A stretch of 64,000 nucleotides of DNA. Origin: Cordylochernes scorpioides. Taxonomy: Eukaryota; Arthropoda; Arachnida; Pseudoscorpiones; Chernetidae. Positions 1 to 64,000 of the stretch are shown piece by piece. Under the pieces are notes generated by a model. It ran no database searches. It saw only the letters and a list, made by a program, of their open reading frames with translations, and was not told the DNA's origin. The stretch is taken from assembly GCA_030710605.1 (NCBI GenBank), contig CP092863.1, forward strand, positions 135,871,069 through 135,935,068. Reading direction: 5' to 3'. Position numbers and translations under genes: made by a program. Within the stretch, counting starts at the first letter, position 1, and each line of letters begins with the position of its first letter.

Positions 1-217
1 TCGTTGAATCACAAAGGGAGAGTTATTCTATAAAGGAATCCCACACACGGGCGTAGTAACAAACACACTGATTTTATTTAACAAAGCTATCCAAAAATTT
101 ACATACTTGGCACGCGGTAAAATTAATTAATTTTACAAACAAAAGAACATTATGCAAAACAGCTAGAATTTTAACTATTATGTAACAACAGGTAGAAGTT
201 AAATATCAATCTGAACA
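1..217 (-). repeat. 3' LTR of the BEL/Pao element (partial)
   Basis: Positions 1-195 repeat at 5736-5930. The inner end is taken as the CA at 216-217, which on the minus strand gives an LTR starting TGTTCAGATT directly after a purine tract. The remaining ~99 bp of the LTR lie left of the window. Confidence 0.85.
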
Positions 218-1490
218 TCCTCCCCGAGTTGATGAGCACCATCAAAGCTGACCGGGGGCCCCTGTAGCAAAGCCAGCTTGACCAAGGGACGTTTAATGAC
301 GCCGGCCATGGTGCGGAGGGATACCAAACGTACGACTCCATCTTTTCCCGGGTGGACTTCAACTACACGGCCCATTAGCCACTTAGCAGGAGGCACATGT
401 CCTTCCTTTATAAGAACCAATGATCCTGATACCATATTGGGTTCTTTGACTTTCCATTTGTTTCGCTGTTGTAGGCTGTGGATAAAATCGGTAGATCATC
501 TTTTCCACAGATGTTGTAACATTTTTTGCACTATCTCCATCGAGACAATAGATGGTCCTTTACCAGTATCAACTCTTCCTCCGGAACGCACTGAGATGTC
601 GAGGTAAGCAAGAAGTGGGCCGGGGTCAAGGCCTCCAAATCATTAGGATCATTACCAAGAGGGGCTAACGGTCTTGAATTCAAGCAGGATTCGATCTGAA
701 TGAGGACAGTTAACATCTCTTCATAAGTTAGCACTGTAGTTCCTACAATGCGCCGTAAGTGATGTTTCAAACACCTTATGCCGGCCTCCCAAAGGCCTCC
801 AAAATGAGGCGCACCCGGAGGATTGAACTGCCACTCTGTTCCGTTATTAGCCAAGATGGCCGTCAACTCCTTTAATTGCTGTCGGGAGAGATAAAAATCC
901 GACTTCAATTTCTTGGCCGCCCCCACGAAGTTGGTACCTTGGTCACTGTAAATTTTGTTGCAACGTCCTCTGCGAGCTACAAATCTTTTGAAGGCCGCCA
1001 AGAAGGTAGGCTTCGAGGCATCCGTAACTAACTCTATGTGCACCGCCCGGGTAACGAAACAAGCAGATGTATCCTTTTCCGACTCTTCGTCCCCTACCTC
1101 CAGATAATTTCAATTGAATGGGTCCCGCATAATCCACCCCACTGACCATGAATGGTTTTCCCGGGTCAACCGTTCCTTTGGTAAATCGCTCATGACTTGA
1201 TGTTGGGTGGTTCGATTGTAACGGCAACAGATCACACAGTCTTGAACACATTTCTTGATTTGATCTTTGGCTCTTAGGATCCAGTACTCTTGTCGAAGAT
1301 TGGACAGTACCAGCTGCGTATCGCCGTGAAGAGTTCTTTGGTGCCTGTCACGAATAATAAGTTGGCTCAGCCGTCCCTCTGACGGCAATAAGGCAGGATA
1401 CTTCTGGTGGTAAGGTATGCCCGGAACCCATCTTAATCTCCCGCTAACTCGGAGGACACCCTGTTCATCCTGGAAAGGGTTTAAGGACAA
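199..1490 (-). pseudogene. BEL/Pao integrase and C-terminal region, frameshifted
   Basis: Three overlapping frames (1490-1110, 1251-943, 1043-531) carry a zinc-binding HxxxxH/CxxC segment (RQEYWILRAK ... VQDCVICCR), then an integrase core with VTDAS, SDQGTNF and the BEL hallmark PPGAPHFGGLWEAG, then LTPAHFLL. The frame 435-199 holds the DUF5641-like end (KWLMGRVVEVHPGKDGVVR) and stops inside the LTR. The frame breaks near 1040-1240 and between 531 and 435 make this non-functional as it stands. The integrase would insert the cDNA copy into the host genome. Confidence 0.85.
218..228 (-). promoter_or_regulatory. polypurine tract of the BEL/Pao element
   Basis: On the minus strand CTCGGGGAGGA lies directly before the TGTTC start of the 3' LTR. 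A purine run followed by TGTT is the usual plus-strand priming site of BEL elements. Confidence 0.7.
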
Positions 1491-2036
1491 TATTCTGCTG
1501 CACCCACTAACGACCTAGTGACGGCTCAAAGACTTCAGTTCTTCCCCAAAATAATGTTGTTGTACGGCCAAGAGGATCTCAACATGGGCTCTCTTAATTT
1601 CAGCGGGATTCAAGGGTGACTGAACTTTACCGCCCCGGCAATTACTAATAAACGAAGGATACAGGCCACAACTCTATTGTAAGTAGTGATCGAGGAAAAT
1701 CGTTCTCCCAAGGCGACCAAAAAAGGAACTTGATTCACGAGACCAACCGACAAGGCCGTACTTATTTCTGATCGCCCAGATATTGATGGCATTTTTGGTC
1801 ATTGGTCCCGGGACAAAATGAGCCAGCTTGGTCCCTTCCACCACAACCTGGAGCTTCCTATCATAGATCCCAAAACCCCCACGGGAAGCAAGGTCAGCGG
1901 GATTTTCTCCTTATGGAACATGACGCCATTCTTGAATCTGGCGGCTTGTCTGTATTTCTGATACCCGATTTCCCACGAAGGTTGGAAAGGTTCTAGCGAT
2001 GGTCTTTATCCATGCCAGGACGATGGTCGCATCCGT

Positions 2037-4526
2037 TCAACAGACAATAGTTCCCAGATCAAGTCGCATCACCGTCATAATGTGTGTAATTAGGCGAGTT
2101 AGCAAGACAGCCGCGCATAACTCCAGGCGTGGAATAGAGATTCGCCGTACGGGTGCCAAACGCGTCTTGACCGACACCAACTCTGCTCTGATGCCTTCGC
2201 TTCCACTAATTCTTATATATACAGCGGCTGCATACGCATCTTCTGAGGCATCGCTGAATCCATGCAGCTGAATGTCCTGGATTCCCATTAAGCCCAACCA
2301 GCGGGGTATCTGAACTGTTCGAAGACATCCCAGTTGTTCTCGAAACTTCTTCCACTGTTCTTTTATAGGTCCGTCTATCGGTGCATCCCAATCTTTCCCA
2401 GCTACCCACAACCGCTGAATCATAATCTTTCCTATCACAATAACGGGCGCCAACCATCCCATGGGATCGTACAGTTTTGCCACCAGCGATAGCATGCCAC
2501 GCTTAGTAATTTCATCTCCTTGTGTAGGCTCCTGGAAGCTGTACAAAAAGTAATCCCCCGCTGGATCCCATCCCAAACCGAGCGTTTTCACCACTTCTTC
2601 GCCATCAAATTGGATTTACATAAGACGGGCATCCTCGGGTATTTGATTCAGAATTGTCGGATCATTGGAGGCCCACTTCTTTAGGACAAATCCCCCTTTT
2701 TTGTAAGAGACATACAAGTTCTTCTCTCAACAGTATGGCCGACTCTGAATCCTCTGCCCCGGTCAATATATCATCCACGTATGTTTCCTTCCTCAATGCT
2801 TCAGCCGCTCTAGGATATTGACTGCCCTCATCAATGGCCAATTGGATCAATGTTCTTAGGGCCAGGAAAGGAGCCGGGGAGGTGCCGTACGTAACAGTAT
2901 TCAACCGATAGGGAATCATCGGCTCATTAGAAGTCTCTCTCCACAATATTTTCTGTCGGGCAGCATCCGTTGGGCACACCAGCACCTGACGATACATTTT
3001 TCTATATCCGCCAACATTACTACCTTATGATGCCGCCAATTCATTAAGATGGCAAATATATCTCTTTGCAACTTGGGACCGGTACACAACCTATTATTAA
3101 AGGAGAATCCGTTGGAGGTCACGGTGGAAACGTCAAACACGACTCGCAACTTTCGCCGATTTCCCTATACCGCATGATGAGGTATGAAACAACCACCCGG
3201 AGAATCCTCTGCCACCAACGCTGGTAAGGGAGTCATGTGATCCAATTTTATGTATTCTCGCATGAATGAATGATATTCCTCCTTTAATGGCACTTGCTTG
3301 GCCAAACGTCGTTCTAAACTAAGTTGTCGCTGGACACAAATAGAGACCGACCCCCCAAACAACTCAGGAACTGGCACCTTCGGGTCAAAAGGGAGAGGAA
3401 CGATAAATCGCCCACTAGCTGTTCTTTTCACCTTTGTCTTATATAATTCTTCACAGAATTCATCTTCGCCCGACTTGGCAGGTCTAATGGGGACCTCTTC
3501 CACCTCCCAGAAGCGCCTCAATATGTTGTCTAGCTTTTCTTCATAATTCACCCGGATGTTGTACACCATGTGGGGGCTGCCTTCTCCTTCACTGGGTAAT
3601 TTTACCGAAATAATCCAGCCCAATCGGGTCTTCTGCGCGCATAACTGGGTTTTCTCACCATACTTAAATTCGGGGAGTAATAAGCTTCCATATACGTCTG
3701 CTCCCAGTATTACATCCACTCGGCCACTTTTCTCAAACTGAGGGTCGGCCAAACTGAGGGTCTTCCAGCTGGACGGCACAGGGATACGGAGATCCCGACT
3801 AGGTAATATCCCAGTCATTCTTTCCACCACCAACGCCTTAAATGGTATGGTCCAACCTGACTCTGACAACGACTCCACCGAACAGGATACCATCTGTTTA
3901 ACATGCTCTCCCCTGGTGTCGTTAATCCCGTAGATTTGTGCGTTGACCTTTTGTACCGGAACAGTTAAGTGATGAAGAAGATCTTGGTGGTCAAAGGACG
4001 ACTGAGACCCCTGATCCAGCAACGCCCGCACCGTGATACCTACGCCCTGAAGGCCGACTATGCGAACCCGAGCTGTCGCTAACAAGGCCTGTGGGATTGC
4101 GGTTCTCACATGCATCCCTGATAAAGCGACCTCCTGTTCACCATTCGAGTTCCGCGGCTCTTCAGTGTTTCGGCTTTCCCTTTCCCCATGATCACGATTT
4201 TCCATGGATACTTGCCTTGGTAGATGCAGCGCTGTATGATGGGGGCCTCTGCAGTGAGAGCATCGTATTTGTGTTCTGCAGGTTGCCCTCATATGGCCCC
4301 GCCGCAAACAGCGAAAGCAGGCGTTAACCTTTCTCATTTCAGCCATTCGTTTGGTCACTGTCATGGAACGCCAACTTGCGCAGTCCTGGATCCAATGTCT
4401 TCCTTTACAACTTAGGCACAGTGGAGTCACTCTACCCTGAGCATCCTTTATCTGAGCGGTGTGCATTCTGGCTACATGTTGGACATAGGTTTTCCTCTGG
4501 GATGATTCCCCAAACCCCTCTTTCAT
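2037..4526 (-). pseudogene. BEL/Pao zinc knuckles, A17 protease, reverse transcriptase and RNase H, broken
   Basis: The 4526-3165 frame starts with nucleocapsid zinc knuckles (CLSCKGRHWIQDC, CFRCLRRGHMRATC, CSHCRGPHHTALH). A Pao-type aspartic protease follows, with LLDQGSQSSF as the active-site motif, and then the start of the reverse transcriptase, ending in HHAV and an in-frame TAG at 3165-3167. The frame then reopens (LRVVFDVS), shifts near 2998, and carries the catalytic YVDDILTG in 2997-2662. It shifts again near 2692, meets a stop near 2618, and continues as the Pao RNase H-side region with LHGFSDASEDAYAAAVY. At least three of these lesions lie in homopolymer runs. Confidence 0.88.
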
Positions 4527-4695
4527 ATATTCAAGCCGTTGTTCCCCCTTCTCTCCTTAAGAACTCGAGGAGTCGCTGTAATCTTTGGTCTATTGATATT
4601 GGGAGTTCTCCTTCGTCCTCACTATACCCCGCCAGCGCACTTCTTTGCCATATCCTCAACAAGTCTTCCGGCAGACTTGACTCTACTAGGGGGTA

Positions 4696-5466
4696 CTAAA
4701 ATGAGGCATTCTGTTGTGTAGTGACGCCAAATGATTCCAAGGCTCTTAAATGGGATTCGACCTGGTCGTACAAACTTTCCAACGTCAAGGTCTTTTTCCG
4801 TGCATTATTTATTACCAGTTTCAATAGTTGGCGTACATAGACCTCGGTCAATATTACTTTATCCCCAAACCGGTCTTGCAATGCTTTAACCACCTTAGGA
4901 TAATTTTTTGTGGTAAGAGGGTAACTTCTGACCAATCGATCCGCTCGGGTACCAGCCCTCATTGATTGTACAAGGTATTGGAACTTCTCTACTTCAGACA
5001 ACGCTGGACTCTCATGGATCGTCTTAAATTGCGACCACCATCCCAACCACTCGAGACATGTGCCGTCATAAACTGTGAGTGCTATCTTAGGCAGTTTGTA
5101 TGATGACATACCTTCCTGGGCGCTCCTAGTAGGATCCAGATTACTTCGGCCTTGGTGCTCATTTTTCATTAACTGGAGATATTCAGCCACTCGAAGTTCC
5201 GTTCTGATAAAATTCTTTTCATACTGGACCACCATATCTTGCTCCTTTTCCAGATCATGCGGAGTTATTGTTTCATCCTCCAACATCAGGTTCATAATTT
5301 GTGAATTTACATCTCTGAGTTGGTTCTCATTAGTCTCCAACACCTTAAAATTTATCCTGATGGTCTCACGAGATGGAGATTCCTTATCCAGTTCCGCAAC
5401 AATTTTCTTTATGATCTTTGTGGCAGATGATCGCAACAACGTTCGGATTTTCTGACTCTTTTTCAT
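4696..5466 (-). pseudogene. BEL/Pao gag (DUF1759 type), stop before its zinc knuckles
   Basis: 256 codons from an ATG at 5466. A coiled-coil-prone N-terminal half precedes the DUF1759 core (LPKIALTVYDGT, WWSQFKTIHESPALSEVEKFQYL, DRFGDK). Gag forms the intracellular particle in which the element reverse-transcribes. The frame ends at a TAG (4696-4698), after which gag-like residues continue in frame, followed by a one-base insertion in a G run near 4545. Gag and pol of BEL elements are normally one polyprotein, so this is a broken polyprotein and not a natural gene end. Confidence 0.82.
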
Positions 5467-5614
5467 CTTGAATTCTTAACAATACTTCACTTAGTTGATA
5501 TAAATAATTTCCTTTAACAATCAGCTTAATTTTTTAAAGTTCTTCAGAAGCATAGAAATTTTCTCAACTTCTTTAGAATTCTTTCTTCTTCAATTTTCTT
5601 TGCTTCTTTAGAAT

Positions 5615-5632
5615 CCGGCTCGATCAGGACCA
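5615..5632 (-). promoter_or_regulatory. primer binding site of the BEL/Pao element
   Basis: The minus strand reads TGGTCCTGATCGAGCCGG four bases inside the LTR end. It begins with TGG, as needed to pair with the CCA end of a primer tRNA, and resembles the TTTGGTCC...GAGCCGG stretch common at this place in BEL elements. Confidence 0.7.
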
Positions 5633-5636
5633 AATC

Positions 5637-5933
5637 TGTTTAACCTTGGCTGGAGGCGGTGTTCTGCTTACAAGTAGTACCAAGGGTCTCCGCTACCTTC
5701 TGAGGACTGTAATTGTTTTGAGTTGAGGCGATCACTCGTTGAATCACAAAGGGAGAGTTATTCTATAAAGGAATCCCACACACGGGCGTAGTAACAAACA
5801 CACTGATTTTATTTAACAAAGCTATCCAAAAATTTACATACTTGGCACGCGGTAAAATTAATTAATTTTACAAACAAAAGAACATTATGCAAAACAGCTA
5901 GAATTTTAACTATTATGTAACAACAGGTAGTCT
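5637..5933 (-). repeat. 5' LTR of the BEL/Pao element, outer end truncated
   Basis: 297 bp from TG at 5637 to the point (5933) where the match to the left LTR ends at ...ACAACAGGTAG. Its outer ~22 bp are replaced by the hammerhead relic that starts at 5934. Confidence 0.8.
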
Positions 5934-6160
5934 CAGTGGTACAGCCTACTCCACGCTGACGAGCGCTAACAGCACGAAACGCGTTCGTGGATGGCTTTTC
6001 TTCATTTATCAATAAATTGGTTTGACTAAATATCAGGGAACAGGCTAAATCAATGTTTAGTTGATTTCTGTTCCACTAGATGGCGATATGCCATCTGTAA
6101 AGCACATGTGCTCCTGGTCAGGATATGCCCTCTTTATTATTAATATATATATATATTTTA
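5934..6160 (+). mobile_element. relic of the hammerhead-ribozyme element family
   Basis: The order of parts matches one unit of the large array at 44436-48760: hammerhead, TTTTCTT linker, a GGAACAG.../...CTGTTCC inverted repeat, AGATGGCG, CACATGTG palindrome, then an AT microsatellite at ~6147-6160. The stretch 6031-6122 also matches one arm of the palindrome at 17893-18086. It directly abuts the truncated BEL LTR, so one of the two events cut the other. Confidence 0.7.
5943..5996 (+). ncRNA. hammerhead ribozyme, type I, diverged copy
   Basis: The core reads CTGACGA (5956-5962), stem II with loop at 5963-5975, GAAA (5976-5979), then a short ACGCGT-like stem III and GTT (5983-5985) with predicted cleavage after 5985. 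Stem I is TCCACG (5950-5955) with CGTGGA (5986-5991), six perfect pairs. The main family has ACCACG/CGTGGT, so one pair has changed on both sides, which supports a conserved fold. Stem II has one C-A mismatch here, so activity may be weakened. Confidence 0.75.
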
Positions 6161-6478
6161 AAAAGGTTTTTATAATATTTTTTCAAGGAAAGTTATAGAA
6201 AATTTCGATGTTGATTTAAGAGTATTATGTCGAATTGAGAGTATAATGTCAGTATAGCAAGCTATTACTGAACGAATAAGTAGAATTAAATATAATTTAT
6301 ATGAAAAGTAGTTGTAAATTAATGATGATTAAAACAAATTATTAAATATCATTATATTATATTTGAAACTCCCTGGAGTTTCATCCCTGCCCTTCATCCC
6401 GCCGGGTTTAATTTTGACAAATCCCGGCCCGGTACCAATCTCTTTCCATCCTGGTCGAACCATATACACGCGCTCAGC
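6161..6478. other. AT-rich stretch without recognisable genes
   Basis: No long frame, tRNA or repeat boundary is visible. A GC-rich patch at ~6370-6440 (ACTCCCTGGAGT palindrome, GCCGGG) precedes the dispersed repeat at 6479. Confidence 0.5.
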
Positions 6479-6645
6479 GTTGTAAATATCCACGCTGCGC
6501 GCGTATGTATTTGTAAATATTTCTTGTAAGATATAGTCGATGTTTTTATCAAGCCCGTTGAAGAGCGATTATCGCTTGAAAGCTAGCGTTTTAAAATAAA
6601 AAGAAACTCATTGTGGGAAAATATTTTTGTATTTTTAAACGTTTT
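6479..6645 (+). repeat. dispersed repeat D140, copy 1
   Basis: About 145 bp starting GTTGTAAATATCCACGCTGC and containing the hairpin AGCGATTATCGCT matches 23157-23300 closely. It ends with AATAAA-like text and CATTGTGGGA. It looks like part of an LTR or another transcribed repeat. No coding potential is seen. Confidence 0.75.
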
Positions 6646-7038
6646 TCACAATTCCATCATGAACAAACATTATTGTAGGATTTTCAGTCCCCCAAAACAG
6701 CATTACCTTCCATAATTCCTCATTATATACCAAAAAGAAACTTGATACATTCAACTTGATAGGAACTCAGATAACTCAAGTCAGATACAAAAGTCTTCAA
6801 CCATTCCAGCTCTGGAAGACCATTGAAATATTAAACAGGCAGAGAGAGATGTAGCGAAACAAATGTAGCGTCACGTGACACAGCAGGATGTGACGTCATT
6901 CTTTATAATAATATCTTCCATTAATGTCTTTTAATATCCTTCGGATAAATGGATTTCCTAAAATCATTAAATATCCATTCATTTTTACATATAAAAAAAG
7001 CTTTCACATATGTACAAAACTGAAAGAAGTGGAAAGTC

Positions 7039-7272
7039 TGTGGGGACCAGGGATGCAGCACCCCGCCGACGCCGCCCGCCAAGATAAATAAACAAGCGGC
7101 CGCCATAAATCACCAAACACAGCGGAGGATTCCGGAGAGAGGACCAGACGTGCATTCCGGGCTGTCTCCTCTTTGTCTTCCCATATAAATGTAGCCAACA
7201 AGAAACTCCAATAAACACTAACTTTGAGAGACTTCCTGAGCCATCGCTGGACCAGTAAATCGACACACCACA
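7039..7272 (+). repeat. 5' LTR of Gypsy-A
   Basis: Starts TGTGGGGACC and ends ACACCACA. It contains AATAAA (twice) and TATAAAT, as expected for a promoter and poly(A) region. No difference from the 3' LTR was found by eye. Confidence 0.95.
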
Positions 7273-7290
7273 TTGGTGAGCCGGACGTGA
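7273..7290 (+). promoter_or_regulatory. primer binding site of Gypsy-A
   Basis: TTGGTGAGCCGGACGTGA directly follows the 5' LTR. The TGG near its start would pair with a tRNA CCA end. Confidence 0.8.
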
Positions 7291-7496
7291 TTGAAAAGAA
7301 AAAGCATACGAAGATCTCAAGAGATAAAGAAATGCAAAAAGTGATTCAAGTTTGAAAAGAAGCATCATCCAGGATATCGGGATATCATCTCAAGACTAAG
7401 ATAAGTTTTTATATTATCTTCCTTGTTATTTTATCTCAATATTTTTATTTTTAACTTTATCTCTAAGCTGTTGTGTCGAATTTAAATTTACGTAAA

Positions 7497-8291
7497 ATGG
7501 AAACAGAAAATAAGCCTAGCGATACCTCAGAAATATGCAAAGTTAGTGTTAAAATACCGCCTTTCTGGGTTGAAAAACCTGAAATATGGTTCTTCCAGGT
7601 AGAAGCACAGTTCAAAATAGGTGGAATTATTCAGGAAGACACTAAATTTAATTATTTGATCTCCCAATTAGAACCTAAATATATAGAAAACATTTGGGAC
7701 ATAATTAATAGCAAAAGCGACAACAAGTTCTCTGAATGTAAATCACGACTACTTGAATTGTTCAGAGAAAGTGAAGGGTTGAGAATTAAAAAGTTAATTT
7801 CAGGTATTGAGCTCGGAGACATGAAGCCGAGCCAGTTATTACAAAAGCTCAGATCCCTCGCTACCCCAGATATCTCTGACAATTTAATAAAAACTTTATG
7901 GCTTGATAAACTGCCCACATCTATAAAGAATATACTTATTGTAAGCGAAGAGGACATTAGCAAATTGGCCATAATGGCCGATAAAATAAATGAAATAAAC
8001 TCTTCCAAAGAAATATATGATGCGGAAGTGCCTTCTTCATCAACAGATCGCTTGATCGCCAAATTGGAAGATCTTGAAAGGCAAGTGTCCGAATTGAGAC
8101 TGGATAGATCTAGATCTCGATCCAAAAATAGGACTCAGTCAAGGCCGAGAAGTAATTCTCAAAGATCCTTCGATCAAAGAGGAAGATATTGCTACTACCA
8201 TTTTCGCTTTGGATCTAATTGCTTGCAAAATAAATGCAGATCTCCGTGCAGTTGGAATGAGTCGGAAAACTCCAACCGGCGGACAGAGTAG
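7497..8291 (+). CDS. Gypsy-A gag protein
   Basis: 264 residues from the ATG at 7497; the frame is open upstream, but only with GTG and no ATG. The N-terminal 190 residues are an arthropod-type gag capsid (IPPFWVEKPEIWFFQVEAQF, then FSECKSRLLELF and PSQLLQKLRSLA). A coiled coil (LIAKLEDLERQVSELRLDR), an Arg/Ser-rich stretch and one cysteine-histidine knuckle (CYYHFRFGSNCLQNKCRSPC) follow. It builds the intracellular particle that packages element RNA. It overlaps the pol frame by ~31 bases, so pol is expected to be made by -1 frameshifting. GGAAAAC at 8264-8270 lies in the overlap and is a weak candidate slip site. Confidence 0.9.
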   Translation: METENKPSDTSEICKVSVKIPPFWVEKPEIWFFQVEAQFKIGGIIQEDTKFNYLISQLEPKYIENIWDIINSKSDNKFSECKSRLLELFRESEGLRIKKLISGIELGDMKPSQLLQKLRSLATPDISDNLIKTLWLDKLPTSIKNILIVSEEDISKLAIMADKINEINSSKEIYDAEVPSSSTDRLIAKLEDLERQVSELRLDRSRSRSKNRTQSRPRSNSQRSFDQRGRYCYYHFRFGSNCLQNKCRSPCSWNESENSNRRTE

Positions 8292-10855
8292 CGACAAGCT
8301 CTTCTGCCGGCATTCAGGATTGTCGCAATCTCCGATTATTTGTGACGGACAAAAACACGGGATTGCGCTTTTTAGTGGACAGTGGTGCTGATATATCTAT
8401 AATACCACCAAAGGATAAAAATAGAATGCCTAGCTCTGATTATAAATTATATGCAGCCAATGGTACAGAAATTGTTACCTATGGAACAAAGGTTAGAAAT
8501 TTGGATATCGGACTTCGACGTCAATTTCAATGGCCTTTTGTAATCGCCAATACCAACAGAGCAATAATAGGAGCAGACTTTCTGAACAACTTTGGATTGA
8601 TTATTGATATAAAAAATAAACGCCTAATTGATGGGATAACTAATCTTTCCATAAGAGGCGTCATTCAGTCAATCTCAGACATGGGAAATATTAGCACTCT
8701 AAATTCATCATCCAAGGTCAGCGCTATCCTAACCAAATATCCTAACCTATGTAGGCCACCATCAGATTTTGTAGAAGCAAAACATAGCGTTAAGCATTAT
8801 ATTCCTACAAGAGGTCAGCCAATTCACTCAAAAGCCCGTCGTCTAGATTCACAGAGATTAACTCTTGCTAAGGCAGAATTTCAATATATGTTGAATAATG
8901 GAATAATTAGACCCTCAAATTCTCCTTGGGCGAGTCCACTACATTTAGTTTCAAAAAAGAACGAGTCACTAAGACCTTGTGGTGATTATAGAAGACTCAA
9001 TGCAGTTACACTTCCAGATCGTTATCCAATCCCTAGACTGGACGATTTCCACCACATCTTAAAAGGTACTCGTGTGTACTCAAAAATAGACCTATGCAAG
9101 GCATTCTATCAGATTCCAATTGCTGAAGAGGATAAACCAAAGACTGCCATCATTACTCCTTTTGGGCTATTCGAATTTAATGTAATGAGTTTCGGTCTTA
9201 GAAATGCTACTGCTACCTTTCAGAGATTCATGCATGAAGTCTTAAGAAACTTGGACTTTGCATTTGTCTACTTAGATGATATTCTGGTAGCCTCTAAAAC
9301 GGAAGAAGAGCATTATAGCCACCTTGAAACCTTATTCAGCAGACTAAATTCCTATGGATTGAGAATCAATCTTTCTAAATCTAAATTCCTAGTACAGGAA
9401 ATTGATTTTCTAGGATACCTAATTACCGCTCACGGTGTGAAACCACTCCCAACAAAGGTTAAAGCTATTCTAGAATATAAGAAACCAAAAACAGTTCATG
9501 AATTACGCATATTTTTGGGAATGCTAAACTTTTATCGTACCTTTTTAAACAATGCCGCAGAGACTCAGGCAATCCTTCATGAATACTTGAGAGGAGCCAA
9601 GAAAAAGGATAGAAGCGAAATAAAATGGACTGAAGAAGCTGAGGTTCAGTTTGAAAAATGCAAACAAGCCCTAGCTAATACAGCACTGTTAGCCTACCCC
9701 GATACTGAACTGCCAATCTCACTCTGTACAGATGCTTCAGATCGGGCAGTTGGATCAGTTCTCCAACAGCTTGACAATAATAATTGGAAACCAATAGCAT
9801 TTTTTTCTAAAAAATTAAATCCTGCTCAATGTAATTATAGTACATATGATAGAGAGCTTCTCGCAATATATTTGTCTATCAAATTCTTCAAGCACCTGCT
9901 TGAGGCACGTGAATTTACAATTTTAACTGATCACAAACCTTTAATTTACGCATTCAAACAAAAAAATGAGAAAGCTTCTCCTAAACAATTAAGACATCTA
10001 CAATACATCTCCCAATTCACTACTGATATCAAGTACATAAAAGGTACTGACAACATAGTCGCCGATGCTCTTTCCAGAGTTGATGCTATCACAACTATCG
10101 ACTATGAAGAGATCGCCAAAGAACAAACTGGTGATTCAGAACTACAAAACCTGATTTCAAAGAATACTTCTCTAAAATTTAAGCAATGCCCACTACAATC
10201 AGGCAATTTGTTATGGTGTGACGTGTCTACCAATAATATTAGACCATTCATTCCAATTAAATTCCGAATAATGGTTTTTAGGAACTTCCACGAACTCTCA
10301 CACCCAGGCATCAAAGCCACTACTAAACAATTAACGTCAAGATTTATATGGCCCAATATGAATAAAGACATTAGGAAATGGGCTCAAGCTTGTGTCAACT
10401 GCCAAAAGTGCAAGGTGTCGATACACACAAAATCAGAAATAGGCAAATATCAAGAAGTGGATGAAAGATTTAGTGTTGTCCACATAGATCTAATTGGTGC
10501 TTTACCTCCATCGAATGGTAACATCTACTGTCTGACCTGCATCGACAGGTACACCAGCTGGATGGAAGTTGTTCCGCTACCAGATATGAAGTCTGAAACG
10601 GTAGCGAGAGCGTTCTACGAAAACTGGATTGTTAGATTTGGAGCACCGCATACAGTGATATCAGACCAAGGAAAGCAGTTTACTTCTCAGCTTTTCAAAG
10701 ATTTAACAACGCTGTGTGGTATCAAACTTCGTCATTCCACGGCGTACCACCCTCAGTGTAACGGGAAGATTGAAAGGCTTCATAGAACCATAAAACTGCC
10801 ATTCGTGCCCACAATAGTATTAAGTGGACAGAAACGCTGCCAACAGTTCTCCTAG
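8261..10855 (+). CDS. Gypsy-A pol: protease, reverse transcriptase, RNase H, integrase (3' end frameshifted)
   Basis: The frame opens after a TGA at 8258-8260 and overlaps gag. Counting from the methionine at 8342: aspartic protease with FLVDSGADIS (~10-19), reverse transcriptase with CGDYRRLNAVT and the catalytic YLDD (~310), RNase H with CTDASDRAVG (~460) and TDHKPLIY (~530), integrase zinc finger HELSHPGI...CVNCQKC (~650-690), and catalytic D, D and E in HIDLIG, ISDQGKQF and NGKIER (~714, 774, 808). The frame is lost about a dozen residues after the catalytic glutamate by a one-base deletion in an A run near 10793, giving an early stop at 10853-10855. Integrase is therefore truncated. Confidence 0.92.
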   Translation, partial: VGKLQPADRVATSSSAGIQDCRNLRLFVTDKNTGLRFLVDSGADISIIPPKDKNRMPSSDYKLYAANGTEIVTYGTKVRNLDIGLRRQFQWPFVIANTNRAIIGADFLNNFGLIIDIKNKRLIDGITNLSIRGVIQSISDMGNISTLNSSSKVSAILTKYPNLCRPPSDFVEAKHSVKHYIPTRGQPIHSKARRLDSQRLTLAKAEFQYMLNNGIIRPSNSPWASPLHLVSKKNESLRPCGDYRRLNAVTLPDRYPIPRLDDFHHILKGTRVYSKIDLCKAFYQIPIAEEDKPKTAIITPFGLFEFNVMSFGLRNATATFQRFMHEVLRNLDFAFVYLDDILVASKTEEEHYSHLETLFSRLNSYGLRINLSKSKFLVQEIDFLGYLITAHGVKPLPTKVKAILEYKKPKTVHELRIFLGMLNFYRTFLNNAAETQAILHEYLRGAKKKDRSEIKWTEEAEVQFEKCKQALANTALLAYPDTELPISLCTDASDRAVGSVLQQLDNNNWKPIAFFSKKLNPAQCNYSTYDRELLAIYLSIKFFKHLLEAREFTILTDHKPLIYAFKQKNEKASPKQLRHLQYISQFTTDIKYIKGTDNIVADALSRVDAITTIDYEEIAKEQTGDSELQNLISKNTSLKFKQCPLQSGNLLWCDVSTNNIRPFIPIKFRIMVFRNFHELSHPGIKATTKQLTSRFIWPNMNKDIRKWAQACVNCQKCKVSIHTKSEIGKYQEVDERFSVVHIDLIGALPPSNGNIYCLTCIDRYTSWMEVVPLPDMKSETVARAFYENWIVRFGAPHTVISDQGKQFTSQLFKDLTTLCGIKLRHSTAYHPQCNGKIERLHRTIKLPFVPTIVLSGQKRCQQFS

Positions 10856-10861
10856 GCTTGC

Positions 10862-11455
10862 GTGCTGTGTGCTATCAACAAAGATAACAACCATTCTTTG
10901 TCTCAGATGGTATATGGCAAAACCATCAGACTGCCTGGCGAATTCTTTGATGATTCTAAACATCACCTGCATGCCGAAGAATTTGTTCAACAGCTTCAAA
11001 AGCAAATGGAATTGCTCAAACCCTTAAATGAAAAACATCATTCGAAGACTAAAGTATTTGTTCATAAAGATCTGAAAACATGTTCACATGTATTTATCAG
11101 GACAGATCGAGTGAAGAAACCTCTGGAACCACCATATGAGGGACCCTTCCCAGTACTTGAAAGAACAGACAAGTATTTCACACTAAAAGTGAAAGGAAAA
11201 AACGTTACCACATCGATTGACCGATTGCGACCTGCTTATTTGCTGGCAGATTCGGACAATATAACTGCAGAACATCCTACTGCAGCAAGACCCATCGTGT
11301 CGGGAGCGCTGCCTTCTACATCGTCCCAACAGAATCCTGACCCACCAGATGTGGAGAAGTACACAGAATTCCAAGGAACAGGATCAGCACCAGACCTGCT
11401 AAGGACAAGATCGGGGAGAATAATCAAGAAACCCGTGAGATTTAAGGAGCAATAG
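10862..11455 (+). pseudogene. Gypsy-A integrase C-terminal part, out of frame with pol
   Basis: The frame continues the family pattern (SLSQMVYGKTIRLPGEFF, then DRVKKPLEPPYEGPFPVLER, then TRSGRIIKKPVRF) after a second frame change near 10870-10885. These are the GPY/F-like integrase end and the tail typical of arthropod Gypsy elements. There is no ATG in a suitable place, so it is the downstream part of a broken pol and not a gene of its own. Confidence 0.88.
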
Positions 11456-11545
11456 ACTATATTTCTCCTTATTTTATTTTCTTGCCTATATGATGTATAT
11501 ATATTGTACTTAACCACTTTGTGCACAAATCGTGACTACGCCACT

Positions 11546-11558
11546 GGAGGGGGAGTAC
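11546..11558 (+). promoter_or_regulatory. polypurine tract of Gypsy-A
   Basis: GGAGGGGGAGTAC lies directly before the 3' LTR at 11559, the expected plus-strand priming site. Confidence 0.8.
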
Positions 11559-11792
11559 TGTGGGGACCAGGGATGCAGCACCCCGCCGACGCCGCCCGCC
11601 AAGATAAATAAACAAGCGGCCGCCATAAATCACCAAACACAGCGGAGGATTCCGGAGAGAGGACCAGACGTGCATTCCGGGCTGTCTCCTCTTTGTCTTC
11701 CCATATAAATGTAGCCAACAAGAAACTCCAATAAACACTAACTTTGAGAGACTTCCTGAGCCATCGCTGGACCAGTAAATCGACACACCACA
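11559..11792 (+). repeat. 3' LTR of Gypsy-A
   Basis: 234 bp, apparently identical to the 5' LTR, followed by AAGTC, the second half of the target duplication. Confidence 0.95.
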
Positions 11793-11884
11793 AGTCTTTA
11801 TTGTCGCCGGTCTTCTATTTTTTTAAGGAGGCAGAGTCAATTTTGTTCACACTTGGTTATTTCGTGTGTTTTATCCACTCATGA

Positions 11885-12225
11885 ACAAAACTTAAGGAAG
11901 TTGTACATTTTAGCATGTATATCGGGATTCAGACACTAACTCTGAAAGATATTACAGTGACCTTTATTGAAGACACACGAGATAACCAAGTGTGAACAAA
12001 ACTTAAGGAAGTTGTACATTTTGGCATGTATATCGGGATTCAGACACTAACTCTGAAAGATATTACAGTGACCTTTATTGAAGATACACGAGATAACCAA
12101 GTGTGAACAAAACTTAAGGAAGTTGTACCTTTTAGCATGTATATCGGGATTCAGACAATAACTCTGAAAGATATTACAGTGACCTTTATTGAAGATACAC
12201 GAGATAACCAAGTGTGAACAAAATT
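11885..12225 (+). repeat. three ~111 bp direct repeats (R111)
   Basis: Each unit runs AACTTAAGGAAGTTGTAC ... CGGGATTCAGACA ... GATATTACAGTGACCTTTAT ... GAGATAACCAAGTGTGAAC. Units start near 11889, 12000 and 12111 and differ at only a few sites. The same unit recurs four times at 38446-38885. Confidence 0.85.
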
Positions 12226-12405
12226 GTCACAGTCTCCTTCAATAAATAAAATAAAAATAAATAGACGACCGGCAAAATCAAAACTTTCCACTTCTACAAG
12301 TTTTCTCTATGAGAGTGTACTTAATATTTTTATATTTCAATTTCTTTATTATACAAATTTATATCCACCTAGTGAAATGGGTATAACGCTAAGTGAAAAG
12401 TCTAA

Positions 12406-13361
12406 TCCCAATATATATATAAGTCAGTGTATGTAGGTGTGTTTGTTCCTATGTCGGCTATACACGTCCACAATACGTAACTAATCTGACTGAAATTTTA
12501 ACAGTATATAGAGTTAATTATTGAAAAACTTATAGTGAATATTTAAAGGTCTCTATATAGAATATTTTTCGAGTTATTTGCAAATTTGCGTGGAAATTTG
12601 CCCTTTAGCTCGAAAGTAGTGCCTCTAGCGGGGAAAATGCGAAGTAATGGTCCGATGACCTAAGTCGTGGCGCCATCTATGTACGATATATATAACTATT
12701 CTTTAAATTCAATATATTTATATATCCTCTTTTTTTAATTTACATTTTGTTTAAAAAATATTATATTTAGTTATTCATTCAATTTTTATTTTAATATCGA
12801 ATTTTTTATAACTTATATGCGGAGTATTCTTCTTTTGCAGAAACTTTACATATATTTTTAAAGACTACCATTTTCATGCCTAACCTTTTCCTTTTCTGAA
12901 GCTCTTATCTAAATTTCTAGGCAACATATATATAATTCCGATTGTGTTGTATCATTGCTTTACAGTTTTTTTTTTCAGAAAGCTGAATGCCTCCTAAAAA
13001 CGCAAGGCTTTTGGCCACTGCCAAGCAGAGGCTAAAAAAAGGAAACAACAACGTGCTAACGAAACGCCTATAGAAAGAGAGCGTAGACTTGCTAATCGGC
13101 GGGAGAGATTCAGTGTTTCGCATGCTTCAGAGACAGAACAGCAGCGTGAGGCCCGGCTAAAGGCTACGCGAGAAAGAGCTACAACCTCCAGGGCTTCAGA
13201 TCATCTCTTTATAAAAATATCGCTTCTCAGACACAAAGTTTGGAGCGGAACGTTTCACAAGAATGACATCCACGGCGCCAATTTATAATTGTAACGAATA
13301 GTATTTGAATAAAAGCATTTAATCGGGTAAAACCCGGGCGTTGCCCGGGTCATTCGGCTAG
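12406..13361 (+). mobile_element. non-autonomous Helitron (Helitron-1)
   Basis: The 5' end begins TCCCAATATATATATAAG, preceded by A. The 3' end has the hairpin ACCCGGGCGTTGCCCGGGT, eight bases and CTAG, followed by T (13362), which fits insertion between A and T. Inside is a remnant of the N-terminal region of a Helitron protein, but no Rep or helicase motif. The 3' end is clear. The 5' end is inferred from family style. Confidence 0.78.
12987..13262 (+). pseudogene. remnant of Helitron protein N-terminus
   Basis: ATG at 12987 comes after a TTTTTTTTTCAG splice-acceptor-like tract. The text reads PPKNARLLATAKQR, then in another frame an Arg/Glu-rich repeat (ANETPIERERRLANRRER, SHASETEQQREARLKATRER) typical of Helitron replication proteins, ending in ATTSRASD. 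A frame change near 13035 and the loss of everything downstream make it non-functional. Confidence 0.65.
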
Positions 13362-13431
13362 TTGTAGATAAAAACGCCAGCTTCAGGGTATGACCCTCTT
13401 TAACTACCTGAAGAATACATTATTTCACATT

Positions 13432-13622
13432 GGGATCAGTGGAGCAGTGGTGTAAAGCCTTGATTTTCGATTTCCACAACCCGGGATCGAATCCCGCTTT
13501 GGACATTTTTTTTCCTGAATAAAAAATTGCTTCAATTTCTTACTGATTCTTGCAAAAGTACAATCTCACCAGTAAGTACAAGTAACCAAATGGGTCTCTG
13601 GAACACTTGTAAAGTCTATCGT
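13432..13622 (+). mobile_element. tRNA-derived SINE, copy 1
   Basis: The head has a box-A-like part (GGAGCAGTGGTGTAA) and a clear box B inside CCCGGGATCGAATCCCGC. A T run (13507-13513) follows, then a body with GATTCTTGCAAAAGT and AGTACAAGTAAC that also occurs in the copy at 22402-22612. Such elements are copied by RNA polymerase III transcription and LINE machinery in trans. Confidence 0.75.
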
Positions 13623-13639
13623 CGGTATGTCCCCCAGCC

Positions 13640-14017
13640 TGGAGTTTTCATCTCTTCGTCGTTGCTTCTTCGGGAGCCATGCTGCAGACAATCGTTCTGG
13701 CACTAAACGCCCTGCCTCCTCCGCTTGCACGTAGCATCGAGTCAGCCTGTTTGCAACTCTTCGGCTCCAGCGACCTGTCCCACAGCTACTGGTCCTGCAG
13801 CTCCGTTCACCCTCTCATCCGAGAGATGTTCTCCATCATCGGCCGGACCTGCAGTCCTGGATCTTTCCAGTTAATCTCGAGGACCACACCATTACCATCT
13901 CTTCAGCGGCGAAGTACGCGATCTACGTTTTCTTCGTAATTCACGAAATACGTGGTATCGCTGTAGACCCGCTGGAGATTCTCCACCAAACTCTGCAGTG
14001 ATGGCTTAGGCGCCATA
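13640..14017 (-). pseudogene. GC-rich, coding-like segment of unknown identity
   Basis: In an AT-rich setting this stretch is GC-rich and reads on the minus strand from an ATG near 14017 as NMAPKPSLQSLVENLQRV, then TTYFVNYEENVDRVLRR and a TGA. In-frame coding-like text (DGNGVVLEINWKDPGLQV) follows, with further stops. It looks like a decayed exon, retrocopy or transposon gene. I do not recognise the family. Confidence 0.3.
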
Positions 14018-14232
14018 TTCATTGTACATAGAATATATCTTACTCTTTTAATATTATCTTCATCCCCACCTTTTGTGTAAATTACTAATTAAAGTGATTA
14101 CTTGTATAATTGCTTAAATAGTGCAGACTTTGCACTTTTACCTGTATCGACAAGATGTCAACAAAATCATGTTGATTGTCACATTTTGTCTCTTTTCATT
14201 GCCTCTGTCTTCTTTAAAAAAAAAAAAAAACA

Positions 14233-14290
14233 TACGACCGGAAATATCATAGACTTTCCACTACCTTCAAATTTGTCAATGATGTATATA
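14233..14290. repeat. outer TIR fragment of the R111 family
   Basis: GACCGGAAATATCA...GACTTTCCACT and GTCAATGATGTATA correspond to the right outer arm of the element ending at 12320. It follows an A run at 14217-14230. Confidence 0.55.
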
Positions 14291-14842
14291 TATCCTGAAA
14301 TATACATAATTTTTAAATCAACAAAGGAGATACAGAGAGCATGGCCCCTGTAATACCAGTTCGGCGGTACAATAGGAATGATAGAGAGAGTAAAGACCCA
14401 GTGTGAGGATGACACGCAAAATCGTAAAGCGTTCCAGCAGACGATAAATTTTTAACCAGACGATAGGCTCCCCAGCAGACGAGCGGAAGTTGAGGTCACT
14501 ACCTCCCGGACCGGAAGCGGTCGGCAGGAAGTCCCAGATAAAAGAGACCGCGCATGCGCTGTGTGTTGACTTCCCAAATATTAAAGCAGACGATAGTTTA
14601 TACATCCGCCAGACATAATATTGATATTATCTTTTGGCAGAGATTGGCACAACTTCCTGTTATATATTTTTATCATGTGCGATGGATTCAGAATTCCCGA
14701 AAGAGTTTTGAATGATGCGGAATGATATCTTTTAATATATTCGTTTCTTTTTTTACTAATAAAACCTCATTCTCTAATAACAACTCGATATGGTTTGGTC
14801 TATGGCAACATGGACGCCAGTGAACAACTGCCATTACAACTA

Positions 14843-15020
14843 TACTCATGAACAACACTAAGTCTGAAGACTCCGGTCGTCTGTCTTTTTTAAAGGAGAA
14901 AGAAGTTGTTCACACTTGGTTATCTCGTATGTCTTCAATAAAGGTCACTGTAATATCTTTCAGAGTTATTGTCTGAATCCCGATATACATGCTAAAAGAT
15001 ACAAATTCCTTAATTTTTTT
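14843..15020. repeat. R111-family fragment, inverted orientation
   Basis: An outer arm (CTCCGGTCGTCTGTC), GTTGTTCACACTTGGTTATC and one reversed R111 unit (GGTCACTGTAATATCTTTC ... CCCGATATACATGC) are present. Confidence 0.7.
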
Positions 15021-15136
15021 CATGAGTACACATGGTGTTATAAATACCAATAAAAAATATAAATATGTAAACATGTCAGACGTTATTATAAAGTCTGACA
15101 TTATTTTGAAAATAACAAAATAGGAAAAAATATATA

Positions 15137-15405
15137 CAGTATAACCTCTCTGTAAAGGACAGCACCTAATTGCAGAACCAAAGTGTCCTTTGGGGAGAAG
15201 TGTCCTCTTACCAGAGAGTTGCTACAGTAGAACTACCTCTCTGTAAAAGACAACACCTAGTTACAGAGCCAAAGTGTCCTTTAGGGAGAGGTGTCCTCTT
15301 ACCAGAGATTTTCTAAATAGTAAAAATGGTAATTTTGCAAATGAAAACTGTCCTTTGTGGAGAGGTGTCCTCTAACGTGAGTGTCTTCTCATGGAGGTTC
15401 TACTG
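15137..15405. mobile_element. pogo/Tigger-like MITE
   Basis: The left end CAGTATAACCTCTCTGTAAA and the inverted right end (read inward CAGTAGAACCTCCATGAGAA) are flanked by TA on both sides. The inside repeats GTGTCCTTTGGGGAG and GTGTCCTCTTACCAGAGA two to three times. It has no transposase and would depend on a pogo-type enzyme elsewhere. Confidence 0.65.
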
Positions 15406-15420
15406 TAGTAATACTCCACG

Positions 15421-17075
15421 AATTACTAATTTTAACCTTTGTGAATATGAAAATGTTAAAAAGAAAGGACACTAAACAACTTCCAAGAGTTTTATTTTAG
15501 TTGAATTCCGCACAAAAAAAAAAAAGTGTACATGCTGATATGTTGGGGAAAAACTCCCCTAAGCTACCAACTAAAGGGTCCGTAAGATTTTTTTCGATAT
15601 TTGCATAGTTTTTTGGGGGACGCCTAGATAAGTTTAAGCTTTTAAGAAAAATATGTGGCTGCAAGATTTTCAAATACATAACCAGAACTTCCTACCAGTT
15701 ATACAAGCTGTGTCATGAAAAAGTGAACCAAAAAAAATCAACTTTTTTTTCTCATTATAACAACGAAAATTTCATTAACAAATGTTTTCAAAGATGCTTA
15801 GTTTTAAGATTTAGAATTGTCTTTTGTTTTCTATAAGTCAAAAGATTATTTACATATATATTTAAAAAGCTTACGCTATTATTATGTGCAAAGAGAAAAA
15901 AAATACATATTTAATTGTTAAAAAAACATAAAAATGAATATCATAATTAGAAGATATATGTATTATATTATATATATTAGAATTAATTTTTGATGATTAA
16001 AAAAAATCGATGATGATTTTTAAATGTTTTTTTTAAGGTTTTAGAGTGCAATGAATATTTTACTCTATTTTTTCTTTTTTTTTATCTCTATAACGTGAGT
16101 TGAATCGCTTTTTTTTCCTTCACAAAATGATAAATATTTAAAAAAAAGGAATAATAAAATAAATATTGCTTAGAGTTTTTGTAAGTTAAATTGTCATATA
16201 TATATTTACATATATCTTTTACATGCAGAAGATAGCTAGTTTTCTAACATACAGAAACTAATTTCGAAGATATACCTAGCGGTTACTTCGAAAATATTCT
16301 AAAAAAAAAAAACAGAAGCATATTAAAATATTGTTTTTTTGTTATTAATTTTTTTTTCACAAGAGAGATGAGTATTTTTCTTCTCGCTATGCAAATCAAA
16401 ATTCTTCAAATGAAGATTGAGAGCGTGTTTTTTTATATATATTTACATATTGGTAAATTTCTTGATTGGAGTAGAGTTGTAATAACATAGACGTGTTGTG
16501 AGGGAGTTTTTTTAACAACAAGCTTGATAAAAATAAAGATTTCTTCTTTTTTTTTTTTGCTTTTCTCTTTTTTTTTTATTGTATAATTTTTTTAAGATAC
16601 GTGACAACAAAATACACGAACTTGCGCTCCGCAACTAAGGCCTCGTCTGTTTTTTTTTAATCGAATTTTTTTGAAATTCTTGAGATTCTCAAGAAAAAAG
16701 CCACTCGAATATTTTCATGGTATTTGTCATTCTCCAATACATTACACTTACTAAGAAAGTGTTTTTTTCGTTCTCTCTTTTGTTTTAAAAAATAGATCAA
16801 CTTTTTTTAAATTTTCTTAAGAGAGATAGAATGGAGTGTTTTCTTTATATATTCTAATACTGTGTTGGACATTGGCAGGTTTGTTTCCAATCTCAACTTC
16901 CATCAATTGCACAAGTTTTATTATTATTTGTTATTTTGTGAATAAAATATTTTGGCAATATAACAATTCAAATAACATTTTGAATAGATATTATTTTGAG
17001 AAATTGGCAAAAAATGTTTCTTTAAAAAAACATTTTTCTCTTATTATACACAAATATATATAAAATTAACCAATA
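15421..17075. other. very AT-rich stretch, probably downstream of the DGK gene
   Basis: Long A and T homopolymers and AT microsatellites are frequent and no frame shows protein features. Parts may belong to the DGK 3' untranslated region if a distal poly(A) site is used. Confidence 0.4.
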
Positions 17076-17081
17076 TTTATT
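17076..17081 (-). terminator. candidate poly(A) signal of DGK theta
   Basis: The minus strand reads AATAAA at 17081-17076, ~286 bases after the stop codon. The region is so AT-rich that such a hexamer can occur by chance, so this is only a candidate. Confidence 0.35.
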
Positions 17082-17366
17082 AATAGAATAAATAGATATT
17101 TTTTATATATATACTTTCATATTATTATTGTTTTTTTGGTAATATAACAGTGGTTTTTTGGATATAGGGGGCGTTTATAATAGAGTTTTAGAACTTGTGC
17201 GTGTGTGGTTTGTTCATGTTGAGGTTTTTTTTTTTTTTGACAACCGCCTTTGAGATTTTGTTCGAGGTACTGTACAGTGAGTGTTGTTGCGAAGGAGGAA
17301 AAAAGAGACGAGGGCTAGTGTATCACAGGAATGGTATCGGTGCTATCACCGAGGTTCCTGTGACAG

Positions 17367-17477
17367 TCAGAAGGCTCCCATGACATGTGGATTGATGTCT
17401 CCTGTACATGAGACACCCATACTCGGCTCTGTATTCCGTCGACGGAATTTGCTTTTGCTTTTCTTTAACATCTTGGC
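17367..17477 (-). CDS. DGKQ: DGK theta last coding exon
   Basis: Starts after ...GTTACAG and reads [20 protein letters not shown], then 16 more residues and TGA (17369-17367). It enters in phase 0, as the preceding exon requires. The basic [13 protein letters not shown] tail lines up in position with the basic end of vertebrate DGK theta. Confidence 0.85.
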   Translation of the reverse strand, partial: AKMLKKSKSKFRRRNTEPSMGVSCTGDINPHVMGAF

Positions 17478-20400
17478 CTGTAACACCACATGAAGAGATC
17501 AGTATAAAGTCACAAATGTTGATATGAAGGATTATATATAGTAATATGTCTTCTTCTTTCTTATCTCCACTCAATCACACTAAGGTATCAAGCTTGTAAA
17601 GCTTGAGACCTTTGATGGTGTCTGCCGGGGAAGAGTAGAGCTCATCAATGGATGAGTCAATACAGTCAATAATATGTCTTGGGGTTGCAGGCCGAGAATT
17701 TCACTTAGTACATAGTGGGAAAACCTTGCAACCATTCTGGAAAGTCATTGTCCGTAGATGACCAGACTTAAGTCTGGAAATCAAAGACTGCTGCTCTCTT
17801 GGGAGGACAGAATAGTAATATGTGTAAAAAAAACAATAGAAAAAAAATAATAAAAAGGTAAGGTGTTGATATTAAAAATAAAAAAGTTATAGCCTGACCA
17901 GGAGCACATGTGCTTTTCAGAAGGCAGACAGCCATCTAGTGGAACAGAAATCAACTAAACATTGATTTAGCCTGTTTCCTTGGGTTGGCCAAATATCAGG
18001 GAACAGGCTGAATTCATGTTTAGTTGATTTCTGTTCCACCAGATGGCGCTCTGCCTTCTGAAAAGCACATGTGCTCCTGGTCAGGAGAGAGAGAGAGAGA
18101 TATGCCTTTTGTATTTTTAATATAGTAATATACGTCAATATACACTGTATTTTCCCATATGTATCATAATTATAAGTAGTGTAGCAGCCCCATATGTAAA
18201 TAATATTCAGCATGTCAGCTTGGCGATATCGTGTAATCATAAACTAAACAATAATTTCATTGAGAGTCCATCACACCCAAGACAGGGGGCGCGATTACGT
18301 CATTTTCTCCCAAAGAACTTCCATAAGTCGTTAGTAAGTTTTACGACACCGCGACCGGACAACAACAGATCATATGTTCCTTTCTTGTAGAATTATACCC
18401 TCCTAGACCTTGCCTGTGTCGATGGACTCTCTTTTTTTTAGGTGCCATCAAACCTGTCTTGTCCTTTGTGATACCCATAAATGCCTGATACCACTTATCC
18501 CCATGACTGTAATTGTTTGTGGACGACATATATATATATGTTATATTATAATATTATTTTATTTAAAATTATATTTCATAAATTCAAATACTCTGCTAAA
18601 TCGACCGCCAGAGATCACACTTCCCCTATAAAACCTCATTGTTGTTGTTTCCCGATGGCCGGTTCAAATCTTTTGTACATTATTTAAATAAGTTTTTCAT
18701 TTTTTAGATTCTTACGCCTTAAGCCAGGCATGTTTTGTATATATTCCTTTAGCTCAATTAAAGTAATCTCTGATCAAAACTATTTTTAGTATTATACTTT
18801 CAAAATTTTAACCACGACGGCATTAACATAGCATAATCCTCAAGATAATCAAAAAGCAACAGAAATCTCTTTTTATTTCTAACATATATATAGCTGTCGT
18901 GTTTTATATGTATTATGTTGAACATACAATGTTGTGTATAGAGGCACAAATAAAGGAATATAATTTCTATATCTATCAGTTACATTCACTCAGTAGAGGT
19001 TACCATCAAAATGTAAAGAACATCTAGCAGTTACATTCACTCACAGTATCGGTTACCATCAAAATATGAAGAATATCTATCAGTCTCAACAAATATATAA
19101 CTAGATGAATACAATTATGTTTGATCAAGGTCTTCTCTTTAGTTTTTATATAAATTCTACAAGACCACAGTCACCGTTCGGAGGTGATTAATAGAATCGC
19201 CGAATATCGTGGTCCATTTGGATGAGGAAAGCGAAGACTTGAACGTGGCTGATTCCACAATCGCCTTTTCAGTGATACGTTACCCTATGCACGGTGAAAT
19301 CTATGGCCACTGGACAATCGTCGGACCTGGAGACTGTTGTTGGATTCTGCGCTGCCTGGAGTATATAAGCTCCATCTCTGCTTCCTTCCTGTGGTGAATC
19401 TGTATAAGACTGATGGTCTTAATAAAGCTGTATGTGTGTGGATATCTATCAGTTACCTATTCCCAAATAGAGGTATATTAGGATTTTTTCGTCATTTTAC
19501 CTTTCAAACCCGGAAATTACAATGCAATGCTACCTAAGGGGCACCATGGCTGACGTACCTTGAGAGCAGACTTGAGTACAACAGCCTCACCAGGCCCCTG
19601 GATCCATGGCTCTCCGTCCACTTGTACCGGTACATAGTTGTTGAACCGTATACGGATCTGGAAAACATCCATCTTGGCTGTTAACATGGCTATGTACGAG
19701 GGTTGTCCGTTAAATAAGTTCCACGGGGCACCACTGTCATGAGGATCGCTTTTAGGCTCGAGCCGACTGCACGGGATCGTAGCTTGTTCTCCCCACTCCA
19801 ATTCCCACCAAAGACACGTCGATGGTAAGCTTAGTTTTGGCTGAGCAGCCGTTAGTGATGGAGCTTCCCCTCGTGTCTCCCGCCAGTTGCGAATTACGGT
19901 CAGTAATTCGCTTTTTGGCGCAAAGAATAATTCGGCGAAGGACATTCATACTGAACTCTGTCAAGTGTATGGAGAAGGGTGTATGGGTTCCGGGATGGTG
20001 CGCAGATGGGTCAGAGAATTTAAAAACGGCCGAACAGACATCCACGATGAACCGCGTGCTGGACGGCCATCGGTTTCGGACGAAACCATTGCCAAAGTCG
20101 AAGCGGCAATGCTTGAAGATCGACGGGTTACTGTGCAGAAGCTCTGCGATTTGGTTCCTGATGTCAGTAAAACCACAATCGACAAGATTTTTCGTGAACA
20201 TTTAGGGTATTCAAAGGTCTGCGCAAGATGGGTTCCGAAAATTCTGACTGAAGACCATAAACGGCAGCGGGTTGATGCGGCCCAGAAATTTATCGATTGC
20301 CACAAAACTGACGGAGAGGAATTCTTGGATTCGATCGTTACTGGTGATGTGACCTGGGTACACTACACCACACCGGAGACAAAGGAGCAATCCAAGCAGC

Positions 20401-23400
20401 GGAAGCACGAAACCGCCGAAACCTCTAAATTTTAAACAAGCACTTTCTGCCGGGAAACTTATCGCTACCGTCTTTTGGGACCGAAAGGGCCTATTGTTGT
20501 GCGACTTTATGCGTCGGGGTACAACAATCAATTTCGACCGGTACTGTGAGACCTTGAAACAACTTCGACGCGCGATTCAGAACAAGAGGAGAGGTATGTT
20601 AACCAAAGGGGTGCGTTTTCCAACGACAACGCTCGGCCGCACACCGCCCATCAAACCACTGCCCTCATCGAAGAATTTGGATGGGAATTGGTGTCACACC
20701 CACCCTACAGCCCGGACGTAGCTCCTAGTGACTTTCATTTCTTCCCCGAGTTGAAGAAAAACCTGGGTGGAACCCAATTCCAGGACGATGACGAGTTGGA
20801 AGAAGCGGTTTTAGGCTTTCTACGCGGCCAGGCGGCAGAGTTCTTCGACTCTGGGTTCAATAAGTGGGTGTCCCGAATGCAAAAATGCGTCGAACGAAAC
20901 GGGGAATATGTAGAAAAATGAAAAAAGTCTGATATTTTCGAAAATATCTAGTTCAGGGCAAATAAACCTGTTTTTCTGTATGAAAAACCTCTGTGGAACT
21001 TATTTAACGGACAACCCTCGTACATACCGTGGAAGTTCTCTAGAAAGATATCGCATAGAGACAGATAAATGGTTCGTTATATTAAAGGTTTTGGTTATTT
21101 TGCCAGGAGGAAATTTATATTTATATGAGGATATGGTGGATACATTAAGGGGATATGCTCCTTCCTATAGCACAGTAAAAAAATGGGTAGCTGTGTTTAA
21201 ATTAGGGAGGATCAGCACCGAAGACGAACATCGACCAGGAAGACCTGTTGAGTCAGTTACTCAAGAAAATATCAACAAGATACATGATTTGGTTATGTTG
21301 GACAGAAGAATGACAGTTCGTCAGATAGAAGAGACCTTGGGTATTCCAAAAACAACAGTGGATCGGATCATGAGAGAACACTTGGGCTTCAGGAAGCTTT
21401 CTGCTCGTTAGGTTCCCTAAATTTTGACACCCGATCAAAAGGCTGTAAGAAGAAAGTTATCTTCGGACAATCTTGCGTTATTTGAAGCCAATCCAGAGGA
21501 ATTTGTTAATAGGTTTGTCACCATGGATGAGACTTGGAACAATCCATGCAATGGAGACACTCCGGTTCCCCTCCCCCCAAGAAAGCCAAGTCAGTTTCAT
21601 CAGCAGGGAAGGTTATGGTGTCTGTCTTTTTGTATTCCGTGGGTGTACTTCTTCTAGACTTTCTGAATAAGGGTCAAACCATCACTGGCAATTATTATGC
21701 AAATCTTGTGAAGCAACTACGAGAAGCTATCAAGGAAAAGAGAAGAGTAAAGTTGTCCAGGAATATTGTTTACCATCAAGACAATGCTCCGAGTCATCGG
21801 TCGCTGCAAGCCATGGCTGCTATTTACGATTCTGGCTTTGAACTTTTACCACATGCACCCTATTCACCAGATCTATCTCTGTCTGACTTCCACGTATTTC
21901 CTCATTTGAAAAAAAATCACTTTCTGGCATTCATTTTAGGGCAGATGAAGAGGTCATTGATGCTGTAACCTCATTTTTTGAGTCACTTGAAACATCGTTC
22001 TTTTTGGAGGGCATAAAAGCATTAGAACATCGCTGGAAAAAGTGTATAGACCTTAAAGGGGATTATGTTAAAAAATAAATCATAATCATTTTATTAGTCA
22101 TTTTCTTTATATGTCGGGCCACCGACTTATGGGACACCCCTCGTATTAGTGCCACGAGAATCAAAAACATGCTAATTCTCTACTTTGTTTCGATAAAACA
22201 TACAAGCTTTCAAACCAAAAAGGTTTTTACTAACGGCCCTGTTACAATAAAAATTTCAATAAAAATGTATCAGGGATATGAAGAGAAAAGCCTTTCAGCT
22301 TAAAGTTCGCCCAGTTTAATCTAAATAAAGGAATATTTAAATATGAATTCTGGTGTTTTATTATCTTGAGGTTGTGTACTGTAACAAAACATACTTGAGG
22401 GGATCGGTGGAAGGGTGGTCTAAACTGTTGGTTTTCGCCCGCTACGACCCGGGATTGAACCCCGCATTGGGCACTTTTTTCTAATTAAAAAAAAAAAAAA
22501 TGCTCCGATCACCCCCGATTCTTGCAAAAGTCCAACCCCACCTGCGAGTGCAAGTAACAAAACCGGGCTTTGTCACATTTGTAAGTGAAAAGTCTAACTG
22601 CTTCTCACATGTGTAGACATGTGGTGCACTTACAGTAAAAGCAGTCGATAATTACCCACCATGATTATCATGGCCTGTACCATGTGTACTAGGGATAATA
22701 ATATTTTTTAAAAATATACTGGACAAATGATGGTAGGCAGACTTACATGAGCCCCCTGGGCAATCCGTACTCCAGAGCGCATGCCGCTCTGTATCTGACC
22801 CATATGGACCACTCCAGTTATCCCAACCACCTCTAGAAGTCCGTCGAAGTGAGTCGGCTTTGCGAACTGGTCGTCTCGCTCGGGACCCCAGGGGTTAGCT
22901 CCAGAACCCCAGCTGAACCACACATGGGATGTTAATTGAGATCAGAATTTTTTTTGCATATATATTTCAATTAATTAATTATTCCCACAGAGTATATGTG
23001 TAAGATCACAAGTAAATAGACGCTAACTGTTAGAAGATAAGTTTATCTTTATTTACGATAAAATTGTGAAAAACGTTTAAAAATACTGGTTGCCCTAAAA
23101 ACGTAAAAAGACATATTCCATAACATTGATAAATTACATTTCAATTTAAAAATTTCAGTTGTAAATATCCACGCTGCGCGCGTGTATATTTGTAAATATT
23201 TCTTGTAAGATATAGTCGATGTTTTTATTAAACCCGTTGAAGAGCGATTATCGCTTGAAAGCTAGCGTTTTGAAATAAAGAGAAACTCATTGTGGGAATT
23301 TTTTTTTTGTATTTTTAAAAGTTTCTCTTTGTTTACTATGTTATAAGTTTTATTCTGTTCTCTCGTAAATCAATAAAGTTTGATTAATCTTCTTGGAATC

Positions 23401-26400
23401 AGTATCTTTAAAAGGTCTAAGCAAAGTCAACAAAATTGCATATCGGTATGTTCTTACTGCTGGAATATTACACAGAGTAACAATGGCTATAGATGAGTTC
23501 GTGTTAGAAAAGGAACTTGTATATAATTATTGTTTTTGTTGTTTTTCACCTAAAATATATACCAAGATTTGTTTTGTATAATTGCTATTAATCTATATTA
23601 ATAAAATGGAAATTTCATAAGTGGTGTTCGCTAAAAACTTTCGTTGCAATGCATCAATTTCGACCAAATTTTCAACATTTATGTAAAACGAGATGGAGCA
23701 GGTTTTACTTAACATCAAAATATTTTTCCTAACTTTAACATACATAACTTTGCTGTTATCGATAAAATACAAAAAAATTCAACAGAGTTAAAGTGTTTAC
23801 ACTTTCAAAAGTGTTTACTTTGCGTTTCTTGCAAAATTAGTTCTAATCTTTTATATATATATATATTTTAATTTTAATAATAACTTTTATACATGGTAAG
23901 ATACTTTTATTTTATAGTTTTCATATTTTATACCGAAAAAAGTTGAAGCCTTACTTGATGAGATCAATTTTATATTTTAGATAAATTTTTAGGCTAATTT
24001 ATAATAAAATATATATGCTATTTCTAACTTACGTGGTTAGTATTTTTATAAGACTAAGGTAATTTATATTATTTTTTACAAATTTAGGGTTATTTCTATT
24101 TTTTTCACTGAAAAGCTAGAAATTTCATTCATGTGCTCAATTTTATGTCTTTTTTGAGGACCTTAACAAAATTTCTAATTAATTGTTTAGATATTTTAAT
24201 AACAGAATTATTTTTGGTGTTTTCCACTTATATGGGTTGTTTTGTAAAAAAAATTTGGGTTATTTCTCTTTTTTTTTTCATTAAAAAGCTTGAAATTTCA
24301 TTAATGTGCTCAATTTTATGTCTTTTTTGAGGACCTTAACAAAATTTTAATTAATTGCTTAGATATTTTAAAAGTAGATTATTTATGGTGTTTTCAACAT
24401 ATATGGGTTGTTTTGTAAACAAATTTTGGATTATTTCTATTTTTTTTTCACTAAGATGCAAGATATTTTATTGGTATGTTTATGTGATTGTCATTATGAG
24501 GCCCTTCTCAAATATTTTTTAAGAAATTTTTATTTACTTATTTAGATCTTTCAAATACAAATTATTTGTGGTATTTATAACATATAGGTGTTGTGTTTTT
24601 TAAAATATTTGGGTTTTTTATTATTAATCGCAAAAAAGAGCAAGCAATTTCATTGTGTTCAATTATGGGTCATTTTGAGGTCCTTTTTAAAATTTTCTTA
24701 TGGAATTTTTTAATTATTGCTTTGATCTTTTAAATACAGTTTATTTATTATATTTTCTACATATATGGGTTGTATCTAAAAAATAGGTTATTTATATTTT
24801 TAAATAAGCAAGGGATTTCTTTTACGGATTCATTTATTTGTCTTTTTGAAGTCCTTTTTCAAAATTTTTTTAAAGATATTTTAATTTATTTGATTAAATA
24901 TTTTATATTTAGATTATTTATAGTTTTTTGTAACATATAGGGGTTGTATTTTGTATTTTAGAAAATTATTTCTATTTTTTACCTAAAAAAAAGCATGCTT
25001 TTTCATTGCTGTATCCAGCGGTTGGTCTATTTTTGAAGCTTTTTAATGATAACTGGTTTTGTACATTAATTTTTTGGTAATATATAATATTATGATTTTA
25101 GTTTTTTGAAATCTTTTTAACATATCTGAAGGTTATTTTGAATAAAAAATTTAAAAATTTTGATTTTTACCTCAAAAAGACAGGAAATTTCATTTATTTG
25201 TCTTTTTGAAGTCCTTTTTCAAAAATTTTTTAAAGATATTTTAATTTATTTGATAAAATATTTTATATTTAGATTATTTATAGTTTTTTTTAACATATAG
25301 GGGTTGTATTTTGTATTTTAGAAAATTATTTCTATTTTTTACCTAAAAAAAAAGCATGCTTTTTCATTGCCGTATCCAGCGGTTGGTCTATTTTTGAAGC
25401 TTTTTAATGATAACTGGTTTTGTACATTAATTTTTTGGTAATATATAATATTATGATTTTAGTTTTTTGAAATCTTTTTAACATATCTGAAGGTTATTTT
25501 GAATAAAAAATTTAAAAAATTTGATTTTTACCTCAAAAAGACAGGAAATTTCATTTATTTGTCTTTTTGAAGTCCTTTTTTAAAAATTTTTTTAAAGATA
25601 TTTTAATTTATTTGATTAAATATTTTATATTTAGATTATTTATAGTTTTTTAACATATAGGGGTTGTATTTTGTATTTTAGAAAATTATTTCTATTTTTT
25701 ACCTCAAAAAAGCATGCTTTTTCATTGCCGTATCCAGCGGTTGGTCTATTTTTGAAGCTTTTTAATGATAACTGGTTTTGTACGTTAATTTTTTGGTATT
25801 AATATTATGATTTTAGTTTTTTGAAATCTTTTTAACATATCTGAAGGTTATTTTGAATAAAACATTTAAAAATTTTGATTTTTACCTCAAAAAGACAGGA
25901 AATTTTTATGCTTTGTTTAGAAATTGCTGGTTTTGAAGCTTTTGTTATTAATCTCAATCTAAATTTTTTTTCAGAATATGCCTCGCCACAGCCGACGTTT
26001 ACTTGGTAGGAATACGGCTGCTTCCAGGAGATATAGGAATGCTAGAGCTATTGAGACACCACTTCAAAGTGAGACGCGTCGTGCGCTTCGCCGTCTTAGG
26101 TATTCTGAAGCCCGCGTCGCAGCTACACAAACTATGCAAGTTCCTGTTCAGCGTATTCAGCTTTGGACTCATAAGCCGTTTTCAGGTTTGCAGTATAATG
26201 CCCATATTGATTATAAAGCTGATTCATCTGTCGATATAGGCCAAATGTCTCGGGTATGCCAGTTTTGCTCTGCTTTGAGATTTAAAGATGATGTAATGTA
26301 ATAGAAACAAAATAAACCTCATCCTACCTAATATACATTACTTCTGAGGATTATACAGGGTGTACCAGGTAAATTGGGAATTTCAACAATGGTATTTTAA

Positions 26401-29400
26401 CTGAAATTTTTTGCAAGTAAAAATTAAAATATCCGAATGAAATTTGACACAGTAGTAGATAAAAGGATATAATTTTTATTTATTCAATGTAGTTTCCATT
26501 ATTAGCTACAACAGTCTCGAGGCGAGTGCGGAATGAAGCACAGACCTTGGCGACGATGACCTTGTCCATTTGGGTCATCACCGTGTGAACTGCTTTCTTG
26601 ACAGACTGGATGGTGGTATGAGGAGCTTTGTTGACATCTCTCTCAACAACGCCCCATACATAGTAGTCGAGGGGATTGCAATCTGGAGAATTAGGGGGCC
26701 AAATATCAGGACCCCAGTGACTAGGGACGTTAAGTGTCAGCCACGATTGTGTCTTTTTTGCCTTATGGGCTGGAGCTGAGTCCTGTTGGAAGACATACTT
26801 CCTTCCTGCGACCACCATGTCCATCCAAGGCTTCACAACGGTCTCCAGAACATTGATGTAGGTGTCAGCGTTCATCCTAAGGCCCTTCTCAAAGAAATGG
26901 GGAGGCATGACATCACCTTCACTGCTGATAACGCCAAGGACCATTACGGAGGCAGGAAATTTCGTGTGCATCACGACAGGTATCTCTGAGGGGTCTTTAC
27001 AGATCCAGCGATCATTCCTGGGATTTACCTTTTGGTCCACGTCAAAGTTCTTTTCGTCAGAGAAGAACCTTAGCATGCCAAAAGAGTCGTGTTTCAGGTT
27101 GTTGAGGAGGGCAGCAGCCTTTCCTTTTCTGTTATTCTTCATATTCTCAGTCAGCAACTGACCTTTCCGAAGGGCATAAGACTTGAGACCAAGGTCCTCA
27201 TGGATAGTTCTGACAATTGTCATAGAGCCAACGTCCATTTCCTTGGCTATGGCCCTCATTCTCTTCCCAGGGTTTCCATCAATCTTCTCCTTGACATTTT
27301 TGACAAATTCTTCGCCTCTTACCCTGTCCGATCGACGCGAGTGCTTTTTCCTTGTAGCTATCCCCTCTTTGTTACTGTCGGCCTCATCAAACTGCTTCTT
27401 GACACGATGAATAGTGGTTTTGGGCAACTTAAGAAAATCCACTATCTCTTTGGGGCTCCTTCCGGCGCGCAGAGCAACGATGATGGCAGCTCGATTTTCA
27501 AATTCTCGGTTACTCTTCATCACTACACTGCGCACACATGTACTGTTGCATTTTACATGAATGTGGCTACGTAATGAAAAAAAAAAAACAAGTTTTTAAT
27601 CTCAAGTAGTTTTTGTTTTATGGACTGTCAAAGTTAGTCCCAATTTACCTGGTACACCCTGTAGATTTTTATTTGTGTTGAGAATTTTGCATGCATTTCT
27701 CTATTTCTTTTCTTATCTTGCAAAGCTAATGGATTGTTTAGGTTGCTTATTTTTGACTCGCCAATTTGTTTAGTGATAAAGTGGTATAGAGTTCTTTTTC
27801 AGAGCATCACCCTACAAAAAAATTACCTGACCTTTCCTAATATTCAGATAGATTTATCATATCAACATACTAGACTACAAACATTCCCTCGAGTAAAACC
27901 CGGGCGGAGCCGGGTACACCCGCTAGTAATAAATAATATGCAAAGTTTAATTGGTTACGGATTCATCCTTCTTACATACTTTAATTACATAACACTTACA
28001 ATTGTTGTTATGACTAAATTTTCTCAGTCTAAAACCTTTTTTGTATATCTAATCTGAATACTTAGAGTCTTCACGCTCTAGGAGGGAACATAGATTAACC
28101 AAATAAATAATGTGTATATCTTAAGAGATAACCTTCCAAGGTATTTGATTGGGTGTTGGCGGTTGAGCATGACTGTATAAAGGGGCGCAAAAAGGAATTT
28201 CGTTTTCACGCAACTGCTGTGCCAAGGGAAAACCTGAGTCTCGCGAAGCCAGATCTGCCTCCTGTACTATCCTGAGGTTTAAAAGTGTGAAGTTTTAGGC
28301 CTATATGACCCATCCCTGCCTCCCCCTGATCTCCGCGGATCCCTCTCTGCCCCTCTGATCCTACTCTGCATCCTGGGCAATCCTGGCGTTGATCCCTGGC
28401 CCTTGACCCATTCCTAGGCTCCCTCCAAAAGTAACTTCGGGTTCCCCAAAAGTGCTTTGCGGGTTGTCTGCTTGCTACGGCCATTTTTTAGATGGCTCAA
28501 AACGATCTACCTTCCCTGCTAACGTCTCATTCTTCCCCTTCAAGATGGCTAGAAGTAGGAAGAAAACCTCCGCGTGGAAATAGAAGAAACCCCCAACCCT
28601 ATCCAATTATGGTTTTCTAGTTCAACCATTTCCAAGGTATACAGTAATGGCTTGCAGTAATGCCAATGCTAACGGTGGAAATGTACAAGAAGATTGTGCT
28701 ACCAATAAGGCCCCATTAGTACATTTTACCTACCCTACAACAAGTCCTACCTATCGAATTGCGCATCGTCAAACTACTATGGATCTTCCCCTAGCTATGC
28801 TACACTGCGTACACGCTCGGGTACGTTTTTTTAAATGTTAGAGCCTATATGATTATGTATAGAATGCATATCTATAAGAAGCGAACGTCATTATAAAACG
28901 GGGACCTACAAGAGCATGTTGACGATATCAATTACGTTCTTGTAGAGCAAGGATCTACAAGAGCATGTTGACGCTACCAATTACGTTCTTATAAAGCAAG
29001 GGTCTACAAGAGCATGTTGACGATACCAATTACGTTCTTGTAGAGCAAGGATTTATAAGAGCATGTTGACAATACCAATTACGTTCTTGTAAAGCAAGGA
29101 TCTACAAGAACATGTTGATGATACCAATTACGTTCTTGTAAAGCAAGGATCTACAAGAGCAGGTTGACGATACCAATTACGTTCTTATAAAGCAAGGATC
29201 TACAAGAACATGTTGACGATACCAATTACGTTCTTGTAGAGCAAGGATCTACAAGAGCATGTTGACGATACCAATTACGTTCTTGTAAAGCAAGGATCTA
29301 CAAGAACATGTTGATGATACCAATTACGTTCTTGTAAAGCAAGGATCTACAAGAACATGTTGACGATACCAATTACGTTCTTGTAGAGCAAGGATCTACA

Positions 29401-32400
29401 AGAGCATGTTGACGATACCAATTACGTTCTTGTAGAGCAAGGATTTATAAGAGCATGTTGACGATTCCAATTACGTTCTTGTAGAGCAAGGATCTACAAG
29501 AGCATGTTGACGATACCAATTACGTTCTTATAGAGCAAGGGTCTACAAGAGCATGTTGACGATACCAATTACGTTCTTGTAGAGCAAGGATCTACAAGAA
29601 CATGTTGATGATACCAATTACGTTCTTATAAAGCAAGGGTCTACAAGAGCATGTTGACGATACCAATTACGTTCTTGTAAAGCAAGGATCTACAAGAGCA
29701 TGTTGACGATACCAATTACGTTATTGTAAAGCAAGGATCTACAAGAACATGTTGATGATACCAATTACGTTCTTGTAAAGCAAGGATCTACAAGAACATG
29801 TTGACGATACCAATTACGTTATTGTAAAGCAAGGATCTACAAGAACATGTTGATGATACCAATTACGTTCTTGTAAAGCAAGGATCTACAAGAACATGTT
29901 GACGATACCAATTACGTTCTTGTAGAGCAAGGATCTACAAGAGCATGTTGACGATACCAATTACGTTCTTGTAGAGCAAGGATTTATAAGAGCATGTTGA
30001 CGATTCCAATTACGTTCTTGTAGAGCAAGGATCTACAAGAGCATGTTGACGATACCAATTACGTTCTTGTAGAGCAAGGGTCTACAAGAGCATGTTGACG
30101 ATACCAATTACGTTCTTGTAGAGCAAGGATCTACAAGAACATGTTGATGATACCAATTACGTTCTTATAAAGCAAGGGTCTACAAGAGCATGTTGACGAT
30201 ACCAATTACGTTCTTGTAAAGCAAGGATCTACAACAGCATGTTGACGATACCAATTACGTTATTGTAAAGCAAGGATCTACAAGAACATGTTGATGATAC
30301 CAATTACGTTCTTGTAAAGCAAGGATCTACAAGAGCATGTTGACGATACCAATTACGTTCTTGTAGAGCAAGGATCTACAAGAGCATGTTGACGATACCA
30401 ATTACGTTCTTATAAAGCAAGGGTCTACAAGAGCATGTTGACGATACCAATTACGTTATTGTAAAGCAAGGATCTACAAGAACATGTTGATGATACCAAT
30501 TACGTTATTGTAAAGCAAGGATCTAAAAGAACATGTTGATGATACCAATTACGTTATTGTAAAGCAAGGATCTACCAGAGCAGGTTGACGATACCAATTA
30601 CGTTCTTGTAAAGCAAGGACCTACAAGAGCATGTTAACGATACCAATTACGTTCTTGTAAAGCAAGGATCTACAAGAGCATGTTGACGATACCAATCTAA
30701 AGAGCGTACGTTCATGTAAAACAGGGACCTAACAGGGCATTTTGACACGATCCCAAATTCAAGATTTGACGTTCCAATGAACCTACCTGAGAATATTAAG
30801 GATTATAATGCCCTCCACGGAAGGTATCTCCACGGCTCGACCGTCCACCTCCATCTTGATGGCTCCTTGTAAGTCCTTACAGGCCTTCTTGGTGACCATT
30901 TTGCGGAATCCCATCTTGACGTAGACGCCCTTGTTGTGGAGCCTGTATATAGCGAATAACGTTATCCCTGGCACGTAGGTATTAGATTTTATCTACATAT
31001 CCCATTTATGATACACACACGTCATCAAAATTGAGAAGGTTTTAAGAATTTAGATATCTTTAAATTGAAACTGTCTTTTCCTGCAAATCATATTGGAATG
31101 GATACATATTACGTCGAGATGAACTTTTCCAAAATATTGTAAATTATATTCAATAGATGTTGATTTGATGTAAGCTTTTCTATAGTATATAAGATGTCGT
31201 GCTGACAACTGCTGTTGATGGTCATGTACGGACAAAGTTTCCATCTAGATGTCTTACAGACATCTGCTGTTGATGGCCATGTACAGACAATATAGCTGCC
31301 GTGTACACACCTGCTGTTGATGGTCATGTACACACAATGTTTCCATCTAGCTGTCTTACAGACACCTGCTGTTGATGGTCATGTACAGACAATATAGCTG
31401 CCGTATACACACCTGCTGTTGATGATCATGTACGGACAATGTTTCCATCTAGCTGTCTTACAGACACCTGCTGTTGATGGCTATGTACAGACAATATAGC
31501 TGCCGTGTACACACCTGCTGTTGATGATCATGTACGGACAATGTTTCCATCTAGCTGTCTTACAGACACCTGCTGTTGATGGCTATGTACAGACAATATA
31601 GCTGCCGTGTACACACCTGCTGTTGATGGTCATGTACACACAATGTTTCCATCTAGCTGTCTTACAGACACCTGCTGTTGATGGCTATGTACAGACAATA
31701 TAGCTGCCGTGTACACACCTGCTGTTGATGGTCATGTACACACAATGTTTCCATCTAGCTGTCTTACAGACACCTGCTGTTGATGGCTATGTACAGACAA
31801 TATAGCTGCCGTGTACACACCTGCTGTTGATGATCATGTACGGACAATGTTTCCATCTAGCTGTCTTACAGACACCTGCTGTTGATGGTCATGTACAGAC
31901 AATATAGCTGCCGTATACACACCTGCTGTTGATGATCATGTACGGACAATGTTTCCATCTAGATGTCTTACAGACACCTGCTGTTGATGGCTATGTACAG
32001 ACAATATAGCTGCCGTGTACACACCTACTGTTGATGGTCATGTACAGACAATATAGCTGCCGTGTACACACCTGCTGTTGATGGTCATGTACGGACAATG
32101 TTTCCATCTAGCTGTCTTACAGACACCTGCTGTTGATGGCTATGTACAGACAATATAGCTGCCGTGTACACACCTGCTGTTGATGATCATGTACACACAA
32201 TGTTTCCATCTAGCTGTCTTACAGACACCTGCTGTTGATGGCTATGTACAGACAATATAGCTGCCGTGTACACACCTGCTGTTGATGATCATGTACACAC
32301 AATGTTTCCATCTAGCTGTCTTACAGACACCTGCTGTTGATGGTCATGTACAGACAATATAGCTGCCGTGTACACACCTGCTGTTGATGATCATGTACGG

Positions 32401-35400
32401 ACAATGTTTCCATCTAGCTGTCTTACAGACACCTACTGTTGATGGTCATGTACAGACCATATAGCTGCCGTGTACACACCTACTGTTGATGATCATGTAC
32501 AGACAATATAGCTGCCGTGTACACACCTACTGTTGATGGTCATGTACAGACAATATAGCTGCCGTATACACACCTGCTGTTGATGGTCATGTACACACAA
32601 TGTTTCCATCTAGCTGTCTTACAGACACCTGCTGTTGATGGCTATGTACAGACAATATAGCTGCCGTGTACACACCTGCTGTTGATGATCATGTACGGAC
32701 AATGTTTCCATCTAGCTGTCTTACAGACACCTACTGTTGATGGTCATGTACAGACAATATAGCTGCCGTGTACACACCTGCTGTTGATGGTCATGTACAG
32801 ACAATATAGCTGCCGTGTACACACCTGCTGTTGATGGTCATGTACAGACAATATAGCTGCCGTATACACACCTGCTGTTGATGGTCATGTACACACAATG
32901 TTTCCATCTAGCTGTCTTACAGACACCTACTGTTGATGGTCATGTACAGACAATATAGCTGCCGTGTACACACCTGCTGTTGATGATCATGTACGGACAA
33001 TGTTTCCATCTAGCTGTCTTACAGACACCTACTGTTGATGGTCATGTACAGACAATATAGCTGCAGTGTACACACCTACTGTTGATGGTCATGTACAGAC
33101 AATATAGCTGCCGTGTACACACCTGCTGTTGATGATCATGTACGGACAATGTTTCCATCTAGCTGTCTTACAGACACCTACTGTTGATGGTCATGTACAG
33201 ACAATATAGCTGCAGTGTACACACCTACTGTTGATGGTCATGTACAGACAATATAGCTGCAGTGTACACACCTACTGTTGATGGTCATGTACAGACAATA
33301 TAGCTGCCGTGTACACACCTGCTGTTGATGATCATGTACGGACAATGTTTCCATCTAGCTGTCTTACAGACACCTACTGTTGATGGCTATGTACAGACAA
33401 TATAGCTGCCGTGTACACACCTGCTGTTGATGGTCATGTACAGACAATGTTTCCATCTAGCTGTCTTACAGACACCTGCTGTTGATGGCCATGTACAGAC
33501 AATATAGCTGCCGTGTACACACCTGCTGTTGATGATCATGTACGGACAATGTTTCCATCTAGCTGTCTTACAGACACCTACTGTTGATGGTCATGTACAG
33601 ACAATATAGCTGCCGTGTACACACCTGCTGTTGATGATCATGTACGGACAATGTTTCCATCTAGCTGTCTTACAGACACCTACTGTTGATGGTCATGTAC
33701 AGACAATATAGCTGCCGTGTACACACCTGCTGTTGATGGTCATGTACAGACAATGTTTCCATCTAGCTGTCTTACAGACACCTGCTGTTGATGGCCATGT
33801 ACAGACAATATAGCTGCCGTGTACACACCTGCTGTTGATGATCATGTACGGACAATGTTTCCATCTAGCTGTCTTACAGACACCTACTGTTGATGGTCAT
33901 GTACAGACAATATAGCTGCCGTGTACACACCTGCTGTTGATGATCATGTACGGACAATGTTTCCATCTAGCTGTCTTACAGACACCTACTGTTGATGGTC
34001 ATGTACAGACAATATAGCTGCCGTGTACACACCTGCTGTTGATGGTCATGTACACACAATGTTTCCATCTAGCTGTCTTACAGACACCTACTGTTGATGG
34101 TCATGTACAGACAATATAGCTGCAGTGTACACACCTACTGTTGATGGTCATGTACAGACAATATAGCTGCAGTGTACACACCTACTGTTGATGGTCATGT
34201 ACAGACAATATAGCTGCCGTGTACACACCTGCTGTTGATGATCATGTACGGACAATGTTTCCATCTAGCTGTCTTACAGACACCTACTGTTGATGGTCAT
34301 GTACAGACAATATAGCTGCCGTGTACACACCTGCTGTTGATGGTCATGTACACACAATGTTTCCATCTAGCTGTCTTACAGACACCTGCTGTTGATGGCT
34401 ATGTACAGACAATATAGCTGCCGTGTACACACCTGCTGTTGATGATCATGTACGGACAATGTTTCCATCTAGCTGTCTTACAGACACCTACTGTTGATGG
34501 CTATGTACAGACAATATAGCTGCCGTGTACACACCTGCTGTTGATGGTCATGTACACACAATGTTTCCATCTAGCTGTCTTACAGACACCTGCTGTTGAT
34601 GGCTATGTACAGACAATATAGCTGCCGTGTACACACCTGCTGTTGATGATCATGTACGGACAATGTTTCCATCTAGCTGTCTTACAGACACCTACTGTTG
34701 ATGGTCATGTACAGACAATATAGCTGCCGTGTACACACCTGCTGTTGATGGTCATGTACAGACAATATAGCTGCCGTGTACACACCTGCTGTTGATGATC
34801 ATGTACGGACAATATAGCTGCCGTGCACACACCTGCTGTTGATGATCATGTACGGACAATGTTTCCATCTAGCTGTCTTACAGACACCTACTGTTGATGG
34901 TCATGTACAGACAATATAGCTGCAGTGTACACACCTGCTGTTGATGGTCATGTACAGACAATATAGCTGCAGTGTACACACCTGCTGTTGATGATCATGT
35001 ACAGTACTGTCGTGCACGTACCTGCTGTTGATGATCATGTACAGACAATATAGCTGCAGTGTACACACCTGCTGTTGATGGTCATGTACAGTACTGTCGT
35101 GCACGTACCTGCTGTTGAAGCGGTCAGGATGCTCCTCCCTGGCGTTGTGAAAGTCCAGGCAGAGGTCGGCGTCTAGGCCGATGCCGAAGTAGTTGTTCAT
35201 GACGAAGATGGCCGTGTTGTCCTCCGAGGTAGCTGCGCTAGATGTGGTAGGAGTGCCAGCTGCCCCCTCTGGCTTCTCATCGGAGTGGAACACCACCGTC
35301 CACCTGCGCCCATATTGTCTCTCCGAGCTGTAGCATTGACCTGTCCATCTATAATAGATCGTCACCTTCAGTAATAATACTTTATTACATTTTTACGTTA

Positions 35401-38400
35401 CTATTTGATCCGGATGCAGCTCAGAGCCTTATTTTTAACAAATAGATGCTATTTCTTATCCCCGTGTGCAAATATTACACGAATTCCATGAGTGATCTCA
35501 TGGAATGGGGTATAGGGGTGCAGCTTTCGTTAATCATGACACCATGTTCCTGGCACACTTTGGTGAAAGTCTGACTTTGCCTGTAATTTGAGGCCGTTCC
35601 TTACATGGAAGCCTTTTCTGCCATCTCTAACATCAGTACAGACACAGTATCCCTGGAGAGGGACCCTTGCTGAGGTCTATCAACCGTGTCAGTTGAACTC
35701 AGGATTTTTAAAGAGGTCTTTCTCCTATTTATAACATTGCTGCTGTTGGTCCTCAACTGCTTATTCGTCAGTTATTCTGCTTGTTTCGCAGCTGGCCTTC
35801 ATATCTGAAGGTCGTTCCCCCATCTGCCACGAGGGCTTGGTTCATCAGTAGTGAATACTCTCATTCAATACTTTTATATCATTGTAGTAAGGTCTGTAGA
35901 GATAATATTTGATGATACCATTGAACAAAAACACATTGCCAATAATTTATCTTGAAGATAGAGGCTGCCTGGCCGGCATTCATATTTCTTGAAAAAATCT
36001 GTTACAAATTTTATTGATAGGTGGCATTTGAATCTATAAATTCAGAGCCTTATGTTCGTAGAGTATTACACACATGGACAAAACTTAAGGAAATTCCATC
36101 TTTCAGAATGTATATCGGGATTCAGACAATAACTCTGAAATATATTACAGTGACCTTTGTAGAACGACGTTTGACAAATTTTACCGCAAATGTTTCTTTT
36201 AAACGAAAATTCGTAATTTATTTTAAGGAGAAATAACGACTATTTCTATCCTTAGGGATGAAGTATGAAAGGATGAATTGTGAAGAGTAATGATAAACGG
36301 AAAAATAAAAGTGTCCAGGGATGGGAACAGTGACCTTTATCGAAGACACACGAGATAACCAAGTGTGAACAAAATTGCCTCTGTCTTCTTTTTTTAATAA
36401 AATAAAAGAGATATCCGGCGAAAAATCAGAGACTTTCCACTCTCACAGGTTTTGTCAATGAGTGTATATTTGTTTTATCCTTTTCTTCATCCTAAAAATA
36501 TTTATACATTTCAGTGTATAAATATACACATTTAAATACAGTTATGTTCCTCAAACATTTTGAAAATACAACCAAATACAGTAGAACTTATAGATTTATT
36601 ATATTAGACAATTCTAACGTCTTTAATTCCAATATTTATCTTGGGCCCTAGAATTTCCTATAAATAGTATTTCCGATTATAATCCGAATTTTTGGATAAT
36701 TCGATTTCTTTTTAGTCCCTTGGGCTTCGAATTATCTAATTTTGATTGTATTGGTTTGTTTAAAAATTTGAATTCAATAATTTGGTCTTAAAGGTTGAAA
36801 ACGAGTATTTGTGTGGGATGTTAGAAACATATTAAAAAGTTAGTTCCTTATCAAAACTTACTGGAATTTCACATTAGTTATAGAATTAGCTCCACACATC
36901 AAGGCAGGAAGGTTATCAATATGAGATATAATTCCTTATTAAAATTAGCTCCAAATTTACTAGCGAGTGTCCAGTCAAACACACATGTCAGGATGGCCGA
37001 GTGGTCTAAGGCGCCAGACTCAAGAGTAAATCTTATCCCGTTGCGGGAGTTGGGTGTTCTGGTCCACTGATGTGGGCGTGGTTTCGAATCCCACTTCTGA
37101 CACTTTTTTTTTGTCGGTGGACGAGTAGGTAAAACCCTCGATTCCCGACAGACATGAACCGGGATCGAATCCCGCGTTAGACCCTTTGTTTTAATATGTG
37201 AATAACCTTCATGTCCCTATGAGAGTAAATGGCTTTAAGGTTTTACTAGAGAAGCTGAGATGGCTTAAAAGTCGGTTACGCCAGTTAATAACCATTAAAA
37301 GAACAATACACATAAAAAGCGCTATTTTGGATCAATTATACGAAAGTTCCACTGCTTCAAAAGCAAATTTTAGCTCTCATCATTTATTTTTACTGCGGTA
37401 ATGCAATTTCATTGTTGCAAATATCATAAACTAGGTTGCTATTTTTGAGCGGTACCGAATAAAGTGATTTTGGAACAAGGAACAAGTCCAGTCCAACGTT
37501 CACAGCAGACCCCAGTACCACCAGTGTACAGCTCAGCCACCAGTGTCCCTGTACCTGTCCAGCCACCAGTGTTCCAGTACCTGTCCAGCCAGATCTCCTC
37601 TGCCTCTATGACGTCCCTCAGGAGGTTCAGTGGGTCCTCCCCGCCAGCGTAGCCCGCTCCCCAGCGCAGCACCCGCGCCAGATCGTTGCCCGTGCCCAGC
37701 GGGAGGATGGCGCAGGGCGGAGACTGGCACTCAGAGTCCTGCCCCACGTTGTCCAGGCACTGCAGCACCCAGCCCACCGTGCCGTCGCCGCCACAAACCA
37801 GGATCTTGTAGTCCCGGATATGGCGGAAAACGTAGAGTCCAGGCAGGGGACCCCCGTTGTCCAGGTCGTACACCTGGTAAGGGTTGAGAAGCCTCCTGAA
37901 GGAAGAGATCAGCTCCAGACCCTGGCAGCCGCCGCTCTTAACGTTTACAAACACCAGCAGGGGCTGGAAACACACGAGGCAGCGGTCAACTCGCGGTTAT
38001 ATACACACATACATACACATGGACAATACCTTTATCTTTCAGAATGTATATCAGGATTCAGACAATAACTCTTAAATATATTACAGTGCCCTTTATTGAA
38101 GAACACACGAGATAATCAAGTCTGAATAAAATTGCCTCTGTCTCCAAAAAAAAAAAAAAAAAAAAAAGACGACCGATGACATTAAAATATAAAACTTCTT
38201 TAAGTTTTGTCTCCATGAGTGTAAATGACTTCAAGATTTTACTATAGAAGCTGAGATGTCTTAAAAGTCCATTACGCCAGTTAATAACCATTAAAAGATC
38301 AATACCCATAAAAAAAAAGCGCGATTTTTGATCATGAATACTAAAATTTCTCTGTTTCAAAAGGAAATTTTAGCTCTCATCATTTATTTTTACTGCGGTA

Positions 38401-41400
38401 ACGTATTGTATATAAATATCTTTCAGGTGGCTAGAGAAAAATTAAAGAAGTTGTATCTTTTAGCATGTATATCGGGATTCAGACAATAACTCTAAAAGAT
38501 ATTACAGTGACCTTTATTGAAGACATACGAGATAACCAAATGTGAACAAAACTTAAGGAAGTTGTGCCTTTTAGCATGCATATCGGGATTCAGACAATAA
38601 CTCTGAAATATATTACAGTGACCTTTATTGAAGACACACGAGATAACCAAATGTGAACAAAACTTAAGGAAGTTGTGCCTTTTAGCATGCATATCGGGAT
38701 TCAGACAATAACTCTGAAATATATTACAGTGACCTTTATTGAAGACACACGAGATAACCAAATGTGAACAAAACTTAAGGAAGTTGTACCTTTTAGCATG
38801 CATATCGGGATTCAGATAATAACTCTGAAAGATATTACAGTGACCTTTATTGAAGACATACGTGATAACCAAGTGTGAACAAAATTGGCTCTTTAAAAAA
38901 TAAAAAAAAGAGAGATGACCAGCGATATCAAAGACTTTATACTTCCTTAAGTTATGTATATGAGTGTAGATGGTGTTTGTGATAAAAAAAAAAGTAACTT
39001 TTCCCTTTCTTCCAATGTGGATGGTGACGTACCTTGATGTTATCAGGGATGAGGTCCGGCTTCACTTTGGGCAGAAGCAGCACCAACAGCTGGCGGTCAT
39101 CAAACATAGCTTCCCGCAGCATGTAGAAGGCCTTCACGGCAATATCGGCGTTGTCGTACGTTATGATGAGCGACCCATACTCATAGTAGATAGGCCCAAT
39201 GGTCCGAAACCTGTAGGCCGCTATACACACACACACCCAACAAACTCAGCTTTTCAATAAAATAATCCATTGTAGCAATATTATGGTAAAAACATCAGAC
39301 ACTTCGAGATATATTTTTTTTTAAAGTCATCTTCTGATCGTGAAACTGAATCGGAACTCAATCGGAATAAATATCAACTATAACTGAAATAATGTAGAAA
39401 AATAGTATTTATCATTAATTTGTTAATGTGATACTCCTGTTGAAAATAAAAGGTTTGCACAAGAAACTTAGCTCTGAAAGCTTCATTTATTTTATTATAC
39501 ATTGTATGTATATTAAATGTATGGGGTTAGAGGAGTTCGACAACACTTCCCTGAGGTTCCCTCCTGGACTTTTGGAATATTTGACCGATTTCTGGTCCAA
39601 GGTGACTAACTTGATAAAAGGTACCCATTGTCCAATAAAGAGCTGTCCGATATTTTCAGTTGGACACGACAACAACAAGATTGCATGTACATCTGAAATC
39701 ATGCGTTGGATCTGGAGGCTGTTGTTGGGTTCTGTGCTGCCTAGAGTATAGAAGTTTCATCTATGCTATCTTTCTGTGGTGAATTTTGACTGACAATGAC
39801 AATGAAAACACACTTTATTGACCATTCAGTCAATGATCACACTCAAAGAGTCAATGGGAAAGATTTACAATTATTTACAATTATCCTGACTCTGTCAGGA
39901 GTCAACAGGGGGTGTCCTCAGGGAGGGTCTGGAACATAGGAAGGCAAGGCGGCCCTGAACTCAGATAGTCCCCTACGGATCAAGGGAACCGAGTCCCGAG
40001 TGCGCTCGATGAGCTTATCCAGGAATTGGGCGACAATCTTTTTCTGCCGCGGCGAAAGATCCGCGACCACGCACTCCCTCACCTCAGGGTCTCGGGCCGC
40101 GTCAACGAATTCGAACACTTCGATCTTGATAAAGCTGTGTGCATATCTGAAATATGTTAAGAGTGTAAGTATGCATATCTGAAATCACGCGTTGGACCTG
40201 GAGGCTGTTGTTGGTTTCTGTGCTGCCTGGAGTACAGGAGCTCCATCTATGCTTCCTTTCTTCAAGACTATTGGTCTTGATAAAGCTGTATGTAAGTGTA
40301 TATCTGAAATATGTTGAGTGTAGGTGTAAGTGAAGAGTGTATGAGCTACCTCAGCAGGTAGATAGTGAGAGGACTTACGCTTCGCCAACGTATGGAGCAG
40401 AATGTTCTCGTACTGACGCTCCGAGAGGTTGGGTGTGAGGTTGCCCACGAAGAGGGCCACGTTGGACGACGTGGTCGGCTTCTTCTTCTGCCGGAGGTAG
40501 AACCGCATCATGTCCCTCTGCCGGACGGACTCCTGGGACCACACGCATTTTTGTATCATTGTTAGGTAATCTCTCTGCCAGACGGACTCCTGGTCACACT
40601 CATTGTTGTTTTATTGTTAGGTAAGTTCTTTTTTGGACGAACTCCTGGTCACACTCATTGTTGTATCATTGTTATGTTATTGTTAGCTAAGCTCTTTGTT
40701 GAACGGACTCCTGGTCACACTTTGTTGTAACATTGTTAGGTAAGCTATTTGTTGGACGGACTCCTGGTCACACTCATTGTTGTATCATTTTTATGTTATT
40801 GTTAGGTAAGCTCTTTGTTGAACGGACTTCTGGTCACACTTCATTGTTGTATCATTGTTAGGTAAGTTCTCGGTTGAATGGACTCCTGGTCACACGTTAA
40901 CTCATTGTTGTATCATTGTTAGGTAAGTTCTCTGTTGGATGGACTCCTGGTCACACGTTAACTCATTGTTAGGTCAAATCTTTGTTGGACGGACTCCTGG
41001 GGCCACACGCCAACTCATTGTTGTTAGGTTAACTCTCTGTTGGATTTCTGGGACCACACGTCAACTCATTGTTATATCATTGTTAGTCAATTTTTGTTGG
41101 ACTGACTCCTATGAGTAATTTCTCATTATTTTAATGATTTCACTTTTGTGGAATATTTTAATTAAACTGCATAGCTTTGCCAAACCAAATCACGGAACTA
41201 CATTCAATTAAGAGTTGATAACAACATATTTCCCCTAGTACAATGTCAATCACAGTAACTCGCTCTATGCACACGTCGTCTACAGGTTTCTAGAAGAGTA
41301 AAAACGGTGATTTATCTACGTGGAATAACAAGACTGAGACATTGTAGATTCGTCGATCTTCAAATAGTTAGTATTCAACTGTGGAAACTAGACATGCGTC

Positions 41401-42275
41401 AGACCTGGAGGCTGTTGGGTTCTGTGCTGCATGGAGTACAGGAGCTCCATCCATGCTTCCTTTCTGTGCTGAATCTGTATAAGACTGGTGGTCTTAATAA
41501 ATCTGTATGTGTGTATCAAATATTGTTGGGTTCTGTGCTGCATGGAGTACAGGAGCTCCATCTATGCTTCTTTTCTGTGCTGAATCTGTATAAGACTGGA
41601 GGTCTTAATAAAGTTGTATGTGTGTATCAAATATTGTTGGGTTCTGTGCTGCATGGAGTACAGGAGCTCCATCTATGCTTCCTTTCTGTGCTGAATCTGT
41701 ATATGACTGGTGGTCTTAATAAAGCTGTATGTGTGTATCAAATATTGTTGGGTTCTGTGCTGCCTGGAGTATAGGAGCTCCATCTATGGTTCCTTTCTGT
41801 GGTGAATCTATAAGACCGATTACTTAATAAAGCTGTATGTGTGTATCAAATATTGTTGGGTTCTGTGCTGCCTGGAGTATAGGAGCTCCATCTATGGTTC
41901 CTTTCTGTGGTGAATCTATAAGACCGATTACTTAATAAAGCTGTATGTGTGTATCAAATATTGTTGGGTTCTGTGCTGCCTGGAGTATAGGAGCTCCATC
42001 TATGGTTCCTTTCTGTGGTGAATCTATTAGACCGATTACTTAATAAAGCTGTATGTGTGTATCAAATATTGTTGGGTTCTGTGCTGCCTGGAGTATAGGA
42101 GCTCCATCTATGGTTCCTTTCTGTGGTGAATCTATTAGACCGATTATTTAATAAAGCTGTATGTGTGTGTTTTTAACGTGATAAAAACCTAAGAGTAGGG
42201 ATGATATTACCTTAGCCATGTTCTTCATGAGCTCCCAAGGACACTCCTGGTCGTCCATCATCCGTTCGTGAACAC
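17367..42275 (-). CDS. DGKQ: diacylglycerol kinase theta, C-terminal nine exons (N-terminus not in view)
   Basis: Nine exons on the minus strand, each bounded by AG and GT, join without frame conflict into 1517 coding bases (504 complete residues plus part of one). The enzyme phosphorylates diacylglycerol to phosphatidic acid, which ends C1-domain signalling. The order of parts is: a pre-kinase segment with [19 protein letters not shown] (human DGK theta has a similar STFALYVGGLPPGLS), the catalytic domain with [19 protein letters not shown] and [19 protein letters not shown], and the accessory domain with [48 protein letters not shown] and [10 protein letters not shown], ending in a basic tail. 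[10 protein letters not shown] and SWGSGAN favour the theta type over other DGKs. The three C1 domains expected upstream are not found. Introns of 1-8 kb are loaded with repeats. Confidence 0.95.
17893..18086. repeat. ~194 bp palindrome related to the hammerhead family
   Basis: The left arm (CCTGACCAGGAGCACATGTG ... CTAAACATTGATTTAGCCTG) and right arm (CAGGCTGAATTCATGTTTAG ... CACATGTGCTCCTGGTCAGG) are inverted copies of ~85 bases with few mismatches around a short centre. Each arm matches 6031-6122 but lacks the ribozyme. Confidence 0.85.
18520..18880 (+). repeat. dispersed LTR-like repeat L350, copy 1
   Basis: It matches 42690-43075 over ~350 bases, including GTTGTTGTTTCCCGATGGCC, TTCTTACGCCTTAAGCCAGG and CTCAATTAAAG. 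It has no coding text. It could be a solo LTR, but no clean target duplication was found. Confidence 0.7.
19320..19442 (+). repeat. monomer of the AATAAA-bearing repeat T111
   Basis: It has the same order as the tandem array at 41395-42170: CTGCCTGGAGTATATAAGCT, CTTCCTGTGGTGAATCTGTA, then CTTAATAAAGCTGTATGTGT. Further single copies lie at ~39700-39775 and ~40190-40300. Confidence 0.75.
19559..19657 (-). CDS. DGKQ: DGK theta exon with the PVQVDGEPW motif
   Basis: 33 codons, phase 0 on both sides, from TTTTCCAG to AAG followed by GTACGT. It encodes [18 protein letters not shown] and the following WIQGPG-type loop of the accessory domain. A mariner element ends only 39 bases before its acceptor. 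Confidence 0.95.
19697..21020 (+). mobile_element. mariner element (Mariner-1), inactive
   Basis: 28-bp perfect terminal inverted repeats (CGAGGGTTGTCCGTTAAATA...) are flanked by TA at 19695-19696 and 21021-21022. It lies in a DGK theta intron with its left end 39 bases from an exon. The transposase is split by frame changes. Confidence 0.93.
19860..20921 (+). pseudogene. Mariner-1 transposase, frameshifted
   Basis: The text starts near [13 protein letters not shown], shifts near 19915, then reads [34 protein letters not shown] and [14 protein letters not shown], the paired helix-turn-helix DNA-binding part. The first catalytic Asp is in [11 protein letters not shown] (where GDE is usual). 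A new frame from 20494 has the middle part, and the last frame (20688-20921) has [20 protein letters not shown] with the third Asp, ending [11 protein letters not shown]. At least three frame breaks make it dead. The enzyme would cut and rejoin at TA sites. Confidence 0.88.
21030..22143 (+). mobile_element. mariner element (Mariner-2), decayed, left end missing
   Basis: The right end ...CCGACTTATGGGACACCCCTCG, followed by TA, is a mariner-type terminus, but no matching left terminus is present beside Mariner-1. It belongs to a different mariner lineage from Mariner-1, judged by the protein text. Confidence 0.85.
21040..22075 (+). pseudogene. Mariner-2 transposase, decayed
   Basis: It reads [37 protein letters not shown], then [16 protein letters not shown] and an in-frame TAG at 21409-21411. 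[20 protein letters not shown] and FVTMDETW follow, then a deletion of about ten residues where HYYTPES-like text is expected and a frame change. [34 protein letters not shown] and [20 protein letters not shown] complete the catalytic part, and [16 protein letters not shown] text ends it. Confidence 0.85.
22402..22612 (+). mobile_element. tRNA-derived SINE, copy 2
   Basis: The head GGATCGGTGGAAGGGTGGTC and box B region CCCGGGATTGAACCCCGC are followed by an A run and the same body as at 13432 (GATTCTTGCAAAAGT, GAGTGCAAGTAACAAA). It lies in a DGK theta intron. Confidence 0.75.
22747..22912 (-). CDS. DGKQ: DGK theta exon, accessory domain ([11 protein letters not shown])
   Basis: 166 bases, entering in phase 2 (AG from the preceding exon) and leaving in phase 0 at CAT followed by GTAAGT. 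It reads [17 protein letters not shown] and continues to VRIAQGAH, closely matching the DGK accessory domain. Confidence 0.95.
23066..23310. repeat. D140 repeat, copy 2, with a short inverted partner
   Basis: 23157-23300 matches 6479-6625. At 23066-23092 the text GTGAAAAACGTTTAAAAATA is the reverse complement of the sequence that follows copy 1 at ~6630-6655, so the locus is a partial fold-back. Confidence 0.65.
24110..24480. repeat. ~173 bp diverged direct repeats inside Helitron-2
   Basis: AATTTCATTCATGTGCTCAA with GAGGACCTTAACAAAATTT at 24121 recurs at 24294 and, more diverged, at ~24466. Weaker copies may continue to ~24790. Confidence 0.7.
24838..25915. repeat. three ~360 bp direct repeats inside Helitron-2
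   Basis: GTCTTTTTGAAGTCCTTTTT recurs at 24840, 25200 and 25562. CATTGCCGTATCCAGCGGTT (or a close form) recurs once per unit. Each unit appears to consist of two related ~180 bp halves, which would make it a dimer of the older ~173 bp repeat. Confidence 0.8.
25978..26301 (+). CDS. Helitron protein N-terminal fragment
   Basis: 107 residues from an ATG placed just after TTTTTTTTCAG, a splice-acceptor-like tract also seen before the ATG in Helitron-1. It starts [20 protein letters not shown], continues with Arg/Glu-rich text ([20 protein letters not shown]) and ends with [20 protein letters not shown], the first part of the CxxC segment that precedes the Rep domain in Helitron proteins. A TAA then cuts it off. 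Whether the short protein is made is unknown. Confidence 0.65.
   Translation: MPRHSRRLLGRNTAASRRYRNARAIETPLQSETRRALRRLRYSEARVAATQTMQVPVQRIQLWTHKPFSGLQYNAHIDYKADSSVDIGQMSRVCQFCSALRFKDDVM
26356..27661 (-). mobile_element. DD37D (maT-like) Tc1/mariner-superfamily element, structurally complete
   Basis: 24-bp perfect terminal inverted repeats (CAGGGTGTACCAGGTAAATT...) are flanked by TA at 26354-26355 and 27662-27663. One uninterrupted transposase frame fills it. It is nested in Helitron-2, so it is younger than that element. Confidence 0.95.
26480..27520 (-). CDS. DD37D transposase, intact frame
   Basis: 346 residues from the ATG at 27520; an upstream GTG at 27535 is not a likely animal start. 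The N-terminal third has two helix-turn-helix parts ([40 protein letters not shown]). The catalytic part has [12 protein letters not shown] (Asp ~155), [12 protein letters not shown] (Asp ~247) and [14 protein letters not shown] (Asp ~285), with 37 residues between the last two, the spacing of the DD37D/maT group. It ends [12 protein letters not shown], normal for the family. It would excise and insert the element at TA. No stop or frame change is visible, so it may be active. Confidence 0.93.
   Translation of the reverse strand: MKSNREFENRAAIIVALRAGRSPKEIVDFLKLPKTTIHRVKKQFDEADSNKEGIATRKKHSRRSDRVRGEEFVKNVKEKIDGNPGKRMRAIAKEMDVGSMTIVRTIHEDLGLKSYALRKGQLLTENMKNNRKGKAAALLNNLKHDSFGMLRFFSDEKNFDVDQKVNPRNDRWICKDPSEIPVVMHTKFPASVMVLGVISSEGDVMPPHFFEKGLRMNADTYINVLETVVKPWMDMVVAGRKYVFQQDSAPAHKAKKTQSWLTLNVPSHWGPDIWPPNSPDCNPLDYYVWGVVERDVNKAPHTTIQSVKKAVHTVMTQMDKVIVAKVCASFRTRLETVVANNGNYIE
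27928..28870. other. intron sequence of DGK theta without identified genes
   Basis: It includes a GC-rich patch at 28206-28484 with an unbroken but low-complexity minus frame (Gly/Arg/Gln-rich) and a plus frame at 28647-28841. Neither resembles a known family. Confidence 0.4.
28880..30735 (+). repeat. 49-bp minisatellite with built-in hairpin, about 36-37 copies
   Basis: Unit text runs GGATCTACAAGAACATG, TTGATGATACCAATTAC, GTTCTTGTAGAGCAA. CTACAAGAAC and GTTCTTGTAG in each unit are perfect inverted repeats separated by ~20 bases. Variants at a few sites (GAGCATGTTGACG versus GAACATGTTGATG; TTTATAAG) recur at 539 bp (29442 and 29981), eleven units apart, showing higher-order duplication. It ends ~50 bases from the DGK exon at 30787. 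Confidence 0.95.
30787..30942 (-). CDS. DGKQ: DGK theta exon, accessory domain ([12 protein letters not shown])
   Basis: 156 bases after CTATATACAG, ending CTCAG followed by GTAGGT. It reads [15 protein letters not shown] and on to [15 protein letters not shown] 49-bp tandem array begins about 40-50 bases past its donor. Confidence 0.95.
31203..35106 (-). repeat. minisatellite derived from the DGK exon donor site, 47/55-bp units in ~102-bp dimers
   Basis: Two alternating unit types share CTGCTGTTGATG (or CTACTGTTGATG). One adds ...ACAATATAGCTGCCGTG, the other ...GTTTCCATCTAGCTGTCTTA. The GTTTCCATCTAG mark repeats at 102 bp. On the transcribed strand every unit reads CAACAGCAG or CAACAGTAG followed by GTGTGT or GTGTCT, the same junction as the real exon end CAACAGCAG followed by GTACGT at 35109. 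The unit nearest the exon repeats the real donor and its next ~20 intron bases exactly (GT at 35021-35020). Confidence 0.95.
35109..35303 (-). CDS. DGKQ: DGK theta exon joining catalytic and accessory domains
   Basis: 195 bases from GGGCGCAG to AACAGCAG followed by GTACGTGC. It reads [13 protein letters not shown], a Ser/Thr/Ala-rich insert, then [18 protein letters not shown] and EEHPDRFNS. This acceptor restores the usual LDRWT junction. A second AG 45 bases upstream (exon start 35348) is in the same phase and would add 15 residues. The donor end of this exon is the seed of the minisatellite at 31203-35106. Confidence 0.93.
35380..36055. other. intron sequence, nothing identified
   Basis: No frame, repeat array or tRNA was recognised in this part of the DGK theta intron. 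Confidence 0.4.
36060..36165 (+). repeat. R111-family unit fragment
   Basis: AAACTTAAGGAAATTCCATC, CGGGATTCAGACAATAACTC and GTGACCTTTGTAGA match the R111 unit, then the text changes into the repeat at 36160. Confidence 0.7.
36160..36320 (+). repeat. dispersed repeat shared with 49545-49715
   Basis: CCGCAAATGTTTCTTTTAAA, GGATGAAGTATGAAAGGATG and TGAAGAGTAATGATAAACGG recur with few changes inside Mariner-3. Its nature is unknown. Confidence 0.7.
36325..36475. repeat. right end of an R111-family element
   Basis: GAGATAACCAAGTGTGAAC, CTCTGTCTTC, then TCCGGCGAAAAATCA and GACTTTCCACTCTCACAGG reproduce the right inverted arm seen at 12196-12320. Confidence 0.7.
36987..37102 (+). tRNA. tRNA-Leu (anticodon CAA) with intron
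   Basis: GTCAGGA (36987-36993) pairs with TTCTGAC (37095-37101). The D region is TGGCCGAGTGGTCTAAGGCGCC and the anticodon stem CCAGA/TCTGG. CAA is at 37021-37023 and a 32-base intron (37025-37056) begins one base after it, the usual place for an animal tRNA-Leu(CAA) intron. The T-loop is TTCGAAT. One T-stem pair is broken (T where G is usual at its loop end), which could weaken box B. A run of seven T or more follows from 37104 as polymerase III terminator. It lies in a DGK intron on the opposite strand. Confidence 0.85.
37103..37112 (+). terminator. polymerase III terminator of tRNA-Leu
   Basis: An uninterrupted T run starts two bases after the last tRNA base. Confidence 0.7.
37113..37190 (+). 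mobile_element. tRNA-like SINE head directly behind tRNA-Leu
   Basis: GTCGGTGGACGAGTAGGTAA and CCGGGATCGAATCCCGCG resemble the heads at 13432 and 22402. The SINE body that follows those two copies is not evident here. Confidence 0.55.
37581..37963 (-). CDS. DGKQ: DGK theta exon, catalytic domain
   Basis: 383 bases from GTTTCCAG to GGACAG followed by GTACTG. It holds the ATP- and substrate-binding motifs [26 protein letters not shown] and [20 protein letters not shown] and ends at EEIWLD. It is markedly GC-richer than the introns around it. Confidence 0.96.
38018..38230. repeat. R111-family element end
   Basis: Contains one R111 unit fragment (CTTTCAGAATGTATATCAGG, TTACAGTGCCCTTTATTGAA), then GAGATAATCAAGTCTGAAT, CTCTGTCTCC, an A run, GACGACCGATGACATT and the outer arm GTCTCCATGAGTGTAA. 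Confidence 0.7.
38430..38975 (+). repeat. R111 array, four units, plus outer arm
   Basis: Four ~111 bp units (starts near 38446, 38548, 38660 and 38770) end in GATAACCAAGTGTGAAC and the outer arm with GATGACCAGCGATATCA. The unit matches that at 11885-12225. It lies ~60 bases from a DGK exon. Confidence 0.8.
39033..39220 (-). CDS. DGKQ: DGK theta exon before the catalytic domain
   Basis: 188 bases, entering in phase 1 (C from the preceding exon) after TGTGTATAG and ending ATCAAG followed by GTACGT in phase 0. It reads [20 protein letters not shown], then [16 protein letters not shown] and [12 protein letters not shown]. The length to the kinase start equals that of human DGK theta. A nearer AG (39211) breaks the frame. 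Confidence 0.88.
39330..39395 (+). repeat. short relic of the hammerhead-family unit body
   Basis: TCTGATCGTGAAACTGAA and CAATCGGAATAAATATCAAC correspond to part of the units at 44436-48760. The ribozyme itself is absent. Confidence 0.55.
39918..40118 (-). pseudogene. GC-rich coding-like fragment, probably from a transposon
   Basis: The minus frame reads [20 protein letters not shown], then [20 protein letters not shown] and [17 protein letters not shown] before a stop. About 100 bases further on the same strand is CAATAAAGTG, a poly(A)-signal-like text. The composition differs sharply from the intron around it. It resembles the 3' end of a transposon gene with its poly(A) region. I do not know the family. 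Confidence 0.4.
40379..40532 (-). CDS. DGKQ: DGK theta exon with [13 protein letters not shown]
   Basis: 154 bases from GGTCCCAG to GAAGC followed by GTAAGT. It reads [19 protein letters not shown] and then [19 protein letters not shown]. Copies of its acceptor and first ~15 bases form the repeat array at 40533-41112. Confidence 0.93.
40533..41112 (-). repeat. minisatellite derived from a DGK exon acceptor site, about ten diverged copies
   Basis: On the transcribed strand units read ...GTGTGACCAG followed by GAGTCCGTC, then GATAC or AACAATGA-type spacer. This is the acceptor and first bases of the exon at 40532 (GGTCCCAG, GAGTCCGTCCGG). Copies are ~50-60 bp apart and increasingly diverged away from the exon (GAACTCC, GGACTTC, GGATTTC variants on the plus strand). 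Confidence 0.85.
41395..42170 (+). repeat. T111 array, seven ~111 bp units each with AATAAA
   Basis: Each unit reads TGTTGGGTTCTGTGCTGC, TGGAGTACAGGAGCTCCATC, CTTTCTGTG.TGAATCT, then CTTAATAAAGCTGTATGTGT. Starts are at ~41413, 41524, 41636 and onward. A long plus frame through it is only repeat translation. It ends ~40 bases before the DGK exon at 42211. Confidence 0.9.
42211..42275 (-). CDS. DGKQ: DGK theta exon, first one visible
   Basis: 65 bases from CATACAG to GCTAAG followed by GTAATA. It enters in phase 1 (two bases finish a codon) and leaves in phase 0. It reads [21 protein letters not shown] apart from the split first codon. I did not find the exon that precedes it. Confidence 0.8.
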
Positions 42276-42689
42276 CTGTATGGAACACAAGCCATGGTAT
42301 GGAACAATATAGATGTTTGAATACTGGATTGGTCTCTGTATAATATCCCACACTCTATATACACTCATGTACTTAAGGAAGTTGTACATTCAATTTCAGA
42401 CAATAACTCTGAAAGATATTTGATACACAGTGACCTTTATTGAACCGAGATAACCATGTGCGCGCCAACACTTATATATATATATTAATTGATAAATAAT
42501 TTATGGTATATTTACCATAATAAATGGTAAATAATTTATTTACCAAAATTCCAGTTGGATGAACGCCAACCTTTTTCGAGGTTTTGCAACAAATTTATGT
42601 CAACAACAAACTCAGCGCCACATAACGTCAAAAGATTTGAGTTAAAAGAATATGTTTTGCCTATATATATATATTCAATGGGGAATATA

Positions 42690-43075
42690 TATATCTTATG
42701 TTAAAATATTATTTTATTTAAAATTATATATCATCGATTCAAATATTCTGTTAAATCGACCACCAGAGGTCGCGCTTTTTCTTTTATATAACCCGTTGTT
42801 GTTGTTTCCCGCTGGCCGGCCCAAACCTTTTGTACATTATGTAAATAAGTTATTCATTTTTTTATTCTTACGCCTTAAGCCAGGCAGTACCTTTACTAAA
42901 TTATGGTTTTTTTCTCTCTATATATATATATTGCATAAGCTCAATTAAAGCTATTTCTAATCTTCATTATTTTAGCTATTTTTATTTTCAAGATTTTAAC
43001 CACGACTGCATTACCATACCATAATCCTCAACATGATCAAAAATCAAGCAGAAAAATCTCTTTTTTTATTTATAA
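42690..43075 (+). repeat. L350 LTR-like repeat, copy 2
   Basis: It matches 18520-18880 (GTTGTTGTTTCCCGCTGGCC, TTCTTACGCCTTAAGCCAGG, TTTTAACCACGACTGCATTA), with an extra AT microsatellite near 42915. Confidence 0.7.
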
Positions 43076-43299
43076 TAATATAAATAAGCTGGGCCTCTAT
43101 AAAAGATTCAGAAAGCATAAATAGGAAAATTGACCTACCAGAAATTTACAGAAATTTATATCTTCCTAAATTATTTATTTATTTTTATTTTTGTATATAT
43201 TTATGTCATAATTTGTATATAATTGTATGCACCCCGACCCACTATGCATGTACAATGTATGACTTTCAAAGATTTAATAAAGAATAAGGTAACTGGAGG

Positions 43300-44045
43300 A
43301 AAGAAAGTGGCAACAAGACATAGGAAGCAGGCTAAAAGCGGGCACCAGTATAAATAACTTGTACAGTCAATACTTCCTGGCAAGCCCGGACGTATCTAGT
43401 ATCCGCAGAAGTTATATTAGTATAGAGACGCCCAACATTTCCGGACAGAACCGGACGTATTTGATAACGCGGAAGTAAATAGAGTCGAACTAACACCCGA
43501 TACTTCCTATCAGGCCGGGCATATCTTTCACCAAAGAAAGCCGCCGGTCCAATTAGGAAGGAATAACTAAATAGGTCAACCAATAGAAAAACGGACACGT
43601 TCCATCCTTCGACCAATGGGAAGGAAGACAACTCGTGGTGTTAAATCGAAAGACAAGAATTGTCAGTAGCGACTTGGCTCCCACCGAGTTCGGATCAGCC
43701 TTCGACTTGCTCCCACCAAGGTAACATCTGTTCTAGAGATCTCTCTCTCAGCTCAGCTCATAGCTAAGTCAATCACCACCATGTGATCAGATAAGGAACA
43801 ATCAAAATCGCTCCGCTCTTCTCAAGCTTTCTTTCCTCCAACCCAGTTGCCTTTTATTTTCAAACCCCATCACGTGTCCTGATTATTCCTAACTGTATGC
43901 TTCAACTTCCACTCAAACGACTGCGCTTCAACCAAATCTCACCATTCTCATCGAACAACAAGAAATTCCGCAACGATATTGTCACAGAACGGTTAAGTCG
44001 ACAGAATTCTACAACAGTGTAATACATCAAATATTGCAGTGTAAT
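43300..44045 (+). repeat. promoter-like, LTR-like segment
   Basis: GC-rich text with four GGACGTAT- or CCGGACG-type motifs at 43387-43515 and CCAAT-type boxes at ~43548, 43580 and 43613 is followed by GTTAAGTCGACAGAATTCTA near 43990-44010, which resembles the GTCGACAGGAT text behind other LTRs in this window. It may be a solo LTR. No coding frame is convincing. Confidence 0.4.
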
Positions 44046-44630
44046 AACTTTGGATTATATTACATTTATACTTGTAATATATTTTTATTTATATATATCA
44101 ACACAACATATTGAATCATAGTCCTCACTCATTTTATTTTCTAATATTTATCAGTCTCTTCATTTATTTAATCAAATGGTTATTTAATCATATACTCTTT
44201 TAATTATTATTATTATTAAATTTAACAATTGTAAATATATTTTATATACAGTGAAATTTTCATTAGATGGTTTCTTGCTTTGGTCTTGTATAGCGTGAGT
44301 GGATCACATGCCCACGTGATTTAGTTTAAATCAAAGAAAAGCCTTGATAAAGAGAGGCGTGTTGCCCCTAGAAATATTGGCTGATTAATAAATTTATATC
44401 CAATATACGCTTTATATATATATATATATATATATGAAAAAATAGTACAAATGTAACATTGTACTGGGATAAGGTGCATAAATCATGAAAAAAGAAAAAG
44501 GCATCTCCTTATCGTGCAACTGAAAGTTGCTGATGGCTGAGCGCCATCTATCGGAATAAATATCAACTATTCTCGTTGATTTTTTTTATTCCATAATTGG
44601 CCAAATACCCATTCTTGATTAATCAAGAAA

Positions 44631-44684
44631 AGCTAACCACGGACGCGTTTCGGGCTGTTGGCCCTCATCAGCGTGGTGCAAGCT
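44631..44684 (-). ncRNA. hammerhead ribozyme, type I, unit 1
   Basis: Minus strand: stem I strands AGCT+ACCACG and CGTGGT+AGCT with an internal loop, core CTGATGA (44671-44665), stem II GGGC/GCCC with loop CAACA, GAAA, minimal stem III in ACGCGT and GTC, with predicted cleavage between 44642 and 44641. All invariant core bases of the hammerhead family are present. Confidence 0.92.
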
Positions 44685-44976
44685 GTACCTCAAAGACCAA
44701 AAAAAATTGGTCATTAAGGCATCCTGAAAAATCATGAAACGGGTAGTTAAGGCCAGAATTGCGTGAGGACTCTACACAATGTGAAAAAATAGTACAAATG
44801 TAACATTGTACTGGGATAAGGTGCATAAATCATGAAAAAGAAAAAGGCATCTCCTTATCGTGCAACTGAAAGTTGCTGATGGCTGAGCGCCATCTATCGG
44901 AATAAATATCAACTATTCTCGTTGATTTTTTTTATTCCATAATTGGCCAAATACCCATTCTTGATTAATCAAGAAA

Positions 44977-45030
44977 AGCTAACCACGGACGCGTTTCGGG
45001 CTGTTGGCCCTCATCAGCGTGGTGCAAGCT
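44977..45030 (-). ncRNA. hammerhead ribozyme, type I, unit 2
   Basis: Same core and stems as unit 1; CTGATGA at 45017-45011, predicted cleavage between 44988 and 44987. Confidence 0.92.
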
Positions 45031-45326
45031 GTACCTCAAAGACCAAAAAAAAAAATTGGTCATTAAGGCATCCTGAAAAATCATGAAACGGGTAGTTAAG
45101 GCCAGAATTGCGTGAGGACTCTACACAATGTGAAAAAATAGTACAAATGTAACATTGTACTGGGATAAGGTGCATAAATCATGAAAAAAGAAAAAGGCAT
45201 CTCCTTATCGTGCAACTGAAAGTTGCTGATGGCTGAGCGCCATCTATCGGAATAAATATCAACTATTCTCGTTGATTTTTTTTATTCCATAATTGGCCAA
45301 ATACCCATTCTTGATTAATCAAGAAA

Positions 45327-45380
45327 AGCTAACCACGGACGCGTTTCGGGCTGTTGGCCCTCATCAGCGTGGTGCAAGCT
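45327..45380 (-). ncRNA. hammerhead ribozyme, type I, unit 3
   Basis: CTGATGA at 45367-45361; predicted cleavage between 45338 and 45337. No base change in the ribozyme. Confidence 0.92.
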
Positions 45381-45680
45381 GTACCTCAAAGACCAAAAAA
45401 AAAAAAATTGGTCATTAAGGCATCCTGAAAAATCATGAAACGGGTAGTTAAGGCCAGAATTGCGTGAGGACTCTACACAATGTGAAAAAATAGTACAAAT
45501 GTAACATTGTACTGGGATAAGGTGCATAAATCATGAAAAAAGAAAAAGGCATCTCCTTATCGTGCAACTGAAAGTTGCTGATGGCTGAGCGCCATCTATC
45601 GGAATAAATATCAACTATTCTCGTTGATTTTTTTTTTATTCCATAATTGGCCAAATACCCATTCTTGATTAATCAAGAAA

Positions 45681-45734
45681 AGCTAACCACGGACGCGTTT
45701 CGGGCTGTTGGCCCTCATCAGCGTGGTGCAAGCT
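45681..45734 (-). ncRNA. hammerhead ribozyme, type I, unit 4
   Basis: CTGATGA at 45721-45715; the linker behind it has a duplicated AAAGACC and a long A run, making the distance to the next core 363 bp. Confidence 0.92.
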
Positions 45735-46043
45735 GTACCTCAAAGACCAAAAGACCAAAAAAAAAAAAAAAATTGGTCATTAAGGCATCCTGAAAAATCA
45801 TGAAACGGGTAGTTAAGGCCAGAATTGCGTGAGGACTCTACACAATGTGAAAAAATAGTACAAATGTAACATTGTACTGGGATAAGGTGCATAAATCATG
45901 AAAAAAGAAAAAGGCATCTCCTTATCGTGCAACTGAAAGTTGCTGATGGCTGAGCGTCATCTATCGGAATAAATATCAACTATTCTCGTTGATTTTTTTT
46001 ATTCCATAATTGGCCAAATACCCATTCTTGATTAATCAAGAAA

Positions 46044-46097
46044 AGCTAACCACGGACGCGTTTCGGGCTGTTGGCCCTCATCAGCGTGGTGCAAGCT
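46044..46097 (-). ncRNA. hammerhead ribozyme, type I, unit 5
   Basis: CTGATGA at 46084-46078; predicted cleavage between 46055 and 46054. Confidence 0.92.
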
Positions 46098-46390
46098 GTA
46101 CCTCAAAGACCAAAAAAAATTGGTCATTAAGGCATCCTGAAAAATCATGAAACGGGTAGTTAAGGCCAGAATTGCGTGAGGACTCTACACAATGTGAAAA
46201 AATAGTACAAATGTAACATTGTACTGGGATAAGGTGCATAAATCATGAAAAAAGAAAAAGGCATCTCCTTATCGTGCAACTGAAAGTTGCTGATGGCTGA
46301 GCGCCATCTATCGGAATAAATATCAACTATTCTCGTTGATTTTTTTTATTCCATAATTGGCCAAATACCCATTCTTGATTAATCAAGAAA

Positions 46391-46444
46391 AGCTAACCAC
46401 GGACGCGTTTCGGGCTGTTGGCCCTCATCAGCGTGGTGCAAGCT
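46391..46444 (-). ncRNA. hammerhead ribozyme, type I, unit 6
   Basis: CTGATGA at 46431-46425; predicted cleavage between 46402 and 46401. The A run in the following linker is 19 long. Confidence 0.92.
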
Positions 46445-46749
46445 GTACCTCAAAGACCAAAAAAAAAAAAAAAAAAATTGGTCATTAAGGCATCCTGAAA
46501 AATCATGAAACGGGTAGTTAAGGCCAGAATTGCGTGAGGACTCTACACAATGTGAAAAAATAGTACAAATGTAACATTGTACTGGGATAAGGTGCATAAA
46601 TCATGAAAAAAGAAAAAGGCATCTCCTTATCGTGCAACTGAAAGTTGCTGATGGCTGAGCGCCATCTATCGGAATAAATATCAACTATTCTCGTTGATTT
46701 TTTTTATTCCATAATTGGCCAAATACCCATTCTTGATTAATCAAGAAAA

Positions 46750-46786
46750 GCTAACCACGGACGCGTTTCGGGCTGTTGGCCCTCAT
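46750..46786 (-). ncRNA. truncated hammerhead ribozyme at the inversion centre
   Basis: The minus copy has GAAA, stem II and ATGAG but ends at CTCAT (46782-46786), so the first bases of CTGATGA and the upstream strand of stem I are missing. It abuts the start of the plus-strand half. Confidence 0.85.
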
Positions 46787-46794
46787 TGAGGTAC

Positions 46795-46848
46795 AGCTTG
46801 CACCACGCTGATGAGGGCCAACAGCCCGAAACGCGTCCGTGGTTAGCT
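46795..46848 (+). ncRNA. hammerhead ribozyme, type I, unit 8
   Basis: First plus-strand copy: CTGATGA 46808-46814, GAAA 46828-46831, GTC 46835-46837 with predicted cleavage after 46837; stem I pairs 46802-46807 with 46838-46843 and 46795-46798 with 46845-46848. Confidence 0.93.
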
Positions 46849-47158
46849 TTTCTTGATTAATCAAGAATGGGTATTTGGCCAATTATGGAATAAAAAAAAT
46901 CAACGAGAATAGTTGATATTTATTCCGATAGATGGCGCTCAGCCATCAGCAACTTTCAGTTGCACGATAAGGAGATGTCTTTTTCTTTTTTCATGATTTA
47001 TACACCTTATCCCAGTACAATGTTACATTTGTACTATTTTTTCACATTGTGTAGAGTCCTCACGCAATTCTGGCCTTAACTACCCGTTTCACGATTTTTC
47101 AGGATGCCTTAATGACCAATTTTTTTTTTTTTTTTTTTTTTTTTGGTCTTTGAGGTAC

Positions 47159-47212
47159 AGCTTGCACCACGCTGATGAGGGCCAACAGCCCGAAACGCGT
47201 CCGTGGTTAGCT
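47159..47212 (+). ncRNA. hammerhead ribozyme, type I, unit 9
   Basis: CTGATGA at 47172; predicted cleavage after 47201. The T run before it is 24 long, the longest of the array. Confidence 0.93.
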
Positions 47213-47510
47213 TTTCTTGATTAATCAAGAATGGGTATTTGGCCAATTATGGAATAAAAAAAATCAACGAGAATAGTTGATATTTATTCCGATAGATGGC
47301 GCTCAGCCATCAGCAACTTTCAGTTGCACGATAAGGAGATGCCTTTTTCTTTTTTCATGATTTATGCACCTTATCCCAGTACAATGTTACATTTGTACTA
47401 TTTTTTCACATTGTGTAGAGTCCTCACGCAATTCTGGCCTTAACTACCCGTTTCATGATTTTTCAGGATGCCTTAATGACCAATTTTTTTTTTTTTGGTC
47501 TTTGAGGTAC

Positions 47511-47564
47511 AGCTTGCACCACGCTGATGAGGGCCAACAGCCCGAAACGCGTCCGTGGTTAGCT
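47511..47564 (+). ncRNA. hammerhead ribozyme, type I, unit 10
   Basis: CTGATGA at 47524; predicted cleavage after 47553. Confidence 0.93.
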
Positions 47565-47857
47565 TTTCTTGATTAATCAAGAATGGGTATTTGGCCAATT
47601 ATGGAATAAAAAAAATCAACGAGAATAGTTGATATTTATTCCGATAGATGGCGCTCAGCCATCAGCAACTTTCAGTTGCACGATAAGGAGATGCCTTTTT
47701 CTTTTTCATGATTTATGTACCTTATCCCAGTACAATGTTACATTTGTACTATTTTTTCACATTGTGTAGAGTCCTCACGCAATTCTGGCCTTAACTACCC
47801 GTTTCATGATTTTTCAGGATGCCTTAATGACCAATTTTTTTTTGGTCTTTGAGGTAC

Positions 47858-47911
47858 AGCTTGCACCACGCTGATGAGGGCCAACAGCCCGAAACGCGTC
47901 CGTGGTTAGCT
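47858..47911 (+). ncRNA. hammerhead ribozyme, type I, unit 11
   Basis: CTGATGA at 47871; predicted cleavage after 47900. Confidence 0.93.
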
Positions 47912-48204
47912 TTTCTTGATTAATCAAGAATGGGTATTTGGCCAATTATGGAATAAAAAAAATCAACGAGAATAGTTGATATTTATTCCGATAGATGGCG
48001 CTCAGCCATCAGCAACTTTCAGTTGCACGATAAGGAGATGCCTTTTTCTTTTTTCATGATTTATGCACCTTATCCCAGTACAATGTTACATTTGTACTAT
48101 TTTTTCACATTGTGTAGAGTCCTCACGCAATTCTGGCCTTAACTACCCGTTTCATGATTTTTCAGGATGCCTTAATGACCAATTTTTTTTGGTCTTTGAG
48201 GTAC

Positions 48205-48258
48205 AGCTTGCACCACGCTGATGAGGGCCAACAGCCCGAAACGCGTCCGTGGTTAGCT
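48205..48258 (+). ncRNA. hammerhead ribozyme, type I, unit 12
   Basis: CTGATGA at 48218; predicted cleavage after 48247. Confidence 0.93.
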
Positions 48259-48561
48259 TTTCTTGATTAATCAAGAATGGGTATTTGGCCAATTATGGAA
48301 TAAAAAAAAATCAACGAGAATAGTTGATATTTATTCCGATAGATGGCGCTCAGCCATCAGCAACTTTCAGTTGCACGATAAGGAGATGCCTTTTTCTTTT
48401 TTCATGATTTATGCACCTTATCCCAGTACAATGTTACATTTGTACTATTTTTTCACATTGTGTAGAGTCCTCACGCAATTCTGGCCTTAACTACCCGTTT
48501 CATGATTTTTCAGGATGCCTTAATGACCAATTTTTTTTTTTTTTTTTGGTCTTTGAGGTAC

Positions 48562-48615
48562 AGCTTGCACCACGCTGATGAGGGCCAACAGCCCGAAACG
48601 CGTCCGTGGTTAGCT
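48562..48615 (+). ncRNA. hammerhead ribozyme, type I, unit 13
   Basis: CTGATGA at 48575; predicted cleavage after 48604. Its unit breaks off into the TA microsatellite at 48761. Confidence 0.93.
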
Positions 48616-48755
48616 TTTCTTGATTAATCAAGAATGGGTATTTGGCCAATTATGGAATAAAAAAAATCAACGAGAATAGTTGATATTTATTCCGATAGAT
48701 GGCGCTCAGCCATCAGCAACTTTCAGTTGCACGATAAGGAGATGCCTTTTTCTTT

Positions 48756-48760
<5 letters not shown>

Positions 48761-48827
<67 letters not shown>

Positions 48828-48833
48828 TATATA
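48761..48833. repeat. TA microsatellite
   Basis: About 35 TA repeats with one ACT interruption lie between the hammerhead array and Mariner-3. The opposite edge of the array also ends in TA repeats (44413-44435). Confidence 0.95.
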
Positions 48834-49020
48834 TACGAGAGGTCTGTTAAAAAAATATTCGATTTTCTTTTTTTGCGAAAACCCTTGTGAATTTCGTTAA
48901 AACGCGTTTGCATGATGCATGCTTAAAATTCTCCCGCCTGTCAATAGCGTCAGTTGATGGCAAGCAGCATTTGAGTGAGGTAGTGTTTAGTTCCCTCGTC
49001 GGATCTTCATTGTAAGGAAA

Positions 49021-49839
49021 ATGACGGAACGACCGGAGCAGTGCTACTGTATCAAATTCTGCCAGAAACTTGGCGACAGCCAGTTGGAAACCATTCGAAA
49101 GATTCAAACGGATTTCGGTTACGATGCTATAGGCGTCACAGTGGAAGCATTCGACGTCACCAGGACCAAGACGCCAAGGGTGCAGCAACGTCAAAGTGAT
49201 GCTGATTTCTTTCTTTGACCCCCGTAGTGTGATACATCACGACACCACAGGATCAAACAGTCACCAAAGAGTACTACAAGAATGTCCTCCGTGATGCTTT
49301 GAGAGGCAGGAAACCGGATTTATGGTCAACAGGCAACTGGCGCCTCCATCACGACAACGCTCCAGCACATTCCACACACTTAATTCAGACTTTTTTTGTC
49401 GAAAAACCAGACTTCTATGGTTCTTCAGCCTTCTTACTCTCCTGATACGTCTCCCTGCGACTTCTGGCTGTACCCCAAACTCAAGAGACCATTGAAAGGA
49501 AAACAATTTCAGACAAGAGAGGACATTATGATACAATATAACGCGGCTGATGATGGTAAAACGAAAATTGCAATTATACCGCGAATGTTTCTTCTAAACA
49601 AAAATCGAAACCCATTTTAAAGAGAAATAGCGACCACCTCTAACTTTGAGGATGAAGTATGATAGGATGAATTGTGAAGAGTAATGACAAACGGAAAAAT
49701 AAATGTTACAGGGATGGACATTATGACTGCAACGAAGCCAAGTTAAACACCATTCTGAAAGAGACTTTCATGTTTCCAACAATGGTGGCACCGCTGGGAG
49801 AGATGTGTGGAGTCCCAAGAAGACTACTTTGAGGGTGAT
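49021..49839 (+). pseudogene. Mariner-3 transposase remnant
   Basis: ATG at 49021 reads MTERPEQCYCIKFCQKLGDS, QLETIRKIQTDFGYDAIGVT, then most of the DNA-binding part is deleted. The catalytic part resumes in broken frames with HHDNAPAHSTHLIQTFF-like text, QPSYSPDTSPCDFWLYPKLK and RPLKGKQFQTREDI. After the inserted repeat, CVESQEDYFEGD and TAG close the gene near 49839. It is clearly dead. Confidence 0.82.
49545..49715 (+). repeat. repeat inserted in Mariner-3, shared with 36160-36320
   Basis: CCGCGAATGTTTCTTCTAAA, GGATGAAGTATGATAGGATG and TGAAGAGTAATGACAAACGG match the intron copy closely. Confidence 0.7.
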
Positions 49840-49905
49840 TAGGTTTCCAACGCTTTAATTATGTGTTTTTTCCACGCCTAAAGATCGGATACTTTTCTAA
49901 CATAT

Positions 49906-50152
49906 GTGTGTCTAATACTCTAGTTCCCCAGCAACCCCTTTCCTGCTTTTCTCTCCCTTGACACATTGTAAATAACATTTCTGATTATTGTATATACCCT
50001 CTTCTACTCGGATAAATTGTATAAGACGAAAGGGTCATAACAGGGACTTTTGTTGTTGTTATTACTGTTATTCTTGTATGTACCCTACATATCTGTGCTT
50101 GGAGAATCCGCAAAGACTAAATTGTCTTAATAAATCTTTTTAGATATATATA
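49906..50152 (+). other. LTR- or UTR-like stretch before Gypsy-B
   Basis: AT-rich text with CTTAATAAATC near 50130 and no frame. It may be the end of another repeat that ends in a TA tract at ~50143-50152, into which Gypsy-B inserted. Confidence 0.35.
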
Positions 50153-50437
50153 TGCAATATAATTCCCACACTACTTGTAAATAGTCAACACATTTTTTAT
50201 TTTTATATCCATATATTTTAATATCCATATCCATATATTTTAATATCTATAATCAAAGAGTAAATAGCCAATGCTTGTATATAATTTTTTGACCAACGAC
50301 CCGAGGGGGTAAGAGGGAGGTTGAATAATAAACAAAGAGAAAATGGCTGCGTTTCTTTTTGTCGCGTCTATTATTTCTTATATACAAATTTAGAGTTTTA
50401 AATTTATAATTATTCAAAGATATACCTTAATACGACA
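50153..50437 (+). repeat. 5' LTR of Gypsy-B
   Basis: Starts TGCAATATAATTCCC and ends ACGACA. It contains two CCATATATTTTAATAT units and AATAAACAAAG. Confidence 0.92.
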
Positions 50438-50457
50438 GTATTTAGCCGACAGGATAT
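50438..50457 (+). promoter_or_regulatory. possible primer binding site of Gypsy-B, tRNA-Ser-like
   Basis: GTATTTAGCCGACAGGATAT follows the LTR. AGCCGACAGGAT is close to the complement of an animal tRNA-Ser 3' arm (AGTCGGCAGGAT), but the TGG that should pair with the CCA end is absent. Confidence 0.4.
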
Positions 50458-50533
50458 AATAACCGGTACGTTTTTTCTTTTTTTTAAAACTTTATTGGAT
50501 TTAACCTTTAGCCTACAACCATTCGCCACAAAA

Positions 50534-51364
50534 ATGCCAAAAAGGAAGTCAGATACCGACACTCATTTTTCTGACAGAAACGATAATATGGAATTTAAAT
50601 TAATGAAAGAACAAATTAATTTACTAACACAAATTATAGAACAACAGACGATCTCAAATAAAAATCATATAAGTAAATTCTCTGGCCTCAATCAAGATAT
50701 AAATATTTTCTTTCGTAACATTGAGGATGCAACGAACGATGAACGAGACAGAAAAAATTTAGTTATTCTAAATTTAGAAGAAGAAGCTAAAAATATATTT
50801 TATCGATTGGGCTTAGAACAAGAGACTTATTTAAATATCAAACAGAAACTGTCCACAATCTATATATCAAAGAAGAAGACAACGTTGGAAGAATTGTTCA
50901 CTCACCAATTGGAAAAGCCAGAAAAAATTAACGATTATTACCATTTTAAGGTTGTGGGTGCATTAGAGAACTCACTTCCAAACAAACAGATTGTTGAAGC
51001 ACTTACGGCAGGTGTAACGTATGATTTGAAGAAAATGATATACACCAGGAACCCACAGACGCCTGAAGAATGGTTGGACTATGTAAACACCATCCAAAAG
51101 CGGCCAGTAACTCGAGGACAACCGACACCACAGCGTGGCCTCGACCGCTGGCAACCCGAATCCACTCCCCCGCCTAGCCAAGGTCATTACCGGCCACAAT
51201 ATGGGCAATTAGCAACTTTTCGTCGACCTGGAGATGGACGTTTTGCCTTTCGCAACTACGCGGATAACACGCTGCCCAAGGAACCCAGGGAACCAGCCAC
51301 ATCGAGCGGACATCAACCCAGATCACAAGGATGTGATCCCTCATCAAGGAAAGGACCAGCATAA
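50534..51364 (+). CDS. Gypsy-B gag-like protein
   Basis: 276 residues from the ATG at 50534 (AAAATGCC context). It starts PKRKSDTDTHFSDRND, has a helical part (FKLMKEQINLLTQIIEQQ) and then the gag core with FSGLNQDINIFFRNIEDATN, LVILNLEEEAKNIFYRLGLE and TLEELFTHQLEKPEKINDYY. The C-terminal 70 residues are Pro/Gln/Arg-rich and lack any CCHC zinc knuckle, so RNA binding probably uses the basic tail. It overlaps the pol frame by ~130 bases. Confidence 0.85.
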   Translation: MPKRKSDTDTHFSDRNDNMEFKLMKEQINLLTQIIEQQTISNKNHISKFSGLNQDINIFFRNIEDATNDERDRKNLVILNLEEEAKNIFYRLGLEQETYLNIKQKLSTIYISKKKTTLEELFTHQLEKPEKINDYYHFKVVGALENSLPNKQIVEALTAGVTYDLKKMIYTRNPQTPEEWLDYVNTIQKRPVTRGQPTPQRGLDRWQPESTPPPSQGHYRPQYGQLATFRRPGDGRFAFRNYADNTLPKEPREPATSSGHQPRSQGCDPSSRKGPA

Positions 51365-54300
51365 TGTAAGACTATTCTTTAATTTATCTATTTTCACCTT
51401 CAATGTTAAATTTCTTGTGGATACTGGCTCTACCATTAACCTAATATCTTTTGATTATTTGCATAAAATTTTGCCATCAGATATATTTCGAAATATAACT
51501 AAATATTCAGTTAATAAGCATTCTAGAATTAATACATTGAGTGGACCAATTCAACCTATATTTTATGTTATTTTACCAGTCAGTTTTTTTAAAAGAAAAG
51601 TTAGCTTAAAATTTTATATATTTAATCTACCATATGAAATTGCACTAATAGGATTATATACTCTAAAAAAATTAAAAACTAGAATTGACTTCAATAGAAA
51701 TGTAGTGAGTCAACAAGGCACAAATATTCCTGCTACTCTTTTTTATTTTGAAACAGATTTGGCTTATGTAAATGATGCATACAATGTGATAAATCCAGAT
51801 AGGAAATATAATATAAACCAACACCTTCATATTGTTAATACACAAATCTTAGATAATCACTGTGCACCTTCAGGAAGTAATCCACTCTATGTTAATCATT
51901 TACAACAGACACTTTCCACTCAATCAAGCATTCCAGGGGAAAATAAGTTAACCAGTGATTTAATTGATAAGTATCATAAGATAAACAGCTTATTAGACCT
52001 TAAGTTAATTAGGTTATTGAAAGAATTTGCTGAAATATTTCCTACAGACCCATTTAAAGTTCCTACCCTACATATCCAACCTGTACAGATTAAACCAAAT
52101 ACAGATAGAGTAATCAGGTTGCGGCCGTATAGAATTCCATTTACATATAGGAAAGAAATAGATATACAAATCAATGAGATGTTAAAAAATAATATAATAG
52201 AACCGGCCATAGGTGAATATGCTTCACCCATTACTCTAGTAAAAAAGAAAAATGGAACATTTAGAATGTGTGTGGATTTTCGAAAATTAAATGAACACAT
52301 TCCAGTTGATCCCCAACCTATACCATTAATAGAAGCAGTGATAGAAAAACTGTCGAAAGCTAAGTATTTTTCCAGCCTTGATTTGAGCAACGCTTATTGG
52401 ACAGTTCCTATCCATCCAGATTCTCGACCTTATTTAGCCTTCACCACCCACGCAGGAGTGTACATGTTTAAAAGATTACCTTTCGGGCTACGAAGCTCAC
52501 CACAGATCTTCGAGAGAGCTATTGGACAAATACTTAGAAAATATAACTTCCAATTTCTAGAACACTACTATGATGATTTTATAATTTTTTCTGATAGTTT
52601 TGAAGAACACTTAGAACATCTTCGTTTATTCTTCCAACTATGCAGGGCAGAAAATATCCGCCTCAACCTTAACAAATGTCAATTATGTAAGACCTCCATT
52701 AGCTTCCTAGGATACGAAATCACACAGGGCACTTATAAACCTCACCTAACTAACACTCAGGTAATAGGAACCATCCAACCTCCGACTAATGTTAAAACTT
52801 TACAGTCATTTTTAGGTGTCGTAAATGTATATCATAAATTCATTCCCCATTATGCACAGCTTAGATCGCCTTTAAATATACTTCTTAAAAAGAATATTCC
52901 TTTTAAGTGGACTCTTGAATGTCAGAAGGCATTTGAAGATTTGAAAAGCAGCCTAACTGCATCACCAGTTTTACATATCTTTAAAGAAGATTTACCCTGC
53001 TTCTTATATTGTGACGCGAGTACATTAGGGATATCCGGAATTCTAAAGCAAAAGGATGAAAATGGAGAAGAACATCCTGTACAATATTTCTCTCGCTCTC
53101 TACGCAAGTATGAACAGAACTACTCCATCTCGGAGCTGGAGTGTTTAGCTATCATTGAGTCTATCGAATACTTCAGGGTGTACCTGCTTGGTAGACATTT
53201 CACCATTTATTCTGATCACCAAGCTCTGGTCTATTTGAAAAATATTAAAAATCCGTCAGGTAGGTTATTTCGGTGGTCCTTGAGACTCAGCCCATACACT
53301 TTTGACATACACTATCTGAAAGGTAAAAAACAACTCGAAGCAGACTTGCTATCAAGACAACCATTTTGCGGTTTTCTAGAGGCTCAACAATTGGAGGGAC
53401 ACCAGCATCGTGTACCTGAGAAATATCAATCACTCATCAATACTGATGGACTTGCGATTATTACTAAAAAGGGCGTACCCAGAGTAGTCGTACCTGATAC
53501 ACTAAGAAATAAGTTACTCCAGAAAGCACACGAATGGTATAACCATCCAGGAATCACACAACTCACTAGGTTAATCACTAGTCAGTATTATTGGGATGGT
53601 ATGACCAAAGATATAAATAACTATGTCCGTAAATGCAAAATTTGCCAAATAGTAAAACCTCCGAAAGGACCCACATATGGAGAAATGGGTACCTTACCAC
53701 TCGCGAAGGAACCTTATGAACTTATGTCAATGGACACAGTAGCCGGATTTACTAAGTATGGTGGTAACCGAGCTTATTTACATGTAATATGTGATCACAT
53801 GAGTCGATACTGTTGGACTTTTCCTAGTAAATCTACCTCTACCCTGACCTATATTCAAATCCTAAAAAGGGTATTTCAGGAAGGTATTCCTAAAAACCTA
53901 CTGACAGACCGAGCTCCTGCATTTACATCCGCTCAATTTAGAAGGTTTTTAATCTCACAAGGTATAAAACCCTTGTATACCACAGCAAATCACCCACAGT
54001 CAAATGGTTTGAGCGAGAGATTGAATGCAACCATAACAGGGAAACTAAAGATACTCCATTTAGAACACCCCAAACAGACATGGACCAAACAGATAGAGAG
54101 GGTCACCAGAATCTACAATCTAACTCCACATACAGTGACGGGATTTACTCCCATCTATTTATTAAAAGGGATAGTCCCTAACAATTTAAACAACCATGTT
54201 CAGACATTTCCCGAACTCTCAGAAGCAAGAAGAATAGCATTACAAAAGACCCAAGCAAGGCATAAGGCCGAAAAACTAATGTACGATCAAAAACATAAAA

Positions 54301-55244
54301 AGATTGATTTTGTACCAGGGGATCTAGTATTGGTGAAAGTTTATATACATCCGAATACTCCAAAGTTGGAACCTAACTATACAGGCCCATATGAGATCTT
54401 GGAAATACTATCACCTCAGGTAGTGCGCATTAATAGACCAAATAGACCTTTGCAGTTACAGACAGAAATTATAAATATAGAAAAACTTCGTAGATATGTA
54501 GAAAATATTCCCCATATCACACCTCCTACGGACCTTCCCGACTCTCCTCCTAGACAAAACTATTTTCTATTTCCTTATAGGCACTTCACTACAGATATCT
54601 TGGGTGATCCGGGTTCCTCCAGACCAAGGAAATGGTTTCAACCGTTTAACCATTTGGACAACAGTATTTTCACGGATGAAAAATTTTATAAGCCTGATTT
54701 TCCAATAACATCCAAACCAACTTTTTCATCAATAGTAAAGCCCACTAAATCCAGTACATTGGTCTTAGACCCTAAAATCAATCCATTCGATAATATGGTG
54801 GAAAGTAATTTGGGTGCTACCAAAGAAAAATTACACAGTAAACTTAATCCAAATGCTGATGTCTTTATACCAACAACCTTGGCGACCAAAGAATTTTCAC
54901 ATTATTTAAATAAAGACTCGTTAATAAATAATGTTATCACTCTGTGTACATTTTTGTATAAAACTGTTATATTTAGAATTAAAAAATTTCCATTGTTTTT
55001 AATTACCACAATAATATTTTGGATTCTTTATACTCATTTAGCATCTTGTATATACCTTCTTCCTTTATTGTTTTATATCTTGCCTCTACCCATACAAACA
55101 AACCTACATATTTCTTATAAAATGTTCTTGATAAAATGTACCGTTAGAATAGTGGAATATATAAATTTGTATATAAATGTAATGTTGGACTATATGAGGC
55201 GATATGATAATTTTAATCAAGCTATAAACTCAAATGATATATGA
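51234..55244 (+). CDS. Gypsy-B pol polyprotein with hydrophobic C-terminal extension
   Basis: 1336 codons without a break, in the +1 frame relative to gag; the true N-terminus depends on the gag-pol shift. Approximate positions: protease KFLVDTGSTINLIS (60-73), reverse transcriptase CVDFRKLNEH (346) and catalytic YYDDFIIFS (445), RNase H LYCDASTLGIS (591) and YSDHQALVYL (658), integrase zinc finger HEWYNHPGI...CKICQ (766-805), catalytic D, D, E in MDTVAG, LTDRAPAF and LSERLNAT (833, 890, 926), then a GPYEIL-type end (~1055). About 250 further residues include ~1225-1300 with several strongly hydrophobic stretches (FPLFLITTIIFWILYTHLAS). Such a tail is not normal for Gypsy pol. Confidence 0.93.
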   Translation: MDVLPFATTRITRCPRNPGNQPHRADINPDHKDVIPHQGKDQHNVRLFFNLSIFTFNVKFLVDTGSTINLISFDYLHKILPSDIFRNITKYSVNKHSRINTLSGPIQPIFYVILPVSFFKRKVSLKFYIFNLPYEIALIGLYTLKKLKTRIDFNRNVVSQQGTNIPATLFYFETDLAYVNDAYNVINPDRKYNINQHLHIVNTQILDNHCAPSGSNPLYVNHLQQTLSTQSSIPGENKLTSDLIDKYHKINSLLDLKLIRLLKEFAEIFPTDPFKVPTLHIQPVQIKPNTDRVIRLRPYRIPFTYRKEIDIQINEMLKNNIIEPAIGEYASPITLVKKKNGTFRMCVDFRKLNEHIPVDPQPIPLIEAVIEKLSKAKYFSSLDLSNAYWTVPIHPDSRPYLAFTTHAGVYMFKRLPFGLRSSPQIFERAIGQILRKYNFQFLEHYYDDFIIFSDSFEEHLEHLRLFFQLCRAENIRLNLNKCQLCKTSISFLGYEITQGTYKPHLTNTQVIGTIQPPTNVKTLQSFLGVVNVYHKFIPHYAQLRSPLNILLKKNIPFKWTLECQKAFEDLKSSLTASPVLHIFKEDLPCFLYCDASTLGISGILKQKDENGEEHPVQYFSRSLRKYEQNYSISELECLAIIESIEYFRVYLLGRHFTIYSDHQALVYLKNIKNPSGRLFRWSLRLSPYTFDIHYLKGKKQLEADLLSRQPFCGFLEAQQLEGHQHRVPEKYQSLINTDGLAIITKKGVPRVVVPDTLRNKLLQKAHEWYNHPGITQLTRLITSQYYWDGMTKDINNYVRKCKICQIVKPPKGPTYGEMGTLPLAKEPYELMSMDTVAGFTKYGGNRAYLHVICDHMSRYCWTFPSKSTSTLTYIQILKRVFQEGIPKNLLTDRAPAFTSAQFRRFLISQGIKPLYTTANHPQSNGLSERLNATITGKLKILHLEHPKQTWTKQIERVTRIYNLTPHTVTGFTPIYLLKGIVPNNLNNHVQTFPELSEARRIALQKTQARHKAEKLMYDQKHKKIDFVPGDLVLVKVYIHPNTPKLEPNYTGPYEILEILSPQVVRINRPNRPLQLQTEIINIEKLRRYVENIPHITPPTDLPDSPPRQNYFLFPYRHFTTDILGDPGSSRPRKWFQPFNHLDNSIFTDEKFYKPDFPITSKPTFSSIVKPTKSSTLVLDPKINPFDNMVESNLGATKEKLHSKLNPNADVFIPTTLATKEFSHYLNKDSLINNVITLCTFLYKTVIFRIKKFPLFLITTIIFWILYTHLASCIYLLPLLFYILPLPIQTNLHISYKMFLIKCTVRIVEYINLYINVMLDYMRRYDNFNQAINSNDI

Positions 55245-56116
55245 CCTTGAATACTTGAATATATTACTTTAAAATGTGAACATAAAAACACTTAATGCGT
55301 GTGTGGGTTTAAATAGCTTATAAATATCTTTAGCCACCTTACAATATGCAGAGGCTAGCGCTTATCGTTAGTCGGGTATAACAACCCCGCATACCTCCGT
55401 TCGTTTTGTCTGGTGTAGGACAGACAAGATGTAAAGGCCTACAGATATATTTAGGACAAGAGTAATAAGTTAAATTACGTATAGCAATACGATAGAACAA
55501 CTATAGGATTAGTATAAGCGTTTTTATAAGATAAACTATCGAGGGTTAAAAGAAAAAAGAAAATTTTGGGGTTTTTAAACACATCATCCTCTAAGATATG
55601 GTATAACCCCATCGGTTAGTTTCGAAAATCGATGTTCGGTAAAACCTATCCTAAGATGTGCACTTCAAATGTTAGTTCGAATTAGAGATCATCCTTTTTA
55701 AAAAAGAAGTAAATTTTGGTTGTAGTGCTTTGACCTATGTACTTCCATTGAGTGAGTCGTAAACTCAATGTGCGAGTATATCATAGGAAAAAGTACACAG
55801 ACAACGTTATCAAGATGGCGGACCCGGCTGTCGCCGGGGGGACGCTCGCGTCGAACACAATCACCAACTGTCCAAAGTCCCGAGGTGCCAAGTGACGGCC
55901 CCCAGGAGCCCCTTTGGAATGTCCTGCTGTCTAACGTGACACCCTCCCGTCTCTCTCTGGATCGACTGTAGGCTTACTTTATTATTCCTGGAAGAGCATA
56001 TATTATGACATATGGCCCGTTGAAGAAGGCTGAACATGGTTTAAGTATATTTAAAGCTGGAGAAGCCAGGAATAGGGATCGTAGGATGAAGAAAGATATG
56101 AACATATTCAAAGTGA
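55245..56116. other. non-coding 3' part of Gypsy-B with a GC-rich insert
   Basis: Mostly AT-rich. At ~55795-55970 a GC-rich patch (ATGGCGGACCCGGCTGTCGC, CAAGTGACGGCCCCCAGGAG) looks foreign to the element, but I could not assign it. Confidence 0.4.
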
Positions 56117-56191
56117 GCAGTCGTGGCCGAGAGATCTACCATCCGTAGTCTTAGCTTTTTAACCCCGCACTGTTCGAATCCTATCGACTTA
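56117..56191 (+). pseudogene. tRNA-Ser-like pseudogene inside Gypsy-B
   Basis: GCAGTCGTGGCCGAG is the usual start of animal tRNA-Ser, and CCCCGCACTGTTCGAATCCT with ATCGACTT matches its variable arm, T arm and acceptor strand. Five of seven acceptor pairs form, and the anticodon arm is degraded. It may be a captured primer tRNA or a SINE remnant. A second short match (CCCCACGCAGGTTC, 56326-56339) touches the 3' LTR. Confidence 0.55.
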
Positions 56192-56341
56192 TTAGATAAT
56201 AAAGATGTAATAAATAACAATTTGAAATATCAATAGTATATCATAACCTCGTTAGGATATTTTCAATTCAGAGAAAATTAAAAATTTTATCTAGACTGTG
56301 CAGCTACGAATTTCATCTTGCGCACCCCCACGCAGGTTCAC

Positions 56342-56648
56342 TGCAATATAATTCCCACACTACTTGTAAATAGTCAACACATTTTTTATTTTTATATCCA
56401 TATATTTTAATATCCATATCCATATATTTTAATATCCATATCCATATATTTTAATATCTATAATCAAAGAGTAAATAGCCAATGCTTGTATATAATTTTT
56501 TGACCAACGACCCGAGGGGGTAAGAGGGAGGTTGAATAATAAACAAAGAGAAAATGGCTGCGTTTCTTTTTGTCGCGTCTATTATTTCTTATATACAAAT
56601 TTAGAGTTTTAAATTTATAATTATTCAAAGATATACCTTAATACGACA
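56342..56648 (+). repeat. 3' LTR of Gypsy-B
   Basis: Same as the 5' LTR except for one extra CCATATCCATATATTTTAAT-type unit of 22 bp. Confidence 0.92.
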
Positions 56649-59600
56649 TATATATATATATATGGTAATTTAAACCAACAACCCCATACTGTGTATATAA
56701 TTTATAATAAGATTGTCATGTTGCATATAGAGACACATCTATAAATAATTATGCGCATGATTAATCTCTGTCATTGCATCGCCATATGTAATGTAATTTG
56801 TACAAAGTGGATAAATAAATAAAATCTGTAATAGATTTAAGAGTTGAGCTAAAGCAGAGATCGAGCATAGTATTGCCAAAACAACAAAGTCTAAAGATGG
56901 AAGTCATAAATCAGGTCGATTTACAATTCCCACAAACAAGGCCACCCACACTGTCACATGTGTTGGAATGCAGAGACCCCTCTCACACCTGGACATGCCA
57001 AGGCCCCCCTTTTCTCAGAAACGCCCCTGTCACATAAGGTCGCCCCGTCTTTAACCTATAAATACATCACCTTACAGTGGCTTGTCAGTTCAGTTCAGTT
57101 TAGTTTAGTTCACCCTTAGTGCAAGCCGCGTCGGTCGTATGTTATGTCGATCTCATCCAACATGTAGTTAGGAAGAACTCGTCTATCTCCATCTTTTCGC
57201 TCCTAGCTCAGCTTTTATCTGTTAACGGAACTTTCTTAGTGCAACTGTGTCTTCGTTTTTTGTGTATGGATTACCAAGCTTTTCCACTCTGCCTCGACCA
57301 CGACTGCCTGTATTTTGTGAGAACTTTTAAAGGTCTTCCAAGGTGCAGAGAGGTACTGGAAAACTCTACACAAGGCTTACCAGAACTTCAACTTATTTCA
57401 GTAGTCGACATCAAACTCAACTCATTACATGAGCCGACAGGATTCTACAAGAGCGACAGTAACTCAACACATTATTTCAGAAGTCGACAGGATACTACAA
57501 GTCGACAAACACCAAACTTCAACTTTATATATATTTCAGAAGCCGACAGGATGACCAAAACGAAGGATGACACAACGAAGAGGTAAGAAGACCGTTCAGA
57601 TAGGAAGCGAGAAAGAGCAAAAGATGGAGGAACAAGCCCGCCATACCAACGAAACGACAAAGCAATCTCTCCCCCCAACAAGAGACGATATTTACGGAAG
57701 AAACGCCGCCCCAACGGACTTCCGCATACCCGCTAACCGATCGCCAACGTCGGGAGCAAGCTGACCGCGCCAACGACAGCCCCGATATTCCCGCAAGTCA
57801 TGGAAACCGAGCAGCGATGTGGCCCAAACCCTGTGACAAGTTCCACACCTTCGACTTGACATCGTCGAGACAATGCTCAAGGCAACAAGCCACAATCAAC
57901 TTCACAGAAGCTACAAGCGTCTACAAGCTCTACATGGAGCGTCTTCAACGTCAGCAGGAATACAAGCCAAGACCAAGTTTCCTGACTGAACTTTCACACA
58001 ACTGTAAGTTTTAAAAAAAACCTACCTTAACTTTATCCTCAAGTTCAAAACTTGATTCCCTATAAATTTTGTATTTATATTTTCACTTTAAGCATTTTAA
58101 AATCAATTTTTACCCTTTTTATACCATTTTTTAATTCAATTTTTAAAACTTTCACATTTTCATTGATCAAATTTACTTTAATTTTTAATCAGATTATAAA
58201 TTTCAAGTTATTACTCTCAATTTTACTTTTAAAAAAATAATAATTCGCCCATCACGCATTTTTACTAATTTACTAATCTTACATGCCTTTCCTAAATTTA
58301 CCTAAAATGGCATTATCCAAAGCTACGACTTGAAAAAAAAATCATTATTATTATTTTTTTTTAAATCTCATTCATCATAATTCTCAACTTATTTTTGTTT
58401 TACTTATTAGTTATCTTTATATCAAAAGACCAATATCTTTATCAATTCTTAAAATTTGGTAATGTTCACCATTTTAAGTAAGCGCCCAATTCAAATTATT
58501 TGTAACTCTCACGACATTGCCCTTTTATAAGAATCATTTTAATTATCATAATCAACAATTTAAAAAGTATATTCAAATTTTAAATATAAATTAACATAGG
58601 TGAAACGCATTTTTTTTTAATTGCAAAAATCGGAAGATACAATATCTTCAAAAACACCACTAGGGAAAACAACATCTTTCCCAAAACAAGTTAGGAATAA
58701 AGATTCACTCCACTTCACCGCCAGTAGATAATTTAAGTCACAGCCTTCCAAAACGATTACAATCGTTAATATTCGAGGATAAATACACTCCCTCGTCTTT
58801 TCCTTTTTACATGCATGATTGGTCATCAACACATTTCTTTCAAAAACCTTACAACACCCTCGCATCACTATCTCAAATTGGCAACAATTATTAGTGCGCG
58901 ACTCAACACACAAATCCAATTTCGAGCTCCACTTAGCTCTATATGGTCGCCACAATAAAATAATTTCACATTAAGCGTGCCACATCCACTAACAGTCAAA
59001 TATTCTCTCGATGTGTTTCATACAACAACCACCCATGACTTTATTAAATTTGTTATTCATGGTGAAACAGGTTAGATTTGTACCAAACTAAGACTTCACG
59101 TGACACCTTTATATTCACATTTCTCACTTCGTGTCACAGTGCCACACCACAAACTTTTTCACTTTTCAGGCCAAAGACGCCCTTCACGCCTGTGACACCA
59201 CAATTCACCCCAAAGCGTGTTCACGTCGAAAGTCGCACTTTCACCACACATCTAAACCTGACATCACCTAATTGCCAACTCAACAAAAGGAGAATATCTT
59301 CTCTCCCCCCTCAAGGCAGATCTTCTTGACCACTAGCTTCATGACGCCATTTTGAACACATGTGTCACACTACTCATTTAGATTTCCTCGAGAATCTCAC
59401 AAATCTCACCAACGAGATATCACAACACAACATACTTTAAACATTTTACATGTTAATTGATAACACCAATTAAAACAATTTGGTTAAGTCTTATATAGAC
59501 TTTTTAACGCGAAAGAGAAATCATTCTCTACATACCAGCATTGAGGACAAACGAAAAGATCATTTCACATATTCCCAGTTTCAGAGTCATAGAAATACGA

Positions 59601-60985
59601 TGTTACCAAAGGGATATAATCTAGTCACACACCACAACTGTAACTTTTCGTCAAAAGAGACAATTTTTGTTCAATTTTACACTACTTAAAATTTACCCAA
59701 TCATTAATAACCTTCAATTATATTATAAATTTTGTATAAAATCTTGAATAATTATTCTTATTCTTACCTTTCAATTATATAAACAAATTTTTTAATCCAA
59801 CATTTAAAAAAAAAAAAAAAACTTTAATCAAATTTACTTTTATTTTTCATGATATTATTTTAGTATTGTAAAACATCTAATTGTTTCAAAAATTATTTTT
59901 ATTTTATTATTTATTATATATTTTATATATTACAGGTTTAATTTTGTCCACTTACACTTTTTGTACCCGCAATCGTATTTCTATATTTCTATTCACTATA
60001 TTTTATTTGTTTAAATACCTTTATTATCTGACAAAGTTTATCATCCACTATCGGGCATCTACAACAATCGTTTTCAACAATCATATTCTTTAACCAATCC
60101 CCTATATTTTTCATCACTATCTTTTCAGTCATTGCGTCACATCAAAGTAGAAAAACGACAGCACTGCTTGACAATTTATTTTTTGATTTCGTAATTCAAC
60201 AAACTCTTTGAGAACACAGTTCCCCAGACTTACAAATTCAAACTTCTGGTCTGAACACGCTTCAAGAGTTTATTTCATTTCATCCGCAGAGCAAATCACC
60301 AACGCATACACAAAGCGTTCACTTTTTTCAACTTTCAACTTTTTTTTTCAGCTCTAGCGGACCACATTCAACCTTTGATTTCGAGTCAAGTCAGATCACA
60401 TACTGTCGCTACAATTCTACTTATCGCATGGCTCTATTTCACTCCTTTCTCAATCATATTAATAAGCAACTTTTTTTCAACAACTTTTAACCCAATAATC
60501 CTAAAATTGTGACAAAACACTGTAACCCTTATATAGGATCGCAAGTGAAACATTGCCAAGGAAGACAGCTCAAGTCTATATCCTCGCTTTGCACCTGGAT
60601 CTGAGTATTTGGTTTACATGAGCACTTCTAACAATTACATATTCTTCAACAACTTTTCAACCCAATAACACTACAATTGTGACAAAGCACTGTTACCCTA
60701 TACAGGATCACAGGTGAAACATTGCCTAGGAAGACGCTCAAGTCCATATCCTCGCTTTGCACCTGGACCTAAGTATTTGATTGCATGTGTAAATCTCACA
60801 ATTGCTTATTCTTTAACTACTAACCCTGTCCAACGCCCACCAATATTCTCTTAGAATGTGAATTTTTATGTCATCATTTTATTTTTTAATCATCTTTTTG
60901 TTAATCAAACAAAAAGTCATTTTTATTTCACTTTTATATATCCAACAAATATCATCTTGTTATAGCCCGTTTTAACCCTCACACA
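56649..60985 (+). mobile_element. ~4.3 kb non-coding repeat unit, copy 1 (LTR-element-like)
   Basis: It begins in a TA tract with GGTAATTTAAACCAACAACC and matches copy 2 (60986 onward) at many places in the same order at a 4270-4340 bp distance, for example TTCCACTCTGCCTCGACCAC (57282), GTGAAACGCATTT (58602) and AGAGAAATCATTCTCTACAT (59513). The left ~800 bp look like an LTR: CTATAAATAC promoter, then GTCGACAGGAT-type motifs (57433, 57484, 57542) like those behind the Gypsy-B LTR. No frame has gag or pol features. Confidence 0.65.
57056..57064 (+). promoter_or_regulatory. TATA-like box in repeat copy 1
   Basis: CTATAAATAC lies at the position where copy 2 has CGTATAAAAAGG (61310). The text 30-60 bases on (CAGTTCAGTTCAGTTTAGTT) would be the transcript start region. 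Confidence 0.45.
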
Positions 60986-63900
60986 TATATATATATATAT
61001 GATAATTTAAACCAATAACCTTATATTATGTAATACGTATAACAAGATTGTCATGTTGTATATAGAACTAATTATACGCATAATTGACATGTCTCCTTGC
61101 ATAACCATATGTAATGTACTGAGGATGAATAAAATTATATAATAGATTAAAAACTAAGTCAAAAGCAGGATTGAGAGATCACAAAGTAACTTCTAAAGAT
61201 AGATTGTTAGCCGACTGGTAGGCACCAGACTCGAGTAACACCGACAGTCTGTCGCCAGTCTCAGGTGTCCATCGACACGTGCATGACCCAATTCTCTTTG
61301 TCAGAGCGGTCGTATAAAAAGGCCGCGTAGCAACAGTCGGTACTAGTCCAGTTCCCCATCAGCGCGTCGCCGGTTGTCTCCAAGTTCCCCTCATTCACCA
61401 TGTAAAACAGTAAGGAATCTCCTATCTCCATCTTAGCTTTTGGCTCGCTTTTTATCTATTCAAGAAACTTTCTTTCAACGTGTCGCTTCGTTTTTTGTGT
61501 GTGTGGACATTCCCCAGTTTTCCACTCTGCCTCGACCACGACTGCCTGTACCCGGTGAGAACTGTTAAAGATCCTACAAGGTGCAGCGAGGTACTGGAAA
61601 ACTCTCCACCCCTGACTGTCCCTCTCGGTTACTACAGGTTTGACCCTCGGTTGCCACAACTTATAGCGAGAGTCGACGAGGTTCTACAACAGGCTTACCA
61701 AACCTCAACACAATATTACAGCTAGTCCACCAAACCCCAACCTATTATTACAGAGAGTCGTCAGGATCCCTAATCACAGATAAGTCGATTCAACAAATTA
61801 TTACAGATAGTCGACAGGATTACCACAACGAAGGAGACCACGACGAAGAAGGTAAAAAGACTGTCCAGATAGATAGAAGAGCCAAGAAGCAAGATGGAGG
61901 AACAAGCACGCCAATCCAACGAACCGACCAAGCAATCTCTCCCCAACGACACAGCCGAACATCCCGCAAAATAAGCCGGTGAGAAGTTACCCACCTTCGA
62001 CCTTACAACACAACCATCCAGACGACATGCCACCATCGCCAAACAGAAGTCACAAGCTTCTACAAGCTCTACATGGGACGCCTTCCACGTCATCAGGACA
62101 ACAACCAAAGACCAAGTCTCCTGACTGAACAATCATAAAAACTGTGAGTTTTTAAAAAAATCTACTTAACTCTCTCTTCATGCTAACAACTTGATTTTCC
62201 ATAAATATAATGTTTATTTTTACTGTAATTATTTTTAAATCAAATTTTACCATTTTTATAGCATTTCAATTCAAATTTTAAATCTTGTACACCATCATTT
62301 ATCAATTTTTACTTTATTTTAAGCAACTTATAAATTTTAATTCATTACTTGCAATCTTACAGTTTTAAAAAAATCATATTATATTTAAATTACTCGAATC
62401 ATAATTCTAAACTTATTTGTGTTTCTCTTAATACCTTATTTTTATACCAAAAAAACATCAATGTCTTAATTAAATACACAAAACTTTGCAAAAAATCATT
62501 GTTATGTTCACTATTATATGTACACGCCCCATTCAATTTATAAGTCACTATCACGCCTTTCTCTTTTACAAGGATAATTTTTGCACTACCATAAGCAACG
62601 ATTTAAAAAAAAAAAAAAATGTTCAAATTTTAATAAACATAGGTGAAACGCATTTAAAAAAAAAAAAAAATACAAAAATCGAAAGATACAATATCTTCAA
62701 AAGCACAACTAGAAATGTAACTGTCCTTCCCCAAAACAAGTTAAAAATTCCAGCATAGCTACACTCCCTCGTCCTTTTCTTTTTACATGCATAATTAGTA
62801 ATAATTCACACATCCCTCGGAACGAACTTCAACACATTCCCACCTTACTTTCTCCAATTGGCCACATCTATTAACGCGCAATTTAACACGTCCAATTTCG
62901 AGCCACACGAGCTCCATTTTGGCGCGAACAAAAGATTTCGCAATAAACATGCCACCTCTATAACAATCTGAAAATTCTCGATGTGTTTTGTACAACCACC
63001 ACCCATGACTAATAAATTTGTTATTTTTCGGAAACAAGTTAGATGCTGTACCAAGAACAGACTTCACGTGACACCTTTCTATTCAATCCACTTACTAAGT
63101 GTCACACAGCGCACCACAACAATTTTCTCACTTAACAGGCCCAAGACGCCTTCATGCCTGTGACACCTCACCAAAACGTGTCCACGTCGGAAAGTCGCAC
63201 TTTTACGCACATCTAACCTGACAACATTGAATAACATTTTTTAATAAGTCCGCAACATCGTCGAGACACAACGCTTGCGAACACCGAGAAAACTATATTT
63301 TCAAATAGACAAGTACCACTGTGCTGAGGAATTTTCTTCCAGCCCGCAGGGTGACTCACAAACATCAATAAACAGTTGCAGCGGCGGCAGGTGACATGAC
63401 ACCTCCAATTCCAGTTCGCCTGTACTAGAAACACGTGATCCAACTCGCGGGACGGATAGATTGCAGCACCTAAAAACTAATTGACTTACCAATCATTACC
63501 CAATTTACTTATTAATTTGAACTTTAATATTGAAATAGTATAACACTTTATATCTTTAATTATCATTATGTGTTTTACAACTTTTACATTGTTTTCACGA
63601 TCAGTATGGAATATTTTTTCTAAACTAGAACGCCATCTTTTATATAATGTTAACCCTTTATTGTTATATATTACAATCATCTTCGTCAATGCAATCCATT
63701 TTTTTTTTAAAGAATCAATCAAGTTATCATTTATTTTATATTTGTATGCTATATGTCTTTGTTTTTCTATACCCCAGCACGCAAAAGAGAAATCATTCTC
63801 TACATACCAGCATTGAGGACATACGAAAAGATCATTTCACATATTCCCAGTTTCAGAGTCATAGAAACACCGATGTTACCAAAGGGATATGACCTAGTTA

Positions 63901-64000
63901 CACACCACAGTTGTAACTTTTATTCCAAAGAGACAATTTTTGTTCCATTTTTCCCTACTTAACATTTATCTAATCATTAATAATCTTTAATTATATAATA
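60986..64000 (+). mobile_element. ~4.3 kb non-coding repeat unit, copy 2, cut by the window edge
   Basis: It starts with GATAATTTAAACCAATAACC after a TA tract. Matches to copy 1 include CTCTGCCTCGACCACGACTG (61525), GAGGAACAAGC.CGCCA (61896), GGTGAAACGCATTT (62642) and AGAGAAATCATTCTCTACAT (63785). The copies differ at many sites, so the duplication is not recent. Confidence 0.65.
61309..61317 (+). promoter_or_regulatory. TATA-like box in repeat copy 2
   Basis: GTATAAAAAGGCC is a good TATA box, followed 25-60 bases later by CAACAGTCGGTACTAGTCCA and CAGCGCGTCG. Confidence 0.5.

Follow-up and report, generated by a model that had tools for sequence, protein, structure and literature searches.

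An inverted array of hammerhead ribozymes in the genome of the pseudoscorpion Cordylochernes scorpioides is best explained as a single insertion of a non-autonomous, non-LTR animal retrozyme, in which both strands of a staggered cut in the target DNA primed reverse transcription at two different sites within one RNA. We consider this explanation, taken as a whole, to be probable. The array lies within a 64-kb stretch of DNA (the window), and we compared it with similar arrays elsewhere in the genome.

The inverted array and its hammerheads

The 30-nt core CTGATGAGGGCCAACAGCCCGAAACGCGTC occurs in the window in 12 identical copies, six on the minus strand (44642–44671, 44988–45017, 45338–45367, 45692–45721, 46055–46084, and 46402–46431) and then six on the plus strand (46808–46837, 47172–47201, 47524–47553, 47871–47900, 48218–48247, and 48575–48604). 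For the first of the plus-strand cores, cleavage is predicted to occur after 46837. These copies confirm the sequence-only reading, which had described 12 complete type I hammerhead cores in this arrangement. The cleavage sites are 346–363 bp apart in the minus arm and 347–364 bp apart in the plus arm. By sequence comparison, the left arm (44436–46786, with the ribozyme sense on the minus strand) comprises 6.8 units of about 350 bp, and the right arm (46787–48760, with the ribozyme sense on the plus strand) comprises 5.7 units. The arms meet head to head at 46786–46787, where they have 1 to 4 bases in common. At the center there is a 13th, truncated hammerhead (about 46759–46786, minus strand), in which stem II, the GAAA, and stem III are present; the CTG is missing, as is the 5' strand of stem I. 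The array lies between two target tracts, (TA)n at its left end (44412–44435) and (AT)n at its right end (48760–48835), and its GC content is 0.35–0.40 (in 2-kb bins). No stop-to-stop frame of 110 or more amino acids overlaps the array, so it has neither a reverse transcriptase (RT) frame nor a GIY-YIG frame. The earlier view of the unit as lacking a protein frame is thereby upheld, as is its description as a retrozyme-like, non-coding tandem unit, given the spacing of 346–364 bp and the type I cores.

At its gathering scores, Rfam identifies no hammerhead anywhere in the 64-kb window. In E-value mode, all 12 cores match RF02275 (Hammerhead_HH9) with 26.5 bits, versus a gathering score of 52 (E = 0.0017 if 4.6 kb is searched, or 0.024 for the whole window). 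The sequence-only reading had proposed that a lack of covariance-model hits above threshold would refute it; there are indeed none above the gathering score, and there are 12 below it. We do not accept this as a refutation because the exact core occurs 12 times and because pairing is retained in variants. Across six hammerhead variants, which were chosen by a core search within the fetched loci, 94.9% of the stem cells are still paired, as compared to 25–39% with slid partners. Shuffled controls on these variants were mixed: the paired cells, the doubly changed cells, and the covariation score were each equalled in 2 of 500 shuffles, while the doubly changed pairs were equalled in 163 of 500 and further pair types in 332 of 500.

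Stem III is one A-U pair and is closed by a palindromic CGCG (ACGCGU). Amphibian hammerheads with a one-pair, palindromic stem III cleave efficiently only as dimers (PMC7229834), and because the layout here is the same, the earlier suggestion that these ribozymes are fast-cleaving seems doubtful. As described in that paper, the amphibian satellite hammerheads (from newt, and HHR_Amex1 from axolotl) resemble those in the window in their weak one-pair stem III with a palindromic tetraloop, a layout that in amphibians works better as a dimer, and in their unit of ~330–350 bp. The host is different, and the likeness is to the published description rather than to the sequences. Read-through RNA from the array may be cut into ~350-nt monomers, and these could become circular. 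The circular monomer is predicted to be highly self-paired (-114.3 kcal/mol, versus -70.0 ± 5.4 for 200 shuffles; z = -8.2).

Non-LTR retrozymes have been described in animals such as coral, mussel, and axolotl (Cervera and de la Pena 2020, PMC7229834). According to that account, they share with the window element a type I hammerhead, non-coding tandem units (~170–400 bp), low GC content, and a highly self-paired predicted circle. As criteria for a retrozyme, we used a unit of 150–450 bp, GC content below 45–50%, and a target duplication above 4 bp when one is present. The window element has stems I and II of a type I hammerhead, a unit of the right size, no coding capacity, and low GC content. 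It differs from the described animal retrozymes in its pseudoscorpion host, in its head-to-head arrays, and in having two end sites that are each used once. A term search of the main text of PMC7229834 found no mention of inverted or head-to-head arrays, and one of the Schistosoma W-element paper found nothing on inverted arrays.

Two end sites, each used once per insertion

The inversion was noted in the sequence-only reading and was left unexplained there. It recurs in all of the loci that we fetched and resembles an insertion signature. We examined 40 loci: the window and 39 others (L009–L047), which are every distinct place besides the window among the matches listed, where 40 of 977 candidates were scored. 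All 40 have at least one minus-then-plus pair, for a total of 47 pairs, which are partly dependent (L013 and L014 have a common junction, and so do two small pairs within L039). The genome query covered the inverted junction, and the first 20 loci (L009–L028) are biased toward inverted arrays. The other loci (L029–L047) were listed through matches to the part of the query that has a single orientation; 19 of 19 are inverted, though they may still have been favored by the first look. A query with a single unit gave 15 further places, and at least five of these have units or ends in opposite orientations (C12:20.02, C11:21.61, C8:0.85, C2:79.9, and C3:99.0 Mb).

There were 33 insertions in which both arms are over 95% identical to the unit, and in 31 of these, both outer ends lie at known sites. 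We classified ends by their position in the unit as A (145–162) or B (200–218). Every one of the 31 assigned insertions has one A end and one B end, and no site is used twice. The B end is on the left in 17 of them and the A end is on the left in 14. In the window, the left arm has its outer end near unit position 210 (site B, just after CTATTTTTTCA) and its inner end near 321, and the right arm has its outer end near 157 (site A, just after CTTTTTTCA). Sites A (~157) and B (~210) are 53 nt apart. If diverged copies are counted as well, then 38 of 39 insertions follow the rule. As for exceptions, one end of L026 is at position 49, the second end of L027 is reached only past an internal deletion, and L017 has an ancient pair (~70%) that was scored as A/A. 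Across the genome, exact matches to the A end (132) are far fewer than exact matches to the B end (2,663). Older copies may have an A end that lies between CTTTTTCTT and AAT, which might explain this imbalance.

One monomer haplotype per insertion

Outside of the T-tract (positions 255–292), 52 substitutions are confined to a single unit, 6 are fixed across every unit that covers the position, and 1 is found in two units of one arm. Some fixed variants span both arms: one in L020 is in 15 of 15 units, one in L033 is in 6 of 6, and one in L047 is in 5 of 5. Because the substitutions are mostly either private to one unit or fixed in all of them, they point to each insertion having been copied from one monomer haplotype. 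In an ordinary satellite, which would arise by local tandem duplication and inversion (or appear by an error in the assembly), the units might well be nearly equal in length, as they are here, and unequal crossing-over should produce variants shared by a subset of units. Such variants are almost missing (1, versus 52 private). Furthermore, the retrozyme is dispersed over many chromosomes with fixed outer ends, differing junctions, and constant polarity. We rejected satellite amplification on the variants and the fixed ends, and an assembly artefact on the dispersed copies and their ends, junctions, and polarity; we consider a satellite origin to be very improbable.

We also considered the lengths of the T-tracts, for the 15 of 33 insertions in which these are uneven (insertions with uniform tracts, and L040, were excluded). 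The lengths do not fit a shared multimer (P = 0.65) or a snap-back copy (P = 0.82). The raw correlation between arms (0.40, 46 pairs) reflects differences between insertions, as shuffling within insertions leaves no signal.

These results bear on the possibility that both target ends are primed on multimeric, linear RNA transcribed from a genomic array, with no circle. The RNA of a Penelope-like element (PLE) from anole is believed to hold multiple copies in one transcript, and its hammerhead mutants still insert in vitro (PMC11167929). Arms of up to 9.4 units would also suit a multimer. A multimer does not readily explain why there is a single monomer haplotype per insertion or why tract lengths are not matched unit by unit, although one homogeneous array with fast-mutating tracts could yield both. 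Overall, we view a linear template as unlikely, and the RNA template is probably circular.

At the junctions between arms, the exact overlap averages 2.3 nt in 23 of 33 cases, versus 0.70 at random; without one 18-nt palindrome, the average is 1.6 (P = 0.0008). The remaining 10 junctions have filler or an early mismatch. Common bases at the junctions are compatible with a fold-back, in which a target end would prime the first cDNA and this cDNA would then fold back and copy itself. Such self-priming was proposed for rotifer Penelope elements, on an antisense template, from head-to-head repeats with palindromes at their junctions (PMC3846280). However, the second arm would then be a copy of the first, yet neither the private mutations nor the tract lengths are mirrored between the arms. 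Self-priming also gives no account of the fixed yet different outer ends in 31 of 31 insertions. We rejected it because variants are not mirrored, and we think that it is quite improbable.

A target duplication is clear for 6 of 37 retrozyme insertions, where clear means a repeat of at least 8 flanking bases with a G or C among them (a level attained by 2% of mismatched pairs). For the 24 insertions that have G or C close to an end, plain repeats are only slightly longer than in mismatched pairs (8.9 versus 7.0). Target repeats at the other insertions could not be judged because the flanks are AT-rich; in the window, the repeat contains only A and T, and its bounds are not definable. Apparent repeats of 12–14 bp at 17 of the 37 insertions were set aside, as the mismatched-pair control indicated that most of them could come from AT-rich flanks.

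A possible mechanism and its relation to Penelope-like elements

In the explanation that we prefer, with priming from both strands of the target, a read-through transcript would be cut by its hammerheads into ~347-nt monomers, which would circularize. A Penelope-like endonuclease/reverse transcriptase would make a staggered cut of ~12 bp in an AT-rich target, and both of the exposed 3' ends would prime within one RNA, the first at a site close to position 157 and the second at a site close to 210. Each enzyme would make several circuits of the RNA, after which the cDNA ends would be joined in the middle of the array, often via a few common bases. In twin priming by L1 elements, both target strands prime on the RNA, which leads to inverted structures, and this is an occasional variant of L1 insertion. 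L1 twin priming is not known to involve a pair of dedicated internal sites. For retrozymes, priming on the circle has been proposed, with target DNA or a small RNA as the primer, and PLEs have been proposed as a candidate source of the enzyme (PMC7229834).

A PLE of C. scorpioides encodes RT and GIY-YIG and has a hammerhead-like motif near its 3' end. We found 41 matches to it, of which 17 lie outside the 12 inverted pairs whose ends were scored. (L048, which has GIY-YIG on the N-terminal side, was left out of the end-rule count.) In 12 of 12 pairs, one end is short and the other is tailed, and a repeat of 10–13 bp adjoins the ends (the mean for mismatched pairs is 5.1). This element obeys the retrozyme's rule of two different ends, one plain and one extended, and its end sites differ from those of the retrozyme. 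More broadly, EN+ elements of the Penelope/Poseidon type are described as having head-to-head inverted copies, an optional “tail” of ~30–40 nt at one end, short target duplications in AT-rich targets, two internal start sites, and hammerheads (PMC3846280, PMC11167929). Apart from the target duplications, which are clear in 6 of 37 retrozyme insertions, these traits are reminiscent of the window element. Unlike PLEs, the window element lacks frames for RT and GIY-YIG, it is built of small units in multimers, and its two sites are 53 nt apart and have other sequences.

The anole PLE protein cleaves and extends both strands, and its RNA has two adjacent internal start sites; the start site is reported to be alike for both strands (PMC11167929). 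We give roughly even chances to a more specific reading, which would be general for EN+ PLEs and for the retrozymes that they carry: a single ribonucleoprotein in which two RT/endonuclease subunits sit at adjacent sites on a single RNA and handle one strand each. Every subunit would cut one DNA strand and begin its own cDNA, and so each site would be used once per insertion. On a circular RNA, the two cDNAs would follow each other around the ring, which would give tandem arrays.

The mobilization of retrozymes and the cause of the inverted and optionally tailed copies of PLEs are still open in the published accounts cited here. If true, the two-subunit mechanism would account for the inverted repeats of PLEs and for their optional “tail”. 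A rule of one site per strand, with each site used once, predicts a complex of two subunits and one RNA. The retrozyme is a good reporter because it is small and abundant, and its near-identical copies preserve a record of each insertion in their ends and junctions. The pattern of its ends gives a hint of the insertion route of a class of mobile elements that is poorly understood.

The array in the window and its hammerhead

The insertion in the window (44436-48760) consists of tandem non-coding units of about 347-350 bp in two arms that meet head to head at 46786/46787. The left arm (6.8 units, minus strand) runs up to this junction and the right arm (5.7 units, plus strand) runs from it. A (TA)n tract that ends at 44435 flanks the array on the left, and an (AT)n tract that starts at 48760 flanks it on the right. 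The sequence-only reading had counted 12 complete hammerhead cores, and twelve identical 30-nt copies are indeed present; a 13th hammerhead is interrupted by the central junction. It also described the unit as lacking a protein frame, and no stop-to-stop frame of at least 110 amino acids overlaps the array.

In the window, Rfam reported no hammerhead at its gathering scores, and in permissive mode it matched all 12 as Hammerhead_HH9 at 26.5 bits (E = 0.0017 with 4.6 kb searched and 0.024 for the whole window). We also examined pairing in six variants of the motif that were found by a core search, three of them from old copies with 72-73% identity to the unit. In these variants, 94.9% of the stem cells were paired, versus 25-39% with slid partners, and three stem pairs were altered on both sides. 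In shuffle controls, three measures stood out (2/500) and two did not (163/500 and 332/500). Because there were only six sequences, and these were found by their cores, we consider the conserved pairing to be supportive of a hammerhead but not conclusive.

Within one unit, stem III (ACGCGU) could form one A-U pair plus a palindromic CGCG; two units could together form a duplex of six pairs. The predicted co-fold of two copies has an energy of -43.4 kcal/mol, versus -18.8 for one. According to a report on retrozymes, amphibian hammerheads have comparably weak stems and cleave well only as dimers (PMC7229834). The species, Cordylochernes scorpioides, is a pseudoscorpion. Our literature search found no paper that combines "pseudoscorpion" with "hammerhead ribozyme."

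Other hammerhead-like sequences occur in this genome. Old relatives of the window's retrozyme (about 72-76% identity) have complete or partial cores at loci L029:4144, L036:538, L043:2112, L016:469, and L017:897. Another type I hammerhead-like family, unrelated to the first and with the palindromic stem III ACCATGGT, is found at L024:1735, L025:2595, L034:170, and L040:1377; its copies in L025 and L034 are likewise minus then plus.

Elsewhere in the window, a 361-bp AT-rich unit, near the retrozyme unit in length but with no hammerhead match, is present in three tandem copies (24829-25905). Two arrays of apparently one 111-bp unit lie 26 kb apart (11882-12223 and 38437-38884), and two minisatellites adjoin each other (28902-30696, with 37 copies of a 49-bp unit, and 31205-35118, with 47/102-bp units). 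Two long frames of the LTR-retrotransposon type (51213-55244 and 8261-10855) have RT, RNase H, and integrase domains. A fragment of a diacylglycerol kinase gene (37439-37996, minus strand) lies near a tRNA match (36987-37102) whose long insert is probably an intron.

Inverted pairs and their outer ends

Searching the genome with the region around the junction gave 355 matches, and many places were hit in both orientations. For the window and 39 other distinct places among the matches listed, we mapped each arm on the unit, with position 1 as the base that follows the predicted cleavage site. Each of the 40 loci, of which the window is one, had at least one minus-then-plus pair, for a total of 47 pairs, a few of which are not independent. 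Plus-then-minus neighbors were seen in three cases, each of which resembles two adjacent insertions.

Outer ends of arms were assigned to site A, near position 157 (145-162), or to site B, near position 210 (200-218). For 33 of the 47 pairs, both arms are over 95% identical to the unit, and both outer ends could be assigned for 31 of these: 17 have B on the left and A on the right, 14 have the opposite arrangement, and none is A/A or B/B. With independent and equally likely choices at the two ends, 31 mixed pairs out of 31 would have a probability of 2^-31. The two pairs left out are in L026 (right end at 49) and L027 (internal deletion in the right arm). The full set of 47 comprises 38 mixed pairs, one A/A pair (an ancient one in L017), and eight pairs with an unassignable end.

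Genome-wide pattern searches gave 132 exact matches for A ends versus 2,663 for B ends, and we examined 100 of each. The A ends listed (100 of 132) include no A(-)/A(+) pair at a distance of up to 10 kb, and the B ends listed (100 of 2,663) include no B(-)/B(+) neighbors within 15 kb. The stretch of contig C1 that is common to both lists has three A ends. For two of them, a B partner lies within 3 kb; none is listed for the third. Old copies seem to carry a different A-end sequence.

Templates, target repeats, and junctions

Across 33 insertions, leaving out the T-tract region (positions 255-292), we counted 52 substitutions that are private to one unit, six that are fixed in all covering units, and one in two units of one arm. 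The clearest fixed variants are on both arms (15/15 units in L020, 6/6 in L033, and 5/5 in L047). Those of L033 and L047 are not in other loci; that of L020 also occurs once in L013 and once in L028. These patterns indicate that a single monomer sequence served as the template for both arms of an insertion.

T-tract length is strongly uneven among the units of a few arrays, including the window's (8 to 25). These lengths, which may have changed after insertion, are not in step between arms when counted from the outer ends (P = 0.65), which argues against a heterogeneous multimer shared by both arms as the template. Nor are they in step when counted from the junction (P = 0.82), which argues against the second arm being a snap-back copy of the first. 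Folding predictions for the monomer give a highly paired circle, and a circular RNA would be the simplest reading of the template; it may instead be a homogeneous multimer.

Target repeats of 8-13 bp (at least 8 flank bases, containing G or C, adjoining both ends) were found for six of 37 insertions (L011, L014, L021, L022, L032, and the older pair of L038); when left and right flanks are mismatched, 2% reach this criterion. For the other insertions, the AT-richness of the flanks prevents a judgment, and plain repeat length exceeds that of mismatched pairs only slightly. The head-to-head junctions are scattered across the entire unit. By exact matching, 23 of 33 junctions overlap by a mean of 2.3 nt, versus 0.70 nt when junctions are random; the mean is 1.6 nt (P = 0.0008) if a single 18-nt palindrome is left out. 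The other 10 junctions contain either filler or an early mismatch.

A Penelope-like element with the same rule, and proposed two-ended priming

GIY-YIG matches are abundant in the genome, and those listed include at least 11 close minus-then-plus pairs. Locus L049 is a Penelope-like element (PLE) that has RT and GIY-YIG domains; a hammerhead-like motif lies close to its 3' end. With this 3' end as a genome query, we found 41 matches: 24 make 12 close minus-then-plus pairs, 17 are outside pairs, and none form plus-then-minus pairs. Each of the 12 pairs has one short end (ending in CTATTTTTTATATAA) and one end with a tail of about 35 nt (ending in CTATCTTTAC); the tail is on the left in six and on the right in six. 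Direct repeats of 10-13 bp adjoin the ends of all 12; for mismatched pairs, the mean is 5.1 and the maximum is 10. As judged from these copies, the L049 family obeys the same one-of-each-end rule as the retrozyme.

At another locus, L048 (C1:8986000-8993500), inverted arms of at least 3.3 kb surround a spacer of about 364 bp. A GIY-YIG domain is N-terminal in a long frame, and Pfam found no RT there. L048 may be what is called a "permuted Penelope-like element."

We propose that a staggered double cut would leave one 3' end on each DNA strand and that both ends would prime on RNA, so that the minus arm would derive from the left cDNA and the plus arm from the right one. Two-ended priming would put the RNA's 3' sides outward, which matches the observed arrays. 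A previous rotifer study describes copies arranged head to head in which one inverted repeat may carry a tail, and proposes self-priming (PMC3846280); retrozyme circles are proposed to be copied with target DNA or a small RNA as primer, and PLEs are put forward as a candidate enzyme source for retrozymes (PMC7229834). As far as we searched, in literature that included few subscription papers, two points appear to be new: that a retrozyme follows a two-site rule, and that inverted arrays can be read as the result of two-ended priming on a single RNA.

A study of an anole PLE describes a protein, modelled as a dimer, that cuts and extends both strands, with two adjacent internal start sites (PMC11167929). 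We found nothing in the text examined about one event using both start sites, and the study saw no difference in start site between the strands. In the retrozyme, each of the two sites is used once per insertion, a pattern suggesting that a single RNA in one complex carries both starts.
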